From IMG/VR virus record IMGVR_UViG_3300025151_000046, positions 1-53,757 of that record: DNA of 53,757 bases. One strand, 5' to 3'. The stretch's first letter is position 1. The number at the start of each line of letters is the position of its first letter. The position numbers and the translations under genes were made by a program. A model generated the notes under the pieces. That model saw only the letters and a program-made list of their open reading frames with translations. It made no database searches and was not told where the DNA came from. The stretch comes from a virus. Below are positions 1 through 53,757 of this stretch, one piece after another.

Positions 1-1
1 T

Positions 2-2182
2 GATTGGAAGGGGCACTTCGCACATGCTATCCCACGCAGAATGATGGGAATGTTAAATCCTCAACAATTCGATTTTAGTATGATGGCCGCAGGTATTGGT
101 ATGATTTCGGGTGATGTACATAATATGCAAGGTTTGCAAAGAAAAGGTAAAGATAAGGTTTCAAGACAAACAAGAAATTATCTTGATACTATAGTACATT
201 ATGACCCTAATGCTGAACTAGATGAGTACGGTCTTTTTACACCACCAAACGAAGTAGTTGAGACAGCAGGTCTGAAAATGGGTGCAGTAGGCGCACCAAG
301 TCCAAACAACTTTTCTATTATAGACTCCTTTGATAGTGGTGCTTGGCATGGTGGTCATGAGTGTAATCCTAATGTTGGTTGCGAGTTTGATTCGCAAGGT
401 AACATTGTGGCTGGTACTAATCCCGGCCCCGGTTTGTTCTACAGCGTACCCGAAGAGTTGCTTGACGTAGCACATGGTAAAGGAAATTGGGAGGAAACTT
501 GGAGTAAAGCACCACCTCCGCAATACACACTTCCTCCATTCCTAAGTATGAATTATGATACCTTTGAAACTCCAAATGATGTTCCTACTCGTATTGCTAT
601 GAGCGAAATGACTGAAATCATTACTTCTTTACTTGACCCCGACATCTTGTTGACGAAGAGTGATGAAGCGGCTTGGTCACCAGCAGTAAGACCTATGCAT
701 CGTATTTTCGATATGAAGGATTTAGAACATTTGAAAGGTTTCAGTGGTTCTTGGGTAGTAAGTAAGTGGTATGATGGTCAAAGAGTTATCATTGTAAAGA
801 ACAGCAATGAGGTTACGGCATACAATGAAAGCGGTAAAAAGAAAGGACTTCGTAAAGCCACCAAAGAAGCCTTAGAGAAAGTTAATGATAACAATTTCAC
901 TATAGATGCTATTCTCGGTGAAGAGGATTTGAATATCATTGATATTTTAAATTACGATGATAATAATATATCTGACATGCAATTGTATGAGAGATTGAAG
1001 ATACTACGCTCTCAATTTGAAAGTCATGAAAACGTGATAGTTCCCGGACCTCACGATACTAGAATGACAGATGATGAAGGACTTGAAGAATCGGTCAACA
1101 ATCTAAAAGAAGAGCATGACAATATTCTACTTAGAGATAACAAGTCTACCTACATGAAAGGGGAGAGAAGACATCCAAAGTGGGTGTTATATCGCAGCAG
1201 TAGGGATTACAATTTCATTGTATTAGATAGAAGAGGTAAGGGGCCATATACTTACCAACTTGGTGCAGGGCCAATAAATCACGGTGAAGAGTTAGGTAAT
1301 CGAGCGATTGAACATGATGGTCACTATTACATGGACATAGGTACGGCACACAATCAACAAAAGGTATTCAAAATTGGTGACATCGTTAGAGCATCTATTA
1401 CAGGTGTAACAAAGAAGAATAGAAAAGAGCGAGCAGTTTACAACGTGCAATTCAAAGAAATAGAAAGTGAAGGAGAAGGAGAAGGGGCAGCGAGTGTCGA
1501 ATCTCTTGATTTGCTCACAAAGTCGTTTGCACCAATTTTGATTCCTCACGATATTGAAATTGATGATAAGTATATTCAAATTATCATGAAAGATGTTGAC
1601 GTTGTAAATTATTCTTACGAGCAATTAAATGATGCATGGTACATTCATTCACCTACAAGTGCTATTGGTTCACTAAAGAAAACAGATTATCCTCTAGTAT
1701 TGGCTGAAAGTTTGTTGCCGTTTTGGTCGCCTGTAGCACCTCTTATGATTTCGGGTAACGTAAGAAAAGAGAAAACTATGGATATGCCTAAGAAACCAAC
1801 TGAAGAAAAGGTGGAAGAGCAGAGTGTTGGTATTTTAGAGGCCGATGACGAGGATATGATTGTCAAACCCGAAAGCAAAAAGAAAGCACTAGAGTTAATA
1901 GTTCGTGCATTGGATGTAATTGCTAAAGAAAAGATGACTTGGACAGGGCCAAAAGGACTTGGAATTGATGTAGGTTCGCCTCAAGAGTCACCTCGTGGCC
2001 CCACCCAACTAAGACACGAGTCTACTTTACCCGATTTCGATGGTGAAAAGAAAATTAATCATGAAAAGAAACACTCTGAAAAAGAGAGACTGAATCACAT
2101 TCAAATCAAAACAGAAGAAGGCGAGAATCTTTCTATAGACTATGACAATGACCAGCCAATCGTGTCTCAAAGCCAAAGTTAG
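2..2182 (+). CDS. Virion protein in portal position with degenerate DNA-ligase-like domain (5' partial)
   Basis: The reading frame is open to the left edge, so the start is outside the window; the first internal ATG is at 41 (residues numbered from it). A fold like ATP-dependent DNA ligases can be read at about residues 225-385: KWYDGQR at 242-248 resembles motif I, NIIDIL at 298 resembles the segment after motif III, NILLRD at 361 resembles motif IV and HPKWVLY at 378 resembles motif V. An OB-fold-like segment follows (FKIGDIVRASITG at 443). Key residues look lost: if YDG is aligned to the canonical K-x-D-G, the nucleophilic lysine is Trp243 (a Lys sits one place earlier), motif IV Glu is Asp, and motif V lacks its second Lys. 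The C-terminus is acidic and low-complexity. The gene lies directly upstream of the prohead protease, where tailed viruses usually encode the portal. I cannot confirm a portal fold, so ligase-derived structural protein is an inference. Confidence 0.5.
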   Translation, partial: DWKGHFAHAIPRRMMGMLNPQQFDFSMMAAGIGMISGDVHNMQGLQRKGKDKVSRQTRNYLDTIVHYDPNAELDEYGLFTPPNEVVETAGLKMGAVGAPSPNNFSIIDSFDSGAWHGGHECNPNVGCEFDSQGNIVAGTNPGPGLFYSVPEELLDVAHGKGNWEETWSKAPPPQYTLPPFLSMNYDTFETPNDVPTRIAMSEMTEIITSLLDPDILLTKSDEAAWSPAVRPMHRIFDMKDLEHLKGFSGSWVVSKWYDGQRVIIVKNSNEVTAYNESGKKKGLRKATKEALEKVNDNNFTIDAILGEEDLNIIDILNYDDNNISDMQLYERLKILRSQFESHENVIVPGPHDTRMTDDEGLEESVNNLKEEHDNILLRDNKSTYMKGERRHPKWVLYRSSRDYNFIVLDRRGKGPYTYQLGAGPINHGEELGNRAIEHDGHYYMDIGTAHNQQKVFKIGDIVRASITGVTKKNRKERAVYNVQFKEIESEGEGEGAASVESLDLLTKSFAPILIPHDIEIDDKYIQIIMKDVDVVNYSYEQLNDAWYIHSPTSAIGSLKKTDYPLVLAESLLPFWSPVAPLMISGNVRKEKTMDMPKKPTEEKVEEQSVGILEADDEDMIVKPESKKKALELIVRALDVIAKEKMTWTGPKGLGIDVGSPQESPRGPTQLRHESTLPDFDGEKKINHEKKHSEKERLNHIQIKTEEGENLSIDYDNDQPIVSQSQS

Positions 2183-2183
2183 G

Positions 2184-2191
2184 TATAAATA
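2184..2191 (+). promoter_or_regulatory. Archaeal TATA box for the capsid genes
   Basis: TATAAATA begins one base after the stop codon of the upstream gene. Its centre lies 22 nt before GTG 2210 and 28 nt before ATG 2216. Archaeal transcription normally starts about 26-27 nt downstream of the TATA centre, so the message would begin at or just before ATG 2216 and be leaderless. No Shine-Dalgarno sequence precedes either start, which fits. This would separate the capsid and tail genes from the upstream gene as their own transcription unit. Confidence 0.6.
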
Positions 2192-2215
2192 CCATAACAG
2201 ACACTTCTTGTGGCA

Positions 2216-3583
2216 ATGTTGGCAATTCAGCGACCAAATGACGGTATCGCTCTTCTCAAGAGTGGGTCCGATTTGGTAGTTGCTGGATATGCTTCTGTGG
2301 AATTGGTTGACAAGCAAGGTGACCTAATTACTCAAGGTGCTTTGAACGATGCCTTTGGTAACTTCATGAAGAGTGAGAAATTCCGCAATGTGCAACTAGC
2401 ACACTCCAACATCCAAGTAGGAGAAGTAATTGACTCCTATGTAGATAGCAACGGTAGAATGTGGAAGTCTGAAGTAGACGACACAGGAATGTTTGTTGTA
2501 GTTAAACTCCGTAATGACATCGAGAAGGCTCGTGAAGTAGCCGCAGAAATCCGCAAGGGTAACCTTCGTGGATTTTCAATTGGAGGCCAAGCATTCAAGA
2601 GAGTGCGAAGGTCTGATTTTGAAAAAGGCGACTATCAAGAGATTTCAAAAATGGAATTGCATGAGATTACTATCTGTGAAAAGGGAATTAATCCCGAAGC
2701 ACAGTTTAGAATTTTAAAGGAGGACAAAGATATGACTGATACAGATATTAGCAATATAATGGAAAGGCTTGAAAAGAGGCTTGACGAATTGGAGAAGGGT
2801 GAAATGCCACCGGGACTCAAGGAACACATGGAGGACAAGAAAGAGTCCAAAGGTGACGAGCCAAAAGAAGAAAAGAAAGATGAAGAAAAAGAGGATGATG
2901 ACAAGATGCAGTACATGAAAGGTGATGAATACAGTGACGTTATTACTTCTGAATACCTAAGTTGGATGGAAGGTACACTAAAGTCTGCTGGTATTGATAC
3001 AGAAGCAGCAAGACTACACTTCGACAACTTGGAAAAGGCACAACTTGGTGGATTCGACAATCCCGATGCAGTTGACGGTGCTGACTACTTCGCTGGTCAA
3101 GTCCGTGGCCGTGGACAGGAAAACGGCTCTCCATCTACAGGTGCAATCAACGCAATCACTGCAAGCGGCGGTAAAACACCAGCCGGTGCAATGGGAGCAG
3201 CATCTTTGGCTAAGGGTTACCTAAACCACGGAAATGTTTCCGAGGCTGACATTGAGGCTGCATACGAAGTTTACAAGGCAGCAGCACAAGAGCAACACTT
3301 CCGCAATGACCTTGAAGGTCACTTTGCAAACAGATTCAACAGAGAAGTTGAAATCGCAAAGTCACAGCAAGAAAAGGCCGCATTCGATGCAAGAGGCCCA
3401 CTATCCGAGATTATGAAATCTCTTGAGGCTCTAAACGAGCGAATTGACAACATCGGCACAGGCGGAGTAGCAATACAGAAGTCTGATGTTTCAAACATTG
3501 AAGTTCCTTCTACGCAGGATTTGGCAAACATGGGATGGGATGAAGTCCACGCCCTTGCTTCAAGAACCATGAGGGGAGAATAA
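2216..3583 (+). CDS. HK97-type prohead protease with C-terminal scaffold-like region
   Basis: Cleaves capsid and scaffold proteins during prohead maturation. The N-terminal 165 residues match the S78/U35 (HK97 gp4, XkdF-like) protease layout: AGYASVELVDKQGD at 23, His63 in QLAHSN, Ser121 in RGFSIGG and a Glu-rich strand ELHEITICEKG at about 147-157. The spacing agrees with the HK97 triad (His65, Ser115, Glu148). The rest is a highly charged Lys/Glu region (about 180-230) and an Ala/Gly/Gln-rich tail, resembling a fused scaffold as in XkdF-like proteins. ATG 2216 is preferred over GTG 2210 because it fits a leaderless start behind the TATA box at 2184. The major capsid gene follows 22 nt downstream. 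Confidence 0.85.
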   Translation: MLAIQRPNDGIALLKSGSDLVVAGYASVELVDKQGDLITQGALNDAFGNFMKSEKFRNVQLAHSNIQVGEVIDSYVDSNGRMWKSEVDDTGMFVVVKLRNDIEKAREVAAEIRKGNLRGFSIGGQAFKRVRRSDFEKGDYQEISKMELHEITICEKGINPEAQFRILKEDKDMTDTDISNIMERLEKRLDELEKGEMPPGLKEHMEDKKESKGDEPKEEKKDEEKEDDDKMQYMKGDEYSDVITSEYLSWMEGTLKSAGIDTEAARLHFDNLEKAQLGGFDNPDAVDGADYFAGQVRGRGQENGSPSTGAINAITASGGKTPAGAMGAASLAKGYLNHGNVSEADIEAAYEVYKAAAQEQHFRNDLEGHFANRFNREVEIAKSQQEKAAFDARGPLSEIMKSLEALNERIDNIGTGGVAIQKSDVSNIEVPSTQDLANMGWDEVHALASRTMRGE

Positions 3584-3591
3584 GTAAGACT

Positions 3592-3597
3592 AAGGAG
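3592..3597 (+). promoter_or_regulatory. Shine-Dalgarno of the capsid gene
   Basis: AAGGAG lies 8 nt before ATG 3606. The same AAGGAGATGA block with similar spacing precedes the next gene (ATG 4739). These are among the strongest ribosome binding sites in the window, as expected for abundant virion proteins. Confidence 0.7.
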
Positions 3598-3605
3598 ATG
3601 AGAAT

Positions 3606-4706
3606 ATGGCAAGAGATTATATCAGAAACATTCACGACATGGAACGCTACTACTACGGTGCGGGTAACGCTATGGGTTACTCCTACTCCGGTAGCGAGTT
3701 GTTAAAGGCAGATGCGCCAATGTTAAGCACAACTGCTGGTACATACCAAGCGATTTATGGTCGTAAAGTATGGTCACAGTTGAACCAAGAATTCAATGCA
3801 TTTAGCATTCTACCAAAGAGGCCGTGGGAGAGAAGCGGTTGGAGAGTTATCACAGGTCGCCCATCGTTTAGCGTTGGTGGCGGTGTAGCAGAAAACGCTA
3901 CTCTACCGGACACAACCAAGCCAACCTTCCAAAACATTGCAGCAAAGCCAAAGACAATCGTACACACATTCGACATGTCTGAGACAGCAATGTTCCTTGC
4001 AGACAAGGATGACGGACTTGGTGACATTCGCTCTATCATGAAAGAAGAGATGGGTAAGCACCACGCAGAACACATCAACAAGATGCTAACCACTGACAAG
4101 GCAACTGTTGCTGGAAACGACTTTGAGTCACTTGACAGAATCACCACCGGTGCTTCCGCAGGTACCGCTGAAGACATTTACTCCATTGACCGAAGTGCAA
4201 ACTCATGGTCATTGGCAGAACACAATGAGAACAGTGGAACTGACAGAGTTCTATCACTAGACCACCTAGACGACCTATTCCAAAAGATTTGGACTCGTGG
4301 TGGTAATCCAAAGGTTATCCTAACAGGATATGACACTTTGATGAGACTACAGCAACTTCTACAGAGCCAACAGAGGTTCATGGAAGAGAAGAGAGTCACA
4401 CCTACCTACAACGGTGTTAAGGGTGTACCGGGTATTGAGGCTGGATTTATCGTAGCAACTTACAACGGTGTACCAATTATCCCTTCCAAAGATGTACAGC
4501 CCGACACACTGAGCAGAATGTACTTCCTTGATACTGACTACGTTTACTTCAGTACAGCAATTCCAACACAATACTTTGAGTCCGGTATCGAGACAGGCGA
4601 CCCATTCGCTATCAACAGACTAGGACAAGAAGGTATGTACCGCACAATGGGAGAGTTATGGACTACTTTCTTCGGAGGACATGGTTCTATCCGTGACCTA
4701 AAGTGA
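3606..4706 (+). CDS. Major capsid protein, HK97 fold (predicted)
   Basis: Forms the icosahedral shell. The call rests on position directly after the prohead protease, a length (366 aa) typical of HK97-type capsid proteins, a strong ribosome binding site, and the character of the sequence: an N-terminal arm, then an alpha/beta body with segments such as RMYFLDTDYVYFSTAIPTQY near the C-terminus, like the late strands of HK97-fold capsid proteins. The N-terminal region (about 1-50) is Gly/Tyr/Ser-rich. There is no long delta domain, so scaffolding is probably supplied by the protease gene's C-terminal region. A related group in archaeal tailed viruses is likely, but I recognise no signature motif, so this remains a context-supported call. 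Confidence 0.8.
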   Translation: MARDYIRNIHDMERYYYGAGNAMGYSYSGSELLKADAPMLSTTAGTYQAIYGRKVWSQLNQEFNAFSILPKRPWERSGWRVITGRPSFSVGGGVAENATLPDTTKPTFQNIAAKPKTIVHTFDMSETAMFLADKDDGLGDIRSIMKEEMGKHHAEHINKMLTTDKATVAGNDFESLDRITTGASAGTAEDIYSIDRSANSWSLAEHNENSGTDRVLSLDHLDDLFQKIWTRGGNPKVILTGYDTLMRLQQLLQSQQRFMEEKRVTPTYNGVKGVPGIEAGFIVATYNGVPIIPSKDVQPDTLSRMYFLDTDYVYFSTAIPTQYFESGIETGDPFAINRLGQEGMYRTMGELWTTFFGGHGSIRDLK

Positions 4707-4738
4707 GGTTGTTTGGAGATTATTAAGGAGATGAAATT

Positions 4739-5203
4739 ATGGCAACAGAAACAGCAACTAATAAGGGCTTGACAATATCATTTGATGATGCAGATTTTAG
4801 CACAGGAACAGTCTCGGTTCTTTTAGACCTTGACTTAAGAACAGGAACCCCTGTAGATGAAACAGGTTGGTTGAGTGGCAACGCAGGTGGTTCATACCCC
4901 GGTTCCCTCACAGGTTTTAACGCAGCAAACACTGATGGAAATGCAGTAGGTAGTATGAGATTGGTACAAATTGCATTCACATTGGCTGATGCTGCTGAAC
5001 AAGTATTGGTTCTAACCGCAGGTGCTTCAAAGATTATTGGTATTCTCGGTACCACCTTCGCAGTGGCCGATAAGACTCTATCCGCTACCTTCACTAACAC
5101 AGGACTTGCACCTGCTGCTAAGACAGGTGGCTCAGACCCATCAATCGTCCTTCACGGAGAAGCGGCTGGCGCAGGTACCGTAACATGCGTATTGCTTAAC
5201 TGA
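4739..5203 (+). CDS. Small virion protein, possible capsid decoration protein
   Basis: A 154-residue protein with no recognisable motif, rich in Ala, Gly, Thr and Leu and predicted to be mostly beta strand. It follows the capsid gene immediately and has an equally strong AAGGAG ribosome binding site, which suggests it is needed in comparable amounts. Head decoration or minor capsid proteins often occupy this place. Its function is inferred from context only. Confidence 0.6.
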   Translation: MATETATNKGLTISFDDADFSTGTVSVLLDLDLRTGTPVDETGWLSGNAGGSYPGSLTGFNAANTDGNAVGSMRLVQIAFTLADAAEQVLVLTAGASKIIGILGTTFAVADKTLSATFTNTGLAPAAKTGGSDPSIVLHGEAAGAGTVTCVLLN

Positions 5204-5213
5204 AGGTGATTAA

Positions 5214-5549
5214 GTGCCTATTGTAACCTTTCTTGGCCCTTTTTACGAAAGGCGAAGAGCAGACACCATTGGTCCGTGGTTAAGGGGTCAAGCGGTTGAA
5301 GTATCTCAAGATTGGTTAGACGAGTGGAGACACACCCTTCCCTCATCACGCTTTTTAATCGAAGGTGATGAGGGGGGTGAATCCCTAGATGACGGTGATG
5401 GTATTCCCGACCCCGGTTGGAGTCGAAAAGACATTCTACAATGGCTTGATGATAACAACATAGATATAGGCAGTGGATATGTCACTAAAACTAAGGCACT
5501 AGCACTTGTAGAAGGGCACCTAAATCCAACAGAAGAAGGAGTTGAATAA
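5214..5549 (+). CDS. Small head-module protein with HeH/SAP-like C-terminus
   Basis: A 111-residue protein starting at GTG 5214 behind a GAAGGTGAT ribosome binding site. The N-terminal half (PIVTFLGPFYERRRADT, then an acidic Gly/Asp linker) is typical of small phage head proteins that begin with a target-surface beta strand. Residues about 72-108 (WSRKDILQWLDDNNIDIG, then TKTKALALVEGHL) look like a helix-extended-loop-helix or SAP-type helical hairpin, which phages often attach to capsid-proximal proteins. A role in the capsid or head completion is inferred. Confidence 0.6.
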   Translation: MPIVTFLGPFYERRRADTIGPWLRGQAVEVSQDWLDEWRHTLPSSRFLIEGDEGGESLDDGDGIPDPGWSRKDILQWLDDNNIDIGSGYVTKTKALALVEGHLNPTEEGVE

Positions 5550-5551
5550 TT

Positions 5552-5899
5552 ATGGCAGTAACAATAGACGAAAGACCGACATATTTCGGTGACAGAATGA
5601 TAGTAACAGGAACTTACGAGGCAGGTGACTCAGCAATAGATTTGTCTAGCCTACTTGTAAGTATTGATTTTGCGGGTATTAACCCGTCGGGCGTACACGC
5701 TTACGAAGCAATTGGAGATACAGGTGGCGGAAGCGGTGGAACTCAAAATGTAAACTTCGCTCCTAAAGCAAGAATTGATGGCACTACTATACGCATTGGT
5801 TCTGCTGTCGGTGATATATCCGACCCCGATGCTACTGATACAGGATTGATAGCAGTAGGAGAAGCAGGTACATTCTTAGCAATTGGTCGCCGTTCTTGA
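5552..5899 (+). CDS. Hypothetical head-module protein
   Basis: A 115-residue protein with no recognised family. It is beta-rich, with a Gly/Ser stretch near the middle and an acidic composition. It starts 3 nt after the preceding stop and is followed by another small gene behind a GAGGTGACGA ribosome binding site, so it is co-translated within the head operon. A small virion protein is the likeliest role. Confidence 0.5.
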   Translation: MAVTIDERPTYFGDRMIVTGTYEAGDSAIDLSSLLVSIDFAGINPSGVHAYEAIGDTGGGSGGTQNVNFAPKARIDGTTIRIGSAVGDISDPDATDTGLIAVGEAGTFLAIGRRS

Positions 5900-5910
5900 G
5901 GTGACGACTA

Positions 5911-6114
5911 ATGGCAAGTTTGTCCAAAGTAGGTTCTAAGGTAGTTGGACCGCTATCTCCAAAAGAGTTTAGTGATGCTTCTACTTTGCAGACAACCATC
6001 AATACGGCTATACAAGCAGTATCAGATGCAAGCGCAACTAACGCAATTCTAGGCACTGAATGTATCACTGTTCTCGGTAACACGTTCATCGTAGTTTTAT
6101 ACCAACTCGCTTGA
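5911..6114 (+). CDS. Small hypothetical protein
   Basis: A 67-residue protein beginning MASLSKVGSKVVGPLSPKEF, with a helical Ala/Thr-rich middle and a hydrophobic end (FIVVLYQLA). GAGGTGACG lies 6 to 8 nt before ATG 5911. No family is recognised. Placement among small head genes suggests a minor structural or assembly role. Confidence 0.5.
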   Translation: MASLSKVGSKVVGPLSPKEFSDASTLQTTINTAIQAVSDASATNAILGTECITVLGNTFIVVLYQLA

Positions 6115-6124
6115 GGTGAGTGGT

Positions 6125-6424
6125 GTGGGGTTTGATGTTAGAAGCATTGACTTATCGGACATAATGCGTGGCTCAAAGCAAGGCACTAAGTCCGATTTGA
6201 GTTACAATAGTAGCGCAGTTACTAATTCTGACAAACCGTTAGCCGGTGTAACTAGCGCACAGCGCAGACGCAATCGTGATATAGGCGATGTATTAAACAT
6301 CGGTGCGGGTACAAGATGCACACACTGTGGTTTCCTACATTTCTTATGGAGAGAAACCTGTGGTGCTTGTGACAAACCTATGGAATACAACTTGGGACAC
6401 AGAGATGAAAAGAAAAGGATGTGA
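6125..6424 (+). CDS. Zinc-ribbon protein of the head module
   Basis: About 99 residues from GTG 6125; GAGGTGA at 6113-6119 sits at proper spacing for this start, while GTG 6116 lies inside that sequence. The N-terminal two-thirds is polar and probably disordered. The C-terminal part carries a zinc ribbon: C-x2-C (RCTHCGF), about 12 residues, then C-x2-C (CGACDKP). The start of the next gene overlaps its stop (TGATG). Its function is unknown; in this place it could bind DNA or another head protein. Confidence 0.6.
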   Translation: MGFDVRSIDLSDIMRGSKQGTKSDLSYNSSAVTNSDKPLAGVTSAQRRRNRDIGDVLNIGAGTRCTHCGFLHFLWRETCGACDKPMEYNLGHRDEKKRM

Positions 6425-6990
6425 TGTCTATGAATAAAATACTGATTAAAGCAATTAGACCACATAGACAGAAGATTCTAACTCAAGAGGGTGATGAAAA
6501 GCGATTGCAACAATGGGCTAATCAAAAAGCAGCCGAGCAATTGAGAGGGGCTGGTGGAGATGCTTCGGGAGAGCAGTTTACACAAGCAAGGGATGCACTC
6601 ATGCGAGAGGCGGTAATGAGTCCCGAAAAACATGGACTAAAATTCATGGCCGAAAGAGTACCGTTTGAAGGTCAAGAGTTGACTTCTGACTTAACTGAGG
6701 CTGACCCCGAAGGTGAGGCTACTGCAATTGACAGTCAATTTGCACCCGAAGAAGATGAAGAGTTTTTTGAGGCTAATAATACTGTAAGGGATAACAGTGA
6801 TTATCACAGTAAATTATTCGATGAAAAGGGTAATCTTCGTACAACTTTGAAGCCCGATGAAGAAGAAGAGGCTGAGAATACTAAAACAGAAAGGCAACAT
6901 GTACCTATGGATGCTGACCATCCCGATTATTTCAAAAGTTCAAGAAGAGTAGCGTTTAGTGATGCTTGGAGTTTGTTGAAGTCACAGTGA
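6424..6990 (+). CDS. Acidic hypothetical head-module protein
   Basis: A 188-residue protein starting at ATG 6424, which overlaps the preceding stop. It has a basic helical N-terminus (KILIKAIRPHRQKIL), an Ala/Gln-rich helix, then long Glu/Asp-rich stretches and a conserved-looking end (DAWSLLKSQ). No catalytic motif is seen. It could be an assembly or scaffold-like factor; nothing in the sequence decides this. Confidence 0.5.
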   Translation: MSMNKILIKAIRPHRQKILTQEGDEKRLQQWANQKAAEQLRGAGGDASGEQFTQARDALMREAVMSPEKHGLKFMAERVPFEGQELTSDLTEADPEGEATAIDSQFAPEEDEEFFEANNTVRDNSDYHSKLFDEKGNLRTTLKPDEEEEAENTKTERQHVPMDADHPDYFKSSRRVAFSDAWSLLKSQ

Positions 6991-7003
6991 GGGGGTGTAA
7001 AGT

Positions 7004-8584
7004 GTGCCAATGGTATTCAGTCCCGGTGAGCCGGAAACAAGGCCACTTTACCCCGAAGAAGTAGTGTACACTACAGCCCAAAAAGTAGCAGACCTGCTTG
7101 AAATTAGCGCACAAGATGCTATACTAATGAGTGCTGACGCTGACAGTGATGCTATCTACATTACAGGAAATGAGTATCGAGATGTAGGGTTTAGCGTAGG
7201 AGATAAACTTCGTATATACAGTGACGCTGACCCATTCGGTCACGATGATTTAGAAGTCACCGCTGTAGGGCGAGGGGCTGGTGACAAAAGCGGTCACGTT
7301 AAGATTACAGTTAGCGGTGCCACTATCACTACTACAGATTTTGAAGTTGCGGATAATGGGTATGTACAGAACAAAGCATCGTTTACTAACGGCAGAACTC
7401 GTGGTCTAACTAAGGCTAAGGTAGACCATGTGATTCTGAAGATGCAAGACCGTATAGACAATATGACTCGCAACGCTTGGCGACCTTATCTTGTAAGTGC
7501 TGAGTACATTAACTTCGATACATACAAGCCATACAGAAGGCGATACTATACTGACTATGTAGGTACAAGCCCACTTCTATTCCGTAATGTACAGCAGATG
7601 CTTCGCATAGAACTATGGCAGGGTGACGATTATCGTGAGATATGCGGTGCTGAAGTCAGAATTAAGTTTGATGATGTATCTAACTTAGCCTCTTCAGCAA
7701 TATATTTGTCACCCGGTAACGGTAGTGTTGCTACATTAGCACAGGGCACAGGCACTAATCAATGGAGAGATGATTTCGATGCAACTACTGTCGCTCAAAA
7801 CTTTGCAGACCTAATTAACAAAGAGGATAGAGTAGGAAAAACAGCAGCCGAGTTTGCACCTGCATTTACATTGGAAGGCTCAACTTCTAATGTGGCAGTG
7901 AATAATGAGTTCTTAGCATCAGCAAACGCAGATTATGGCACAGGTATTGTAAAACTGACATCTATGAGAGCAGTAAAAGCCGGTGAAGTTTGTAGTATTG
8001 TAAGTACATCTTCTGATATTGCCATAAGTCAAGGGCAAGATAACAGTACCACATTTACGAGTCTTGATTCTACAACTATCAATGTAGCATCTACTACAGG
8101 GTTTGCAAACGCTGGTGTGGCTATAGACACAAGCGGTGATGTTTTCCGTTATACAGGTAAAACTGCTACATCGTTTACAGGGTGTGTAGCAGTAACAGGT
8201 AGTTTAGGTGCTATTACAGGGACTATCACGCAAACTACTTTCTTAGTAGATTTACAGGGTGGCTCGTCAAGCGGTGACAATGCAAGACTTCGTGATTGGT
8301 GGCTCGACCACGAAATGGGTATTGTGTACTTCAATAACTCATATCCATTCTTTGAGTGGAATGCAATCAAAGTAGCGTATATTTATGGTGAAAGATATGT
8401 TGAGAAAGCAATTGAAGACATATGTACAAAGATGGTAGCAATTGAATTACTAATGTCTGATGATAGAAGTGTACTGATTCCCGAAGGTACACAGAACATT
8501 GACCTTGCAAGTAAGGTACAGTTATATCAAGCAGAAATAGATAGAACACTACCAAAGTATGTTGAGTTGGTGGTGTTTGAATAA
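7004..8584 (+). CDS. Head-tail connector/adaptor-like protein with inserted beta domain
   Basis: A 526-residue protein with GTG start 7004 (ATG 7010 possible) behind GAGGGGGTG. The N-terminus (about 20-40) and C-terminus (about 460-526, helical, ending in EGTQNIDLASKVQLYQAEIDR) look like the two ends of a helical head-tail adaptor of the HK97 gp6/gp15 type. Between them lie several beta modules, including one near residue 345-400 of the kind TTINVASTTGFA...YTGKT...FTGC seen in many virion proteins. It stands after the head genes and before the tail terminator, the usual adaptor place. The connector role is inferred from position and layout. Confidence 0.5.
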   Translation: MPMVFSPGEPETRPLYPEEVVYTTAQKVADLLEISAQDAILMSADADSDAIYITGNEYRDVGFSVGDKLRIYSDADPFGHDDLEVTAVGRGAGDKSGHVKITVSGATITTTDFEVADNGYVQNKASFTNGRTRGLTKAKVDHVILKMQDRIDNMTRNAWRPYLVSAEYINFDTYKPYRRRYYTDYVGTSPLLFRNVQQMLRIELWQGDDYREICGAEVRIKFDDVSNLASSAIYLSPGNGSVATLAQGTGTNQWRDDFDATTVAQNFADLINKEDRVGKTAAEFAPAFTLEGSTSNVAVNNEFLASANADYGTGIVKLTSMRAVKAGEVCSIVSTSSDIAISQGQDNSTTFTSLDSTTINVASTTGFANAGVAIDTSGDVFRYTGKTATSFTGCVAVTGSLGAITGTITQTTFLVDLQGGSSSGDNARLRDWWLDHEMGIVYFNNSYPFFEWNAIKVAYIYGERYVEKAIEDICTKMVAIELLMSDDRSVLIPEGTQNIDLASKVQLYQAEIDRTLPKYVELVVFE

Positions 8585-8949
8585 TGGATGAACGTGACTT
8601 CAAAAAACAGGGTGAAGATTTTCATTTTAGAATACAAGAAGAACTTTTCAAGAAAGACAAGAAAATGCAAGAGCAATTTTACCAGCATTTTACTACCTCA
8701 CCTGCTTATTTCCGTGAGCGCATGATGATGATTGAGGCTGGTGCTATGGGGTACAACATTCAAGATGGTTATCCTATCAAAAACGATACCGGTAAACCTG
8801 CTACTGAGCAACAATTAAATTCCATAAACAAAGCGGTAGATAGGGCTATGCTAAGGTCTAATCCCGATTTTGAAAAATTTAACATGAAATACGAAAACGG
8901 TTTCTTTGTACCCATAAGTTACAAGAAATTACTTGAGAAGGAGGGTTGA
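8584..8949 (+). CDS. Hypothetical connector-module protein
   Basis: A 121-residue, charged, helix-rich protein with no recognised family. ATG 8584 overlaps the preceding TAA by one base, so it is translationally coupled to the connector-like gene. It lies immediately before the predicted tail terminator. A head-completion or neck role is possible but not shown by any motif. Confidence 0.5.
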   Translation: MDERDFKKQGEDFHFRIQEELFKKDKKMQEQFYQHFTTSPAYFRERMMMIEAGAMGYNIQDGYPIKNDTGKPATEQQLNSINKAVDRAMLRSNPDFEKFNMKYENGFFVPISYKKLLEKEG

Positions 8950-8951
8950 AT

Positions 8952-9401
8952 GTGGTAGCAACTTGGACTGAAGGACTTGATGCTGTAATTGCATTGTTCA
9001 AAGATAATTGGAACAGAGCAAACACTAGCAACTATCGCCCTGTAGTCATTGATATTGCAGACACTACAGCCGAACATGGTAAGCGTCTTGACTTACAAAA
9101 ACACGATTACGTTCTATGTTATGAGACAGCGCATAACGAAGAAGCACCGGAGTTGTTCTACGATTTCGTTACGACACGCATAAATATAACTGTTGATGTG
9201 AGAACTACAAAGGGGCGAAAGCATTTACAGGCTCTTGAGAATGAAGTACGGAGGTTGATACATACAAAGCGAAAAGGCGACGGCACCAATTTTGACCGAT
9301 TAGTATTCAAAACCCGGACAGATTTGAGTGACCGAAGCAAAATTTTGTTTCGTATGACCTTCCAAGTAGAAGTAGTAATACTTGCGGAATTAATACCATA
9401 G
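8952..9401 (+). CDS. Tail terminator/tail completion-like protein
   Basis: About 149 residues from GTG 8952. AAGGAGGG at 8938-8945 is correctly spaced for this start and too close for TTG 8946. The protein is an alpha/beta type of the expected size: an N-terminal helix (LDAVIALFKDNW), strands, a helix (HLQALENEVRRLIHTKRK) and C-terminal strands (RMTFQVEVVILAEL). This is the usual shape of lambda gpU/HK97 gp10-like tail terminators, and it directly precedes the tail tube gene. The assignment comes from shape and synteny. Confidence 0.55.
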   Translation: MVATWTEGLDAVIALFKDNWNRANTSNYRPVVIDIADTTAEHGKRLDLQKHDYVLCYETAHNEEAPELFYDFVTTRINITVDVRTTKGRKHLQALENEVRRLIHTKRKGDGTNFDRLVFKTRTDLSDRSKILFRMTFQVEVVILAELIP

Positions 9402-9411
9402 GTGAATAAAT

Positions 9412-11292
9412 ATGCCATCAACAGTTTACAAGGGCGACTTAGCAGAAGTATCTTTTGCTTCTGAAACAGGAATAAGAATTAATGCAAGTACAGATGCTAA
9501 CATTACTACAGTAACGGATGCAAATGCAGATTTTACAAAAGTTACTTTTACAGCAGTAAGTTCATGTCCTTTATTCTCAAGTAACAAATTAAAGTACCCA
9601 CAAAATTTGTTAATAGGTTCCCAAGTTAAATTTACTGATTCAGCATCCCAACTTAGTAATTCTGCCGATACTGCTGGTGTATTTACTATTGTTAGTAATG
9701 ATAATACCGATATACGAATAACTCCGGCTATGAAATCATCCAACTTAACAGGAAATAATAATGCTGGATTAGAACTTCACATTTTACCTTACAAAACACC
9801 ACCAATTGATGTTGGTATGAGTCTTGCTGCTAATAGCGAATCAGTATTGACAGACCAATTTTTGGGGATTGCAAACGCAATTACTCTTCCCGAAACTAAA
9901 ATTGATTTAAAGCGTTACCATGTTGTAGGACTTGGCCGTGATACATCAGTACAAGTGCCCGGTAAATTCATTACTGAAGGCGGCTCTTTTGAAGTGGCTA
10001 TGCATTCTGCTCGTTGGTTGAAATATTGTCTTGGTGGAGAAGTAGTAGCAGATGGTGACACTTCAAATGTTGCATCTGTGTTAGCAAGCGATGCGGTTGC
10101 CGGTGCATCTGATATTGTAGTTTCAGATTCTACTAATTTTGCTGTAGGTAAATTTGTTGAAATAGATGCAAAAGCATCTGATGATGATATAGCAATAGTG
10201 ACTACACACGAACCTGCTGAAACTATTTGGGATGGAACATTCAATGGTTTAGCATTTGACAAAGCATCTCCTTCCGAAATTAGAAGAATAGTAGCAGTTC
10301 AACCTCATAAGATATTCTTAGATGAACCATTAATGTTTAATCATACAAGTTCGGGAAGTGCTACTGCTGTAAAAGTTAGAGAGTACGGTGATGCAAACAC
10401 CAACGCCCCGGCTATTAGCGATGCAGGTGTTATCACAGATTCAGTAACTCACCTATTATTTACTAATACTACTCAACCATCTTTTAGCCTTGAGGTATCT
10501 CAAAGAAGAAGAAATGTAGATACAGACGAAGGGGCTACAGATGGTGGCTCTACAGATTCTAAAGAATTAACTCGTGTATTCCGTGGTTGTAAGGTTACTG
10601 ATTTCACCATGTCTACTGATAATGATGCTGCGCTAAGACTATCTGTAAACTTCAACTCAGCATTATGTTATACTGACACAGGAAGATTAGAGGGTGGTGA
10701 TTCAAGATATGCTTCTCATAGGATGTTTGATGATACTGCTAACACAGCAAATAATAGATTGCTTGCTGGAATTGGTAGGAAAACTCAGAAGCCGTTTATG
10801 TTTTACAACGGTACAATCAATATCGCTGGTATTCAAGTTGCCCAAGTATTGAATTTCAATTTAACAGGCCAAACAGGTATGCAAGCATTTCATACAGTGA
10901 ATGGTCAAAGTAGCCAAAACGCAAGCGGTACATCTCAAGTTCCTTTTGGTGGTTCAAGAAACACATCAGTTATGGTTGAAGGTCAAACAAGTTATGAAAT
11001 GACAATGGAAATTATTGTAGATGACCCAATATTCTATCACAAAATGCGCTCGGCTGAAGAGTTTAGTAGAAGTGCAGACGATACCACTGATAACCAAATT
11101 AGAATCAATTTTGAAAAGACAACAACTTCGGGTTCGGGTCACACTGAAAGAATGATGTTGATGATTGATGATTATGTAATTATAGAAGCACCACTGCAAA
11201 TTCCCGAAGATAAAGGTGCGGTAAAATCTGTATTGAAGATTATGCCAAAGACAATTAAAGTAATTGCAAGAGATACAATTCTAAAATATTGA
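9412..11292 (+). CDS. Major tail (tube) protein, enlarged
   Basis: A 626-residue, beta-rich protein between the tail terminator and the tail chaperone genes, the canonical place of the tail tube gene. It begins TVYKGDLAEVSFASETG and ends with strands typical of tube proteins (SVLKIMPKTIKVIARDT). Tube proteins are usually 150-350 residues; here several insertions (for example about 215-330, beta modules with VLASDAVAGASDIVVSDSTN) suggest surface-exposed extra domains on the tail shaft. Start ATG 9412 follows AGGTGAATA. Confidence 0.65.
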   Translation: MPSTVYKGDLAEVSFASETGIRINASTDANITTVTDANADFTKVTFTAVSSCPLFSSNKLKYPQNLLIGSQVKFTDSASQLSNSADTAGVFTIVSNDNTDIRITPAMKSSNLTGNNNAGLELHILPYKTPPIDVGMSLAANSESVLTDQFLGIANAITLPETKIDLKRYHVVGLGRDTSVQVPGKFITEGGSFEVAMHSARWLKYCLGGEVVADGDTSNVASVLASDAVAGASDIVVSDSTNFAVGKFVEIDAKASDDDIAIVTTHEPAETIWDGTFNGLAFDKASPSEIRRIVAVQPHKIFLDEPLMFNHTSSGSATAVKVREYGDANTNAPAISDAGVITDSVTHLLFTNTTQPSFSLEVSQRRRNVDTDEGATDGGSTDSKELTRVFRGCKVTDFTMSTDNDAALRLSVNFNSALCYTDTGRLEGGDSRYASHRMFDDTANTANNRLLAGIGRKTQKPFMFYNGTINIAGIQVAQVLNFNLTGQTGMQAFHTVNGQSSQNASGTSQVPFGGSRNTSVMVEGQTSYEMTMEIIVDDPIFYHKMRSAEEFSRSADDTTDNQIRINFEKTTTSGSGHTERMMLMIDDYVIIEAPLQIPEDKGAVKSVLKIMPKTIKVIARDTILKY

Positions 11293-11301
11293 GGTGAGGA
11301 T

Positions 11302-11790
11302 ATGAAGAGGTCACTACAAAAATACCGCAGAATGGGTGCTTTAAATTACGCTCGATGGGTATGCGAAGTAAACGGTGTAGAATTTAGTGAAGAATTGATG
11401 TCTGACCTAGATAACCACGCTATTCATGCTATGGTATCTGACCTCCTACACCCTGTAGAAGAAGTATTAGTAGACGAAATCAACCCTCTTGTACAAGAAG
11501 AGGTTGTTAACCCATTCCCCGAAGAGATTCAAATGTACGATTCACTAACCGTAGCAGAATTGAGAGCCATTTGTGTTGAGCGTGAACTACCTGTTTACGG
11601 CACAAAGGCTGAAATTATTTTACGATTAAAGCAAAATGATATTCCCGAAGAAGAGTCTGACGGCCCTACTGAAGAAGTAGCCCCCGAAGATGATTCGGAA
11701 GCCCCTACCGAAGAGGTAGCCGCATCCAATGGAGAGGAAACTGATGAGCAAAACAGTAATACAGAACAAGAGCCTGTTGTTGAAGAATAA
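11302..11790 (+). CDS. SAP-domain protein of the tail module
   Basis: A 162-residue protein after GAGGTGAGG. A SAP-type helical hairpin is clear at about 80-112 (SLTVAELRAICVERELPVYG followed by TKAEIILRLKQND), preceded by a helical N-terminus and followed by a Glu/Thr-rich acidic tail with PTEEVAPEDDSE-like repeats. SAP domains bind DNA or RNA in cells; in phage structural regions they occur on head and tail accessory proteins. Its last 47 nt overlap the start of the tail chaperone gene in another frame. Confidence 0.6.
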   Translation: MKRSLQKYRRMGALNYARWVCEVNGVEFSEELMSDLDNHAIHAMVSDLLHPVEEVLVDEINPLVQEEVVNPFPEEIQMYDSLTVAELRAICVERELPVYGTKAEIILRLKQNDIPEEESDGPTEEVAPEDDSEAPTEEVAASNGEETDEQNSNTEQEPVVEE

Positions 11791-12115
11791 TGATACGATT
11801 AAACATACTATTGGTATAGACCCCAATGATGATAGTTTAGTCATGGAAGTTTGGGTAAGGGACATATCCTTCCTAGACATCCAAAACGCCGCACAAAAAA
11901 TGATTCGTGTAGTCAAAGGTGACGTATCACTTGATTTAGCAGGTTATTGGGAGTATGCTCTCTCTAATTGGATTACAAAAACCAACCCCGATTTGTCTAA
12001 GAAGGAACTCCTTTCATTGAAAGGATATGTCGGCGACCAAATATGTAAGATACTACCCCAACCTACTGAGATGATGGAGAGTCTGCAAGGGGGGTTTACC
12101 AAGCAGACCGCTTGA
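11744..12115 (+). CDS. Tail assembly chaperone, gpG-like
   Basis: About 123 residues from ATG 11744, favoured over ATG 11729 because GGAGAGG at 11730-11736 is correctly spaced for it. The place between tube and tape measure genes, the small acidic-to-neutral helical composition, and a homopolymeric G run just before the stop codon match the G gene of the lambda-type G/GT pair. Such proteins coat the tape measure before tube polymerisation and are absent from virions. The gene downstream is in the -1 frame and would be read as a fusion by frameshifting at 12089-12094. Confidence 0.65.
   Translation: MSKTVIQNKSLLLKNNDTIKHTIGIDPNDDSLVMEVWVRDISFLDIQNAAQKMIRVVKGDVSLDLAGYWEYALSNWITKTNPDLSKKELLSLKGYVGDQICKILPQPTEMMESLQGGFTKQTA
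12089..12097 (+). other. Candidate -1 programmed ribosomal frameshift site
   Basis: Six Gs followed by TTT (codons GGG GGG TTT in the gpG-like frame) lie 18 nt before its stop codon. A tRNA-Gly on the second GGG can slip back one base and still pair fully; reading then continues GTT TAC CAA and runs without a stop into the downstream frame (VYQADRLRVDSF). The product would be a gpG-T type fusion of about 214 residues. The layout agrees with the conserved frameshift of dsDNA phage tail chaperones. No heptamer of the strict XXXYYYZ type is present. Confidence 0.5.
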
Positions 12116-12117
12116 GG

Positions 12118-12387
12118 GTGGACAGTTTTCTAAAGAAAGAAGAATACGATAGTGCAGAAGATTTTCAAACACAAATAGAACTGTGGGCGTATATCATTGC
12201 AAAGCACTATAACATATCCCTCACTGAAGTCTATTCAATGCCAAACAACATCTTCAAACAATCACTTGTTTGGGCGATGGTGGCTACTGATGAGAACAAG
12301 AAAAACATAGAGCGTAAGAAGCAAGAAGCGAAAAGTGGAGATAGAGAAGTAGTAAACTTAGATTACTCGTTTTTAGATTGGGAGTGA
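12118..12387 (+). CDS. Tail assembly chaperone T-part (probably expressed by frameshift)
   Basis: The frame encodes about 90 residues from GTG 12118 (TTG 12112 also possible) but is open upstream through the G run at 12089. The sequence is helical, with IELWAYIIAKHYNISLTEVYSMP at its core (split here as IELWAYIIAKHY and NISLTEVYSMP), and ends in a charged linker plus YSFLDWE, similar to the T domains that recruit the tape measure. It ends 4 nt before the tape measure start. Independent translation is possible because no strong ribosome binding site separates the two alternatives. Confidence 0.6.
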   Translation: MDSFLKKEEYDSAEDFQTQIELWAYIIAKHYNISLTEVYSMPNNIFKQSLVWAMVATDENKKNIERKKQEAKSGDREVVNLDYSFLDWE

Positions 12388-12391
12388 AATT

Positions 12392-13696
12392 ATGGTGATG
12401 TTATCATTGTTGGCTAGTATGTCCGGCTTAGTGACGAGTATAGGTACAGGTTTTGTCAAAGCCGGTACATTGGCTTCTCAAGCACTCCAAGCAGTTTCAC
12501 AATTTTTCAACGACTATATTGTACAACCAATGAAGGATTTATGGGAGTGGATGAAAGATGCTTGGGAATCCTTTCAAGGGTGGGCTTCTGATGCATGGAC
12601 AGCAACCGGCGAATTCCTAGATGAATATCTCGTACAACCCCTAAAGGTACTTTGGGGTTGGATGGAAGAAGGTTGGCAGTTATACCAAGATTGGGCATCT
12701 TTCTGTTGGAATCTCGTATTTGAGTTAATGAATGATTTATTCATATCACCTCTGAAGACATTTTGGGGATGGATAGAAGGTGCGTGGGAGTCCTTTACAG
12801 GGTGGGGTAGTGACGCATGGAGTATAATTAGTTCAGTATATACTAATTTATTTACAAACCCTATAGACACATATTGGAATTTACTAGGCACTATGTGGGA
12901 GACTTTATCGGGATGGGGAAGAAGCACATGGGAACTTATAGGAGTTGCGTTTGAAATTGCATTTGTTACTCCAATGATGTTCTTTTGGGATATGTTAAAG
13001 TCCATGTGGATAACTCTAGCAGGGTGGGGTAAGAGTACATGGGATACCGTTGGGGGTGCTTGGGACACTTATGTAGTAAAACCCATCAGTGTCTTCTTTA
13101 CATGGATGGATGAGACATGGACTTTAATTACAGACGGTATAAAAAATGCTTGGGAAAAACTTGACTTTGGAATTGTGCTTGAGGGTGGATGGAATTTTAT
13201 AATGGACTTGATTGATGACCCGGTTGGAACATTTACAAAAGTAGGTACTGCAATAGGAGAATGGGCAAGTGGACTTGGTGATACTTTTGCCAGCCTTCTC
13301 AAGTCACCAATTAACGGTATAATAGGGTTGATAAATTCATTCTTTGATTCAATTGATTTTTCAATAAGTCTTGAAAACCCATTTACGGGTACTGAATATT
13401 CTATAGGATTTGACTTATCGAGTTGGAATATTCCTCTATTGGCTAAGGGTGGTATCGTTGATAAACCAACTCTTGCAATGATAGGTGAAGATGGGCCGGA
13501 GGCTGTCATACCACTATCTCAAAGAAACAACCCGCAAGGAGTTGGTATGGGTGGAGGTACATTCAACATTACTGTAAACGCAAGCGGTATTACAGACCGT
13601 ACAGACAAGCGCAGCCTTGCTCGTGAGATTGGTAATATGATTCAACAGGAGATGGCTCGTAACATCGGTGGTGCAACAATGAGAGGTAGATACTGA
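12392..13696 (+). CDS. Tape measure protein with six Trp-rich 37-residue repeats
   Basis: Sets tail length and is threaded through the tube. It follows the chaperone pair, has a hydrophobic N-terminus, and carries the widespread tape-measure C-terminal signature LAKGGIVDKPTLAMIGEDGP with AVIPL at about 355-380. Residues 38-258 are six tandem repeats of 37 residues with Trp at repeat positions about 14, 21, 27 and 32 and Pro at 9. At the usual 1.5 angstrom per residue, 434 residues would give a short tail of about 65 nm. The next gene overlaps its stop by one base. Confidence 0.85.
   Translation: MVMLSLLASMSGLVTSIGTGFVKAGTLASQALQAVSQFFNDYIVQPMKDLWEWMKDAWESFQGWASDAWTATGEFLDEYLVQPLKVLWGWMEEGWQLYQDWASFCWNLVFELMNDLFISPLKTFWGWIEGAWESFTGWGSDAWSIISSVYTNLFTNPIDTYWNLLGTMWETLSGWGRSTWELIGVAFEIAFVTPMMFFWDMLKSMWITLAGWGKSTWDTVGGAWDTYVVKPISVFFTWMDETWTLITDGIKNAWEKLDFGIVLEGGWNFIMDLIDDPVGTFTKVGTAIGEWASGLGDTFASLLKSPINGIIGLINSFFDSIDFSISLENPFTGTEYSIGFDLSSWNIPLLAKGGIVDKPTLAMIGEDGPEAVIPLSQRNNPQGVGMGGGTFNITVNASGITDRTDKRSLAREIGNMIQQEMARNIGGATMRGRY
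12503..13165 (+). repeat. Six tandem 111-nt repeats coding Trp-rich helices
   Basis: Units start at about 12503, 12614, 12725, 12836, 12947 and 13058. The protein units share a pattern like xxNDYxVxPxKxLWxWMxxAW then ESFxGWxSDAW. The DNA copies have diverged, so the periodicity is clear at the protein level and only partial at the nucleotide level. The sixth copy is the weakest. Confidence 0.8.
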
Positions 13697-15051
13697 TGAG
13701 TACCCCAATTCGCTTAGTAAAAAACAATGGTGATACTATTGACCTAGTGTGTACTACTCTAACTATGAATGTACAAAGAGGTGTATCACCTATCACGTTA
13801 CCGTTTTTGGGTGCTACTAGATTAGGGTTTGATTTGAACTTACCAAGTTCTGTAATCTCAATGGAGGGTTACATTACTGATGATGATAAGTTTTCAAGTG
13901 GCGGTGCAGTAGCAGCACACGCAATAATTGATTTTGGTAATAATGAACCCGACCACAACTTTTCTGATGCAGGTAATATAGTAAATTTGATTACAGGCAC
14001 TACTGCAAATGACGCTACAACTGCTATCAACGCTGTTACTATAGCAAACGTAACTCATGGCTCAATTAATTTTACGCAGCAACCAACTAATTTTACAGAT
14101 GCTACTGCTGATGTAACTGATGGTGATGCTACTGTAACTGTAGATTCTACTGAGTCTATATCTGTTGGTATGACAGTAACAGGGACACATATTCCAAGTA
14201 ATACTACTGTCGCATCTATAACCAATGCTACTACGTTTGAATTATCACAAGCAGCAAGCGGTGGTAGTTACACAAACGGTACACTAACTTTTAGTGGATT
14301 TTATGGATTTCAAGGATTTACTAATCAGAATCATTGGGTTGGTGTGTACAATAGCACAACATCTACTGCAAGAACTGCTGCCGAAATAGCAGCAGATTTT
14401 GCTGCGCTAGTAAATCTTAGAACTTCTGTATTCGGTATGACAGCAACGGTGATAAATTCGCCAACCACAGGTAGCACTAATACTGCCGTTAAGTTAACAC
14501 AAAATAGTGTTGGAAAAAGTGGTAATACTAATTATCCATCTTTTGGAAAATATAACAGTGTATCTGCTAAACCATATCATATACTTTTCAAAGGTGGTAA
14601 AACTGCTTCTACTAGCAGTGGGCATAGTGCTGGTGATAGGGTTGCTGAATTATATGCTACACTAAACAATTCAAACAATGGTGGTCTTTCAACCATTCCC
14701 GGTACCTTACTTACAGGAATAGGAAGAGGGCTTACAGGTAATAGTCTAGGAGAAGATGGTACAAGTGGTGCTGATGCCAAGTATGGAGATTATATCATAG
14801 GACTTCAGATACCATTTACGTCAAAAATAAATAATAATTCATCTCTATTCTATATGCCAACAGGTGCTTTCAAAGATATATTCGATAAAACAGCAGACAA
14901 CGCATTACCTGCTGGTACAGAATTTTCTCCGTATGATGGAGAATATACAGGCATAAAAGGTACAATTGCTGATGCTACATTTGTACAACTTGGTGGTGAA
15001 CCAATATACAGTTTTACAATTAACTTCTTCCCGATTGATTGGATTATATGA
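13696..15051 (+). CDS. Distal tail-like protein with adhesion module
   Basis: A 451-residue protein directly after the tape measure, the usual place of a distal tail protein. The N-terminus (TPIRLVKNNGDTIDL...FDLNLPSSVISMEGYITDD) and C-terminus (GTIADATFVQLGGEP, then YSFTINFFPIDW) have the beta-rich look of such ring proteins, which bracket an insertion. Residues about 135-200 are an adhesion-type beta module (VDSTESISVGMTVTGTHIPS...ATTFELS) that recurs three times in the next gene. The middle is Thr/Asn/Ala-rich. The role is inferred from place and shape. Confidence 0.55.
   Translation: MSTPIRLVKNNGDTIDLVCTTLTMNVQRGVSPITLPFLGATRLGFDLNLPSSVISMEGYITDDDKFSSGGAVAAHAIIDFGNNEPDHNFSDAGNIVNLITGTTANDATTAINAVTIANVTHGSINFTQQPTNFTDATADVTDGDATVTVDSTESISVGMTVTGTHIPSNTTVASITNATTFELSQAASGGSYTNGTLTFSGFYGFQGFTNQNHWVGVYNSTTSTARTAAEIAADFAALVNLRTSVFGMTATVINSPTTGSTNTAVKLTQNSVGKSGNTNYPSFGKYNSVSAKPYHILFKGGKTASTSSGHSAGDRVAELYATLNNSNNGGLSTIPGTLLTGIGRGLTGNSLGEDGTSGADAKYGDYIIGLQIPFTSKINNNSSLFYMPTGAFKDIFDKTADNALPAGTEFSPYDGEYTGIKGTIADATFVQLGGEPIYSFTINFFPIDWII
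14098..14295 (+). repeat. Shared adhesion module, copy 1
   Basis: Encodes about 66 residues with the core pattern D-S-T-x-x-I-x-V-G-M-x-V-x-G-x-x-I-P. It is closely similar to copy 4 (31738-31932) even at the DNA level. Confidence 0.75.
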
Positions 15052-15060
15052 TGTGATATT

Positions 15061-18000
15061 ATGGTAGCAATTGGTCGTAGTAGTCATGCATATTTCTTTG
15101 ATGGGGTTTCTGATTCTATCATTGTACCGCAAGGTAGGTTTAGAAAAACAGGCACAGGGAATGCACAAGGAAACAATGTCTCTGTAAAAACACTTGATGG
15201 TAGTGATGATAGAACAAACATAACAGGTAAAAACGATACAGAGTTTATTATTGAAACATTCGTAATTCCCGATTGCGGTGGTGTTATTGCATTCCGTGAA
15301 GGACAGTTCTCGCTTGAGATGGGTACAGTAGACACACCGGGGCCAGCAGTGTTTACACTAAATACAGAGTCAATTCAAGGCCCATCTTTCATTAAACTAA
15401 CAACTGCTTTCGATACCACTACAAGATGGGATGGTATAGTATTTCCTCAACAAGTTAGTGGAGGAATACATGATACATACAATAGGTATGACAGTAGTTT
15501 AGATGAAGCCACCAATCTTAATTTTAACAACAGACCACTATACCATGTTGTTGCTGGATTGTTGAAAAACAAAGTATTCCTTAGTGTAAATGGTGAGATA
15601 GTAGCATCTCAATCTGTACCCGATAGTACAGTAGTAGCCCGTAGTACAGACCACGTTTACATTGGTGGGAAGGGTGGTGAATTCCGTGGTGCTATCGAAG
15701 CACTACACATGACTAGCAACTTTACAGAAGAGATGTTACTACCTCACATTCCTGTAAAAACACCAGCGTCTTCTGCACTATTTAGGTTTGAAGAACCTAT
15801 TGACATCATAGAAGAATCATATTCCTTTACTGCTTTCACTGCTGCTTCTGACGGTACAACCACTACTCTCACTATTCCGGCAGCAGATGCTCAAGCACTG
15901 ATTGCTAGGCTAACAGGTAAAGCCTACGACTCGTCTTCTCCTACTACCGATTTTAGAGCCACCCCATACAGTATGGGTAACTACAAAGTAACCGATTACT
16001 ACACCACCCCAAGTACACCATCTACTATTGCTACTGCTCACACACCTTACAATCTGTTAATTAATCCGGGTGCTGTAAATCGTAACTCTCACAAACCAAA
16101 TCAGTCTCCACCCGAAAGAGTTAGACTCCACAGCATAAACGGTTCAACCGGTGTGATTACAGTATCTAGTATTCACATTGATTTCGTAAACGGTACTAAC
16201 GGTTTGAGAGGATTACTTCACTCTCGTACTGCTGATGTGGACAATTACTTCGTAGTAATAGGTGCTGACTTACTAATTGACAATGGTACAGGTAAACCAT
16301 ACCAACCACCACACTACGGTACACAGATTTTCGACAAGACGGGTCAAATGACTATTGATGAAAGTTCATTTGAGAATCATGGATTTGTATATTCATCTCG
16401 TATGGCTACCACTACAAGTGACCCTAACAACCCGTTTGCTGTAAATTGGCCTTCGGGACTTGATGCTTTGTTCCAAGTAGGTCACAGTGGTAGACACTTG
16501 TATTCTCATATTACAGGTCATGAATACATGCGGAGGTTCCCAAAGCCTACTGACATGATAATTGACCAGCAAATTGATGGCTCTGCTGACATAGTAGAAA
16601 TGGTCTATGAGAACTCAACACAGTCTATTCAAGAAATGTTTACCATGAATGGATTGATTGATTTTTACAATGATGCGATTGAAGCACCAATTGCTAGAAT
16701 TAAAAATTCTTCAACTGTAGCGTCTATCGTAAACAATGGACTACCTGCATCCAAGAAGGAATTAATTGCGATAGGTGGATTAGGGTTTGACTATGCACCA
16801 TTTATGCTCAAGGGACCGGTACCGGAATATGGAGACATAAACGATACCACTAGGTTGTACCACTTATCTCCCGAATCAAAAAGTCGTATTGCCTTACTAC
16901 ATGTTCCTGCTCTAAAATCATCTTACGATTACGCACCGTATGTAGAAATACACTACAACGCTATTGATTTGACAGGTGCAAGTATGAGTATATCCGGTCC
17001 AATGCTGATGGTAGAAAAGACCGTACCGGCAGGTAATCACATAGTTACAGGTTCTACAACTATCTTAGACGTAATCACTGCTGACCTTGCTAACACCACT
17101 CTGTATTCTGCTGGTGGTATAATCACTCTAACCAACGCCATAGATGGGTTTGGTGCCAACCTAGAAGACTCTCACACACTTATTGGAGACAATACAGGTG
17201 GACAAGAAAACGATGTGGAATTAGATTACAGCACTACCCCTGCGTTGTACACTCCCGATGATGATGTGTCTGCTATTCCTGCTTCACCACCTAAAGGAAT
17301 ATCTCGTTCTCACAACAACGCTGTACATGAGTCTGTATATCACAAACTGTGTATTGAAGCAAGGTCACCTATAAGTCAGAATACTAATACCGATGCTGAC
17401 GGTATAGGTAACTTCACCCTAAAACCACTAACTGAAAAGTCGGGTACGGGTGTATTTGACATCGGACCAACCACCTCATCGTCAAGATTGTTTGAGATAT
17501 ACGACATCATTGACAATGTGCGAATTACAGATGAGGCAGGTATATACTGCAAGATTTTCGTGCAGCCTTCAAATAAATTAAGGAGTAATCAATTATCCTT
17601 GATTAGAACTGCTGAAACAGATACAGTACCTAACATTGCAAGTATAATGGTACTGATGAGTAGATGTCGTATTCGTGATGTAAAGAATGTCCAAGATGCT
17701 GAAAACAACATGGTGATTACATCTGTAGTCGGTAAGGGTATTGCAGATAGTTTCGTCAATGAAAACGTCAGCGTAATAGGAAGCGGTTCGCCGGATTCTC
17801 ATATTGTAAAAGAGATTGAACCTAACTCTCCTGTAGTTACTGTCAATCTTGGTGGGCCGGGGCAGGGGGCGGTGAATACCAAGCCTACATTCGACCCTAG
17901 TCCACTAATGAGACTACCCGGCTCTACAAGACGTAACTGTGTAATACAGGCTGTCCGTGTAAATACAGATACTTCTGATACCCATCAATCAATAACTGTA

Positions 18001-21000
18001 GTACCAATAAATAATGAGTCGCCCGACGTACAATCATGGGGTACAATCTGCTTTCCAAAGGTTGGAAGAATATATCTTGAAGACGGTGCAAGCGCAGAGT
18101 ATTCATCAAAAGTCGGTGCAGGTTTCTTATTCGATGATACTAATGCGGTAGCAGATAGAAAATATTTGGATGCTGCTGGTGTTGCATATGATACTTTACA
18201 CAAGTGGATGCAAGCCAATAATCTGTATTCATATACTAATGCGGGGACATACTCAGTATCGTTTTTCATTTCTAATGACCCCGATTTCGATAATAGTAAT
18301 TTAACGCAAGATGGTAGCACCGTAAACGACAGACTTTTCCAAACCATTAGTGACGTAACTCACGATTACCAACTTGGTACTCAGTATGCAAGCACAAGAG
18401 CAATGGTGGAGATACCTGTATTCCCTAAGCAGTTCTTCGACCATACTGCTGAAGGTATATTCCCCGGTCCCGATAATAGTATGAAATTGCATATTGATGC
18501 AACCTATACAGCCCATACTTGGAACCCTACTCCTGTAGGCCGCAGAGCCAAAGACATAGAGGCTGCTGATAAAGAGGTATTTTCAGCGTATTCTTACAAT
18601 GTACAAAACAAAAACTATGTTCAAAGTGCTACTATTACAAAGGTAGAAACTGTATCTAACAACATACGAATTTATGTTTCACATCCACATATGTTCCCCG
18701 ATGCTACTTTAACTGCAAGATACGGTAACATGGCACCAAGAGTTGGGTATAGAAGAGTGTTTTTAGGAAGTGGTGATTGGGGTATATACGATAATAATCC
18801 AACCTCTGATGGATATATCTCGATACCCGATGGGTATGTATCTGCTGGATATGATAATGGTTTTACTGAGAACTTTAAGACTAATGCTACTGTAGGTTCT
18901 AAAATACACATTACGTCGGGAATAAATAACCAAGTCTTAATTCCTATAAGCGGAGGTGCAGGGCTTCCATCATCTGATTTTGAAGGCAGGTCTAACTTTT
19001 ATCATGACAGTGCAAATGTTCAAACTCAAGGTGGTAATCTCGATTACGGTTTACGTCAATATGTCAGTGCTGTAGAGTTCAAAGCGGGGCCATTGGCTAA
19101 TCCTCATGCACCTCGTATAGAATACGGTAGAGCAAAGGCTACTATTGTTGCTGCTAGAATAGATGGAAGAATGCACTTAACTTTGGATGATGCATCCCTA
19201 TTCCCCGACCCTCCGTATTCAAGAGATTCAAATAACGCTGTAGAATTTAACTTAGGTGATTACCTATATATTGTCGAAATAGGGTTAGATACTCCCGAAG
19301 AAGTGCTGTATTTTGGTACATTACAGGGTAGTCCTACAAGTAATGAAATAGTTATAGAACGTAAATTCGGTAGTTCAATTACTTTAGATAATGTGGTTGG
19401 TAAATCAATCTACCTAAAGAAAGCAGTACTTGCTTGGAAATCTATTTCAGACCCTTCAAATATTGGGGCTAATGAAGCAGACACGGCCATATTTGACTCA
19501 ATTTGGAAAAGCACAGTAAGTGTTGCTTCGGGTACTACAGACGCTTTTTGCGTAAGTCATACATCTTCTTACTTGAAATTAGGTGCTAATACAATTGGAC
19601 TTAATATAAGAAAAGGTGATAAAATTTATTCAAGAACCGGTAACGCTAATTACATTGGTGAGGTAAGTGCTGTCATAGATAATACATATGGCCCACTAAC
19701 TAATTTTGATATAGCATCTTGCACAGTAACTAATGGCATTCCCACCATTACAGGTATATCAAGCACCTCTAATATTGTAGTAGGTATGGCAGTTACAGGA
19801 AATGGTATTCCGTCTAATACTCATGTATTAACAGTTGATTCAAGCACTCAAATTACTTTGGATAAAAATGCAACAGGACTTGGCTCAAGCCCTTCTTCTG
19901 AAACACTTTCATTTGAGGTTGAGGGTGCAATAATTAAATTAACAGGAAATAATCTTGTTGGTACTAACCCAAGTGTTGCTACAATTGGAGTTGCAATTGG
20001 TGACACTACTTCAGAAGATTTCGATGCAGTATTAAATCGCTCTTGGATATATCCATATGCACAAGGTGGTTTGCGTAATGGAGATACTGTATGGATGAAT
20101 ATGACCCTAAACAACCCTCATGCTGTTGAAGGTCTATTTTGTAAAAGTCGTGGTGTACTAAACGAAGCACTCGTATGGAATGGTTTCAACGGTGGTAGAG
20201 GCGCATTGGCTGGTAGTCCTCGTGATAGCATACCACTTGAAAACTTCTTAATTGGTAATTCATGTCTTGAAACGGCACAAAACTTTGCACAACATATTAA
20301 CAAAACAATTGAGTTAAACTATGAAGCATTTGGCTTAGATGCTAGTCAAGCCCCCACTATTGCATATGTAGACCCATATCTGTCTACAGATGGACATGCT
20401 CGTGTACTACTGTATGATGTGGCACATGACCGTGAGTTTATTGCTTTCCACGATATTCACATGCAAGTACAATCAAGCGCATCTACTCCAACTGTAGGGT
20501 ACACAAGAAATATTGTATATGCAAATGGAAATACAGGTAATTTAGATAAGATTCTTTCGGGAATAAACGGTAATGCACCTCATTATTTAACAACTCAAAT
20601 AGATGTAATGAATGGTTTTCCGTCTGAAAATAGATTTATTCGCAGAACTCAACAATCTAAATTTATTGAAAGCGCATATGCACACAATGTACCGAGTATG
20701 ACTTCAAAAGATTTAACTCAGAGTACAGGTGGTACAGAAACAACATATAATTTGAAAAATCCATCTACTTCGGGTAATAACTCTCATCGTAAAGGTAAGG
20801 GTCACGGTCACTTTGTGCATACAGGTCTTTACCATGAAGGTACATCTGATACTCATAATATTGGTGATAGTGTATTACCAAGAGTAGAGCCAGCAGTAGC
20901 ATCTGTATATTGGTCGGTTGAAAAACACAAACTGTCGAGAAAAGCAAATGGAGAAAATTTATTATTAAATAAACTTAGAGAGCATAGATTGTCTCAAAAT

Positions 21001-24000
21001 CCTGCGACTCATTCTCTAAGAGATACAAGCACTATGTTTGATACTCCCGATGGTACTCGTGTTATCTCAGCATTCCTTTGTTTAAAGGGTAAAAGAAACA
21101 CTGCACTTGACTTAACCAACCATGAAGAATCAAGATTGCAACATCTAAAGCATTGGACTGAAATGGACTTTGTAAGAAGAATGGTTGTAGATTTAGGTGA
21201 AATTGGAGTCAAGGAAGGAGTTACCGACATCGAAGCAGCAGCAAGAGAAATTGTAAGGGTGATAAATCAAGGTGGGGCACCAAACGGTAGAACTCATGCA
21301 AGACGACCATCTCAACAATATCCGGGTGAAAGTGAAAGATTAGACCTTACTAGAATAGGTGTAAGAGCAGACACATTAGACGAGAACAAAGACCCTTCAT
21401 CTGCACACATCAATGCTGATTTTGCTGCTACAGGTTCTACTCATGACCCTTCACCGTTTTGGGATGGTAGTGTGGCATTTGAAACCCATGATAGAGGTTC
21501 CCACATGGGATATGTCAGAGCGCATTTAGGTAGGGTAGTTGAAGACATAAACGGTAACGAAGGTTTCTCAGTAGTAATCCACTCAACTATACCGGGTGCG
21601 AGTGGTCGTAACTTCTGTGTATGGTTAGATAATAGTAAGGGTCAATCTAACTACCAACCTCAGTTCCTAATTGGACACGGTGGTAGATTTAGAAACTTTT
21701 GGGCACAACCGGATGAAACAATCGGTGAAAACATGCACCCCGCACCTATGCCATTAAACAAGCATGGTAGACCATTCGCCCCTATTACTACTCTAAGAGA
21801 GATGGTTATACAAGATAGTCCCGATGAACAATTCACAAGTAATCACGACATAGGACCAAGACGTGATAATACTTCAAATCCAATACAACGTAATCTATCA
21901 GCGCATATTGGTGGTATATCTCAAAATACAGTAAACGATGAATCGTTTGAATCTCAAAGCCCATCTATGACATTGGTAAAGGGACTAAGAGCAGGTAGTC
22001 AAGCAGTAGCGAGAATCAACTTCGGTGGATTAGTAGCAAGCGGTGTACCCGGCTTTTCTCCTATTGCTGGTAAACATGGATTTGGAAGAAAGGGTAGCAC
22101 TGACTTTGATAAGATATACAATGAAGCAATAAAGTCGGGAGACACAGACCCTACTGCAATTACGTCTTATTCTACACATGTACCATCTGCTGATGTAATT
22201 GAAGATAACATAGGTAATTCATCTCTATATGGTGTTAGGTTTACCGACCATAGAGGAAGAGGATATGGTGTAAGATATATCTACAGACAATTAGGAAAAG
22301 AGTTTGCAAACGAATTAACTACTATTCCTTCAACTATAGATGAAGAAGTGTGTATCTACTTTGATGATAGCGATGTAAGTCAAGGTGGATTTACTATTGG
22401 TAATCACATGCTTGGGTGGGGTGACGTTACAGGCAGAGTAGACATATCTAATTTTGAGTCGGGAGAAGAAGAGGTATCTTGGCGTGGTAATCAGTGGCGT
22501 GGAATACCTGCACCCGATGTTGGTATAGATTGTTACATACAGTGGAATGGTACTGAGATGACTGTTACACTAGAATCTCCATTTGGTACTTCAGACACCG
22601 GTTCCATTAGCCTTGAAAAACATCCCGATATACTTGGTTATCTTGGATTCCCTAGAGAAAACGGTGTAATACAACTTACTGACCCGTTTACAAGTACCAC
22701 TCGTAAAGGTTCTACAGGCACAGTTATCTCTTATACCTCAAGAACCCAAAATAGTCTAACAGGTACTCATACTTTCTTCGGTGTTATTGGACCCAATGGT
22801 GCAGTATCTCATAAATTAGACAACAATAATAGTGCTGCAACTCTTGATGATACAGGCTCATATACCTTCAACGATAATGAAATTCATAGATTAATTATAA
22901 CACCAAGATTGAATTGGACTACTTTAATTACTGATGAAATTATTGCTGTGGCTACTGCTCACGCAATCAACTTACAAGACCCTAACATCGAAGAGGGTGT
23001 ATCGTTTGATTGTACACAGTTCTATGCCGCAGACGGTAGGACACTAGAGGAATGGGGTGTGAGTCCCGATGCAATAAAGATACGAGCGCATAATCCTCAA
23101 AGAAGTATAACTCCTATCTCTACAATGTTTAGTGCTACAGTTCACAAAGATTTGGGAATAGAAGCACCACATCTCGAATATGGTGAATATGAATACATAG
23201 ACAAATCTACCCTAAATCAATGGACAATTAATACAGCCCAATCACAACACAATCCTGTATCGGATGCTAACATAGATAAGAATAGAAAAACGGGTTGTGG
23301 TTTCTTACCTCGTACTATCCTCCAAGTTAGGTCAAAAAGTCGTGGTTTCCATAGTAACACACCGACTCCTGTAATTGTTGATTCATACAATGACCCAATC
23401 AATATCACGAATTGGAAAAACAATTTGATTGGTGTGAATTACACGTCAGTACACGGTGACCATATTCTACCTAAGATTGATAGTGGTATGATTGTATTTA
23501 CTAAATACCATCATACTTCAAAATACTTTGAGGTATCAAACCCACAAAGACTAACACATATACTAATTCCTGCTGGTCAAGAATCTACATCTGAACATTC
23601 GGAAACTAAGATATTGTCATTTGGAAGCACTGCAAAGTTGTGGATAAGTAAAACAGCATTTGCTATAGCGACTTCGTATCAAGGGAGTAATTCTATGGCG
23701 TACATAGAAAAACTAAATGGTAATACTGATTTTGATGAAGTATATGGTGGTAGTGATGTAAACGATGATGGTATTCTTCTTACTCATGGTGATAAACATT
23801 TTACGGGTCATAGACTATACGGTAGTATAGAAAGCCAACCCGTTGTACACTTCAAGGGTGGCAGAGACAGTATAGACCACAGCGTACCACTTTATTTCGG
23901 TGGTGGTTTCAGTGGTGTAGTGCTTGACATCAATGACGGTACTCAGAATGATTATACTTCATTCTATACCCATCCGTATTCTAGTGGCCCTACCGGTACT

Positions 24001-27000
24001 GCTGGTATTCAGAATGCTAACGAAATTAGTACATCGTTTGCTATCTTAGATTGTAACGCTATGTTGGCATTCTTCCCCGGTACACCATTACTAAACCAAC
24101 ACAGAGGAAGCATCACCCCTCCTGCTCACAATAAGAATAACATTCTGTCGCCCGATTTGATGAATGGTACATACTCAAGAGCAGGTAGACCGGCCCAATT
24201 ATCTGCTCGATACACTGCTGGTATAGTACCCCAAAAGGCAGTGCCTATGGTTATAAGGGTGCCACATCAAAATGCAAAGTATCGTGATTATGTAGGAGAA
24301 GATGAGGATGGAAAGTATTTCACAACTTACCTAATATTTGGTCCCGGTCAATCATTCCCATTTACAGAAACCACTGCCGCTAATAGTGATGTAGAACCCC
24401 ATCCGGGTTATGTAATTACTACAGGTAACACTTGGAGTAAAATGCCATCGGGAGTAAATCTTCCAAATGAAATTAAAAACTCTGATGGGGAGTATGGGCC
24501 TCCAAGTAGTACATATCAAAGCAGAAGAAATCGCTTCCAATATCACACTACTATCAATTGGTCACCAGCAGAAGGAATACCGAATATAGGTGATGTGACT
24601 TTTACAAATAATACCGGAGAAACAGACCACACACCCGGTGGTACACCGGGTTTTGGTGGGGATGCAAGAATTTTACGAGTGGATAGCACTTCAAATATAG
24701 CAGTAGGTATGACAATTAATGGTACGGGTATTCCTACTGATTCACTTGTAACACAAGTCATTGATTCAAGAACTTTTAAAATTAACCAAGATACTACTGA
24801 TTCTAATAGTGGTGTTACTTTTACTTTTACATTAGGTAGTACATACGGTTTAACACAAAGACCCGAACACGGTTATCATTATGGAGAACATTTCTTTAAT
24901 CCTTTATCGGGTAAAATAGTTACTAACAATGAAGAGGATTACAAAAAGGCTCACCCATACCAACATTGTAGCATTGGATATTACGGTATTACTATGAGTG
25001 CTGATATGACTTGGCACATGGACGGTGGTTATCATCCGGGTGGTAATTGGTTAGACCAGCAAATGTCATTTAACCCACCTATGGAAAAGGACAATTATCG
25101 TGTAGTTAAAGAAACCAATAACGTAATGCAACCAACTGCATTTAGAGCATCGGGTGTATTACATAGTGATTGGATTGCAGGAGATAATTTAGAAACAGCA
25201 GATACATACTTTAGAGATACCATACTTGTTGATGCAACACGTTGTCAAAACGGTGAAGAGTTGGCGACTATCATAGGTCAAGCCATAAACGAAAACCCCG
25301 GTAAGAGTGCATTAAAGGCTCTTGGTGGCACCTTTATGCCATCTATGGGAACATCAATGAGGCAAGATAGATATGGTTGGATTGAATTGGGTTATGTTAA
25401 TTACAACCACTCTGAATCTACTTTAAATGAAGCAGGTATTACAAATTTAGGTGATAATACGGCTGCTACTACATTTAACAATGGTACAGGTTATATTTTA
25501 GCAAGGTCGCAAAGTTCTCACACACAAGCACAATTAGAACAAATTCCAGCATCCGGTTGGATTCGTACTGACTTAGGAGGTAGATTACCTTCTGACCCAA
25601 CGGGCACTGATGCGCCTACTTGGGGTTGTTATCATTCTCGTGAAGTTATACAGATAAGTTCTACATGGCATGTATTATTCCATCTTGCACCAAATAGAAT
25701 AAGTGGTTTCCCGGTAATGGAGGATATTACTACATGGGATGATAAATGTGAATCCACAACAGCATTATCATTCCCCGATTTATTAGGTACAGGCTCTCTT
25801 AACCCTCCTACGAAAGTGTATGTATGGTCTAAATCGGGAGTAAATACATTCGTAAATAACATAGGAGACAATGACAATTTATTGCATAAATCAAGTGTAC
25901 ACTTTAATGGATTAGTAGATGCAATAGACCGTACAAGACCTATTGGTGCAGTAGGATGGGCTGGTGAAAGATACTCCTATCTTAACTCTCTAAAAGTAGG
26001 AACATCTAACGTATATGCAGCAGGTCTTGGTGCTTGGCACCCAATGTTAGGATTCTCACCGTATGGTAAGGCATCATCGGTAATGAATACATTTGGTCAT
26101 CTTCCAAATATTTCACCGTTAAAGTACGCACCGGAAAGTACCGGCCCAATTAATGGTCGTAGTGGTGCTGACTCAGTGCTAACTTCTGCATATTCGTGGA
26201 ATACAGGATTAGCATCTACTGATTCATTATACACCGGGTATTCATTTGAAGATGCTGAAGACTCGCTATATGGAAACAAGCCTGTTAATATATTGAATGA
26301 TGGTGTTGACGTAGTAGAATCTTTACATAGTAATCAAGGTGTATTTGGTAGAGCATTCTTAGTAATTTCTTACGAAGGTGAACTTCCGTTAATTGCAAAG
26401 CGTGACCGTGATGGTATTACAGCAACAGGTGATTGGTTGGCAGTAAGAAGTAAACTTTTGCAAGAAGTTGATGTATTTACTGCTTTGAAATTTGCTGGTA
26501 CGAATCAATGGAGTGAAGATATTCATGGTGCTGATAGATTTGTAGCACCTGCTAATGGTGGGCCAAACATTGAGGCTTTGATAGTTGATAATATAGGACC
26601 AGCAACAGATGATTACACTTATTCTTCTGCATTTACATTTAATTCTACAATTTCTGCTGATAGTAGTTTGAAAAATGCTGAACCATGTCTACACCCCACA
26701 GGTGACTTATTCTTTGATTTAGATGAAAGTCCGGGCAGTTTCTTCTTACACGATAATAGTGAGGTAGAAAGAAACAGAGCAGTAGATTTTGTTGATGTTG
26801 CCGACACAGAAATGACTACGAGATATGGTGAAAGGTCATATTGGGGTACTGCAACAAACGCAAGAAAACTAATGCTCAATACCCCAACAAAGAATTTCTC
26901 AGTAGAACATGTAGTTTGGAAGAGAATGGATGGAGGTAATCTCTCACTACCTGCACCAAATGCTCGTGGTCTTGGTGCAGTACCATTTATCACAAGAGTA

Positions 27001-30000
27001 GACAATGGTAATCCGCTTACTATGGGTGAGGAAATATACGGTATCAATAGATTTTCATTTGAGACTACTAACAGTGCAATGTTCCCAATTGTACAGGCTC
27101 AAGAATTATCTCACCCTCAACTAGCAACTCAACATCCCGACGAGTTGAGGAATGCATTAATGATTCCAAATGAAGAAATACAGTTTGAAGAAATTATGGT
27201 TACTGACGATACAGGACAAACCCATATCATCGAGGGTGGTTCACCGTTTGGTACTATTATTAGAACATACAATACTGTATCAGATAGAGGGGCAGAAGGT
27301 TTGGCACCTTCCATTACTAACAGTGGTATCGAACCTAACCTAAAGATTAGACTACCCGACCCCGAAACTATTCCGGGTAACATCATTATCAGACCGGGAT
27401 TCGGGGCTTTACAAGCATACCAAACTGAAACTATCGGTAGTGGTGGTATGATGAGGCCGATTTCTAGTGCCGCCCTCAAACATTTGTTTACTGATGAAAC
27501 AACAGGACCGAGGTTGGGGCCATCCTTTAGCGACCACAATTGGGAACATATTAGTCAAGCAGCATCGGGAGAAGCATTCCCCGATTCTACATACAAGGGG
27601 TGGGAGATTGCTACAGGTAACGCACCACTAGAAACATCTTACGAATTACATGATAGAACACTATATTTCCACATTACTAAGAATGGTAATACACATTCCC
27701 ACCGACATCCAAATTATTATTCTCATGCAAATGGTGTAGAAAATAATGAATTGACAGGAGTATCGTATAGTGGCACAACACTCACTGTAAATGCAGCACC
27801 AAGTACATCTTTATACAATGAAACAGTTGGACCGGGAGACAGTCGTAAATTCTTGAGATTATACAATCCAACCACAGGTAAAGGCGGAGTTGCCTCTTTT
27901 ACAGGAATATCGGGAAGTACGTTCATCGGATGTGTAGGTGATGCTGACTTCCAAGAAATAATTAAGAGTGATATATCTTCTTACAAAGTAGTCCCATCTT
28001 ACTACATACCTGCTGGTTCTACTCGATTCTTTGCTGCACGAAGATTGCGTGACCACGCTGAGGTAAGCGGTAACAGCCCCGATACAGCCCATACCCTGTA
28101 CTTTAGAGGTGGTGGTACAGAAGAAGTACCAAAGACATTGTTTAGACGACCAAGATTATCTCCATTGGCTGCACCTCGTATGGGTCATCACTTTGTAAAC
28201 CCAACTATGGCAGTGTTACCGGGTCATTGGGCGCATCCTGCTTATCAAGGACTTTACAATAAACATTTAGCAATAAGGTCTGCAACTCTAAATTCCGAAG
28301 AAAGGGCATTGATGCAAGAGCAGAATTTAGACGATTTAAAATCTGATATTAGCACAACACTAACAAACAAATTACACGGATATGATACTATTCATAGATT
28401 TGGTGCATTGAATGCTACCCCAAGTGGGCCAAGTGATATTCATGGTGGGGCATTTACTTTGATGTTTGAAACCAAGATTAAGACTGATGGTTATGGTGTA
28501 CTTGCATCTGAAGGTCAAGCAGGTGTAGTTAATTCAAAAGGCGGACATACTGTAGTGCTTGAGGCTGCTGCTAATTACACACTAGATAACCACTTCCCCG
28601 ACCCTTCAGAGGTTGGTGCATATCAGATTGTTATACAACCTAACGTATTCAAATCTCAAATGTTGGGCTTCCATGCAAACGGCCCTGCTGATGATGTTCC
28701 CGATGGAACAGTCAATGAATTGACAAGTCAACAAGTAGCACTTGTCATAGGGATTAGAGAGTCTGATAGTGCAACAGGTGGATTAGGTCTTGTATTGGCT
28801 GAAGCAACTATGGCTGATGTAAGAGGATGTGAGATATTCATTAACGAGATTATGATTGACCACGACCCCGACCATATGAGTCAATTTACAAATATACCAC
28901 CGTTAATGACTTACAATCCATTAGGGGTACAATCTACTGAATCACCGGCGTTTGTGAAGAACTCATTACCATATCAACCACAAATGTTCGTAAAGGCTAC
29001 ACCCGGTTATACTACTAACATACCGTGGTGGAGTATCACACATAGATATGGCCCCGACCATTCTGAAGCAACATCGTTTAGACATCTAAGCCACCATAGA
29101 TTCGATAATTACTATGAGTTTATACGAGCAGGTGCAGGTAGTATAGGATGTCAGATTACACTTGCTGGTTACCCGAGTACACACCCCGACATTTATCATG
29201 AAATTCTTGAAAATGTAAGTTTGAATCCTGTATGTACTGTGGTATCTGTAGCGGCTACAACCATTACAGTAGACGATGCAAGAGGTTTCCCAATGGTGCC
29301 TTACTACGGTAACAAATTAGAGTACACCGATGCAAGCGGAATAAGACGCACTCATGATTATACTGAGCGTAGTGGGTATGATTCAACCAATATGAATAAA
29401 CCAAAGCAATTCACTATCACAGCAAATACTAATTTCACGAGTAATTTAACTGCTGGTACAAAATTGCGTTTAACTCGTGCTTATGATTTTAGACCATCGG
29501 GTAGTATATTTACTGATTCTAAATCTAGTATGGTAACAAGAATTTTACCGCAGATGCTACAAGGTAGCAGAGATACTAACAGCCTACATATGGCTGATGC
29601 ATTCCTATGCCTGTGGCATCCCAATCTTGGTCGCCCACATACCTTCTATTCTGATTCAAGTCGTACATGGTTATCTCCTACACTAGATAGAGCAGTAGAC
29701 AAGAAACCATTGAACAGTATGCCCGAACACTTTGAAACAATACACTACCATGAGTCTACTTACTACGCAAGTATGGGTCCATTTGGTCTACAAAGAAAGA
29801 CACCTCGCCCACCTCATAAATATAAGAATAGTAGTAATACTGAAATTACTTTCACGTCTAAACATTCGGGAAGTGTAATGAATGTCAGTACCACAACAGG
29901 ATTGACAGGTACCCCTACCATAATGGTAGATGGTATAGTTTTCACTGTAGCGAGTTTTACAGCGAGTCCAGCCCGTATAACTGTAAATGAAGGAATACCG

Positions 30001-32559
30001 GATAATCTCACTGCTGGTGTAAACATACTACTTGGTGCTGATGGTACAATGGTAACTGCTAATGATATGGAAGGTTCGTTAGCATCTGTAGATGGAGGTA
30101 CAGCACAACAATTCTTCAAACAAGGTGGTAGGGCATTAACAGGAGATGCAAACTCTGACAATATGCTAAACCACTTTTGGCCTTGTGGTTCTCGTGGTGG
30201 GCCACTTGTCAGTAGACTTGACGGGTATGGGTATGTGTCTACTTCATGGGATTACCCAAGAGACTACACATTCGATGCACCTGTTTGGGTAGATGACGAT
30301 GATAACGGCTCTTACACAGTAAGTAGTGGTATTAGTAAATCCAACTATAGCAGTATATCTAATCCAACTCGTGTTAGACCATTTGGTTATAGATTTGGAT
30401 TGCGACAACCATACAACAAACCACAATGGTCTACTTACGGTTTAAGGGCACTAAGAGAAACTGCTATCACAGCAACTAACGCATCAGTGAGTTATCAACA
30501 CGGCCCACTTGTACAAAGAGAAACGCAGACTTGGACATATGCTGGTGGTTCAGCCGGTGTATCTAATCCTGCATATCCTAACACATATGTCGGTATAATG
30601 GAAAGACAAACTAACTTTAGTGGTATGTTAGGAGTAGACATTCCCGAAAGACAGGTACGTTATAGTGACGGTATGAGAGTTACACGACCATTCGGTTGTC
30701 CTGTACGCACACTAAGAAATGCTTCTACTGTGGTAAGAGAATGGTGGGGCGAAGGAAACGGTAAGGGTATCTACAACATTGACGATGCACTAAGATACTA
30801 CATTGTAGATTGGTGGGGCAATACTCGTGGTGAAGATGTACGCAGATTCCCTGTTCGTGGGTTTGGTATCAAACCTGCATGGGACAGTGCTGATGTTTAC
30901 GAATATGATAGGACTAATGATAGAACTCCTTACCAACGTCTGTACAATGACGGCTCACCAATTGTAAACGGTAAGGGTATCATAGACAATTCGGGTAACG
31001 TAAGTGTATCAAGTGGGTTTACTATTCCTAAGTACGGTGGTAGATTAAACAACAATAACAACAACAGTTCTACAACATTAGTTGACGTATTCTTACCAAC
31101 TAATGCACAGAGAGTTGGTGATAGTGGTAGAGGTTATGGTATAAGATACCCTACTGCATTCAATGAAGATTTACTAACAGACATAGATGAGCCTATCCAC
31201 ACAACAGGTGTAGTCTTGTCTCACCACACAGCAGAACCTAACATGAATGATGGCTACATTAGAGCGAGAGATGACGTACTGCAAAGTGATGAAGTACCTC
31301 GTGGTATAAGTGCTAGATTAGATATTGCTGAAGACGGACTATTGAAACCCGATGCTGTAGTAAGTGATAGAATAGAAACAGTCAGTGGTGACTCACCGCA
31401 TAAAGACGCTATCAGTAGAAGTAGTCCTCGTATTGGATTAGACACAGAAAACATTGAGGGTGTAGATGAGAACATGATAATCATTAATACCGAAGCACAC
31501 AGTCTCCACACTGACAGAAACGTGGGACAGCGTGTAATTCTACACGGCGGTATGCAGACAGGCTCTCAGACTCTAGGTGACTATGACCTCACTGCACTAA
31601 ACTTCGGTGGACAGCCGCAAGGTGGTGTAATTAGACTAAGCCATACCTCAAACTTCAATCCTCTTGGTGGTACATTCCTTGCTGAAACACGCAACTTCGT
31701 ATCTCCTATTGATGACAGTAATTGGGGTGGATTCACTGATGCTACATGTGACTACAACAATGACCCTACTATCACTATGGATTCTACAGCAAAGTTAGTT
31801 GTAGGTATGACAGTAACCGGTACAGGTATTCCAACAGGTGCCACTGTATCTTCGATTACCGATGCGACTACATTTGAGTTGTCAGCCTCAACTACCGGTG
31901 GTTCAGTAACTAACGGCACTCTGAGTTTCGGACCACCTGTAGGCATGGGAAGCAACCCCTATGCTACTAGCGTATTTACAACTGCCGGTAAGAGAGCCAA
32001 CATTACTGACAAGAAAATCACATACATGTTACGCCCTATTCGATTACTAGACAAGCAACACGCTGAAATGTTTAGGTCGAACTCTAACCTACACTCTTCT
32101 TCACCACAGTACGGTAGTAATTACTTCGGTGCTACAGCAGGTGGTAAGTATGGATTGTACCTTTACGAAGTAGAAAACGGAAGGGCGACAAGCGGAGGCA
32201 TATACATGCGAAGCACCAGCCCCGACTCCAACCCACCGTATGCCCCTGCATACCATATGGACATATCAGCAAGTGACACTGTACCAATTAGTAAGGGTCC
32301 AAAGATTAAGGGTACAGAGGTTACAACTTTCGATAAGACATTATTAGACAATGAGGTAACTCGTGTAATAATTAGCGAAAATTCATTACAGCATCATCGT
32401 GCAGATGCCCCTCGTAGAAGGTCACACGAAGAAGGAGATGTAAAAGAATTAAGGATGGATTATTCTGTTCAACCTAGATTCTCTCAGTCTCTCCATCAAA
32501 AGGGACATAAAGGCGATGTAACCTACAACAGTTCGGACCATAGTGGTGATGCGGCATGA
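15061..32559 (+). CDS. Giant tail/receptor-binding protein, 5832 residues
   Basis: One uninterrupted frame of 17.5 kb, about a third of the window, predicted at over 600 kDa. Residues about 8-225 form a LamG/concanavalin-A-like lectin domain (AYFFDGVSDSIIVPQG at the start; RPLYHVVAGLLKNKVFLSVN and VYIGGKGGEFRGAIEALHM near its end). Three copies of the shared adhesion module lie at about 1550-1618, 3177-3257 and 5560-5624. A second lectin-like stretch may begin near 4460 (GAFTLMFETKIKTDGYGVLA). The rest is Asn/Thr/Ser/His/Tyr-rich beta sequence with no transmembrane segment or clear enzyme motif. Its place after the distal tail gene suggests a tail-tip structure that contacts the host. The stop overlaps the next start (ATGA). 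Precise domains beyond those named are not recognised. Confidence 0.8.
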   Translation: MVAIGRSSHAYFFDGVSDSIIVPQGRFRKTGTGNAQGNNVSVKTLDGSDDRTNITGKNDTEFIIETFVIPDCGGVIAFREGQFSLEMGTVDTPGPAVFTLNTESIQGPSFIKLTTAFDTTTRWDGIVFPQQVSGGIHDTYNRYDSSLDEATNLNFNNRPLYHVVAGLLKNKVFLSVNGEIVASQSVPDSTVVARSTDHVYIGGKGGEFRGAIEALHMTSNFTEEMLLPHIPVKTPASSALFRFEEPIDIIEESYSFTAFTAASDGTTTTLTIPAADAQALIARLTGKAYDSSSPTTDFRATPYSMGNYKVTDYYTTPSTPSTIATAHTPYNLLINPGAVNRNSHKPNQSPPERVRLHSINGSTGVITVSSIHIDFVNGTNGLRGLLHSRTADVDNYFVVIGADLLIDNGTGKPYQPPHYGTQIFDKTGQMTIDESSFENHGFVYSSRMATTTSDPNNPFAVNWPSGLDALFQVGHSGRHLYSHITGHEYMRRFPKPTDMIIDQQIDGSADIVEMVYENSTQSIQEMFTMNGLIDFYNDAIEAPIARIKNSSTVASIVNNGLPASKKELIAIGGLGFDYAPFMLKGPVPEYGDINDTTRLYHLSPESKSRIALLHVPALKSSYDYAPYVEIHYNAIDLTGASMSISGPMLMVEKTVPAGNHIVTGSTTILDVITADLANTTLYSAGGIITLTNAIDGFGANLEDSHTLIGDNTGGQENDVELDYSTTPALYTPDDDVSAIPASPPKGISRSHNNAVHESVYHKLCIEARSPISQNTNTDADGIGNFTLKPLTEKSGTGVFDIGPTTSSSRLFEIYDIIDNVRITDEAGIYCKIFVQPSNKLRSNQLSLIRTAETDTVPNIASIMVLMSRCRIRDVKNVQDAENNMVITSVVGKGIADSFVNENVSVIGSGSPDSHIVKEIEPNSPVVTVNLGGPGQGAVNTKPTFDPSPLMRLPGSTRRNCVIQAVRVNTDTSDTHQSITVVPINNESPDVQSWGTICFPKVGRIYLEDGASAEYSSKVGAGFLFDDTNAVADRKYLDAAGVAYDTLHKWMQANNLYSYTNAGTYSVSFFISNDPDFDNSNLTQDGSTVNDRLFQTISDVTHDYQLGTQYASTRAMVEIPVFPKQFFDHTAEGIFPGPDNSMKLHIDATYTAHTWNPTPVGRRAKDIEAADKEVFSAYSYNVQNKNYVQSATITKVETVSNNIRIYVSHPHMFPDATLTARYGNMAPRVGYRRVFLGSGDWGIYDNNPTSDGYISIPDGYVSAGYDNGFTENFKTNATVGSKIHITSGINNQVLIPISGGAGLPSSDFEGRSNFYHDSANVQTQGGNLDYGLRQYVSAVEFKAGPLANPHAPRIEYGRAKATIVAARIDGRMHLTLDDASLFPDPPYSRDSNNAVEFNLGDYLYIVEIGLDTPEEVLYFGTLQGSPTSNEIVIERKFGSSITLDNVVGKSIYLKKAVLAWKSISDPSNIGANEADTAIFDSIWKSTVSVASGTTDAFCVSHTSSYLKLGANTIGLNIRKGDKIYSRTGNANYIGEVSAVIDNTYGPLTNFDIASCTVTNGIPTITGISSTSNIVVGMAVTGNGIPSNTHVLTVDSSTQITLDKNATGLGSSPSSETLSFEVEGAIIKLTGNNLVGTNPSVATIGVAIGDTTSEDFDAVLNRSWIYPYAQGGLRNGDTVWMNMTLNNPHAVEGLFCKSRGVLNEALVWNGFNGGRGALAGSPRDSIPLENFLIGNSCLETAQNFAQHINKTIELNYEAFGLDASQAPTIAYVDPYLSTDGHARVLLYDVAHDREFIAFHDIHMQVQSSASTPTVGYTRNIVYANGNTGNLDKILSGINGNAPHYLTTQIDVMNGFPSENRFIRRTQQSKFIESAYAHNVPSMTSKDLTQSTGGTETTYNLKNPSTSGNNSHRKGKGHGHFVHTGLYHEGTSDTHNIGDSVLPRVEPAVASVYWSVEKHKLSRKANGENLLLNKLREHRLSQNPATHSLRDTSTMFDTPDGTRVISAFLCLKGKRNTALDLTNHEESRLQHLKHWTEMDFVRRMVVDLGEIGVKEGVTDIEAAAREIVRVINQGGAPNGRTHARRPSQQYPGESERLDLTRIGVRADTLDENKDPSSAHINADFAATGSTHDPSPFWDGSVAFETHDRGSHMGYVRAHLGRVVEDINGNEGFSVVIHSTIPGASGRNFCVWLDNSKGQSNYQPQFLIGHGGRFRNFWAQPDETIGENMHPAPMPLNKHGRPFAPITTLREMVIQDSPDEQFTSNHDIGPRRDNTSNPIQRNLSAHIGGISQNTVNDESFESQSPSMTLVKGLRAGSQAVARINFGGLVASGVPGFSPIAGKHGFGRKGSTDFDKIYNEAIKSGDTDPTAITSYSTHVPSADVIEDNIGNSSLYGVRFTDHRGRGYGVRYIYRQLGKEFANELTTIPSTIDEEVCIYFDDSDVSQGGFTIGNHMLGWGDVTGRVDISNFESGEEEVSWRGNQWRGIPAPDVGIDCYIQWNGTEMTVTLESPFGTSDTGSISLEKHPDILGYLGFPRENGVIQLTDPFTSTTRKGSTGTVISYTSRTQNSLTGTHTFFGVIGPNGAVSHKLDNNNSAATLDDTGSYTFNDNEIHRLIITPRLNWTTLITDEIIAVATAHAINLQDPNIEEGVSFDCTQFYAADGRTLEEWGVSPDAIKIRAHNPQRSITPISTMFSATVHKDLGIEAPHLEYGEYEYIDKSTLNQWTINTAQSQHNPVSDANIDKNRKTGCGFLPRTILQVRSKSRGFHSNTPTPVIVDSYNDPINITNWKNNLIGVNYTSVHGDHILPKIDSGMIVFTKYHHTSKYFEVSNPQRLTHILIPAGQESTSEHSETKILSFGSTAKLWISKTAFAIATSYQGSNSMAYIEKLNGNTDFDEVYGGSDVNDDGILLTHGDKHFTGHRLYGSIESQPVVHFKGGRDSIDHSVPLYFGGGFSGVVLDINDGTQNDYTSFYTHPYSSGPTGTAGIQNANEISTSFAILDCNAMLAFFPGTPLLNQHRGSITPPAHNKNNILSPDLMNGTYSRAGRPAQLSARYTAGIVPQKAVPMVIRVPHQNAKYRDYVGEDEDGKYFTTYLIFGPGQSFPFTETTAANSDVEPHPGYVITTGNTWSKMPSGVNLPNEIKNSDGEYGPPSSTYQSRRNRFQYHTTINWSPAEGIPNIGDVTFTNNTGETDHTPGGTPGFGGDARILRVDSTSNIAVGMTINGTGIPTDSLVTQVIDSRTFKINQDTTDSNSGVTFTFTLGSTYGLTQRPEHGYHYGEHFFNPLSGKIVTNNEEDYKKAHPYQHCSIGYYGITMSADMTWHMDGGYHPGGNWLDQQMSFNPPMEKDNYRVVKETNNVMQPTAFRASGVLHSDWIAGDNLETADTYFRDTILVDATRCQNGEELATIIGQAINENPGKSALKALGGTFMPSMGTSMRQDRYGWIELGYVNYNHSESTLNEAGITNLGDNTAATTFNNGTGYILARSQSSHTQAQLEQIPASGWIRTDLGGRLPSDPTGTDAPTWGCYHSREVIQISSTWHVLFHLAPNRISGFPVMEDITTWDDKCESTTALSFPDLLGTGSLNPPTKVYVWSKSGVNTFVNNIGDNDNLLHKSSVHFNGLVDAIDRTRPIGAVGWAGERYSYLNSLKVGTSNVYAAGLGAWHPMLGFSPYGKASSVMNTFGHLPNISPLKYAPESTGPINGRSGADSVLTSAYSWNTGLASTDSLYTGYSFEDAEDSLYGNKPVNILNDGVDVVESLHSNQGVFGRAFLVISYEGELPLIAKRDRDGITATGDWLAVRSKLLQEVDVFTALKFAGTNQWSEDIHGADRFVAPANGGPNIEALIVDNIGPATDDYTYSSAFTFNSTISADSSLKNAEPCLHPTGDLFFDLDESPGSFFLHDNSEVERNRAVDFVDVADTEMTTRYGERSYWGTATNARKLMLNTPTKNFSVEHVVWKRMDGGNLSLPAPNARGLGAVPFITRVDNGNPLTMGEEIYGINRFSFETTNSAMFPIVQAQELSHPQLATQHPDELRNALMIPNEEIQFEEIMVTDDTGQTHIIEGGSPFGTIIRTYNTVSDRGAEGLAPSITNSGIEPNLKIRLPDPETIPGNIIIRPGFGALQAYQTETIGSGGMMRPISSAALKHLFTDETTGPRLGPSFSDHNWEHISQAASGEAFPDSTYKGWEIATGNAPLETSYELHDRTLYFHITKNGNTHSHRHPNYYSHANGVENNELTGVSYSGTTLTVNAAPSTSLYNETVGPGDSRKFLRLYNPTTGKGGVASFTGISGSTFIGCVGDADFQEIIKSDISSYKVVPSYYIPAGSTRFFAARRLRDHAEVSGNSPDTAHTLYFRGGGTEEVPKTLFRRPRLSPLAAPRMGHHFVNPTMAVLPGHWAHPAYQGLYNKHLAIRSATLNSEERALMQEQNLDDLKSDISTTLTNKLHGYDTIHRFGALNATPSGPSDIHGGAFTLMFETKIKTDGYGVLASEGQAGVVNSKGGHTVVLEAAANYTLDNHFPDPSEVGAYQIVIQPNVFKSQMLGFHANGPADDVPDGTVNELTSQQVALVIGIRESDSATGGLGLVLAEATMADVRGCEIFINEIMIDHDPDHMSQFTNIPPLMTYNPLGVQSTESPAFVKNSLPYQPQMFVKATPGYTTNIPWWSITHRYGPDHSEATSFRHLSHHRFDNYYEFIRAGAGSIGCQITLAGYPSTHPDIYHEILENVSLNPVCTVVSVAATTITVDDARGFPMVPYYGNKLEYTDASGIRRTHDYTERSGYDSTNMNKPKQFTITANTNFTSNLTAGTKLRLTRAYDFRPSGSIFTDSKSSMVTRILPQMLQGSRDTNSLHMADAFLCLWHPNLGRPHTFYSDSSRTWLSPTLDRAVDKKPLNSMPEHFETIHYHESTYYASMGPFGLQRKTPRPPHKYKNSSNTEITFTSKHSGSVMNVSTTTGLTGTPTIMVDGIVFTVASFTASPARITVNEGIPDNLTAGVNILLGADGTMVTANDMEGSLASVDGGTAQQFFKQGGRALTGDANSDNMLNHFWPCGSRGGPLVSRLDGYGYVSTSWDYPRDYTFDAPVWVDDDDNGSYTVSSGISKSNYSSISNPTRVRPFGYRFGLRQPYNKPQWSTYGLRALRETAITATNASVSYQHGPLVQRETQTWTYAGGSAGVSNPAYPNTYVGIMERQTNFSGMLGVDIPERQVRYSDGMRVTRPFGCPVRTLRNASTVVREWWGEGNGKGIYNIDDALRYYIVDWWGNTRGEDVRRFPVRGFGIKPAWDSADVYEYDRTNDRTPYQRLYNDGSPIVNGKGIIDNSGNVSVSSGFTIPKYGGRLNNNNNNSSTTLVDVFLPTNAQRVGDSGRGYGIRYPTAFNEDLLTDIDEPIHTTGVVLSHHTAEPNMNDGYIRARDDVLQSDEVPRGISARLDIAEDGLLKPDAVVSDRIETVSGDSPHKDAISRSSPRIGLDTENIEGVDENMIIINTEAHSLHTDRNVGQRVILHGGMQTGSQTLGDYDLTALNFGGQPQGGVIRLSHTSNFNPLGGTFLAETRNFVSPIDDSNWGGFTDATCDYNNDPTITMDSTAKLVVGMTVTGTGIPTGATVSSITDATTFELSASTTGGSVTNGTLSFGPPVGMGSNPYATSVFTTAGKRANITDKKITYMLRPIRLLDKQHAEMFRSNSNLHSSSPQYGSNYFGATAGGKYGLYLYEVENGRATSGGIYMRSTSPDSNPPYAPAYHMDISASDTVPISKGPKIKGTEVTTFDKTLLDNEVTRVIISENSLQHHRADAPRRRSHEEGDVKELRMDYSVQPRFSQSLHQKGHKGDVTYNSSDHSGDAA
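19708..19917 (+). repeat. Shared adhesion module, copy 2
   Basis: Encodes giant-protein residues about 1550-1618, with the core STSNIVVGMAVTGNGIPSNT. It is divergent from copies 1 and 4 at the DNA level but keeps the GM-x-V-x-G-x-G-I-P core. Confidence 0.75.
24589..24831 (+). repeat. Shared adhesion module, copy 3
   Basis: Encodes giant-protein residues about 3177-3257, with the core STSNIAVGMTINGTGIPTDS. A Gly/Thr/Pro-rich insertion (about 15 residues) sits before the core. Confidence 0.75.
31738..31932 (+). repeat. Shared adhesion module, copy 4
   Basis: Encodes giant-protein residues about 5560-5624, with STAKLVVGMTVTGTGIPTGA and ATTFELSAS. It is the copy most like the one in the neighbouring distal tail gene, which suggests recent exchange or gene conversion. 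Confidence 0.75.
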
Positions 32560-33062
32560 CGGTGTTTGATAATTCTTGGATTATATTGAAAAGAAATATT
32601 ATTCAAAGACTAAGTGATAGACTTCGCTACGGCCCGGTAAAATATTATCATGGAACTACTGCTAATTCTGCTCAGAATATTGCTCGTGAAGGATTTCAAC
32701 CAATTGAAAATAAAGTAGGTATTAGAGGTCAAGGTACTTATGTTTCTCAAAACCCTGCTGTGGCAGGTAGGTTTGCTACAGCCTTTGGAAGTAGACCTAC
32801 TGAACAACAAGGAATGATAGGTGTTAGAAGTAGAGTTCCTATGGATTCTTTTACTGTAACTCAAGGCGATGCAAACTTTGCTAATCAAGGTTTATTTTCA
32901 CAACCAATACCCCCTCAATATTTAGTTAATCTAAAACCAAAGCAGTATTCACAACAGAATGTACCAACTCAATATCAAGAGTCTGAATCTATGTTTGGTG
33001 GATATTCAGCAGGAGATTGGTCGCAACCGATAAATAATTCAAACTTTGGTGGTACAGTATGA
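32556..33062 (+). CDS. ADP-ribosyltransferase-like protein
   Basis: A 168-residue protein with the outline of the H-Y-E (diphtheria toxin/PARP-like) ADP-ribosyltransferase fold. YYHGTTANSAQNIAREGF at 30-47 places His32 in an H-G-T motif followed by the usual helix; GQGTYVSQNPAVAGRFA at 58-74 supplies the Tyr62 motif and following helix; PPQYLVNLKPKQY at 119-131 resembles the third strand, where the catalytic Glu would be Gln121. That Glu-to-Gln change makes activity uncertain. The start overlaps the giant-gene stop (ATGA) and its stop overlaps the lyase-like gene (ATGA), so all three are co-translated. It could modify host proteins after delivery with the virion, as T4 Alt does, or be a structural remnant. 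Confidence 0.55.
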   Translation: MTVFDNSWIILKRNIIQRLSDRLRYGPVKYYHGTTANSAQNIAREGFQPIENKVGIRGQGTYVSQNPAVAGRFATAFGSRPTEQQGMIGVRSRVPMDSFTVTQGDANFANQGLFSQPIPPQYLVNLKPKQYSQQNVPTQYQESESMFGGYSAGDWSQPINNSNFGGTV

Positions 33063-33889
33063 TTAGTGTAAAGGTGTATGAGGTAGGCCCAAGAGATGGA
33101 TTACAGTCGTTAGGATATACTGTAGATACGGAGACAAAGAAACAACTTATCCAATCTCTTTATGATGCAGGTATAGAGACAGTAGAAGAGACATCTTTTG
33201 TTCATCCTAAACTTGTACCTAACATGGCAGATGCAGAAGAAGTATTCACCGGCAAAGGTTCAGCACTTGTCCTTAACAAGCGTGGATATGAAAGAGCAAA
33301 GGCAGCAGGTGTAGAAAAATTCAACATTGTACTATCTCCTTGTGAAACCTTCAATATGAAAAACATGAATGCTAGACACGATGAATTAGTATTACGGTAC
33401 AGGACTTTCATGTTGGGTGTATCAAAAGAAAATGTAAGAGTGTATATCTCTATGGCTTTTGGTTCACCGTATAGTGGTCTTACATCTGACAATCAGATTA
33501 TCAAATGTATTCGTGATGCTAAGATGTTTGGTAACACAGTAGTATTCGCTGACACTGTAGGGTGTGCAGATAGACTACAGATTGGTACATGGGCTGACTA
33601 TGCCCACAAAGAAGGATTGAACGTAGCATTACATCTACACCATAAGGGAGATGAGAGTAACCCACTATCTATGATAAGAGCAGGTATATTCTCCGGTATT
33701 ACAGAGTTTGATACCAGCATAGGAGGATTAGGAGGCTGTCCCTTTGTAGAAGACAGTGGTGCTAACTTAGCCACTGAAACTCTTGTAAAACATCTAAAGG
33801 CATGGGGAGTGCATTGTGATGTTGATGAAGATAAACTCCAACAAGCATTAAAAATTACTCGTGAAATAAAAAGAGGGGCGACGGCGTGA
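33059..33889 (+). CDS. HMG-CoA lyase-like DRE-TIM metallolyase
   Basis: A 276-residue TIM-barrel enzyme. In known members, HMG-CoA lyase splits 3-hydroxy-3-methylglutaryl-CoA into acetoacetate and acetyl-CoA using a divalent metal. The diagnostic residues are present: VGPRDGLQ (Arg12, Asp13), Glu43 in VEETSFVHPK, Asp165, the metal-binding His192-x-His194, and GGLGGCPF with Cys227, followed nine residues later by Asn236, the same spacing as in human HMGCL (Cys266, Asn275). The enzyme is slightly shorter than usual (about 300) but looks complete. It is unexpected inside a tail operon, with ATGA/GTGA overlaps on both sides. Another acyl-CoA or aldol substrate of the same superfamily cannot be excluded. 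Confidence 0.8.
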   Translation: MISVKVYEVGPRDGLQSLGYTVDTETKKQLIQSLYDAGIETVEETSFVHPKLVPNMADAEEVFTGKGSALVLNKRGYERAKAAGVEKFNIVLSPCETFNMKNMNARHDELVLRYRTFMLGVSKENVRVYISMAFGSPYSGLTSDNQIIKCIRDAKMFGNTVVFADTVGCADRLQIGTWADYAHKEGLNVALHLHHKGDESNPLSMIRAGIFSGITEFDTSIGGLGGCPFVEDSGANLATETLVKHLKAWGVHCDVDEDKLQQALKITREIKRGATA

Positions 33890-35301
33890 CAGTAATCAAG
33901 AATACCGCAACGGGTCGTTACAGCACTGATGCTGACGAAATTATGACCCATGTAAGAAAGCCGGTATTCGTTGATAACGCTGTACACCATGCCCGATTAT
34001 CACTACAAAAGAGTAACAAGGCTAAGGTGATTATTGAGAAAAACAACACTCGTACATTGCAGGTTATGCCTCAGAGAGCATATCAACTTTTGGAAGGCGA
34101 ATCGTATGTACAACTTACTCATGTAAACAAACCGGGCCATTCTAGTCTCAATGCGCCATTCTTTAACGATGATGTTATTTCATCTACCAATACACCTATG
34201 TTATTGTATAACGCTGAATCAGGTAGTCAAAGATTACTACCTTCTACAATAGATACGTCATCTTATGGTGTCAAAGCGAATCTAAGAAACATGAAAGCCA
34301 AGACGCTAGATAGCATAGGGTTTACAGGTAATACAGTTAAGTTAGGACAGCCTATAGACGTAGGACTTCGTACCTCTGACTTGGCTGTAAGATTAGGCGA
34401 ATCAATAGATAGCGGTGCTACCAGCGTAAATATTTCAAGAGCAAAGAACGTCACGGCATCCTCAGCCCGTAAGCATAGCAAACGCTTCGTAGGTCAAGAC
34501 TTCAACAACATGAATCTAATGACAGCGTTGAGATTCCTTAGTAGGCATGACAGCAGAATGGTATTGCTAGATAGGTTTGGTAATCTATTGTATATACCAA
34601 TCACATTTAGTGAGTCCAACTTTGATGTTGATGGTAACTTTAGAACAGGTGCAAGAACAGAAAACCCTGTAGATAACATACCAAACAGAGTTACTGTACA
34701 AGGTTTACCTCTAGCACTTAATGACTTAGTAATAGTAACTGTAGATGATGTGGAAGGGCAAGTAGAAGAAGTAAGAGAAGATTCTGCACCAATAATGGAC
34801 AGTACAGTAAGAACTACTAACGCAGCACGAAGAGTCGCAAGACAGATGTTAAAATCACGTTCATTAATTCAAGGGTCTATAACAAGCGAAGGTCACCCCG
34901 GTATCATAGGACTAAGACCCGGTATGGTCATAAAATATAGTGGTGAAAATAAAGTTGTCACCGAGGTAAAACACATGCCAATCAGAAACATGAGTGACAT
35001 ATCTTTGCTAAACCTAGATACAGGTATAGAAGGTATTCTACAAGGTATATCTGAAGGTTCTACTGTGGGTGCTAACGAGACTAATCCTGCTACATATGTA
35101 CAGGTAGTAGAACAAAACTTGGCATTGTTCGGTAAGATAGAATTGCGTATCAGTACAAGTGTTACTTCTCGTGGTGTATTTAATACAGCATACCTTATCG
35201 GCGGTGTGAAGGGTACTCAAGATAGAGGTAAGATAGGGAAGGCCGATGGTCTACCTATTGGTGGTAGTAAGACAAGAAGGGGGCGATTATATTCCGGTTA
35301 G
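33886..35301 (+). CDS. Tail hub/baseplate-like protein
   Basis: A 471-residue protein with GTG start overlapping the lyase-like stop. The middle (NLMTALRFLSRHDSRMVLLD followed by RFGNLLYIP) and the following RVTVQGLPLALNDLVIVTVDD, together with a helical RRVARQMLKSR and PGIIGLRPGMVIKYSG, resemble tail hub proteins of the gp27/late-control-D type, in which a peptide-like helix bundle is followed by barrel domains. The C-terminus is Gly/Lys/Arg-rich and probably disordered. The hub role is inferred from these resemblances and from position after the giant tail gene. Confidence 0.5.
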   Translation: MTVIKNTATGRYSTDADEIMTHVRKPVFVDNAVHHARLSLQKSNKAKVIIEKNNTRTLQVMPQRAYQLLEGESYVQLTHVNKPGHSSLNAPFFNDDVISSTNTPMLLYNAESGSQRLLPSTIDTSSYGVKANLRNMKAKTLDSIGFTGNTVKLGQPIDVGLRTSDLAVRLGESIDSGATSVNISRAKNVTASSARKHSKRFVGQDFNNMNLMTALRFLSRHDSRMVLLDRFGNLLYIPITFSESNFDVDGNFRTGARTENPVDNIPNRVTVQGLPLALNDLVIVTVDDVEGQVEEVREDSAPIMDSTVRTTNAARRVARQMLKSRSLIQGSITSEGHPGIIGLRPGMVIKYSGENKVVTEVKHMPIRNMSDISLLNLDTGIEGILQGISEGSTVGANETNPATYVQVVEQNLALFGKIELRISTSVTSRGVFNTAYLIGGVKGTQDRGKIGKADGLPIGGSKTRRGRLYSG

Positions 35302-35635
35302 TGATTACATAAAGAGACTACTGCTTGAGACATTAGCAGATAACATCAACGAAGTCATCTTAGGTTTCGATGGTACACCTGCTACAAGTGATGACGGTTC
35401 AGCAGGTCGCCCTGCTATTACTCTAGTACCGTCTGTCACCATAGTAGATGAAACATCACTATTGGTCGAAGCAACACTACCATATACAGAATCCTTTACT
35501 GATAAAATAAGAGAGGTGTATGTACAGTTTCGTGACACTAATGAGTTTACACCTGTGGCAAGATACACTATCAGTCCAATTACTAAATCTAATACAAATG
35601 AATTACTTATTCAAATAGCAATAGAGGTGGCATAA
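35246..35635 (+). CDS. Small tail protein
   Basis: Up to 129 residues from ATG 35246, which overlaps the hub gene by 56 nt; TTG 35258 or GTG 35261 are possible later starts. The convincing part begins near DYIPVSDYIKRLLLETLADN and continues with beta strands ending in LLIQIAIEVA. No family is recognised. It lies between the hub and fibre genes and its stop overlaps the fibre start by one base, so a baseplate wedge or adaptor role is plausible. Confidence 0.55.
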   Translation: MVYLLVVVRQEGGDYIPVSDYIKRLLLETLADNINEVILGFDGTPATSDDGSAGRPAITLVPSVTIVDETSLLVEATLPYTESFTDKIREVYVQFRDTNEFTPVARYTISPITKSNTNELLIQIAIEVA

Positions 35636-38580
35636 TGACAGGCAATCCATTATCGGGGCATACAAAAGCGAATGAATCTACAATGGCTGGTACAGCCACG
35701 TTTACAGATGGACTAACAGATGGTGACCATATTCAAAGTCCTACTCTAACTAATTACTTGGAAGGGTTACATGGTAACGGTATATTACTAGAAGAAGATA
35801 CAGCATACGGTGCTACCAATAGAAACGTACCCGAAGATTTACCGGGTGTAGTAGAACAGAACACTAATTCAGATAGAATTAGAGTGACAGGTGGTACTGC
35901 TATTATTGATGGTGTACCATTCCAATTCGCAGGTGGCCCCGGCTCTCACATTGATATTGATTTAACTACTACAAGTCCTAACAGAAGAGCAACATACTCA
36001 GCATTGACATCCGGTCAAGAGGCATTGGTGGTAGTTTATGTATCTACCAAAGACTCTGAAGGCGGGTCGGCTGTAAATAATGTACAGTGGGAGATGGGTA
36101 CTGCAATCACTACAGCAACTAACGCATACCCCACCACCCCTTCGGCTTTCCTTAATGACCCAAAGGCTGCTACCGGTTTAGCAACTGATAGCACATCTTT
36201 CCAATCTGTAGTGCTGGCAGTTCTCAGAGTAGTTTACAGTGCAAGTGCCCCCGGTGATTTGAAAATATCAGTTACAGAAAGTAACGATAAGAGGGTATTC
36301 ATTAGACCATCTCCTATCTATCTAACATCGGTTACTGATGGTATAGTAGGTGCAACTACCGCTATTGATAGTCATGCTGAAGTAGATGCACTAATAACAG
36401 GTACAACAGGAGATTTAGCAGGTAGTCGCTTAGGTGCATTATGGCAATCATATAATGCCGATGGTGATACGATATTGTATTACTCGTCAAAGGATTCGGG
36501 AGGTACAAGACACACCCATGTATTAGGGCCGGTGGGGTATGTAACTAAGTCACCAAGTACCACTACTACTTTTACCTTCAATGAGGGACAAGTCTTCGTA
36601 CTCAACCCTTCAACTGCTATGCAATTCAACCCTAGTGGTACATTTCCGCTAGGGCATTTAGTGTATGTAACTAACGAGGCAGCACATGGTACTAACGGAG
36701 TGACATTCGATAATGCTGGTATAGGTATTGTGTTACTAGGAAAAGAATCGGGAGTATTTGTCTACACAGGTAGTGCGTGGAAGAATGTGATGTTAGCAAG
36801 CGGTGCTGTGTCACCTAATGGTCATGGTGCTTCCGGTAACGTACAACTATCAGATGGTGCTGGTGGATTTACAAGTGACAATAATCTTAATTTTGACACA
36901 GGTACAGATGCTCTTACCGTAAACGATTTGAAAATATCTAGTAGTTCAAACAATGTAGTAATCGAAAATGAAACTCAAGATAAAGATATTATTTTCCAAA
37001 TAAATGATGGGGGTTCTGCAAGTACAGAAGTAATAAGAATTGATGGTTCACTATCAAAAGTAGGAATTAAAACGGGTAGTCCTGTTGGTGCTGATTTACA
37101 TATTCAAGGTACAGGTATAAGTGATACAACACCTGTGGTTTTAGTTGAAACAACAGATTCGGGTACGGCTACCGGTCCTGACTTAGTTTTGTATAGAAAT
37201 AGTTCAAGTGCGGCTGATGGTGATGCTTTAGGTCATTTATTGTATAGAGGAAAAAATGATGCAGGTACTCCCGAAGATGTAACTTATGCACAAATATATG
37301 CTAAAGCACAGGATGTGTCGGATGGTACAGAAGATGGGCAATTATTCCTTAGAACTATCGTTGATGGTACACTTATGAATAAAATAGAGTGTAATGCCAC
37401 AGAAGTAGTAGTCAACAATGGCTCTCTTGACAATGACTTTAGGGTTGAAGGTGCTACTGATACACACGCAATATTTGTGAATGGTGCCAATGATAGAGTT
37501 GGAGTTGGAACTGATGCACCCGCCACCAAATTAGAAGTTAGCGGAGATACTACAATATCAAGAAGTTCTGATTTAGGCCAAACAAGAACGCTAAGTATCG
37601 AAGGGGCAAGAAACGCAACGGGAACTGATTACGCTAGAATAGATTTGAAAAATTATGATTCTAACTCCGGTAGTCCGGCTACTTATGTCGGTGCAAGAAT
37701 CGCTGCTATTAATGAAGCAACAGGGGTTGATGATGGAAGTCTAGCAATATCAACGGCTGATGCTGGAACTTTGACTGAAAGAATGAGAATAACTGATACG
37801 GGTACTGTTGGTATTGGGACTACTTTACCCTCAGCGACTTTTCATGTAAAGAACTCTAGCACAGGATATAATGCCATATTTGAATCAGATGATGATGGCG
37901 CATCAGCAGCACCCGATGTAGCATTGTATAGAAACGGATTGACACCTGCTGATGGTGATGATTTAGGTCACTTAATTTGGAGAGGTACTACTGATGATGG
38001 TGACTCAACAGTTACAAGGGGTAACTACGCTGATATTTTCTGCGAGGCTCAAGTAGTAGCAACGGGTTCAGAAAGCGGTAAAATGCACCTTAGAACTAAA
38101 AAAGCGGGTACTATGAATAAGAGGCTTTCTTTTAGTGCAAATGATACTATTTTTAATGAAGACTCAGTTGATGTGGACTTTAGAGTTGAAAGTAATGGTA
38201 ATGCAAATATGCTCTTTGTAGATGGTGCTAATGATGAGGTTGGGATAGGTACTAACTCTCCTGTAGCCACATTAGATATTGCTTCGGGTAGTACATTTAG
38301 AAACACAAGATTGCTTACTGTATCAGTATCAGCAAGCACTACTCTAACAGAAGCCGCACATGCTGGAAGATACAATATATGTGCAGGTAATATTACTTTA
38401 CCTGCAACTTCAACTGCTGGTGAACACTACGCTATCCTAAACACAACAGGTGGAGATATTACAATTGGTCGCAATGGAAATAATATCAATGGTGCTGGCT
38501 CTGATGCTACTTTAGGAACATTCAAAGCCGCTACTTGTATTGCTATTGGTTCTAATAATTGGATGGTAATTGGTGTCTGA
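35635..38580 (+). CDS. Tail fibre protein with duplicated marine-phage-type modules
   Basis: A 981-residue fibre. The N-terminal 330 residues look like a baseplate attachment region with GGTAIIDGVPFQF and a His-containing turn (GGTRHTHVLGPVGYV). From about 400 onward the sequence is repetitive: SDGAGGFTSDNNLNFDTGT, then two related units of about 138 residues (501-637 and 746-885), each with an LYRN...GDxLGHLxxRG core and ending in FVxGANDxVGxGTxxP. Such GIGT-type units are common in tail fibres of marine bacterial phages. The C-terminus (TLTEAAHAGRYNICAGNITL) resembles a trimer tip domain. No self-cleaving chaperone domain is seen. Confidence 0.75.
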   Translation: MTGNPLSGHTKANESTMAGTATFTDGLTDGDHIQSPTLTNYLEGLHGNGILLEEDTAYGATNRNVPEDLPGVVEQNTNSDRIRVTGGTAIIDGVPFQFAGGPGSHIDIDLTTTSPNRRATYSALTSGQEALVVVYVSTKDSEGGSAVNNVQWEMGTAITTATNAYPTTPSAFLNDPKAATGLATDSTSFQSVVLAVLRVVYSASAPGDLKISVTESNDKRVFIRPSPIYLTSVTDGIVGATTAIDSHAEVDALITGTTGDLAGSRLGALWQSYNADGDTILYYSSKDSGGTRHTHVLGPVGYVTKSPSTTTTFTFNEGQVFVLNPSTAMQFNPSGTFPLGHLVYVTNEAAHGTNGVTFDNAGIGIVLLGKESGVFVYTGSAWKNVMLASGAVSPNGHGASGNVQLSDGAGGFTSDNNLNFDTGTDALTVNDLKISSSSNNVVIENETQDKDIIFQINDGGSASTEVIRIDGSLSKVGIKTGSPVGADLHIQGTGISDTTPVVLVETTDSGTATGPDLVLYRNSSSAADGDALGHLLYRGKNDAGTPEDVTYAQIYAKAQDVSDGTEDGQLFLRTIVDGTLMNKIECNATEVVVNNGSLDNDFRVEGATDTHAIFVNGANDRVGVGTDAPATKLEVSGDTTISRSSDLGQTRTLSIEGARNATGTDYARIDLKNYDSNSGSPATYVGARIAAINEATGVDDGSLAISTADAGTLTERMRITDTGTVGIGTTLPSATFHVKNSSTGYNAIFESDDDGASAAPDVALYRNGLTPADGDDLGHLIWRGTTDDGDSTVTRGNYADIFCEAQVVATGSESGKMHLRTKKAGTMNKRLSFSANDTIFNEDSVDVDFRVESNGNANMLFVDGANDEVGIGTNSPVATLDIASGSTFRNTRLLTVSVSASTTLTEAAHAGRYNICAGNITLPATSTAGEHYAILNTTGGDITIGRNGNNINGAGSDATLGTFKAATCIAIGSNNWMVIGV
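37135..37545 (+). repeat. Fibre module, copy 1
   Basis: Encodes about 137 residues from VVLVETTDSG to LEVSG. Shared landmarks with copy 2 are LYRN, DGD-x-LGHL, a Glu/Ser-Gly turn before LRT, DFRVE and GANDRVGVGT. Confidence 0.75.
37870..38289 (+). repeat. Fibre module, copy 2
   Basis: Encodes about 140 residues from NAIFESDDDG to LDIASG, with the same landmarks as copy 1 (LYRN, GDDLGHL, LRT, DFRVE, GANDEVGIGT). Confidence 0.75.
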
Positions 38581-38581
38581 A

Positions 38582-39013
38582 ATGTATATTGTTTTAGCAG
38601 GTTGCGCTCAACAAGGTGCTGGCTCTCCATTAGCGGCTTCACTTGATGGTGCATCATTATCTGATACTGCTGTTGAAGCAGGTCCCGCTACAAGTTCGGT
38701 TGTTACTTTCACTACGGCATCGGGGGCATTGAGTGCTACTGTAGTCGCAACGGGAGGAAGTGGTAGTTACACTTACTCTTGGTCGGTATTAGCAAAGACT
38801 TTGGATGATTCAGATACAGGTAATAGATTTTCTATTAACAGCACAGGAACTACTACTAATGCAACTTACAACACTCTAACTATAGATGGTGCAAGACCCG
38901 CAAGTGCTGGACCTCCATTTGTAGGTGAATTTTTGATTAGGTGTGCAGTAAATGATGGCTCTTCCACCGTTAATGTAGATTTCCCATTTACGATAATTGG
39001 AGAATCGTTTTGA
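38582..39013 (+). CDS. Ig-like/PKD-like tail protein
   Basis: About 143 residues from ATG 38582, one base after the fibre stop. The core TGGSGSYTYSWSVL followed by TYNTLTIDG and FLIRCAVNDGSSTVNVDF has the strand order and Trp/Cys places of bacterial Ig-like or PKD-like domains often attached to virion surfaces. It is the last plus-strand gene, and its stop codon directly abuts the stop of the first minus-strand gene. Likely an accessory adhesin or decoration of the fibre. Confidence 0.65.
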   Translation: MYIVLAGCAQQGAGSPLAASLDGASLSDTAVEAGPATSSVVTFTTASGALSATVVATGGSGSYTYSWSVLAKTLDDSDTGNRFSINSTGTTTNATYNTLTIDGARPASAGPPFVGEFLIRCAVNDGSSTVNVDFPFTIIGESF

Positions 39014-39211
39014 TTAACTATCATCTGTAAACACAGAGCGTGATTTTTTACGCATTGTTGGGTCTTTCCAATAATACTCACACACTCTACAACACATCAG
39101 ATACACACGCTCGTTACCCTCATCAAGAAAGCGACCCGAAAGCCGTCTTGGAACCTGCAACTCCCCACACTTAGGGCAAGGGCGTTTTAGTTTCTCCATG
39201 AGTTTACCCAT
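39014..39211 (-). CDS. Small zinc-ribbon protein, TFS/RPB9-like candidate
   Basis: A 65-residue protein with one zinc ribbon: C-x2-C (RPCPKCGEL), about 27 residues, then C-x2-C (CCRVCEYYW). The geometry recalls the C-terminal ribbon of archaeal TFS/eukaryotic TFIIS: an acidic Asp-Glu pair (FLDEGNERVYLMC) about nine residues before the second cysteine pair, and an aromatic-Trp end. TFS is about 110 residues, so the N-terminal ribbon is missing. If the resemblance is real, the protein might enter the secondary channel of host RNA polymerase; a plain structural zinc ribbon is the alternative. It follows the thermosome gene by 8 nt and ends the replication block. Confidence 0.6.
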   Translation of the reverse strand: MGKLMEKLKRPCPKCGELQVPRRLSGRFLDEGNERVYLMCCRVCEYYWKDPTMRKKSRSVFTDDS

Positions 39212-39219
39212 GACGACAC

Positions 39220-40752
39220 CTACTGTACAGGTCGTCTTGCTACAATGTCATCAATACGCAAGATAGCGTTAGTAACTTCTGCTGCACTTAGCACAGCCTG
39301 TCTAACCAAATCAAGCGGCTCTACAACACCTTCGGCCAACAAGTCCTTGACACCACCTTCTGTGACATCCGGCCCTACTGTTATCTCTCCTTGCAGGATA
39401 CTGTGTCGCATAGCAAGAATAGTATCTAGTGGGTCATGACCCGCATTTTCTGCAATAGTAGCAGGAATGATTTCTAGTGCATCAGCAAATGCTTCGATAG
39501 CCATCTGTGCCCTACCGCCTATCTGTGCTGCATGTTGGCGTAGGTATGTAGCCATACGCACATAGGAGTTGCCCCCACCCACGACGTAGTTCTGACCCTT
39601 CATTACAAGAGACACTACACCGAGTGCATCATCAAACCCACGCTCGACTTCCTCAAGTGTGTGCGAAGTAGCACCACGCAGTACAAGGGTAGCCTCATCA
39701 CTACTGTACAGTTCATCGCCTGTCTTTTTGTCAATGCCCGGACTAACAAATAAATACCAAATGTCATTCTTTCTTTCACGAGTAATTAAAACTTCACCGG
39801 CGGTTTCAATCTCATCGGGAGACTGAGCGATAGGTAGGTTGCTAACTCTGCTCAATGCACGAAGAGTGGATTCGGGGGTGCGTCTAACTGCCATGATATT
39901 GTGTTTCTTCAAATGAGAACATACCATATCATTGATACCGTCACGCACGAATACAACTCCACCTTTAGGTAGTGCCTTTACGATGTACTTTGCATTAGCA
40001 AGTAAGTCAGCCTTACCTGCACTCTTGTAGGTTTGATATGACTGAGCATCTACAGATAACTGTATGTTATCATCATTCTTCTCAGTCTCAAGACCTGTGT
40101 TAATCAGCAGTAACTTACTGTAATTGTCATCACCCTCAAGCACATAGTCCTTGTTTACAATGACACCGTTGAAGAGATGTGAATCTTCTATTGAGCCACC
40201 GGGGAATGAAACTACCTTGACACTTTCAGCATCACCGGCTTTCTCTACTGCTGATACACATAGTTCTGAAACTGCATCCAAAGCATTCTCAAGAGTCTTA
40301 CCTGTAATCGCTGTCTTTGCAATACTAACTAGAAGACCCCTAGATTTACTTTGTTTAGCAATCTCTGTTGTTAGATATTGTGTAGCCATCTGTGCTGCTT
40401 CGTGGTAACCACGGCATATCACATTCGGGTGCAACCCTTTCTCAAACAACATCTCACTGTTACCAAGCAGTTGACCCGATAACACTACTGTACTTGTTGT
40501 ACCGTCGTAACATAGTGACTCTTGTGTACGAGCCACTTCTGCTATCATCTTACCGCCGGGGTGAGATACATCTAGTTCACGAAGGATGGTAGCACCGTCA
40601 TTTGTTACAATGACATTGCCGTGTCCATCCACCATCATTTTATCCATACCCATAGGACCAAGCGTAGACCTAACTGTTTCTGCTACAGTCTTCGCTGCTC
40701 TTATGTTGTGTATTTGCGCCTTATCTTGCTTTACATTTCCTGTCTCTGACAT
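39220..40752 (-). CDS. Group II chaperonin (thermosome subunit)
   Basis: ATP-dependent folding chamber of archaea. The family signatures are clear: [13 protein letters not shown] at 29-41, TNDGATIL at 50-57, DGTTST at 83-88, and the conserved catalytic Asp in [11 protein letters not shown]. Length is 510 residues, against about 545 for cellular subunits, and the usual Gly/Met-rich tail is absent. Two family positions differ: CYDGTT replaces VGDGTT, and GGGNSY replaces the typical GGGAxE. Thermosome genes are a known hallmark of magroviruses. The gene lies 1 nt after the exonuclease gene and may serve folding of virion proteins, including the giant tail protein. Confidence 0.95.
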
Positions 40753-40753
40753 A

Positions 40754-41359
40754 CTACCACTCTACTTCCAAGTCTATTTTTTCACCTGTTTCTAAACTAC
40801 GAGATGAGATATAACCCTCGCTCTTACCAAACTGATACAAATCGTATGTTAGTTTAGCATCGCTCAGACAGTATTTAGCCACCTCGTCATACTTCCCCTC
40901 TCTCCACGCTACAGGGGCATCGCTGCTGTTCATTAACTTGCTGTCTGCAAATGTTTGTTTAACGAGCATTCCAAGTGAAGAATCTACTTTACCAAATGCA
41001 AGTGCTGCTTTGTTTACTAACAACTTAGTATCTATTACAGCATCTTCTTTGCCAAGTATATCACCGGCTGTCCAACAATCCAATGCGTCACGCAAAACAG
41101 GTAAATCGAATGAGCGAAGATTATGACCTAGAATCTTACCGCCCTTTGCTATATGGTCTGCGAGGTCATCACCAAGTGTACGAGGATGCAATGCCTTGAC
41201 TGTATCATCTACACTCAAGGACTTGTTACAATAGATAGTGCCCTTGTCACCATTCCATGTTGCTACTACTGATGGTTCAAACATAGATGTGTTGTGCCAC
41301 CCACCTATTTCATGTGAGAAATTTGCAGTTTCAATATCCAATGCTAGTAAGTCACTCAT
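40754..41359 (-). CDS. DEDD-family 3'-5' exonuclease (DnaQ/RNase H-like)
   Basis: A 201-residue exonuclease with all expected motifs: Exo[11 protein letters not shown] (Asp7, Glu9), Exo[16 protein letters not shown], and Exo[15 protein letters not shown], in which Tyr four places before Asp marks the DEDDy subtype. It could proofread, trim primers or recycle DNA ends. The start overlaps the helicase stop (ATGA), so both come from the same message beginning at the TATA box at 42781. Confidence 0.8.
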
Positions 41360-42753
41360 TCTTTTTCACCCTTCTTTCTTAGGTAAACCCGGCCACCGGA
41401 CTTCTTCCTATTGAACAAGTTACCACCGAAGTCTTTGAAATGTCTTTCTGCTGTACTCTTAGATACCTTTGACTTAGACATGTAAACCGACTGTACGAGG
41501 GACTGTAGTCTCCACCCGTCACCATGATTCTCCAAGTCGTGAGGGGTACACTCACCGTAAGCAACAAGCATTGCATCGTGAATCTTAGCCTCTTTCTGTT
41601 TGTTACCACCGACTTCAACAGAGTCTTCTAGCCATGAGATTAGATTTTGGAACATATCAAACAGTATGTCGTGAGCCAAGTCTACATGTTCTGCATTGAC
41701 AACCCACTTCTCATCAAGTATAGCCATGTGTACTGAAAAGATACCTAAGTAATTCTCAACAGCCGGTACGAAGGATGCTACAATCTCAGACATAGATGGA
41801 CTCATATCTCTGAGCAAATCATAGATGTCATCAGATGCTTGGTACAGTGCAGTTTGGTAATCGGGAGATGGAGTAAACATATCCCACATGTGCTTTTGCA
41901 CTATTTCCTCTTTCTCTTGATTTGAGGCTTCTTCCCATTGAGTGAATTTTATCTCTTCCATATTCAATAGTCTATCACGAAGTCTCTTGTCTGTGGAAAT
42001 AAAGTAATCATACAAATCTTCCTTAGTGTATTCTTCTTCGGAAGGCTTGGACATAAACGTACCAAGTCTTCTGTTACTGACATCTTGCCTCTCATCCATG
42101 TCCCAATGCCTATAGTAAAGCAGGACACGCTGGAAGATACCTTTTGTTAGAACGTACTCCTTTACCCCCTTTGGTGGGTATGTAGTAATCCACAATGATA
42201 CAAGAGATGGACATTCTATTTTCTGTCCCTTCATGTGTTTGACAAGTGTATTGTTTCCACTACCTACAGGGTTACACGCTGTTTGAAGATACAGTACAGT
42301 TTCTTGACTGTGTTTGTTAGGAGTGAGAAGAATAGAACCTTCATCGAAATTGATTGCTTTACGGCCACTCAGTAAACCCTCAACAATTTTTACATCACCT
42401 GTAGGTTTACCATTCTCATCAAATTCCTGCTCTGTACTTCCAATCAATCCTGCATCTGTACCGGATGCGAATAACTCAAATGGTATCTCTGCCTTTTCCA
42501 TAATGTCACTAATGAAATTCCAAGCAATTGACTTACCTGTTCTTGATGGTTGAATCCAAAAGACATGCACTCTCAAATCAAGGTGAGTGTCCCATGTTGG
42601 TAGTCTAACATACGGTAGTGTTGTTTGACCTTGAATGAAAAAGAAAGAGAGAAGTCCCGGTACCTCATTCTTCATTGATGTCCTTGAGAAGTGACTCAAG
42701 TATGCATCTAATATCGGAAATTTCTCTAATGCTTTGTATGTTTTTATCGCCAT
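41356..42753 (-). CDS. P-loop ATPase, probable replicative helicase with C-terminal winged helix
   Basis: About 465 residues from ATG 42753, chosen because it lies 31-32 nt behind a TATA box. Walker A is IQPSRTGKS at 67-75, in which the usual first Gly is Gln, and Walker B is AINFDEGS at 133-140. A later basic segment (GIFQRVLLYYR) may hold the sensor or arginine-finger residues. The C-terminus (SKSTAERHFKDFGGNLFNRK) looks like a winged helix. The layout is like DUF3987/primase-associated helicases, and the gene sits close to the primase gene. An MCM-like or D5-like relationship is possible; I cannot decide the family by eye. Confidence 0.6.
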   Translation of the reverse strand: MAIKTYKALEKFPILDAYLSHFSRTSMKNEVPGLLSFFFIQGQTTLPYVRLPTWDTHLDLRVHVFWIQPSRTGKSIAWNFISDIMEKAEIPFELFASGTDAGLIGSTEQEFDENGKPTGDVKIVEGLLSGRKAINFDEGSILLTPNKHSQETVLYLQTACNPVGSGNNTLVKHMKGQKIECPSLVSLWITTYPPKGVKEYVLTKGIFQRVLLYYRHWDMDERQDVSNRRLGTFMSKPSEEEYTKEDLYDYFISTDKRLRDRLLNMEEIKFTQWEEASNQEKEEIVQKHMWDMFTPSPDYQTALYQASDDIYDLLRDMSPSMSEIVASFVPAVENYLGIFSVHMAILDEKWVVNAEHVDLAHDILFDMFQNLISWLEDSVEVGGNKQKEAKIHDAMLVAYGECTPHDLENHGDGWRLQSLVQSVYMSKSKVSKSTAERHFKDFGGNLFNRKKSGGRVYLRKKGEKE

Positions 42754-42780
42754 GCCTACCACACCTATTCTCTTTATTGG

Positions 42781-42788
42781 TTTAAATA
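42781..42788 (-). promoter_or_regulatory. TATA box of the helicase-exonuclease-thermosome unit
   Basis: Read on the minus strand this is TATTTAAA, in the 37-nt gap between the XPF-like and helicase genes. Its centre is 31-32 nt upstream of ATG 42753, so a start site 26-27 nt downstream would give a leader of about five bases. The same spacing is found at the RFC gene (53337-53344). Confidence 0.6.
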
Positions 42789-42790
42789 CT

Positions 42791-43486
42791 CTAGCGTCTG
42801 ACCTTACGCTCTTGTCTTACAGGTTCCTCGCTTGTAAGAATATCAATTAGCAACTTCCTTCTCACTGTACCAAGCCCTTTGATTTCCTTTAGGGATTCGG
42901 GGAAACACATCTCTTCGATACTACCACACTTCTCTAGCATCTTCTGCGCTGTCTCCATCCCAATGCCGGGTACAGTAGCAAGCATGTCTGCTCTAAGGTC
43001 GTTAGAAGCCACCCTGCGAATTGATTGCGCCCCATGCTTACTTGCTGGCTTGTGTAACTTATCATGAAGCCTTACAATGAAAGATGCTGCCTCACTGACA
43101 TTGTTACAATAGAATACTTGGCATTCAAAGTCTGACATCAAACGAGCCAATGTACCAATCAACTCATTTTGTACTCTTGAGTAAGATACCTTCTTACCAT
43201 TCTTCTTAGCAATTGCAACATACTTATCTATAGAACCGTGTACTACGAGGAAGAATCTCTCATAGTTAGCATCCATGTTGTCTAACTGTCGCCATAGGTG
43301 ACCGCTATGACTTGACTGAAATAAATCGGATATACTCTTTGCTTCTACACAGGCACCTCCAAGTAGGTAGTCGCCTACCACTAATGCTTGGCGAGCCACC
43401 GTCAGCCCCGCCTTCGCCGCCTTGCGTTCTACTGATTCGCACAGCGTACCTCTTTCATTACTATCAATTATCAACTGCGGTTTCAT
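42791..43486 (-). CDS. XPF/ERCC4-type structure-specific nuclease
   Basis: A 231-residue protein like the nuclease half of archaeal XPF/Hef. The N-terminal ERCC4 domain has LIIDSNERG (Asp8, Glu11), VVGDYLLGG (Asp39) and VEAKSISD (Glu48, Lys50, Asp54), which corresponds to the family's V-E-R-K-x3-D with Arg replaced by Ala. The C-terminus has tandem helix-hairpin-helix motifs (MLATVPGIGMETAQKMLEKC, then LKEIKGLGTVRRKLL). Such enzymes cut branched or flap DNA at forks and could resolve replication or recombination intermediates. The Arg change may lower activity. Its start overlaps the 3' end of the zinc-protein gene by 23 nt. Confidence 0.85.
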   Translation of the reverse strand: MKPQLIIDSNERGTLCESVERKAAKAGLTVARQALVVGDYLLGGACVEAKSISDLFQSSHSGHLWRQLDNMDANYERFFLVVHGSIDKYVAIAKKNGKKVSYSRVQNELIGTLARLMSDFECQVFYCNNVSEAASFIVRLHDKLHKPASKHGAQSIRRVASNDLRADMLATVPGIGMETAQKMLEKCGSIEEMCFPESLKEIKGLGTVRRKLLIDILTSEEPVRQERKVRR

Positions 43487-43757
43487 CTTCTATCACCTGT
43501 TTTTTATGTGTCGAACAAGTCTTACAACCTATTCTAGTAATCCAATTCCTACATCTTTCACCTTCAATGCGTTCTATTCTCCTTCTTGAACGAGGGCCAT
43601 TCGCCCCTCGCTTCACCTTTCCTTGACATCTATATTCGTCGGGAGGTAGTGCTGTTCTGCATTTATGACATCTAGGGAAGTGAGTTTTGTCTGCATGATA
43701 TTGGGGCGAAATAACAACTCTTGTATCACAAAATGTACACTTTACTCTTGGCATCAT
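43464..43757 (-). CDS. Small protein with two zinc-binding clusters
   Basis: A 97-residue basic protein. The first cluster is C-x2-C (VKCTFCD) with C-x2-C (PRCHKCR); the second is built from YRCQG, ERCRNW and IGCKTCSTH. A run of Arg/Lys/Gly separates them, so nucleic acid binding is likely. It starts at ATG 43757 or 43754, overlapping the primase stop, and overlaps the XPF-like start by 23 nt. No family is recognised. Confidence 0.65.
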   Translation of the reverse strand: MMPRVKCTFCDTRVVISPQYHADKTHFPRCHKCRTALPPDEYRCQGKVKRGANGPRSRRRIERIEGERCRNWITRIGCKTCSTHKKQVIEDETAVDN

Positions 43758-44842
43758 ATCACTCCCGTATTATCGAAATATTTGCACTTTCCAACGCAGA
43801 ATCCTTCGCTTATTAAGGTTGCACAAGTTGCATGTGAATAGCCTGTCATTACTATACTCCTAACCTGTTCTTCTGTCCTGTCGTAACTGTAATCAACCCA
43901 CTCTTGACTCTTGCAAATGTTCACTATACTATTGATGTGTAACTCCTTCTCTTCATCAGATACACGCCATGCAGGAAAGAAGAAGCGTAGCCTATCAGCG
44001 AGATAGGAAGCGAAGTGATACCTCGCCCTGTGTGGTGGGTTACCCCCACCCATTGCTGCTTGAGACAAGCAGGGTAGAATGTGAATGTCATCGAATGCTA
44101 CTGTTGGTAACTCAACAGGCTTCAAATCAAAATTTTGAGAAAACTTATTCTCAATTACTTTCATCTTTGTTTTATTTTCTCCGAGGGCGATGTAACCGGA
44201 ATGAGGATTCATGCCCTTCTCCATCAAATCATCGAATGATAGATTCAGAATGTCATCGCTTGTCAGTGGTATGCACCAAGTACCACGCTTTGCATTGTAC
44301 GAATTTGGTATGCGTATCATACCGGATGTATCGAATGCTACTGTAGGGTCATTACAATTGAGTTGACCTATCTCTTTCTCCCAACTACCGATTAGTACCC
44401 TACCGGAGTGCTTTATGCGTGACAGTTCACTACCGTTCTTTGGCTCTAGTGTTTCATCTAGTGGAATCCATACATGGAAACCACCGCCACTAAACCAAAT
44501 AAAATGAAGAGTATTTTTCTTCATCAGAAAGCGGTGCAATCTGCGTACCTCTTCTTGTGGAACTTCAAAGGCTACCTCTGCACCCTTATTCTTGAAGTCC
44601 TTACAATCAAAGTCCATCACGAAGTGATGTATCTTTGGGGTATTGTAATCCACTCTGTGATGTTTAGGTGCTTGAGTTTCATTGTAACCGTATGCTGTGA
44701 AATAAACATTACCCGACCCGTTCTTACCACGCCAATATCTCTCTAAGTCAGCAGCATCTTTTACCATGCGCCTCCAACCACGCTCACCATTGGAGGCTAT
44801 CTCTAACACTTCACGAGGGAAGTCTATCGGCACAAATGACAT
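43754..44842 (-). CDS. Archaeo-eukaryotic primase with C-terminal Cys cluster
   Basis: Makes primers for PolB. The catalytic domain has the metal-binding pair in FVMDFDCKDF, the SGGGFHVWIP motif (Ser-Gly-x-Gly-x-His type) and the nucleotide-binding segment RIPNSYNAKRG. About residues 260-362 hold four or five cysteines (ILPCLSQA, NICKSQ, HATCATL, GFCVGKCKYF) with intervening ARYHFASYLADRL, which resembles the iron-sulfur domain of the PriL subunit. A fused PriS-PriL-like primase is therefore suggested. Length 362 fits such a compact fusion. The gene lies 4 nt after the small PIP-box gene. Confidence 0.85.
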   Translation of the reverse strand: MSFVPIDFPREVLEIASNGERGWRRMVKDAADLERYWRGKNGSGNVYFTAYGYNETQAPKHHRVDYNTPKIHHFVMDFDCKDFKNKGAEVAFEVPQEEVRRLHRFLMKKNTLHFIWFSGGGFHVWIPLDETLEPKNGSELSRIKHSGRVLIGSWEKEIGQLNCNDPTVAFDTSGMIRIPNSYNAKRGTWCIPLTSDDILNLSFDDLMEKGMNPHSGYIALGENKTKMKVIENKFSQNFDLKPVELPTVAFDDIHILPCLSQAAMGGGNPPHRARYHFASYLADRLRFFFPAWRVSDEEKELHINSIVNICKSQEWVDYSYDRTEEQVRSIVMTGYSHATCATLISEGFCVGKCKYFDNTGVI

Positions 44843-44846
44843 TCAA

Positions 44847-45164
44847 TCACCTGTGCTTTCTAATGTACTCATCTAAGTCTTGTAGTATCATGTTGTATAT
44901 TTTCAATACCTTTTCATCCTTTAACTCACGAGGATGGATAGTGTATATCACATCCTTGTTGTGAGTGACCTCCGGTACAGGTATTATGTCACCTATCGCT
45001 GTTGGCATGAACTCATACAGTGACGTTTGTCGCATCACCTGTCTGATGAACGGTGCCCTTTTTGGTAGGTTACCACCCGTAGATTTTCTCAGCCTAACAT
45101 TGTAGTTAGTGCCTCTTGTCTTCTCATTTATCACATACTCCATTAACAGTATTACTTCTTTCAT
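44847..45164 (-). CDS. Small protein with PCNA-interacting (PIP-box) motif
   Basis: A 105-residue protein with no recognised fold. Residues 44-53 read MRQTSLYEFM; Gln46, Leu49 and Phe52 fit the PIP-box pattern Q-x-x-h-x-x-a, and the aliphatic residue after Phe is as in archaeal PIP boxes (for example QATLFDFL of Pyrococcus RFC). An almost identical motif occurs in the 72-residue protein at 46365-46583. The start overlaps the nuclease stop (ATGA). The protein probably binds the sliding clamp encoded at 48984-49736 and may recruit primase or nuclease. Confidence 0.6.
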   Translation of the reverse strand: MKEVILLMEYVINEKTRGTNYNVRLRKSTGGNLPKRAPFIRQVMRQTSLYEFMPTAIGDIIPVPEVTHNKDVIYTIHPRELKDEKVLKIYNMILQDLDEYIRKHR

Positions 45165-46189
45165 TTTTCTTCCTCCATTATATCATCTAAAAATTCATCC
45201 GTCACTGCCCATTGAGAACAGTGGTCTTTGTAATCACACCATGAGCATTTCAATCCATTACGGTCTAGTGCCTCTTCCATTGTCTCCCCCTCTCGTAACC
45301 TTCCAAGAAAAGGTTCAGGCGGGAACTCCATGTTGATGTGTGCCCTAACTAATTTCTCTAAAGCATTCTCAACACTCTTCGATACTCTGTTTGCCTTACT
45401 TACATGCTCGTAGTAAATGGTGGCACCTTCGCCCCCATTGATACCACCGCCGGGAAACTCCCATCCCCAATGAGTGATAGGTAGAAACTCTTGGTGCTTA
45501 CTATGCTCAAGCATCATACGATAGAATCCCATCTCCTTACGCATGGCACCGACCTTGCTACGCTTCTTGTATTTGCCCGTCTTTAATTCCATAAGAGCAA
45601 AACCATCATCGTCAGCAAATAGTGTATCAATGAATCCATTCATGTGAATAGGTATAGGTTCACCATCTATTACAACGGTACGAGTAGCATGTATGTTAGC
45701 CTCCACCCCTACGGGTTCCCAATCTTTTCCTTTGGTAATCTTCAATCTGTGAAACTGCCATTCAACCCATTGAGCAATCTGCTCATCCTCACCATACGCA
45801 TACGGTTCGGGTGGCTGAGGAATATGGTCATACAATATCTGTTTAGCATCATCTTCCCTGCCCTGCTCGATGAGAGCCAATGCCTCATCCTTTCTATCGA
45901 ATGTAGCCCAAAAGTATTCCATCATGTCGTGGACATTCAGTCCTCTTACATGGTGTGGTTGTTGCTCGCCACGCAAGCCCTTGAACTTCTCAAGGTAATA
46001 CTGTTCGGGACACCAACTGAATGTGCCTTGACTTGATTTAGTAACTCTCAACTTTTTTGTTTCATCCTTATTTGGATTCCAAGCGTAGGTGCTGATTTTG
46101 TACGAGTCGTACTCTTCTTGGTTACCTGTTTCCTCAAGGTAATCTTCTATAGTCGGGCGACTATCATCAGCGTTAGGATTGAATCTCAT
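45161..46189 (-). CDS. Cas4/RecB-like PD-(D/E)XK nuclease with iron-sulfur cysteines
   Basis: About 342 residues from ATG 46189, which overlaps the upstream stop (ATGA); the longer frame to 46261 lies wholly inside the neighbour gene. Features are a QGTFSWCPEQYYLEKFKG segment with the first cysteine, HDMMEYFW, then GFIDTLFADDDGFALMELKT (metal-binding Asp, Glu and Lys of motifs II and III), a QxxxY-like EMGFYRMML, and CSWCDYKDHC near the C-terminus. Cys plus C-x2-C-x5-C is the Cas4/AddB-type 4Fe-4S arrangement. With no CRISPR array nearby, a role in processing DNA ends during replication or recombination is likeliest. Confidence 0.85.
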   Translation of the reverse strand: MRFNPNADDSRPTIEDYLEETGNQEEYDSYKISTYAWNPNKDETKKLRVTKSSQGTFSWCPEQYYLEKFKGLRGEQQPHHVRGLNVHDMMEYFWATFDRKDEALALIEQGREDDAKQILYDHIPQPPEPYAYGEDEQIAQWVEWQFHRLKITKGKDWEPVGVEANIHATRTVVIDGEPIPIHMNGFIDTLFADDDGFALMELKTGKYKKRSKVGAMRKEMGFYRMMLEHSKHQEFLPITHWGWEFPGGGINGGEGATIYYEHVSKANRVSKSVENALEKLVRAHINMEFPPEPFLGRLREGETMEEALDRNGLKCSWCDYKDHCSQWAVTDEFLDDIMEEEK

Positions 46190-46368
46190 TCTACCATCCC
46201 TAATAATTTCTCGACATATACAGCCGCATCCATCAACTCTTCCTGTAAGTGTACAAGCCATTCACGAATAGATAGAATCTCTTCCTCCATAGTCACCCCG
46301 TACTTCTCTTTACCTACATCAGACCTAGCCTTAATCTTCTTACACACTGAATCTTCTATTGCGCTCAT
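46186..46368 (-). CDS. MazG-like all-alpha NTP pyrophosphohydrolase-like protein
   Basis: A 60-residue helical protein. KARSDVGKEKYGVTMEEEIL, then EWLVHLQEELMDAAVYVEKL, matches small phage proteins of the MazG-like superfamily, in which the E-E-x-x-D helix binds metal and the nucleotide. It is shorter than full MazG domains (about 100), so it may need to oligomerise or have lost catalysis. ATGA overlaps join it to both neighbours. Confidence 0.6.
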   Translation of the reverse strand: MSAIEDSVCKKIKARSDVGKEKYGVTMEEEILSIREWLVHLQEELMDAAVYVEKLLGMVE

Positions 46369-46583
46369 ATCATTCCTCTCCTTTTGCGAGTCTTACCACC
46401 CAATCCAATTGTCTCTACCACTTCAGCATTTTCCAATTCGATAGGTAATCTCTTTTGCTCTTTAGATAAAATATCCATAAACTCGTCAAGAGTTGTCTGT
46501 CGCATCATCTTACCACCGCACTCGCAACAATATTGTACAGGTGCGACTTCTTCTTTCTTTTTCTTAAACCATTTCCATCCCAT
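46365..46583 (-). CDS. Small Cys-knuckle protein with PIP box
   Basis: A 72-residue protein with a basic N-terminus (WKWFKKKKEE), a CCECGGK knuckle and, at 27-36, MMRQTTLDEFM: Gln29, Leu32 and Phe35 form a strong PIP box, very like archaeal consensus forms such as QTTLDxFF. It lies directly downstream of PolB (4 nt apart). PolB itself shows no canonical PIP box at its C-terminus, so this protein may act as clamp adaptor or tether. The near-duplicate motif in the 105-residue protein supports a functional clamp-binding role. Confidence 0.65.
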   Translation of the reverse strand: MGWKWFKKKKEEVAPVQYCCECGGKMMRQTTLDEFMDILSKEQKRLPIELENAEVVETIGLGGKTRKRRGMI

Positions 46584-46587
46584 AGTA

Positions 46588-48984
46588 TCACCAAAACCTC
46601 TTGGGCACTCTTCGTGCCGTTAGTCCATCAAGATTCCAATTGAGAGTTTGATACACAGATTTGAGTTTAGCGTGAATCCACTTGTTCACTACTGTACCCC
46701 AATCAATACTGTACCCTTCTAACTCCTTTTCATTCTCATATGCAATCACGTTACAGTACGGTTGGCCTTCGGGCACGTCGTCAATGAATACCCACTTTAC
46801 GCTATCACGTTTACCAAAGTCTGTACCATTGTATTGATTAGAATATCTTGCCGCCTTAGCAGCGTTAGGAACTACCTTGTCATACTCATCTAAGTCCTTA
46901 GATAAAGAGCCATAAGATGATACATCTGAAATCGGTATGCCACCCTTGTAAGCATGCTTGATGTCCGGCCTAATCTCTTCGTAAACCTCATCTTCATTCT
47001 TACCACTAGAAATCAAAGTGAATACTTTACCGAGTATTTCTTTTGTTAGCGGTGGCGCACTTGATGCTTTGATTGAGAAACCTGTAACCTTCATGTCACC
47101 CGCATCTTCGGGAGGATATGACTTGATACCGAAGTTACGATTCTTTACATCAGCAGTAAACCAATACGGGAAGAATGCTTCCAACTCAACATCAAGATAC
47201 TTTAGATTCATTTCATTCTGAGCAATGTCTGTAAGTTTACCAGCCACTTCTTCTGCTTCTTCAAACGGAACCTGTATGTAACACGAATCAGTGTGACCTG
47301 CAAGGCCACGATAACCCATCTCTTCACTCTTGTCAACTAACATAGAGATAGACTTACGACCTAGATAGGTGATAGACTGAGCAATCTCATAACTACTCCA
47401 TTGTCCTCTGACCTTCTTACTACCTACCATACCGTAAATCGCATTCACACTGACCTTGACAGCCATCTGTAGCATGTTGTAACCTAACTTCTCATCAGCA
47501 TCCGTAGCCTCTTTCATGAGTCCTTTGTAGTGCTTACGCAACTTCAACAACTCTTTAACTACAGATGGAAGAATACCTTCGATGTCTTGTCTCCAATGGA
47601 ATGTACCACCGCTACCTTTGATGTAGTTACCATCTTCATCTATCTTAGGTGGTATCTTGAGTGTCAGTGTGTTAGGCCCCGGCTTGTCAGTCAGTGTAGT
47701 ATGACATAGGTTAGCCGAGATAATGATGTTAGGATATAGAGAAGCGAAATCCACTAGCGCAACATTCTCATGTCTTCCTGCTACGGGAGGCATGACCCAT
47801 GCTGCCTGTAGTTCGGGTCGCTCTTCTATCCATGAGGTAGGTGCTTTCAATTCTGTATGCCTACCAATCAATCCTCTGAAATATCGTGATACATTGTGGG
47901 TGCTACCAAACTGTACACCACACACTTGCTGCATTGCAAGGTGGTATGCTGTACAATTCAACTTGTCATCAATGTCACGCAAGAGAGTAGTATCAACTAA
48001 ACAGTAATCTACAAAGTCATCATAGTATTCAGACCAACCGTTGAATACAGTCATGCCTTCTATTTCATCAGTGAGTTTGTGTCCTAAGTCTAGTGCTTCA
48101 GCAAACCACGCAAGTTTCCTTTGCTGTGCCTTTCCTTTACCGGACTTCTGCCACACACCCTCAAAACCACTACCCTCAGTCCACTGCGCCGCAGTGTCAA
48201 ACACCAGCCTACCCTTGATTGGTTGGGCTGTAGACTTGTAGCCCTCACCATTCTTCTTAGGTGGAAGGAATGTATTGATAGGTGACATATCATCTCTAAG
48301 TGGGCCAAGCCTATCATACAGTTTGGGTAAGTCAGCCCATGCCCCTGCGTGAGCAATCAGCATGTCCGGGTCACGCTCTCTTAGATAGTCTAAGAATCCC
48401 TCAAGCATCATCAACTCATCGGGGAATGTGCGTAGTTCATACCCATCATAACGGTCTATCCATTCTGTCTTTGTAACATTGTCACGGATAGACTCTTGAC
48501 TCCAAGCGAATACTACAGGACTGTCAGCATCAGAGTCAGCCACGGCTATCACAGTGATAAGACCCTCACCATCTGTTTGCCACTCCATATCATAGTACCA
48601 CTTACGAGGCTTGAACTCCGGTAACTTATCGGGATAGTTTGTGAGTAGGATTTGGTCAAGGTAGTTTAGGTCAGCCTCGCATGTCCACTTACCAACCATG
48701 TCTTTGATTTCCCATAGTTGGTTTGGGTGATTGACTTCAGCCTTCCATACTAAACCACCATTCAGTGCGTAAGAAGTTTCATCTTTATTTATTCTGACAT
48801 TCATTCTCTCAAGACGATTGAGAACATATGAAGGTGCATTCTGCTTTATCCAACAGAAAGGATATACGAAGTCGTCATCTTCATGCGTGATGTATCTTTC
48901 ATGAAGTACACCATCATTCCCACGAGTACGCTCATAGATGATGGGTGGCTCATACGGGTCATTGGATATGAAATCAATAATCAT
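46588..48984 (-). CDS. polB: DNA polymerase B with proofreading domain
   Basis: Replicative polymerase of 798 residues from ATG 48984, which overlaps the clamp gene stop (TGATG). The exonuclease domain keeps YYDMEW (Asp132, Glu134), an ExoII-like IAHAGAWADLPKL in which the usual Asn is Ala, and YCLVDTTLL. The polymerase domain has motif A DFASLYPN (Asp412), motif B KVSVNAIYG and motif C GHTDS, where the first Asp of the canonical GDTDS is His564 and the catalytic Asp566 is kept. In RB69 polymerase the second Asp is the essential one, so activity is expected. The thumb and C-terminus (ending TARRVPKRFW) have no clear PIP box. Confidence 0.95.
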   Translation of the reverse strand: MIIDFISNDPYEPPIIYERTRGNDGVLHERYITHEDDDFVYPFCWIKQNAPSYVLNRLERMNVRINKDETSYALNGGLVWKAEVNHPNQLWEIKDMVGKWTCEADLNYLDQILLTNYPDKLPEFKPRKWYYDMEWQTDGEGLITVIAVADSDADSPVVFAWSQESIRDNVTKTEWIDRYDGYELRTFPDELMMLEGFLDYLRERDPDMLIAHAGAWADLPKLYDRLGPLRDDMSPINTFLPPKKNGEGYKSTAQPIKGRLVFDTAAQWTEGSGFEGVWQKSGKGKAQQRKLAWFAEALDLGHKLTDEIEGMTVFNGWSEYYDDFVDYCLVDTTLLRDIDDKLNCTAYHLAMQQVCGVQFGSTHNVSRYFRGLIGRHTELKAPTSWIEERPELQAAWVMPPVAGRHENVALVDFASLYPNIIISANLCHTTLTDKPGPNTLTLKIPPKIDEDGNYIKGSGGTFHWRQDIEGILPSVVKELLKLRKHYKGLMKEATDADEKLGYNMLQMAVKVSVNAIYGMVGSKKVRGQWSSYEIAQSITYLGRKSISMLVDKSEEMGYRGLAGHTDSCYIQVPFEEAEEVAGKLTDIAQNEMNLKYLDVELEAFFPYWFTADVKNRNFGIKSYPPEDAGDMKVTGFSIKASSAPPLTKEILGKVFTLISSGKNEDEVYEEIRPDIKHAYKGGIPISDVSSYGSLSKDLDEYDKVVPNAAKAARYSNQYNGTDFGKRDSVKWVFIDDVPEGQPYCNVIAYENEKELEGYSIDWGTVVNKWIHAKLKSVYQTLNWNLDGLTARRVPKRFW

Positions 48985-49736
48985 CAAGCATCACTCTCAT
49001 TTATTATTAAGAGTAAAGTATTATCCTGCTCAAAGATTACAGGTTCATTGTCGCCCATGTGAAGTCTAGCATTGCCCTCATCAAGATACTGTAGGCACTT
49101 AGGTAACCAATCACCAAAGTATGTCTCTACTGTAGCGTTAGGCCCATCAGCATCAGTGATGGGTAGTGTAGTGAATAGGCGACCTGTAGCAGCCTTACCA
49201 GCCACTATACCCAAGTCATCTTCCCCACAGTGTACCCTCAACTTGAACTGAGAATCAGCCGCTACTAATCCCTTCATACCGGCCAATGAAATCAAATCCT
49301 TAGTTTGAACATTAGCGTGTACATTGAGTATCGCACCGGAAAAATCAGACCAACCTACAGACGCACAATCAGAAAGTAACTTGCGAATAACCACGGTTTT
49401 ACTTGCTGATAAAATATCATCAGTGCTAGGTATCTGCAACTTGTTTCCACCTGCTTCAATGTGAAGAGGCTTCACCGGTGTAGTCTGTCTAAGAGTTACG
49501 TTGTCTTGCTTGCTCGCTTTCAAGAAACCGATTGCCTTCTCAAGCATAGCGATGTGGATAAACCCTTCATCAACTATCGTAACACCTGTAATGTGTTTAC
49601 GCAAGTAGTAGTTAGCAAACCCTACCTCGATGGTAATACGATTGCCAGCACAACTCATACGCACGTCTGTTACACCCTTTCCAAAAGAGGAAAGGAAGGC
49701 AAGCAACTCTTTTCTATCTACACTAATTTTACACAT
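48984..49736 (-). CDS. Sliding clamp (PCNA-like)
   Basis: A 250-residue protein of PCNA size and shape: two-fold alpha/beta organisation beginning MCKISVDRKELLAFLSSFGK, an inter-domain linker near 105-130, and a C-terminal strand set (NARLHMGDNEPVIFEQDN, then TLLLIINES) that corresponds to the last strands of PCNA. It directly precedes PolB and is accompanied by RFC and PIP-box proteins, which supports a processivity clamp. The sequence is divergent, with no clear interdomain signature. GAGGTG lies 6 nt before ATG 49736. Confidence 0.75.
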   Translation of the reverse strand: MCKISVDRKELLAFLSSFGKGVTDVRMSCAGNRITIEVGFANYYLRKHITGVTIVDEGFIHIAMLEKAIGFLKASKQDNVTLRQTTPVKPLHIEAGGNKLQIPSTDDILSASKTVVIRKLLSDCASVGWSDFSGAILNVHANVQTKDLISLAGMKGLVAADSQFKLRVHCGEDDLGIVAGKAATGRLFTTLPITDADGPNATVETYFGDWLPKCLQYLDEGNARLHMGDNEPVIFEQDNTLLLIINESDA

Positions 49737-49867
49737 AACAACACCTCAAGCAAAGTAGGAAAACGGCGGGAGGGAAACAAAGGAAACACCCAAAGAAACA
49801 AACCCCCCGTCTGCGAAAGCGATAACTATACCGTTTATTACTGCTCAAAACCTACCTCGTAAGAGTA
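49737..49867 (-). other. Longest intergenic gap of the minus-strand block (131 bp)
   Basis: On the minus strand this gap carries several T-rich tracts (GTTTGTTTCTTTGGG and nearby TTTCCTTTG, CCGTTTTCC), and on the plus strand a matching purine-rich stretch with few T. T-rich tracts after a stop codon are the form of archaeal intrinsic terminators, so termination after the RecA-like gene is possible. No clear TATA box for the clamp gene and no strong hairpin is seen. An origin function cannot be read from the sequence. Confidence 0.3.
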
Positions 49868-50836
49868 TCACAAACTCCCATCGTGTAGTTCGGGTAATCC
49901 GAACCACTGATAATCTCCATCCGGCTTCGTTACAAAGACCGTCTTAGTTTGGTCTTGTAGAGAAGGGTTAGTCTTACACTTGTGGAAGCGAGCCTTGTAC
50001 TCAGTCTTTACCAACTCACCTTCATCGTCGTACTCTTCTTCTGTCTCCATCCAAATAATAGTCGGAAGGTAGTTGTTAGTTTTCTTTTCCCATTCCGGTT
50101 GCCAAGATGTTTCAGCATCTTTGCTGAATGAGAAGTTAGTATTGCGAAGGTGAGTCTCCCAAAAGACTCTGACACCTGCTCTCACTAGATTGCGAGATAG
50201 TGCTGTTAGTTGGTGGAAGCGAGTGTTACGAATAGCCCAATCAGACTGTCGCTCAACACGCTTTGCATCACCTGCACCACGATTGTCAGCCGCTTCGATA
50301 CCATCCTTAGCCAATCCTAAGTCAATGATTCTCATGTTGTTAGTACAAATCTCTAACCATGAATCAAGTCCACTCACAAGTACACCCCATACAGGCGCAC
50401 CTTCGTTAGTGACTCTGTGTAATATGAACTTCATGATGTCCATGACACGCTGATGTGTACCGGGATAGTCATAGGCAGTACGGTCTTGAATACCCATTTG
50501 CCACGGATTCCAACACTTGATGTTGTCATTGTTACCCAATGCTGAGTTTAGCATTGTAACTCCCATGTCGAAGTCAATCGCATGTAACTCTGCTTCGGGG
50601 TGCTTTGCCTTATCATTCTCAAATGCATCCTTTACAATACCCGATTTACAAGTACCATCATGTCCTGCAATACCGATGAACTGATGAGTCAACTTCTTCT
50701 CTTCAGTCATGCGGTTCTCTTCAGCACGAAGATGAGCGTATAGGTCATTGCCAGCCTTTACCTGTTGAGGCTTAGGTGCTACCTTTACTTCCTTCTCTTC
50801 TGCTTGCGCTACCACTGTTTCTCCAAATCCTGCCAT
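49868..50836 (-). CDS. RecA-like P-loop ATPase (Sak4/AAA_24-like candidate)
   Basis: A 322-residue ATPase. The P-loop is GHDGTCKS at 58-65, where the Gly before Lys is Cys. A following AIDFDMG and the hydrophobic strand WGVLVSGLDSWLEI are the probable Walker B region, and VRVFWETHLRN recalls the later RecA-core strand. The last quarter reads as a beta extension. Small phage and viral RecA-like ATPases of the Sak4 type, which promote strand annealing or exchange, have this size and genome place. AAGGAGA precedes ATG 50836. Recombinase or clamp/helicase loader function is inferred. Confidence 0.6.
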   Translation of the reverse strand: MAGFGETVVAQAEEKEVKVAPKPQQVKAGNDLYAHLRAEENRMTEEKKLTHQFIGIAGHDGTCKSGIVKDAFENDKAKHPEAELHAIDFDMGVTMLNSALGNNDNIKCWNPWQMGIQDRTAYDYPGTHQRVMDIMKFILHRVTNEGAPVWGVLVSGLDSWLEICTNNMRIIDLGLAKDGIEAADNRGAGDAKRVERQSDWAIRNTRFHQLTALSRNLVRAGVRVFWETHLRNTNFSFSKDAETSWQPEWEKKTNNYLPTIIWMETEEEYDDEGELVKTEYKARFHKCKTNPSLQDQTKTVFVTKPDGDYQWFGLPELHDGSL

Positions 50837-50837
50837 C

Positions 50838-51047
50838 TTAATCTCTCCTTATACAATCTGCCTTTAGATTAGGTTTTGACTCGACTAACTCACCAATCAA
50901 TTCATTGACTACCTCATCTATTTCATGAGTTGCTGATACATTGTCTATGATACACTCAACAAGTTTATGCAAGTCTTTCACATCATAGAAGTCGAATAGT
51001 AAATCTAAGTCTCTTCTGTAACCTAACTGTTCTGCGTAATCATTCAA
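50838..51047 (-). CDS. Small helical hypothetical protein
   Basis: About 69 residues if translation starts at TTG 51047, which has AGGAG nine nt upstream and avoids most overlap; an alternative ATG at 51107 would overlap the neighbouring gene by 68 nt. The protein is acidic and helical (DLDLLFDFYDVKDLHKLVEC, IDEVVNELIGELVESKP). No family is recognised. It lies 1 nt before the RecA-like gene and may be an accessory factor of it or of the ssDNA-binding protein. Confidence 0.5.
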   Translation of the reverse strand: MNDYAEQLGYRRDLDLLFDFYDVKDLHKLVECIIDNVSATHEIDEVVNELIGELVESKPNLKADCIRRD

Positions 51048-52374
51048 ACTGACCAACTCCTGTGTTACCACCTGTCTCACGACGGCGGCATCTTCGTGGG
51101 TGACCATAGATACCGTAGACGGTCATCTTAGGTGTAGTGAGTCCATCTCTTGTAGCCATACCAATACGGCCAAAGACAAAGACTGTGGACTTCTCAGCGT
51201 ATGGGAATGCTTCCTCACCCCAATGCGCTCTAAATGGGTTACAGGTCTTACCTACCGCACCCGGAATCCAACAAGTGATGTCACCTGCAATCGGACTGTT
51301 AAGTGTCATTAGGTAGTTCTCTCCCTCAGAATCGTACTCGCTTTCACGAGGCTCAGTGTTAAGTGAGTTGATGATACCTCTTGTGATAACAAGAGGCCCG
51401 AACTGTCTCTTCTCTCCACCGGATGTGTAGAATTGCTTGCGCTCTTCATACGCTTCTTCAAGCGAATCAATGTTCACATACAGGTCGTGGAACTCTCCGT
51501 TAGTCCAATACTTTGTAGGCTGAAGAAGAGGTCTTACATTCTCACTAACGAAGTCGTCAGTGTATGTAATCTCAAAGTTAGAATAGATACCTAGTACATC
51601 TTTGAATGCTTCACTTGCATTCTCTCTAGGTGGTACAACCTGTATCTTACATGGTCTTCCAATGTCCAAGTTGTGATAGATGAAATCTTGAGTCATGTCA
51701 ACACGCCACAGAGAGATAGAACCATTCTTTACGAAGTCTTCTTCCTCTCCACCCAAGAAGTATGCGTAGCGACCCATCCTTGTTGCAGGTGCAGGTTGGT
51801 TGTCATAGGTAGTCAAACATACCCAATCATTGTCAGCCTTGATACCGAATGGTGGTTTGTTTTCTGTAGACACATCAAGAACAGTCATGCCCTCTTTGTG
51901 ATGTAGTGCCCACTTGTCATCCTTCTTCTCAAAGACTCCAAGCCTACCACTTGATACAGCCTCATTGGGGTCTTCCTTGTACAACTTGAGGTTTGCACGA
52001 ACAATGTTAGCAAGCCTATCGCTCTTCTTGTCATGCATACCCAAGAAGCATCCAACCCATGTCTGTAGTTTACTGTTAGAGCCACTGCTCTGTCTTCTTG
52101 TCTCTAATACGAACTGCTCAGACCAATCAACTAGCAAGTCTTCATCTTCTTGTGTTGGGTCATCACACGCATAATTGGTTTTGATGTCTTCAAGGAACTC
52201 GTTGATTGCATCAGCAAGTTTCTTTCCTGTCCTTTCAGCATATTTACTAAGGCGGTCAGTGACACCTTGTGGAAGATTGGCAGTGCTGCTGCTCTCTGCA
52301 ACTGCACCAAAGCCGTTTCCTTCCGGTTCGTAGTTATCTTCGTATTCATCTTCTTTGTCCCATGCGGTACTCAT
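51040..52374 (-). CDS. Probable RPA-like single-stranded DNA-binding protein
   Basis: About 444 residues from ATG 52374, which overlaps the RFC stop (ATGA) and has AAAGGAGATG before it; the longer frame is inside the RFC gene. The N-terminal third is acidic and helical. The middle and C-terminal parts are beta-rich and OB-fold-like: KPPFGIKADNDWVCLTTYDN, RPCKIQVVPPRE, and AGDITCWIPGAVGKTCNPFR then STVFVFGRIG and KMTVYGIYGHP. Position between clamp loader and RecA-like gene is usual for an SSB/RPA. No zinc finger is seen. Function is inferred from these features. Confidence 0.55.
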   Translation of the reverse strand: MSTAWDKEDEYEDNYEPEGNGFGAVAESSSTANLPQGVTDRLSKYAERTGKKLADAINEFLEDIKTNYACDDPTQEDEDLLVDWSEQFVLETRRQSSGSNSKLQTWVGCFLGMHDKKSDRLANIVRANLKLYKEDPNEAVSSGRLGVFEKKDDKWALHHKEGMTVLDVSTENKPPFGIKADNDWVCLTTYDNQPAPATRMGRYAYFLGGEEEDFVKNGSISLWRVDMTQDFIYHNLDIGRPCKIQVVPPRENASEAFKDVLGIYSNFEITYTDDFVSENVRPLLQPTKYWTNGEFHDLYVNIDSLEEAYEERKQFYTSGGEKRQFGPLVITRGIINSLNTEPRESEYDSEGENYLMTLNSPIAGDITCWIPGAVGKTCNPFRAHWGEEAFPYAEKSTVFVFGRIGMATRDGLTTPKMTVYGIYGHPRRCRRRETGGNTGVGQFE

Positions 52375-53309
52375 TGTTTCATCTCCTTTTTTAGTTGGGC
52401 TACTAATACTTCTACGAAGGATTCTGAACTCCCTGCCCATTCGTAGACGTATTTCATCATGTCACCCCATACTGCCATAATAGCAAATGTGGTATCGGGG
52501 TCATCGTCAAAGTGCTTTCTAATTGCACGATGGAAGTTATTCATAAATGATAACTTGTCCCTCGATGAATCTAATAAATCCAACAAGTTTTCTCTTAGGT
52601 CATTCCACTCATTGGATATAGTCATGTCCCACCAATCATCATCACTTTGTTTCATGGTGAATTGTTTAATTGAATCTGCTGTCTTCGGAATACGCTCTAG
52701 TGAATTTACTGCTGCTCGCAAATCTCCACCGTGGAAATCAACTACATCACCGTAGTATGGTTCCCATTCGATAGGTACTCCACAAGATTCTGTAAGTCTA
52801 GTAAGGTGAGAAGCACCCTGCTTGGCATCAACACGTTTGAACGTGTATGCTGTACATCTGCTCTTGATAGCAGGGCGTATCTTGTCACCGTAGTTAGCGG
52901 TTAGAATGAAGAGTACCTTGTTAGCGTACTTCTCCATGATACCACGCATTGCATCTTGTGCTTGTGGAGTAAGACCATCGGCCTCATCAAACACAATCAC
53001 TTTGCGCTTTGTACCTATACCACTCAACCTAGAGAAGTTTTTGACTTCCTCTCTAATGTGTCCGATACCCCTGTCATCACTAGCATTAGTCCACATTACA
53101 TTCATGTCATTGTAGGCATTGCCAAGCAGGGTACGGGCAACAGCATTGGCAGCACTTGTTTTACCTGTGCCGGGTTCCCCTATGAATAGAAGGGCTGCGG
53201 GGTATTCGCCTGTCCTCTCCCATTCAAGAGCGTCATTCACAAAACTATCATTGCCTACCACTTGGGTAACACTAACAGGTCTTAGAACCTCATTCCAATT
53301 AGTTGCCAT
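52371..53309 (-). CDS. Clamp loader, RFC small-subunit-like AAA+ ATPase
   Basis: Loads the sliding clamp onto primed DNA. About 312 residues from ATG 53309, 31-32 nt behind a TATA box. Walker A is GEPGTGKT at 44-51, Walker B VIVFDEAD at 104-111, and the RFC-specific SRC motif with its arginine finger is at 150-152 (IKSRCTAY). The C-terminal collar domain is shorter and divergent. No large subunit is present in the window, so the viral protein may form the loader alone or with host RFC. It is translationally coupled to the OB-fold gene. Confidence 0.95.
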   Translation of the reverse strand: MATNWNEVLRPVSVTQVVGNDSFVNDALEWERTGEYPAALLFIGEPGTGKTSAANAVARTLLGNAYNDMNVMWTNASDDRGIGHIREEVKNFSRLSGIGTKRKVIVFDEADGLTPQAQDAMRGIMEKYANKVLFILTANYGDKIRPAIKSRCTAYTFKRVDAKQGASHLTRLTESCGVPIEWEPYYGDVVDFHGGDLRAAVNSLERIPKTADSIKQFTMKQSDDDWWDMTISNEWNDLRENLLDLLDSSRDKLSFMNNFHRAIRKHFDDDPDTTFAIMAVWGDMMKYVYEWAGSSESFVEVLVAQLKKEMKQ

Positions 53310-53332
53310 TTTCCTCAATCCCTATCTCAATT

Positions 53333-53757
53333 CTAGTTTATATACTCTGACTTCAAGTCCTCATATTTTTCATCATGTTGATTGACCCAAGCCATGAACT
53401 TCTTCCAATTGCGATGCTTGTTTCTAGGAATCTTGGGTATAGGATTATCAAGCACCCACTTCAACATGTTGTACTTGACCCTATCAGTAGGACACAATAA
53501 GAACTCAAATGCGTCTAACACCTTTACCCACTTCTCCAACTTCTCCACTCGCTGTATTCTCCGGGTTTCCATGACACTTAAACCGTGTGAGTTAGCCCAT
53601 ACCTCGATACACTTCTTCTGTTCTTCAGTAGTGTTAGGCTTGAGACTAACGTACTTTCTTACACTTAAGCCGTAACCGTATGGTGACTTGTCAACTGCTA
53701 CCCTAAATGTAAGGCGAGTAACCGCCAGCCCCAACCCAATGAACTCAGTCGGATTCA
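53333..53757 (-). CDS. Hypothetical protein (5' partial)
   Basis: The frame is open to the right edge beyond TTG 53734, reading NPTEFIGLGLAV before it, so the gene is cut by the window end. The visible part is a basic, helical protein (LSVRKYVSLKP, TEEQKKCIEVWANSHGLSVM, RNWKKFMAWVNQHDEKYEDL). No family is recognised. Its last codons (agt gag tat ata aac tag) contain the TATA box of the RFC gene. Confidence 0.6.
   Translation of the reverse strand, partial: NPTEFIGLGLAVTRLTFRVAVDKSPYGYGLSVRKYVSLKPNTTEEQKKCIEVWANSHGLSVMETRRIQRVEKLEKWVKVLDAFEFLLCPTDRVKYNMLKWVLDNPIPKIPRNKHRNWKKFMAWVNQHDEKYEDLKSEYIN
53337..53344 (-). promoter_or_regulatory. TATA box of the clamp-loader unit
   Basis: TATATAAA on the minus strand, inside the last codons of the upstream gene. 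Its centre is 31-32 nt before ATG 53309, the same spacing as at the helicase gene. A start site 26-27 nt downstream would leave about five leader bases and no room for a Shine-Dalgarno sequence. Confidence 0.65.

Follow-up and report, generated by a model that had tools for sequence, protein, structure and literature searches.

The window analysed here, a stretch of 53,757 nucleotides of viral DNA, begins inside a magrovirus gene for a protein of about 1,900 amino acids, whose ligase-fold core has lost its catalytic residues. In the reading that we regard as fairly probable, this is a head-assembly protein that would be built into the prohead and cut by the prohead protease, and its dead core would serve as a binding module. 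It would represent a group-wide case of a nucleic-acid enzyme fold recruited to the head module of a tailed virus. A limited full-text literature search found no report of a dead ligase in a virion.

Identification of the gene and its ligase fold

The first open reading frame (ORF) of the window (2..2182, plus strand) is open at its 5' end, at the contig edge, and encodes the C-terminal 726 aa of the head-module protein. The missing 5' end was recovered from relatives. The full length is visible in the loci L001 and L164, and the whole gene in the near-identical virus L001 (L001:2422-8181) encodes 1,919 aa, with 99% identity to the window protein across the 726 aa that they have in common. The gene is followed on the same strand by an S78-type prohead protease (2210..3583; PF04586, E 7e-10), whose scaffold-like tail carries many LxK[SA] sites, and by an HK97-fold major capsid protein (MCP) (3606..4706; phrog_24667, E 1.9e-62), which shows 37% identity to the HVTV-1 capsid protein. 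Farther downstream than the head genes, one ORF of 5,832 codons (15061-32559) takes up almost one third of the window.

Profile searches revealed a match to PF01068 (DNA_ligase_A_M) in ORF 2-2182, scoring 28 bits where the cut-off is 26.2 (E 2.1e-6), and the same domain was found in 32 of 32 homologues. When the family profile was compared with the PDB, it retrieved a thermococcal DNA ligase (4eq5, E 6e-4) with YDGxR in register. The AlphaFold2 model was confident at residues ~231-590, with a pLDDT of about 80 in the core, and the top solved structures in a Foldseek search with the predicted fold were archaeal DNA ligases (6wbo, E 2.5e-13, probability 1.00). The TM-scores of the structural matches to archaeal ligases were low; we explain this by the half of the query that was modelled with low confidence and by movement of the domains. 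In addition, when aligned profile to profile with 22 genuine archaeal ligases (hhalign, E 8.5e-8), the family was collinear with them from the PIKPM start, which reads VRPMHRIF in the window protein, through motif V. Pfam, Foldseek and hhalign thus agree on a ligase nucleotidyltransferase-like core with an OB-like beta region (residues 231-508; 692..1525, plus strand), as the original prediction had proposed for the gene upstream of the prohead protease, and neither the profile search nor the structure prediction gave a pure portal fold. A weak match to PF09894 (connectase N-domain; E 0.025, 2 of 32 members) was dismissed as chance.

The N-terminal 1,195 aa showed no notable match in Pfam, PHROGs, PDB sequences or folds. 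AlphaFold2 was fairly confident for this part (L001:2422-6006; pLDDT 78, pTM 0.64), and the model, which found no structural match in the PDB or BFVD, possibly represents a new fold. A region of about 1,200 aa without detectable relatives is thereby defined in viruses that occur widely and have marine group II archaea as hosts. No close relatives of the whole protein, hereafter the pseudo-ligase protein, were found in the phage collection, and none were found in cellular genome contigs with the family profile. Pfam and PHROGs also detected no polyvalent or known effector domains in it.

Loss of the catalytic residues

The ligase motifs were located by the profile alignment with the archaeal ligases and surveyed in 137 distinct homologues, divergent ones included (about 41% identity to the L069 branch). 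First, in motif I (VSKWYDGQR; 758..784, this and the following motifs all on the plus strand), EIK-YDGAR of the archaeal ligases lies opposite VSK-W-YDGQR, with the nucleophilic Lys over Trp256. This position is occupied by Trp in 70 homologues, Met in 52, Tyr in 11, Phe in 3 and Leu in 1, and Lys was found in none of the 137. Second, in motif III (NFTIDAIL; 893..916), EGE has become DAI. The second Glu is replaced by Ile304, and its position holds Ile (117), Val (12) or Phe (8) and Glu in no homologue. Third, EG..K of motif IV is DN..R in the window (HDNILLRD; 1115..1138). Fourth, motif V, WLKIK in archaea, is WVLYR (1181..1195), in which the first Lys has been exchanged for Leu and the second for Arg; the first is Leu, Met, Val or Ile in every homologue, and the second is kept in 26 of 137. 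Motif VI (RxDK-type, OB domain) was not seen in the profile alignment with archaeal ligases, which is weak in that part.

Changes of the nucleophilic Lys, the motif IV Glu and a motif V Lys had been predicted from the window alone, and the profile alignment bears out all three; the motif III Glu is a fourth catalytic loss beyond those named at that time. The missing nucleophile is shared by all of the magrovirus homologues, and no intact Lys appeared at its position in the alignment. We considered the adjacent Lys, K255, as a replacement nucleophile and ruled it out, as a Lys is present there in only 67 of the 137 homologues. The fold is retained in motif IIIa (LNIIDIL; 929..949), all 137 homologues keep the motif I Gly and Arg together with the STY Ser and the motif V Trp, and G259, R261, S382, Y384 and W394 are all at least 99% conserved. 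Because the nucleophilic Lys, the motif III Glu and the first motif V Lys are gone in every homologue, the core appears catalytically dead by its residues. Catalysis by the known ligase mechanism would not be possible, and the fold has been kept.

The catalytic positions now carry bulky hydrophobic residues (W/M, I/V/F and L/M/V), as would be expected if they served packing over ligand binding. The ligase fold might accordingly be a purely structural protein-protein platform, for example on the capsid or the portal vertex, with no role in nucleic-acid binding. We regard this as somewhat unlikely; against it stand many invariant basic residues (R261, R331, K333, R336, R378, R390 and K393), some of which are ordinary residues of the ligase fold. 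Binding of DNA by the core is possible, and we propose it tentatively.

Selective constraint on the core

No part of the ~1,900-aa protein is better conserved than the ligase core, whose mean pairwise identity is 57% compared with 25% in the N-terminal 1,190 aa. The dN/dS of the core had a median of 0.046 and a maximum of 0.098 among 147 pairs. Core divergence runs in parallel with portal divergence (r 0.96) and with protease divergence (r 0.95), and the core has therefore been inherited along with the head module. Because the catalytic losses are universal, the fold residues are invariant and the dN/dS is about 0.05, the gene is, on these sequence comparisons, a pseudo-ligase maintained by purifying selection throughout the group and not a decaying gene.

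Position in the head module

The upstream part of the module is visible in L164, where the terminase large subunit (terL) is followed by a 434-aa gene, the portal, three small genes and the pseudo-ligase protein. The module order is thus terL, portal, three small genes, pseudo-ligase protein, S78 protease and MCP. Among 240 loci carrying the ligase domain, some of which overlap on one contig, the protease lay downstream in 235, and a separate portal preceded the pseudo-ligase gene wherever the upstream sequence was long enough. The order terL, portal, pseudo-ligase, protease and MCP was found in essentially every sufficiently long locus, which gives the gene a fixed place between the portal and the S78 protease and MCP. 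The portal is a separate gene of 582 aa (L164:3388-5136; PF04860, E 7e-10, 39.0 bits, just short of the cut-off of 39.1), and Pfam found no portal match in the pseudo-ligase protein. The original prediction had put the gene in the portal position and had suggested a ligase fold recruited for the virion or for packaging. The degenerate fold in a head gene module is well supported, but the link to the portal was mistaken. The recognition of nicks or DNA ends at the portal, which that prediction also raised, would become in our reading a possible binding of DNA or of partners within the head.

The 434-aa gene between the terminase and the portal (L164:2087-3391) has a weak LAGLIDADG-like C-terminal stretch, perhaps a homing endonuclease insertion, and the portal itself weakly matches a double zinc ribbon around residues 85-105. 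The head operon with the pseudo-ligase gene runs opposite to the replication genes. Among the latter we noted a viral chaperonin (Cpn60/TCP-1, E 1e-120) on the minus strand (window 39220-40752).

Published ligase annotations of magroviruses

Magrovirus genomes measure 90-110 kb (ICTV). Across 14 virus records with lengths of 66-109 kb, metagenomic contigs that may be incomplete, the sole PF01068 match was the pseudo-ligase protein. In an earlier set of 29 records, 28 had a PF01068 match, and every match fell inside the pseudo-ligase gene. NAD-dependent ligase (PF01653) and RNA ligase (PF09414) were absent from the large magrovirus records examined. In the literature, a DNA ligase is encoded by almost all magrovirus vOTUs (PMC10160649, where the annotation included a Pfam hmmsearch at E 1e-5), and the ICTV family profiles list an ATP-dependent DNA ligase. 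In magrovirus A (group A contig_156409), the genes for an 'ATP-dependent DNA ligase' and a phage prohead protease adjoin, lying under a single 678-bp read, and this matches the position of the pseudo-ligase gene (PMC7318539). Because that study puts the ligase gene beside the prohead protease, the published magrovirus 'ATP-dependent DNA ligase' is probably the pseudo-ligase gene.

These descriptions imply that the viral replisome has a functional ATP-dependent DNA ligase, a reading with which the Pfam and NCBIfam matches and the listing of the enzyme for almost all vOTUs and for the ICTV families would agree. We find it scarcely credible, given the three catalytic residues absent from all 137 homologues, a motif VI that was not seen in the weak part of the alignment and a gene that lies in the head operon, in the reverse direction to the replication genes. 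Whereas the magrovirus descriptions place the ligase within the replication suite, the window gene lacks key catalytic residues and belongs to the head module. A pseudo-ligase in the head module would correct the repeated view of magroviruses as viruses that carry a DNA ligase of their own and thus replicate with little help from the host. Since the only ligase-family gene in the near-complete records is dead and stands among head genes, magroviruses probably depend on the host ligase.

Candidate prohead-protease sites

The HK97 protease cleaves its capsid protein after a Lys. We found that the motif [LIVMF]xK[SA] abounds in the magrovirus protease and in several small head proteins, with 9 occurrences in the protease against 1.3 expected from shuffling and 4 in a 176-aa small head protein against 0.55 expected; several of the sites in head proteins are conserved (57-80 homologues). 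Close to the N-terminus of the capsid protein, SELLKA (3693..3710, plus strand), putatively cut between Lys and Ala, is a candidate cleavage site in 72 of 74 capsid proteins, and K-A-D stands at this place also in the capsid proteins of HVTV-1 and HCTV-1, which are only 35-37% identical. In the pseudo-ligase protein, DLLTKS (1508..1525, plus strand) closes the core and is a candidate site for a cut between Lys and Ser; the Lys is present in 137 of 137 homologues and is followed by Ser or Ala in 126. Just ahead of the core lies ILLTKS (644..661, plus strand), whose Lys is mostly kept and whose next residue is variable in the 32-homologue alignment. Within the pseudo-ligase protein alone, there was no excess of conserved LxK[SA] over a conserved LxE[SA] control. 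The conservation of DLLTKS at the end of the core suggests candidate processing directly behind it. Cleavage of the pseudo-ligase protein by the prohead protease is a plausible reading of these motifs, to which we lean slightly.

We also observed that the C-terminus of the protease, DLANMGWDEVHALASRTMRGE (window 3530-3583), resembles the end of a small upstream head protein, ELHEMSWEDIHEMANDARGVAQ (L164:5830-5886). The likeness is present in L006 and L164, and the same pattern was not matched in L269 or L273. It is possibly a shared scaffold or capsid-docking tail.

The protease-site-like motifs and the place beside the protease could also point to an assembly factor or chaperone that is not part of the virion, works inside the cell and is removed before maturation, and other viruses remove scaffolds by that route. 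However, known scaffolds do not resemble a protein of ~1,900 aa that is largely folded and whose globular core is strongly conserved, and we consider this explanation very unlikely.

Proposed role of the pseudo-ligase protein

The most likely role of the protein is that of a head-assembly or internal head protein, and its association with the head is likely. The step that we propose with the most confidence is that the protein would be built into or onto the prohead. The neighbouring S78 protease would cut it after the Lys of LxK where Ser or Ala follows, notably in DLLTKS after the ligase/OB core, and would probably also cut the capsid protein and its own scaffold tail. With the least confidence, we suggest that the dead core, in which the lysine required for lysyl-AMP is missing, has been preserved for binding and may clamp DNA or dock on the capsid or portal, and that this binding may help head assembly, packaging or genome organisation. 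A far-reaching version would extend to the whole archaeal tailed-virus order, in which a replication-type ligase would have been turned into an obligatory, protease-released head component whose clamp holds the packaged genome or its ends, with the host ligase joining the DNA; this we regard as speculative and somewhat improbable.

Comparison with known systems

The archaeal ATP-dependent DNA ligases (Thermococcales; PDB 6wbo, 4eq5 and 2cfm) have the nucleotidyltransferase and OB-like fold in common with the pseudo-ligase, which is collinear with them from the PxxPM start to motif V and keeps the fold residues of motifs I, IIIa, IV and V. Unlike these enzymes, the pseudo-ligase has lost the nucleophilic Lys and the motif III Glu, its motifs IV and V are degenerate, and it is fused into a ~1,900-aa head-module protein.

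By capsid protein, the nearest cultured relatives are the druskaviruses (HVTV-1 and HCTV-1), which, as magroviruses do, encode very large proteins between the portal and the prohead protease (HVTV-1 gp113 and gp115, and the HCTV-1 equivalents). HVTV-1 gp115 differs in that it carries zeta-toxin and ADP-ribosyltransferase domains and not a ligase fold. These domains follow the pattern of injected polyvalent proteins (PMC5512222), and in the head of phage P1, DarA/Hdf attach to both capsid and DNA (PMC12810830). The very large pseudo-ligase protein, a neighbour of the protease in the late head module, might likewise be packaged and ejected, its dead domain entering the host with the DNA and binding nicks or ends or occupying a host factor, and so protecting the genome. 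We judge this to be unlikely; the pseudo-ligase protein has no homology at the profile level to the head proteins of HVTV-1, HCTV-1, vir519 and vir335, no sequence similarity to the HVTV-1 proteins in this slot, and no enzymatic or known polyvalent domains were found in it.

For the head-assembly role that we prefer, counterparts exist in which head proteins of SPN3US are cut by the prohead protease and P1 DarA/Hdf contact both capsid and DNA (PMC12810830, PMC7411985). P1 DarA/Hdf and the SPN3US ejection proteins are head-internal, and their likeness to the pseudo-ligase protein would be one of functional analogy only.
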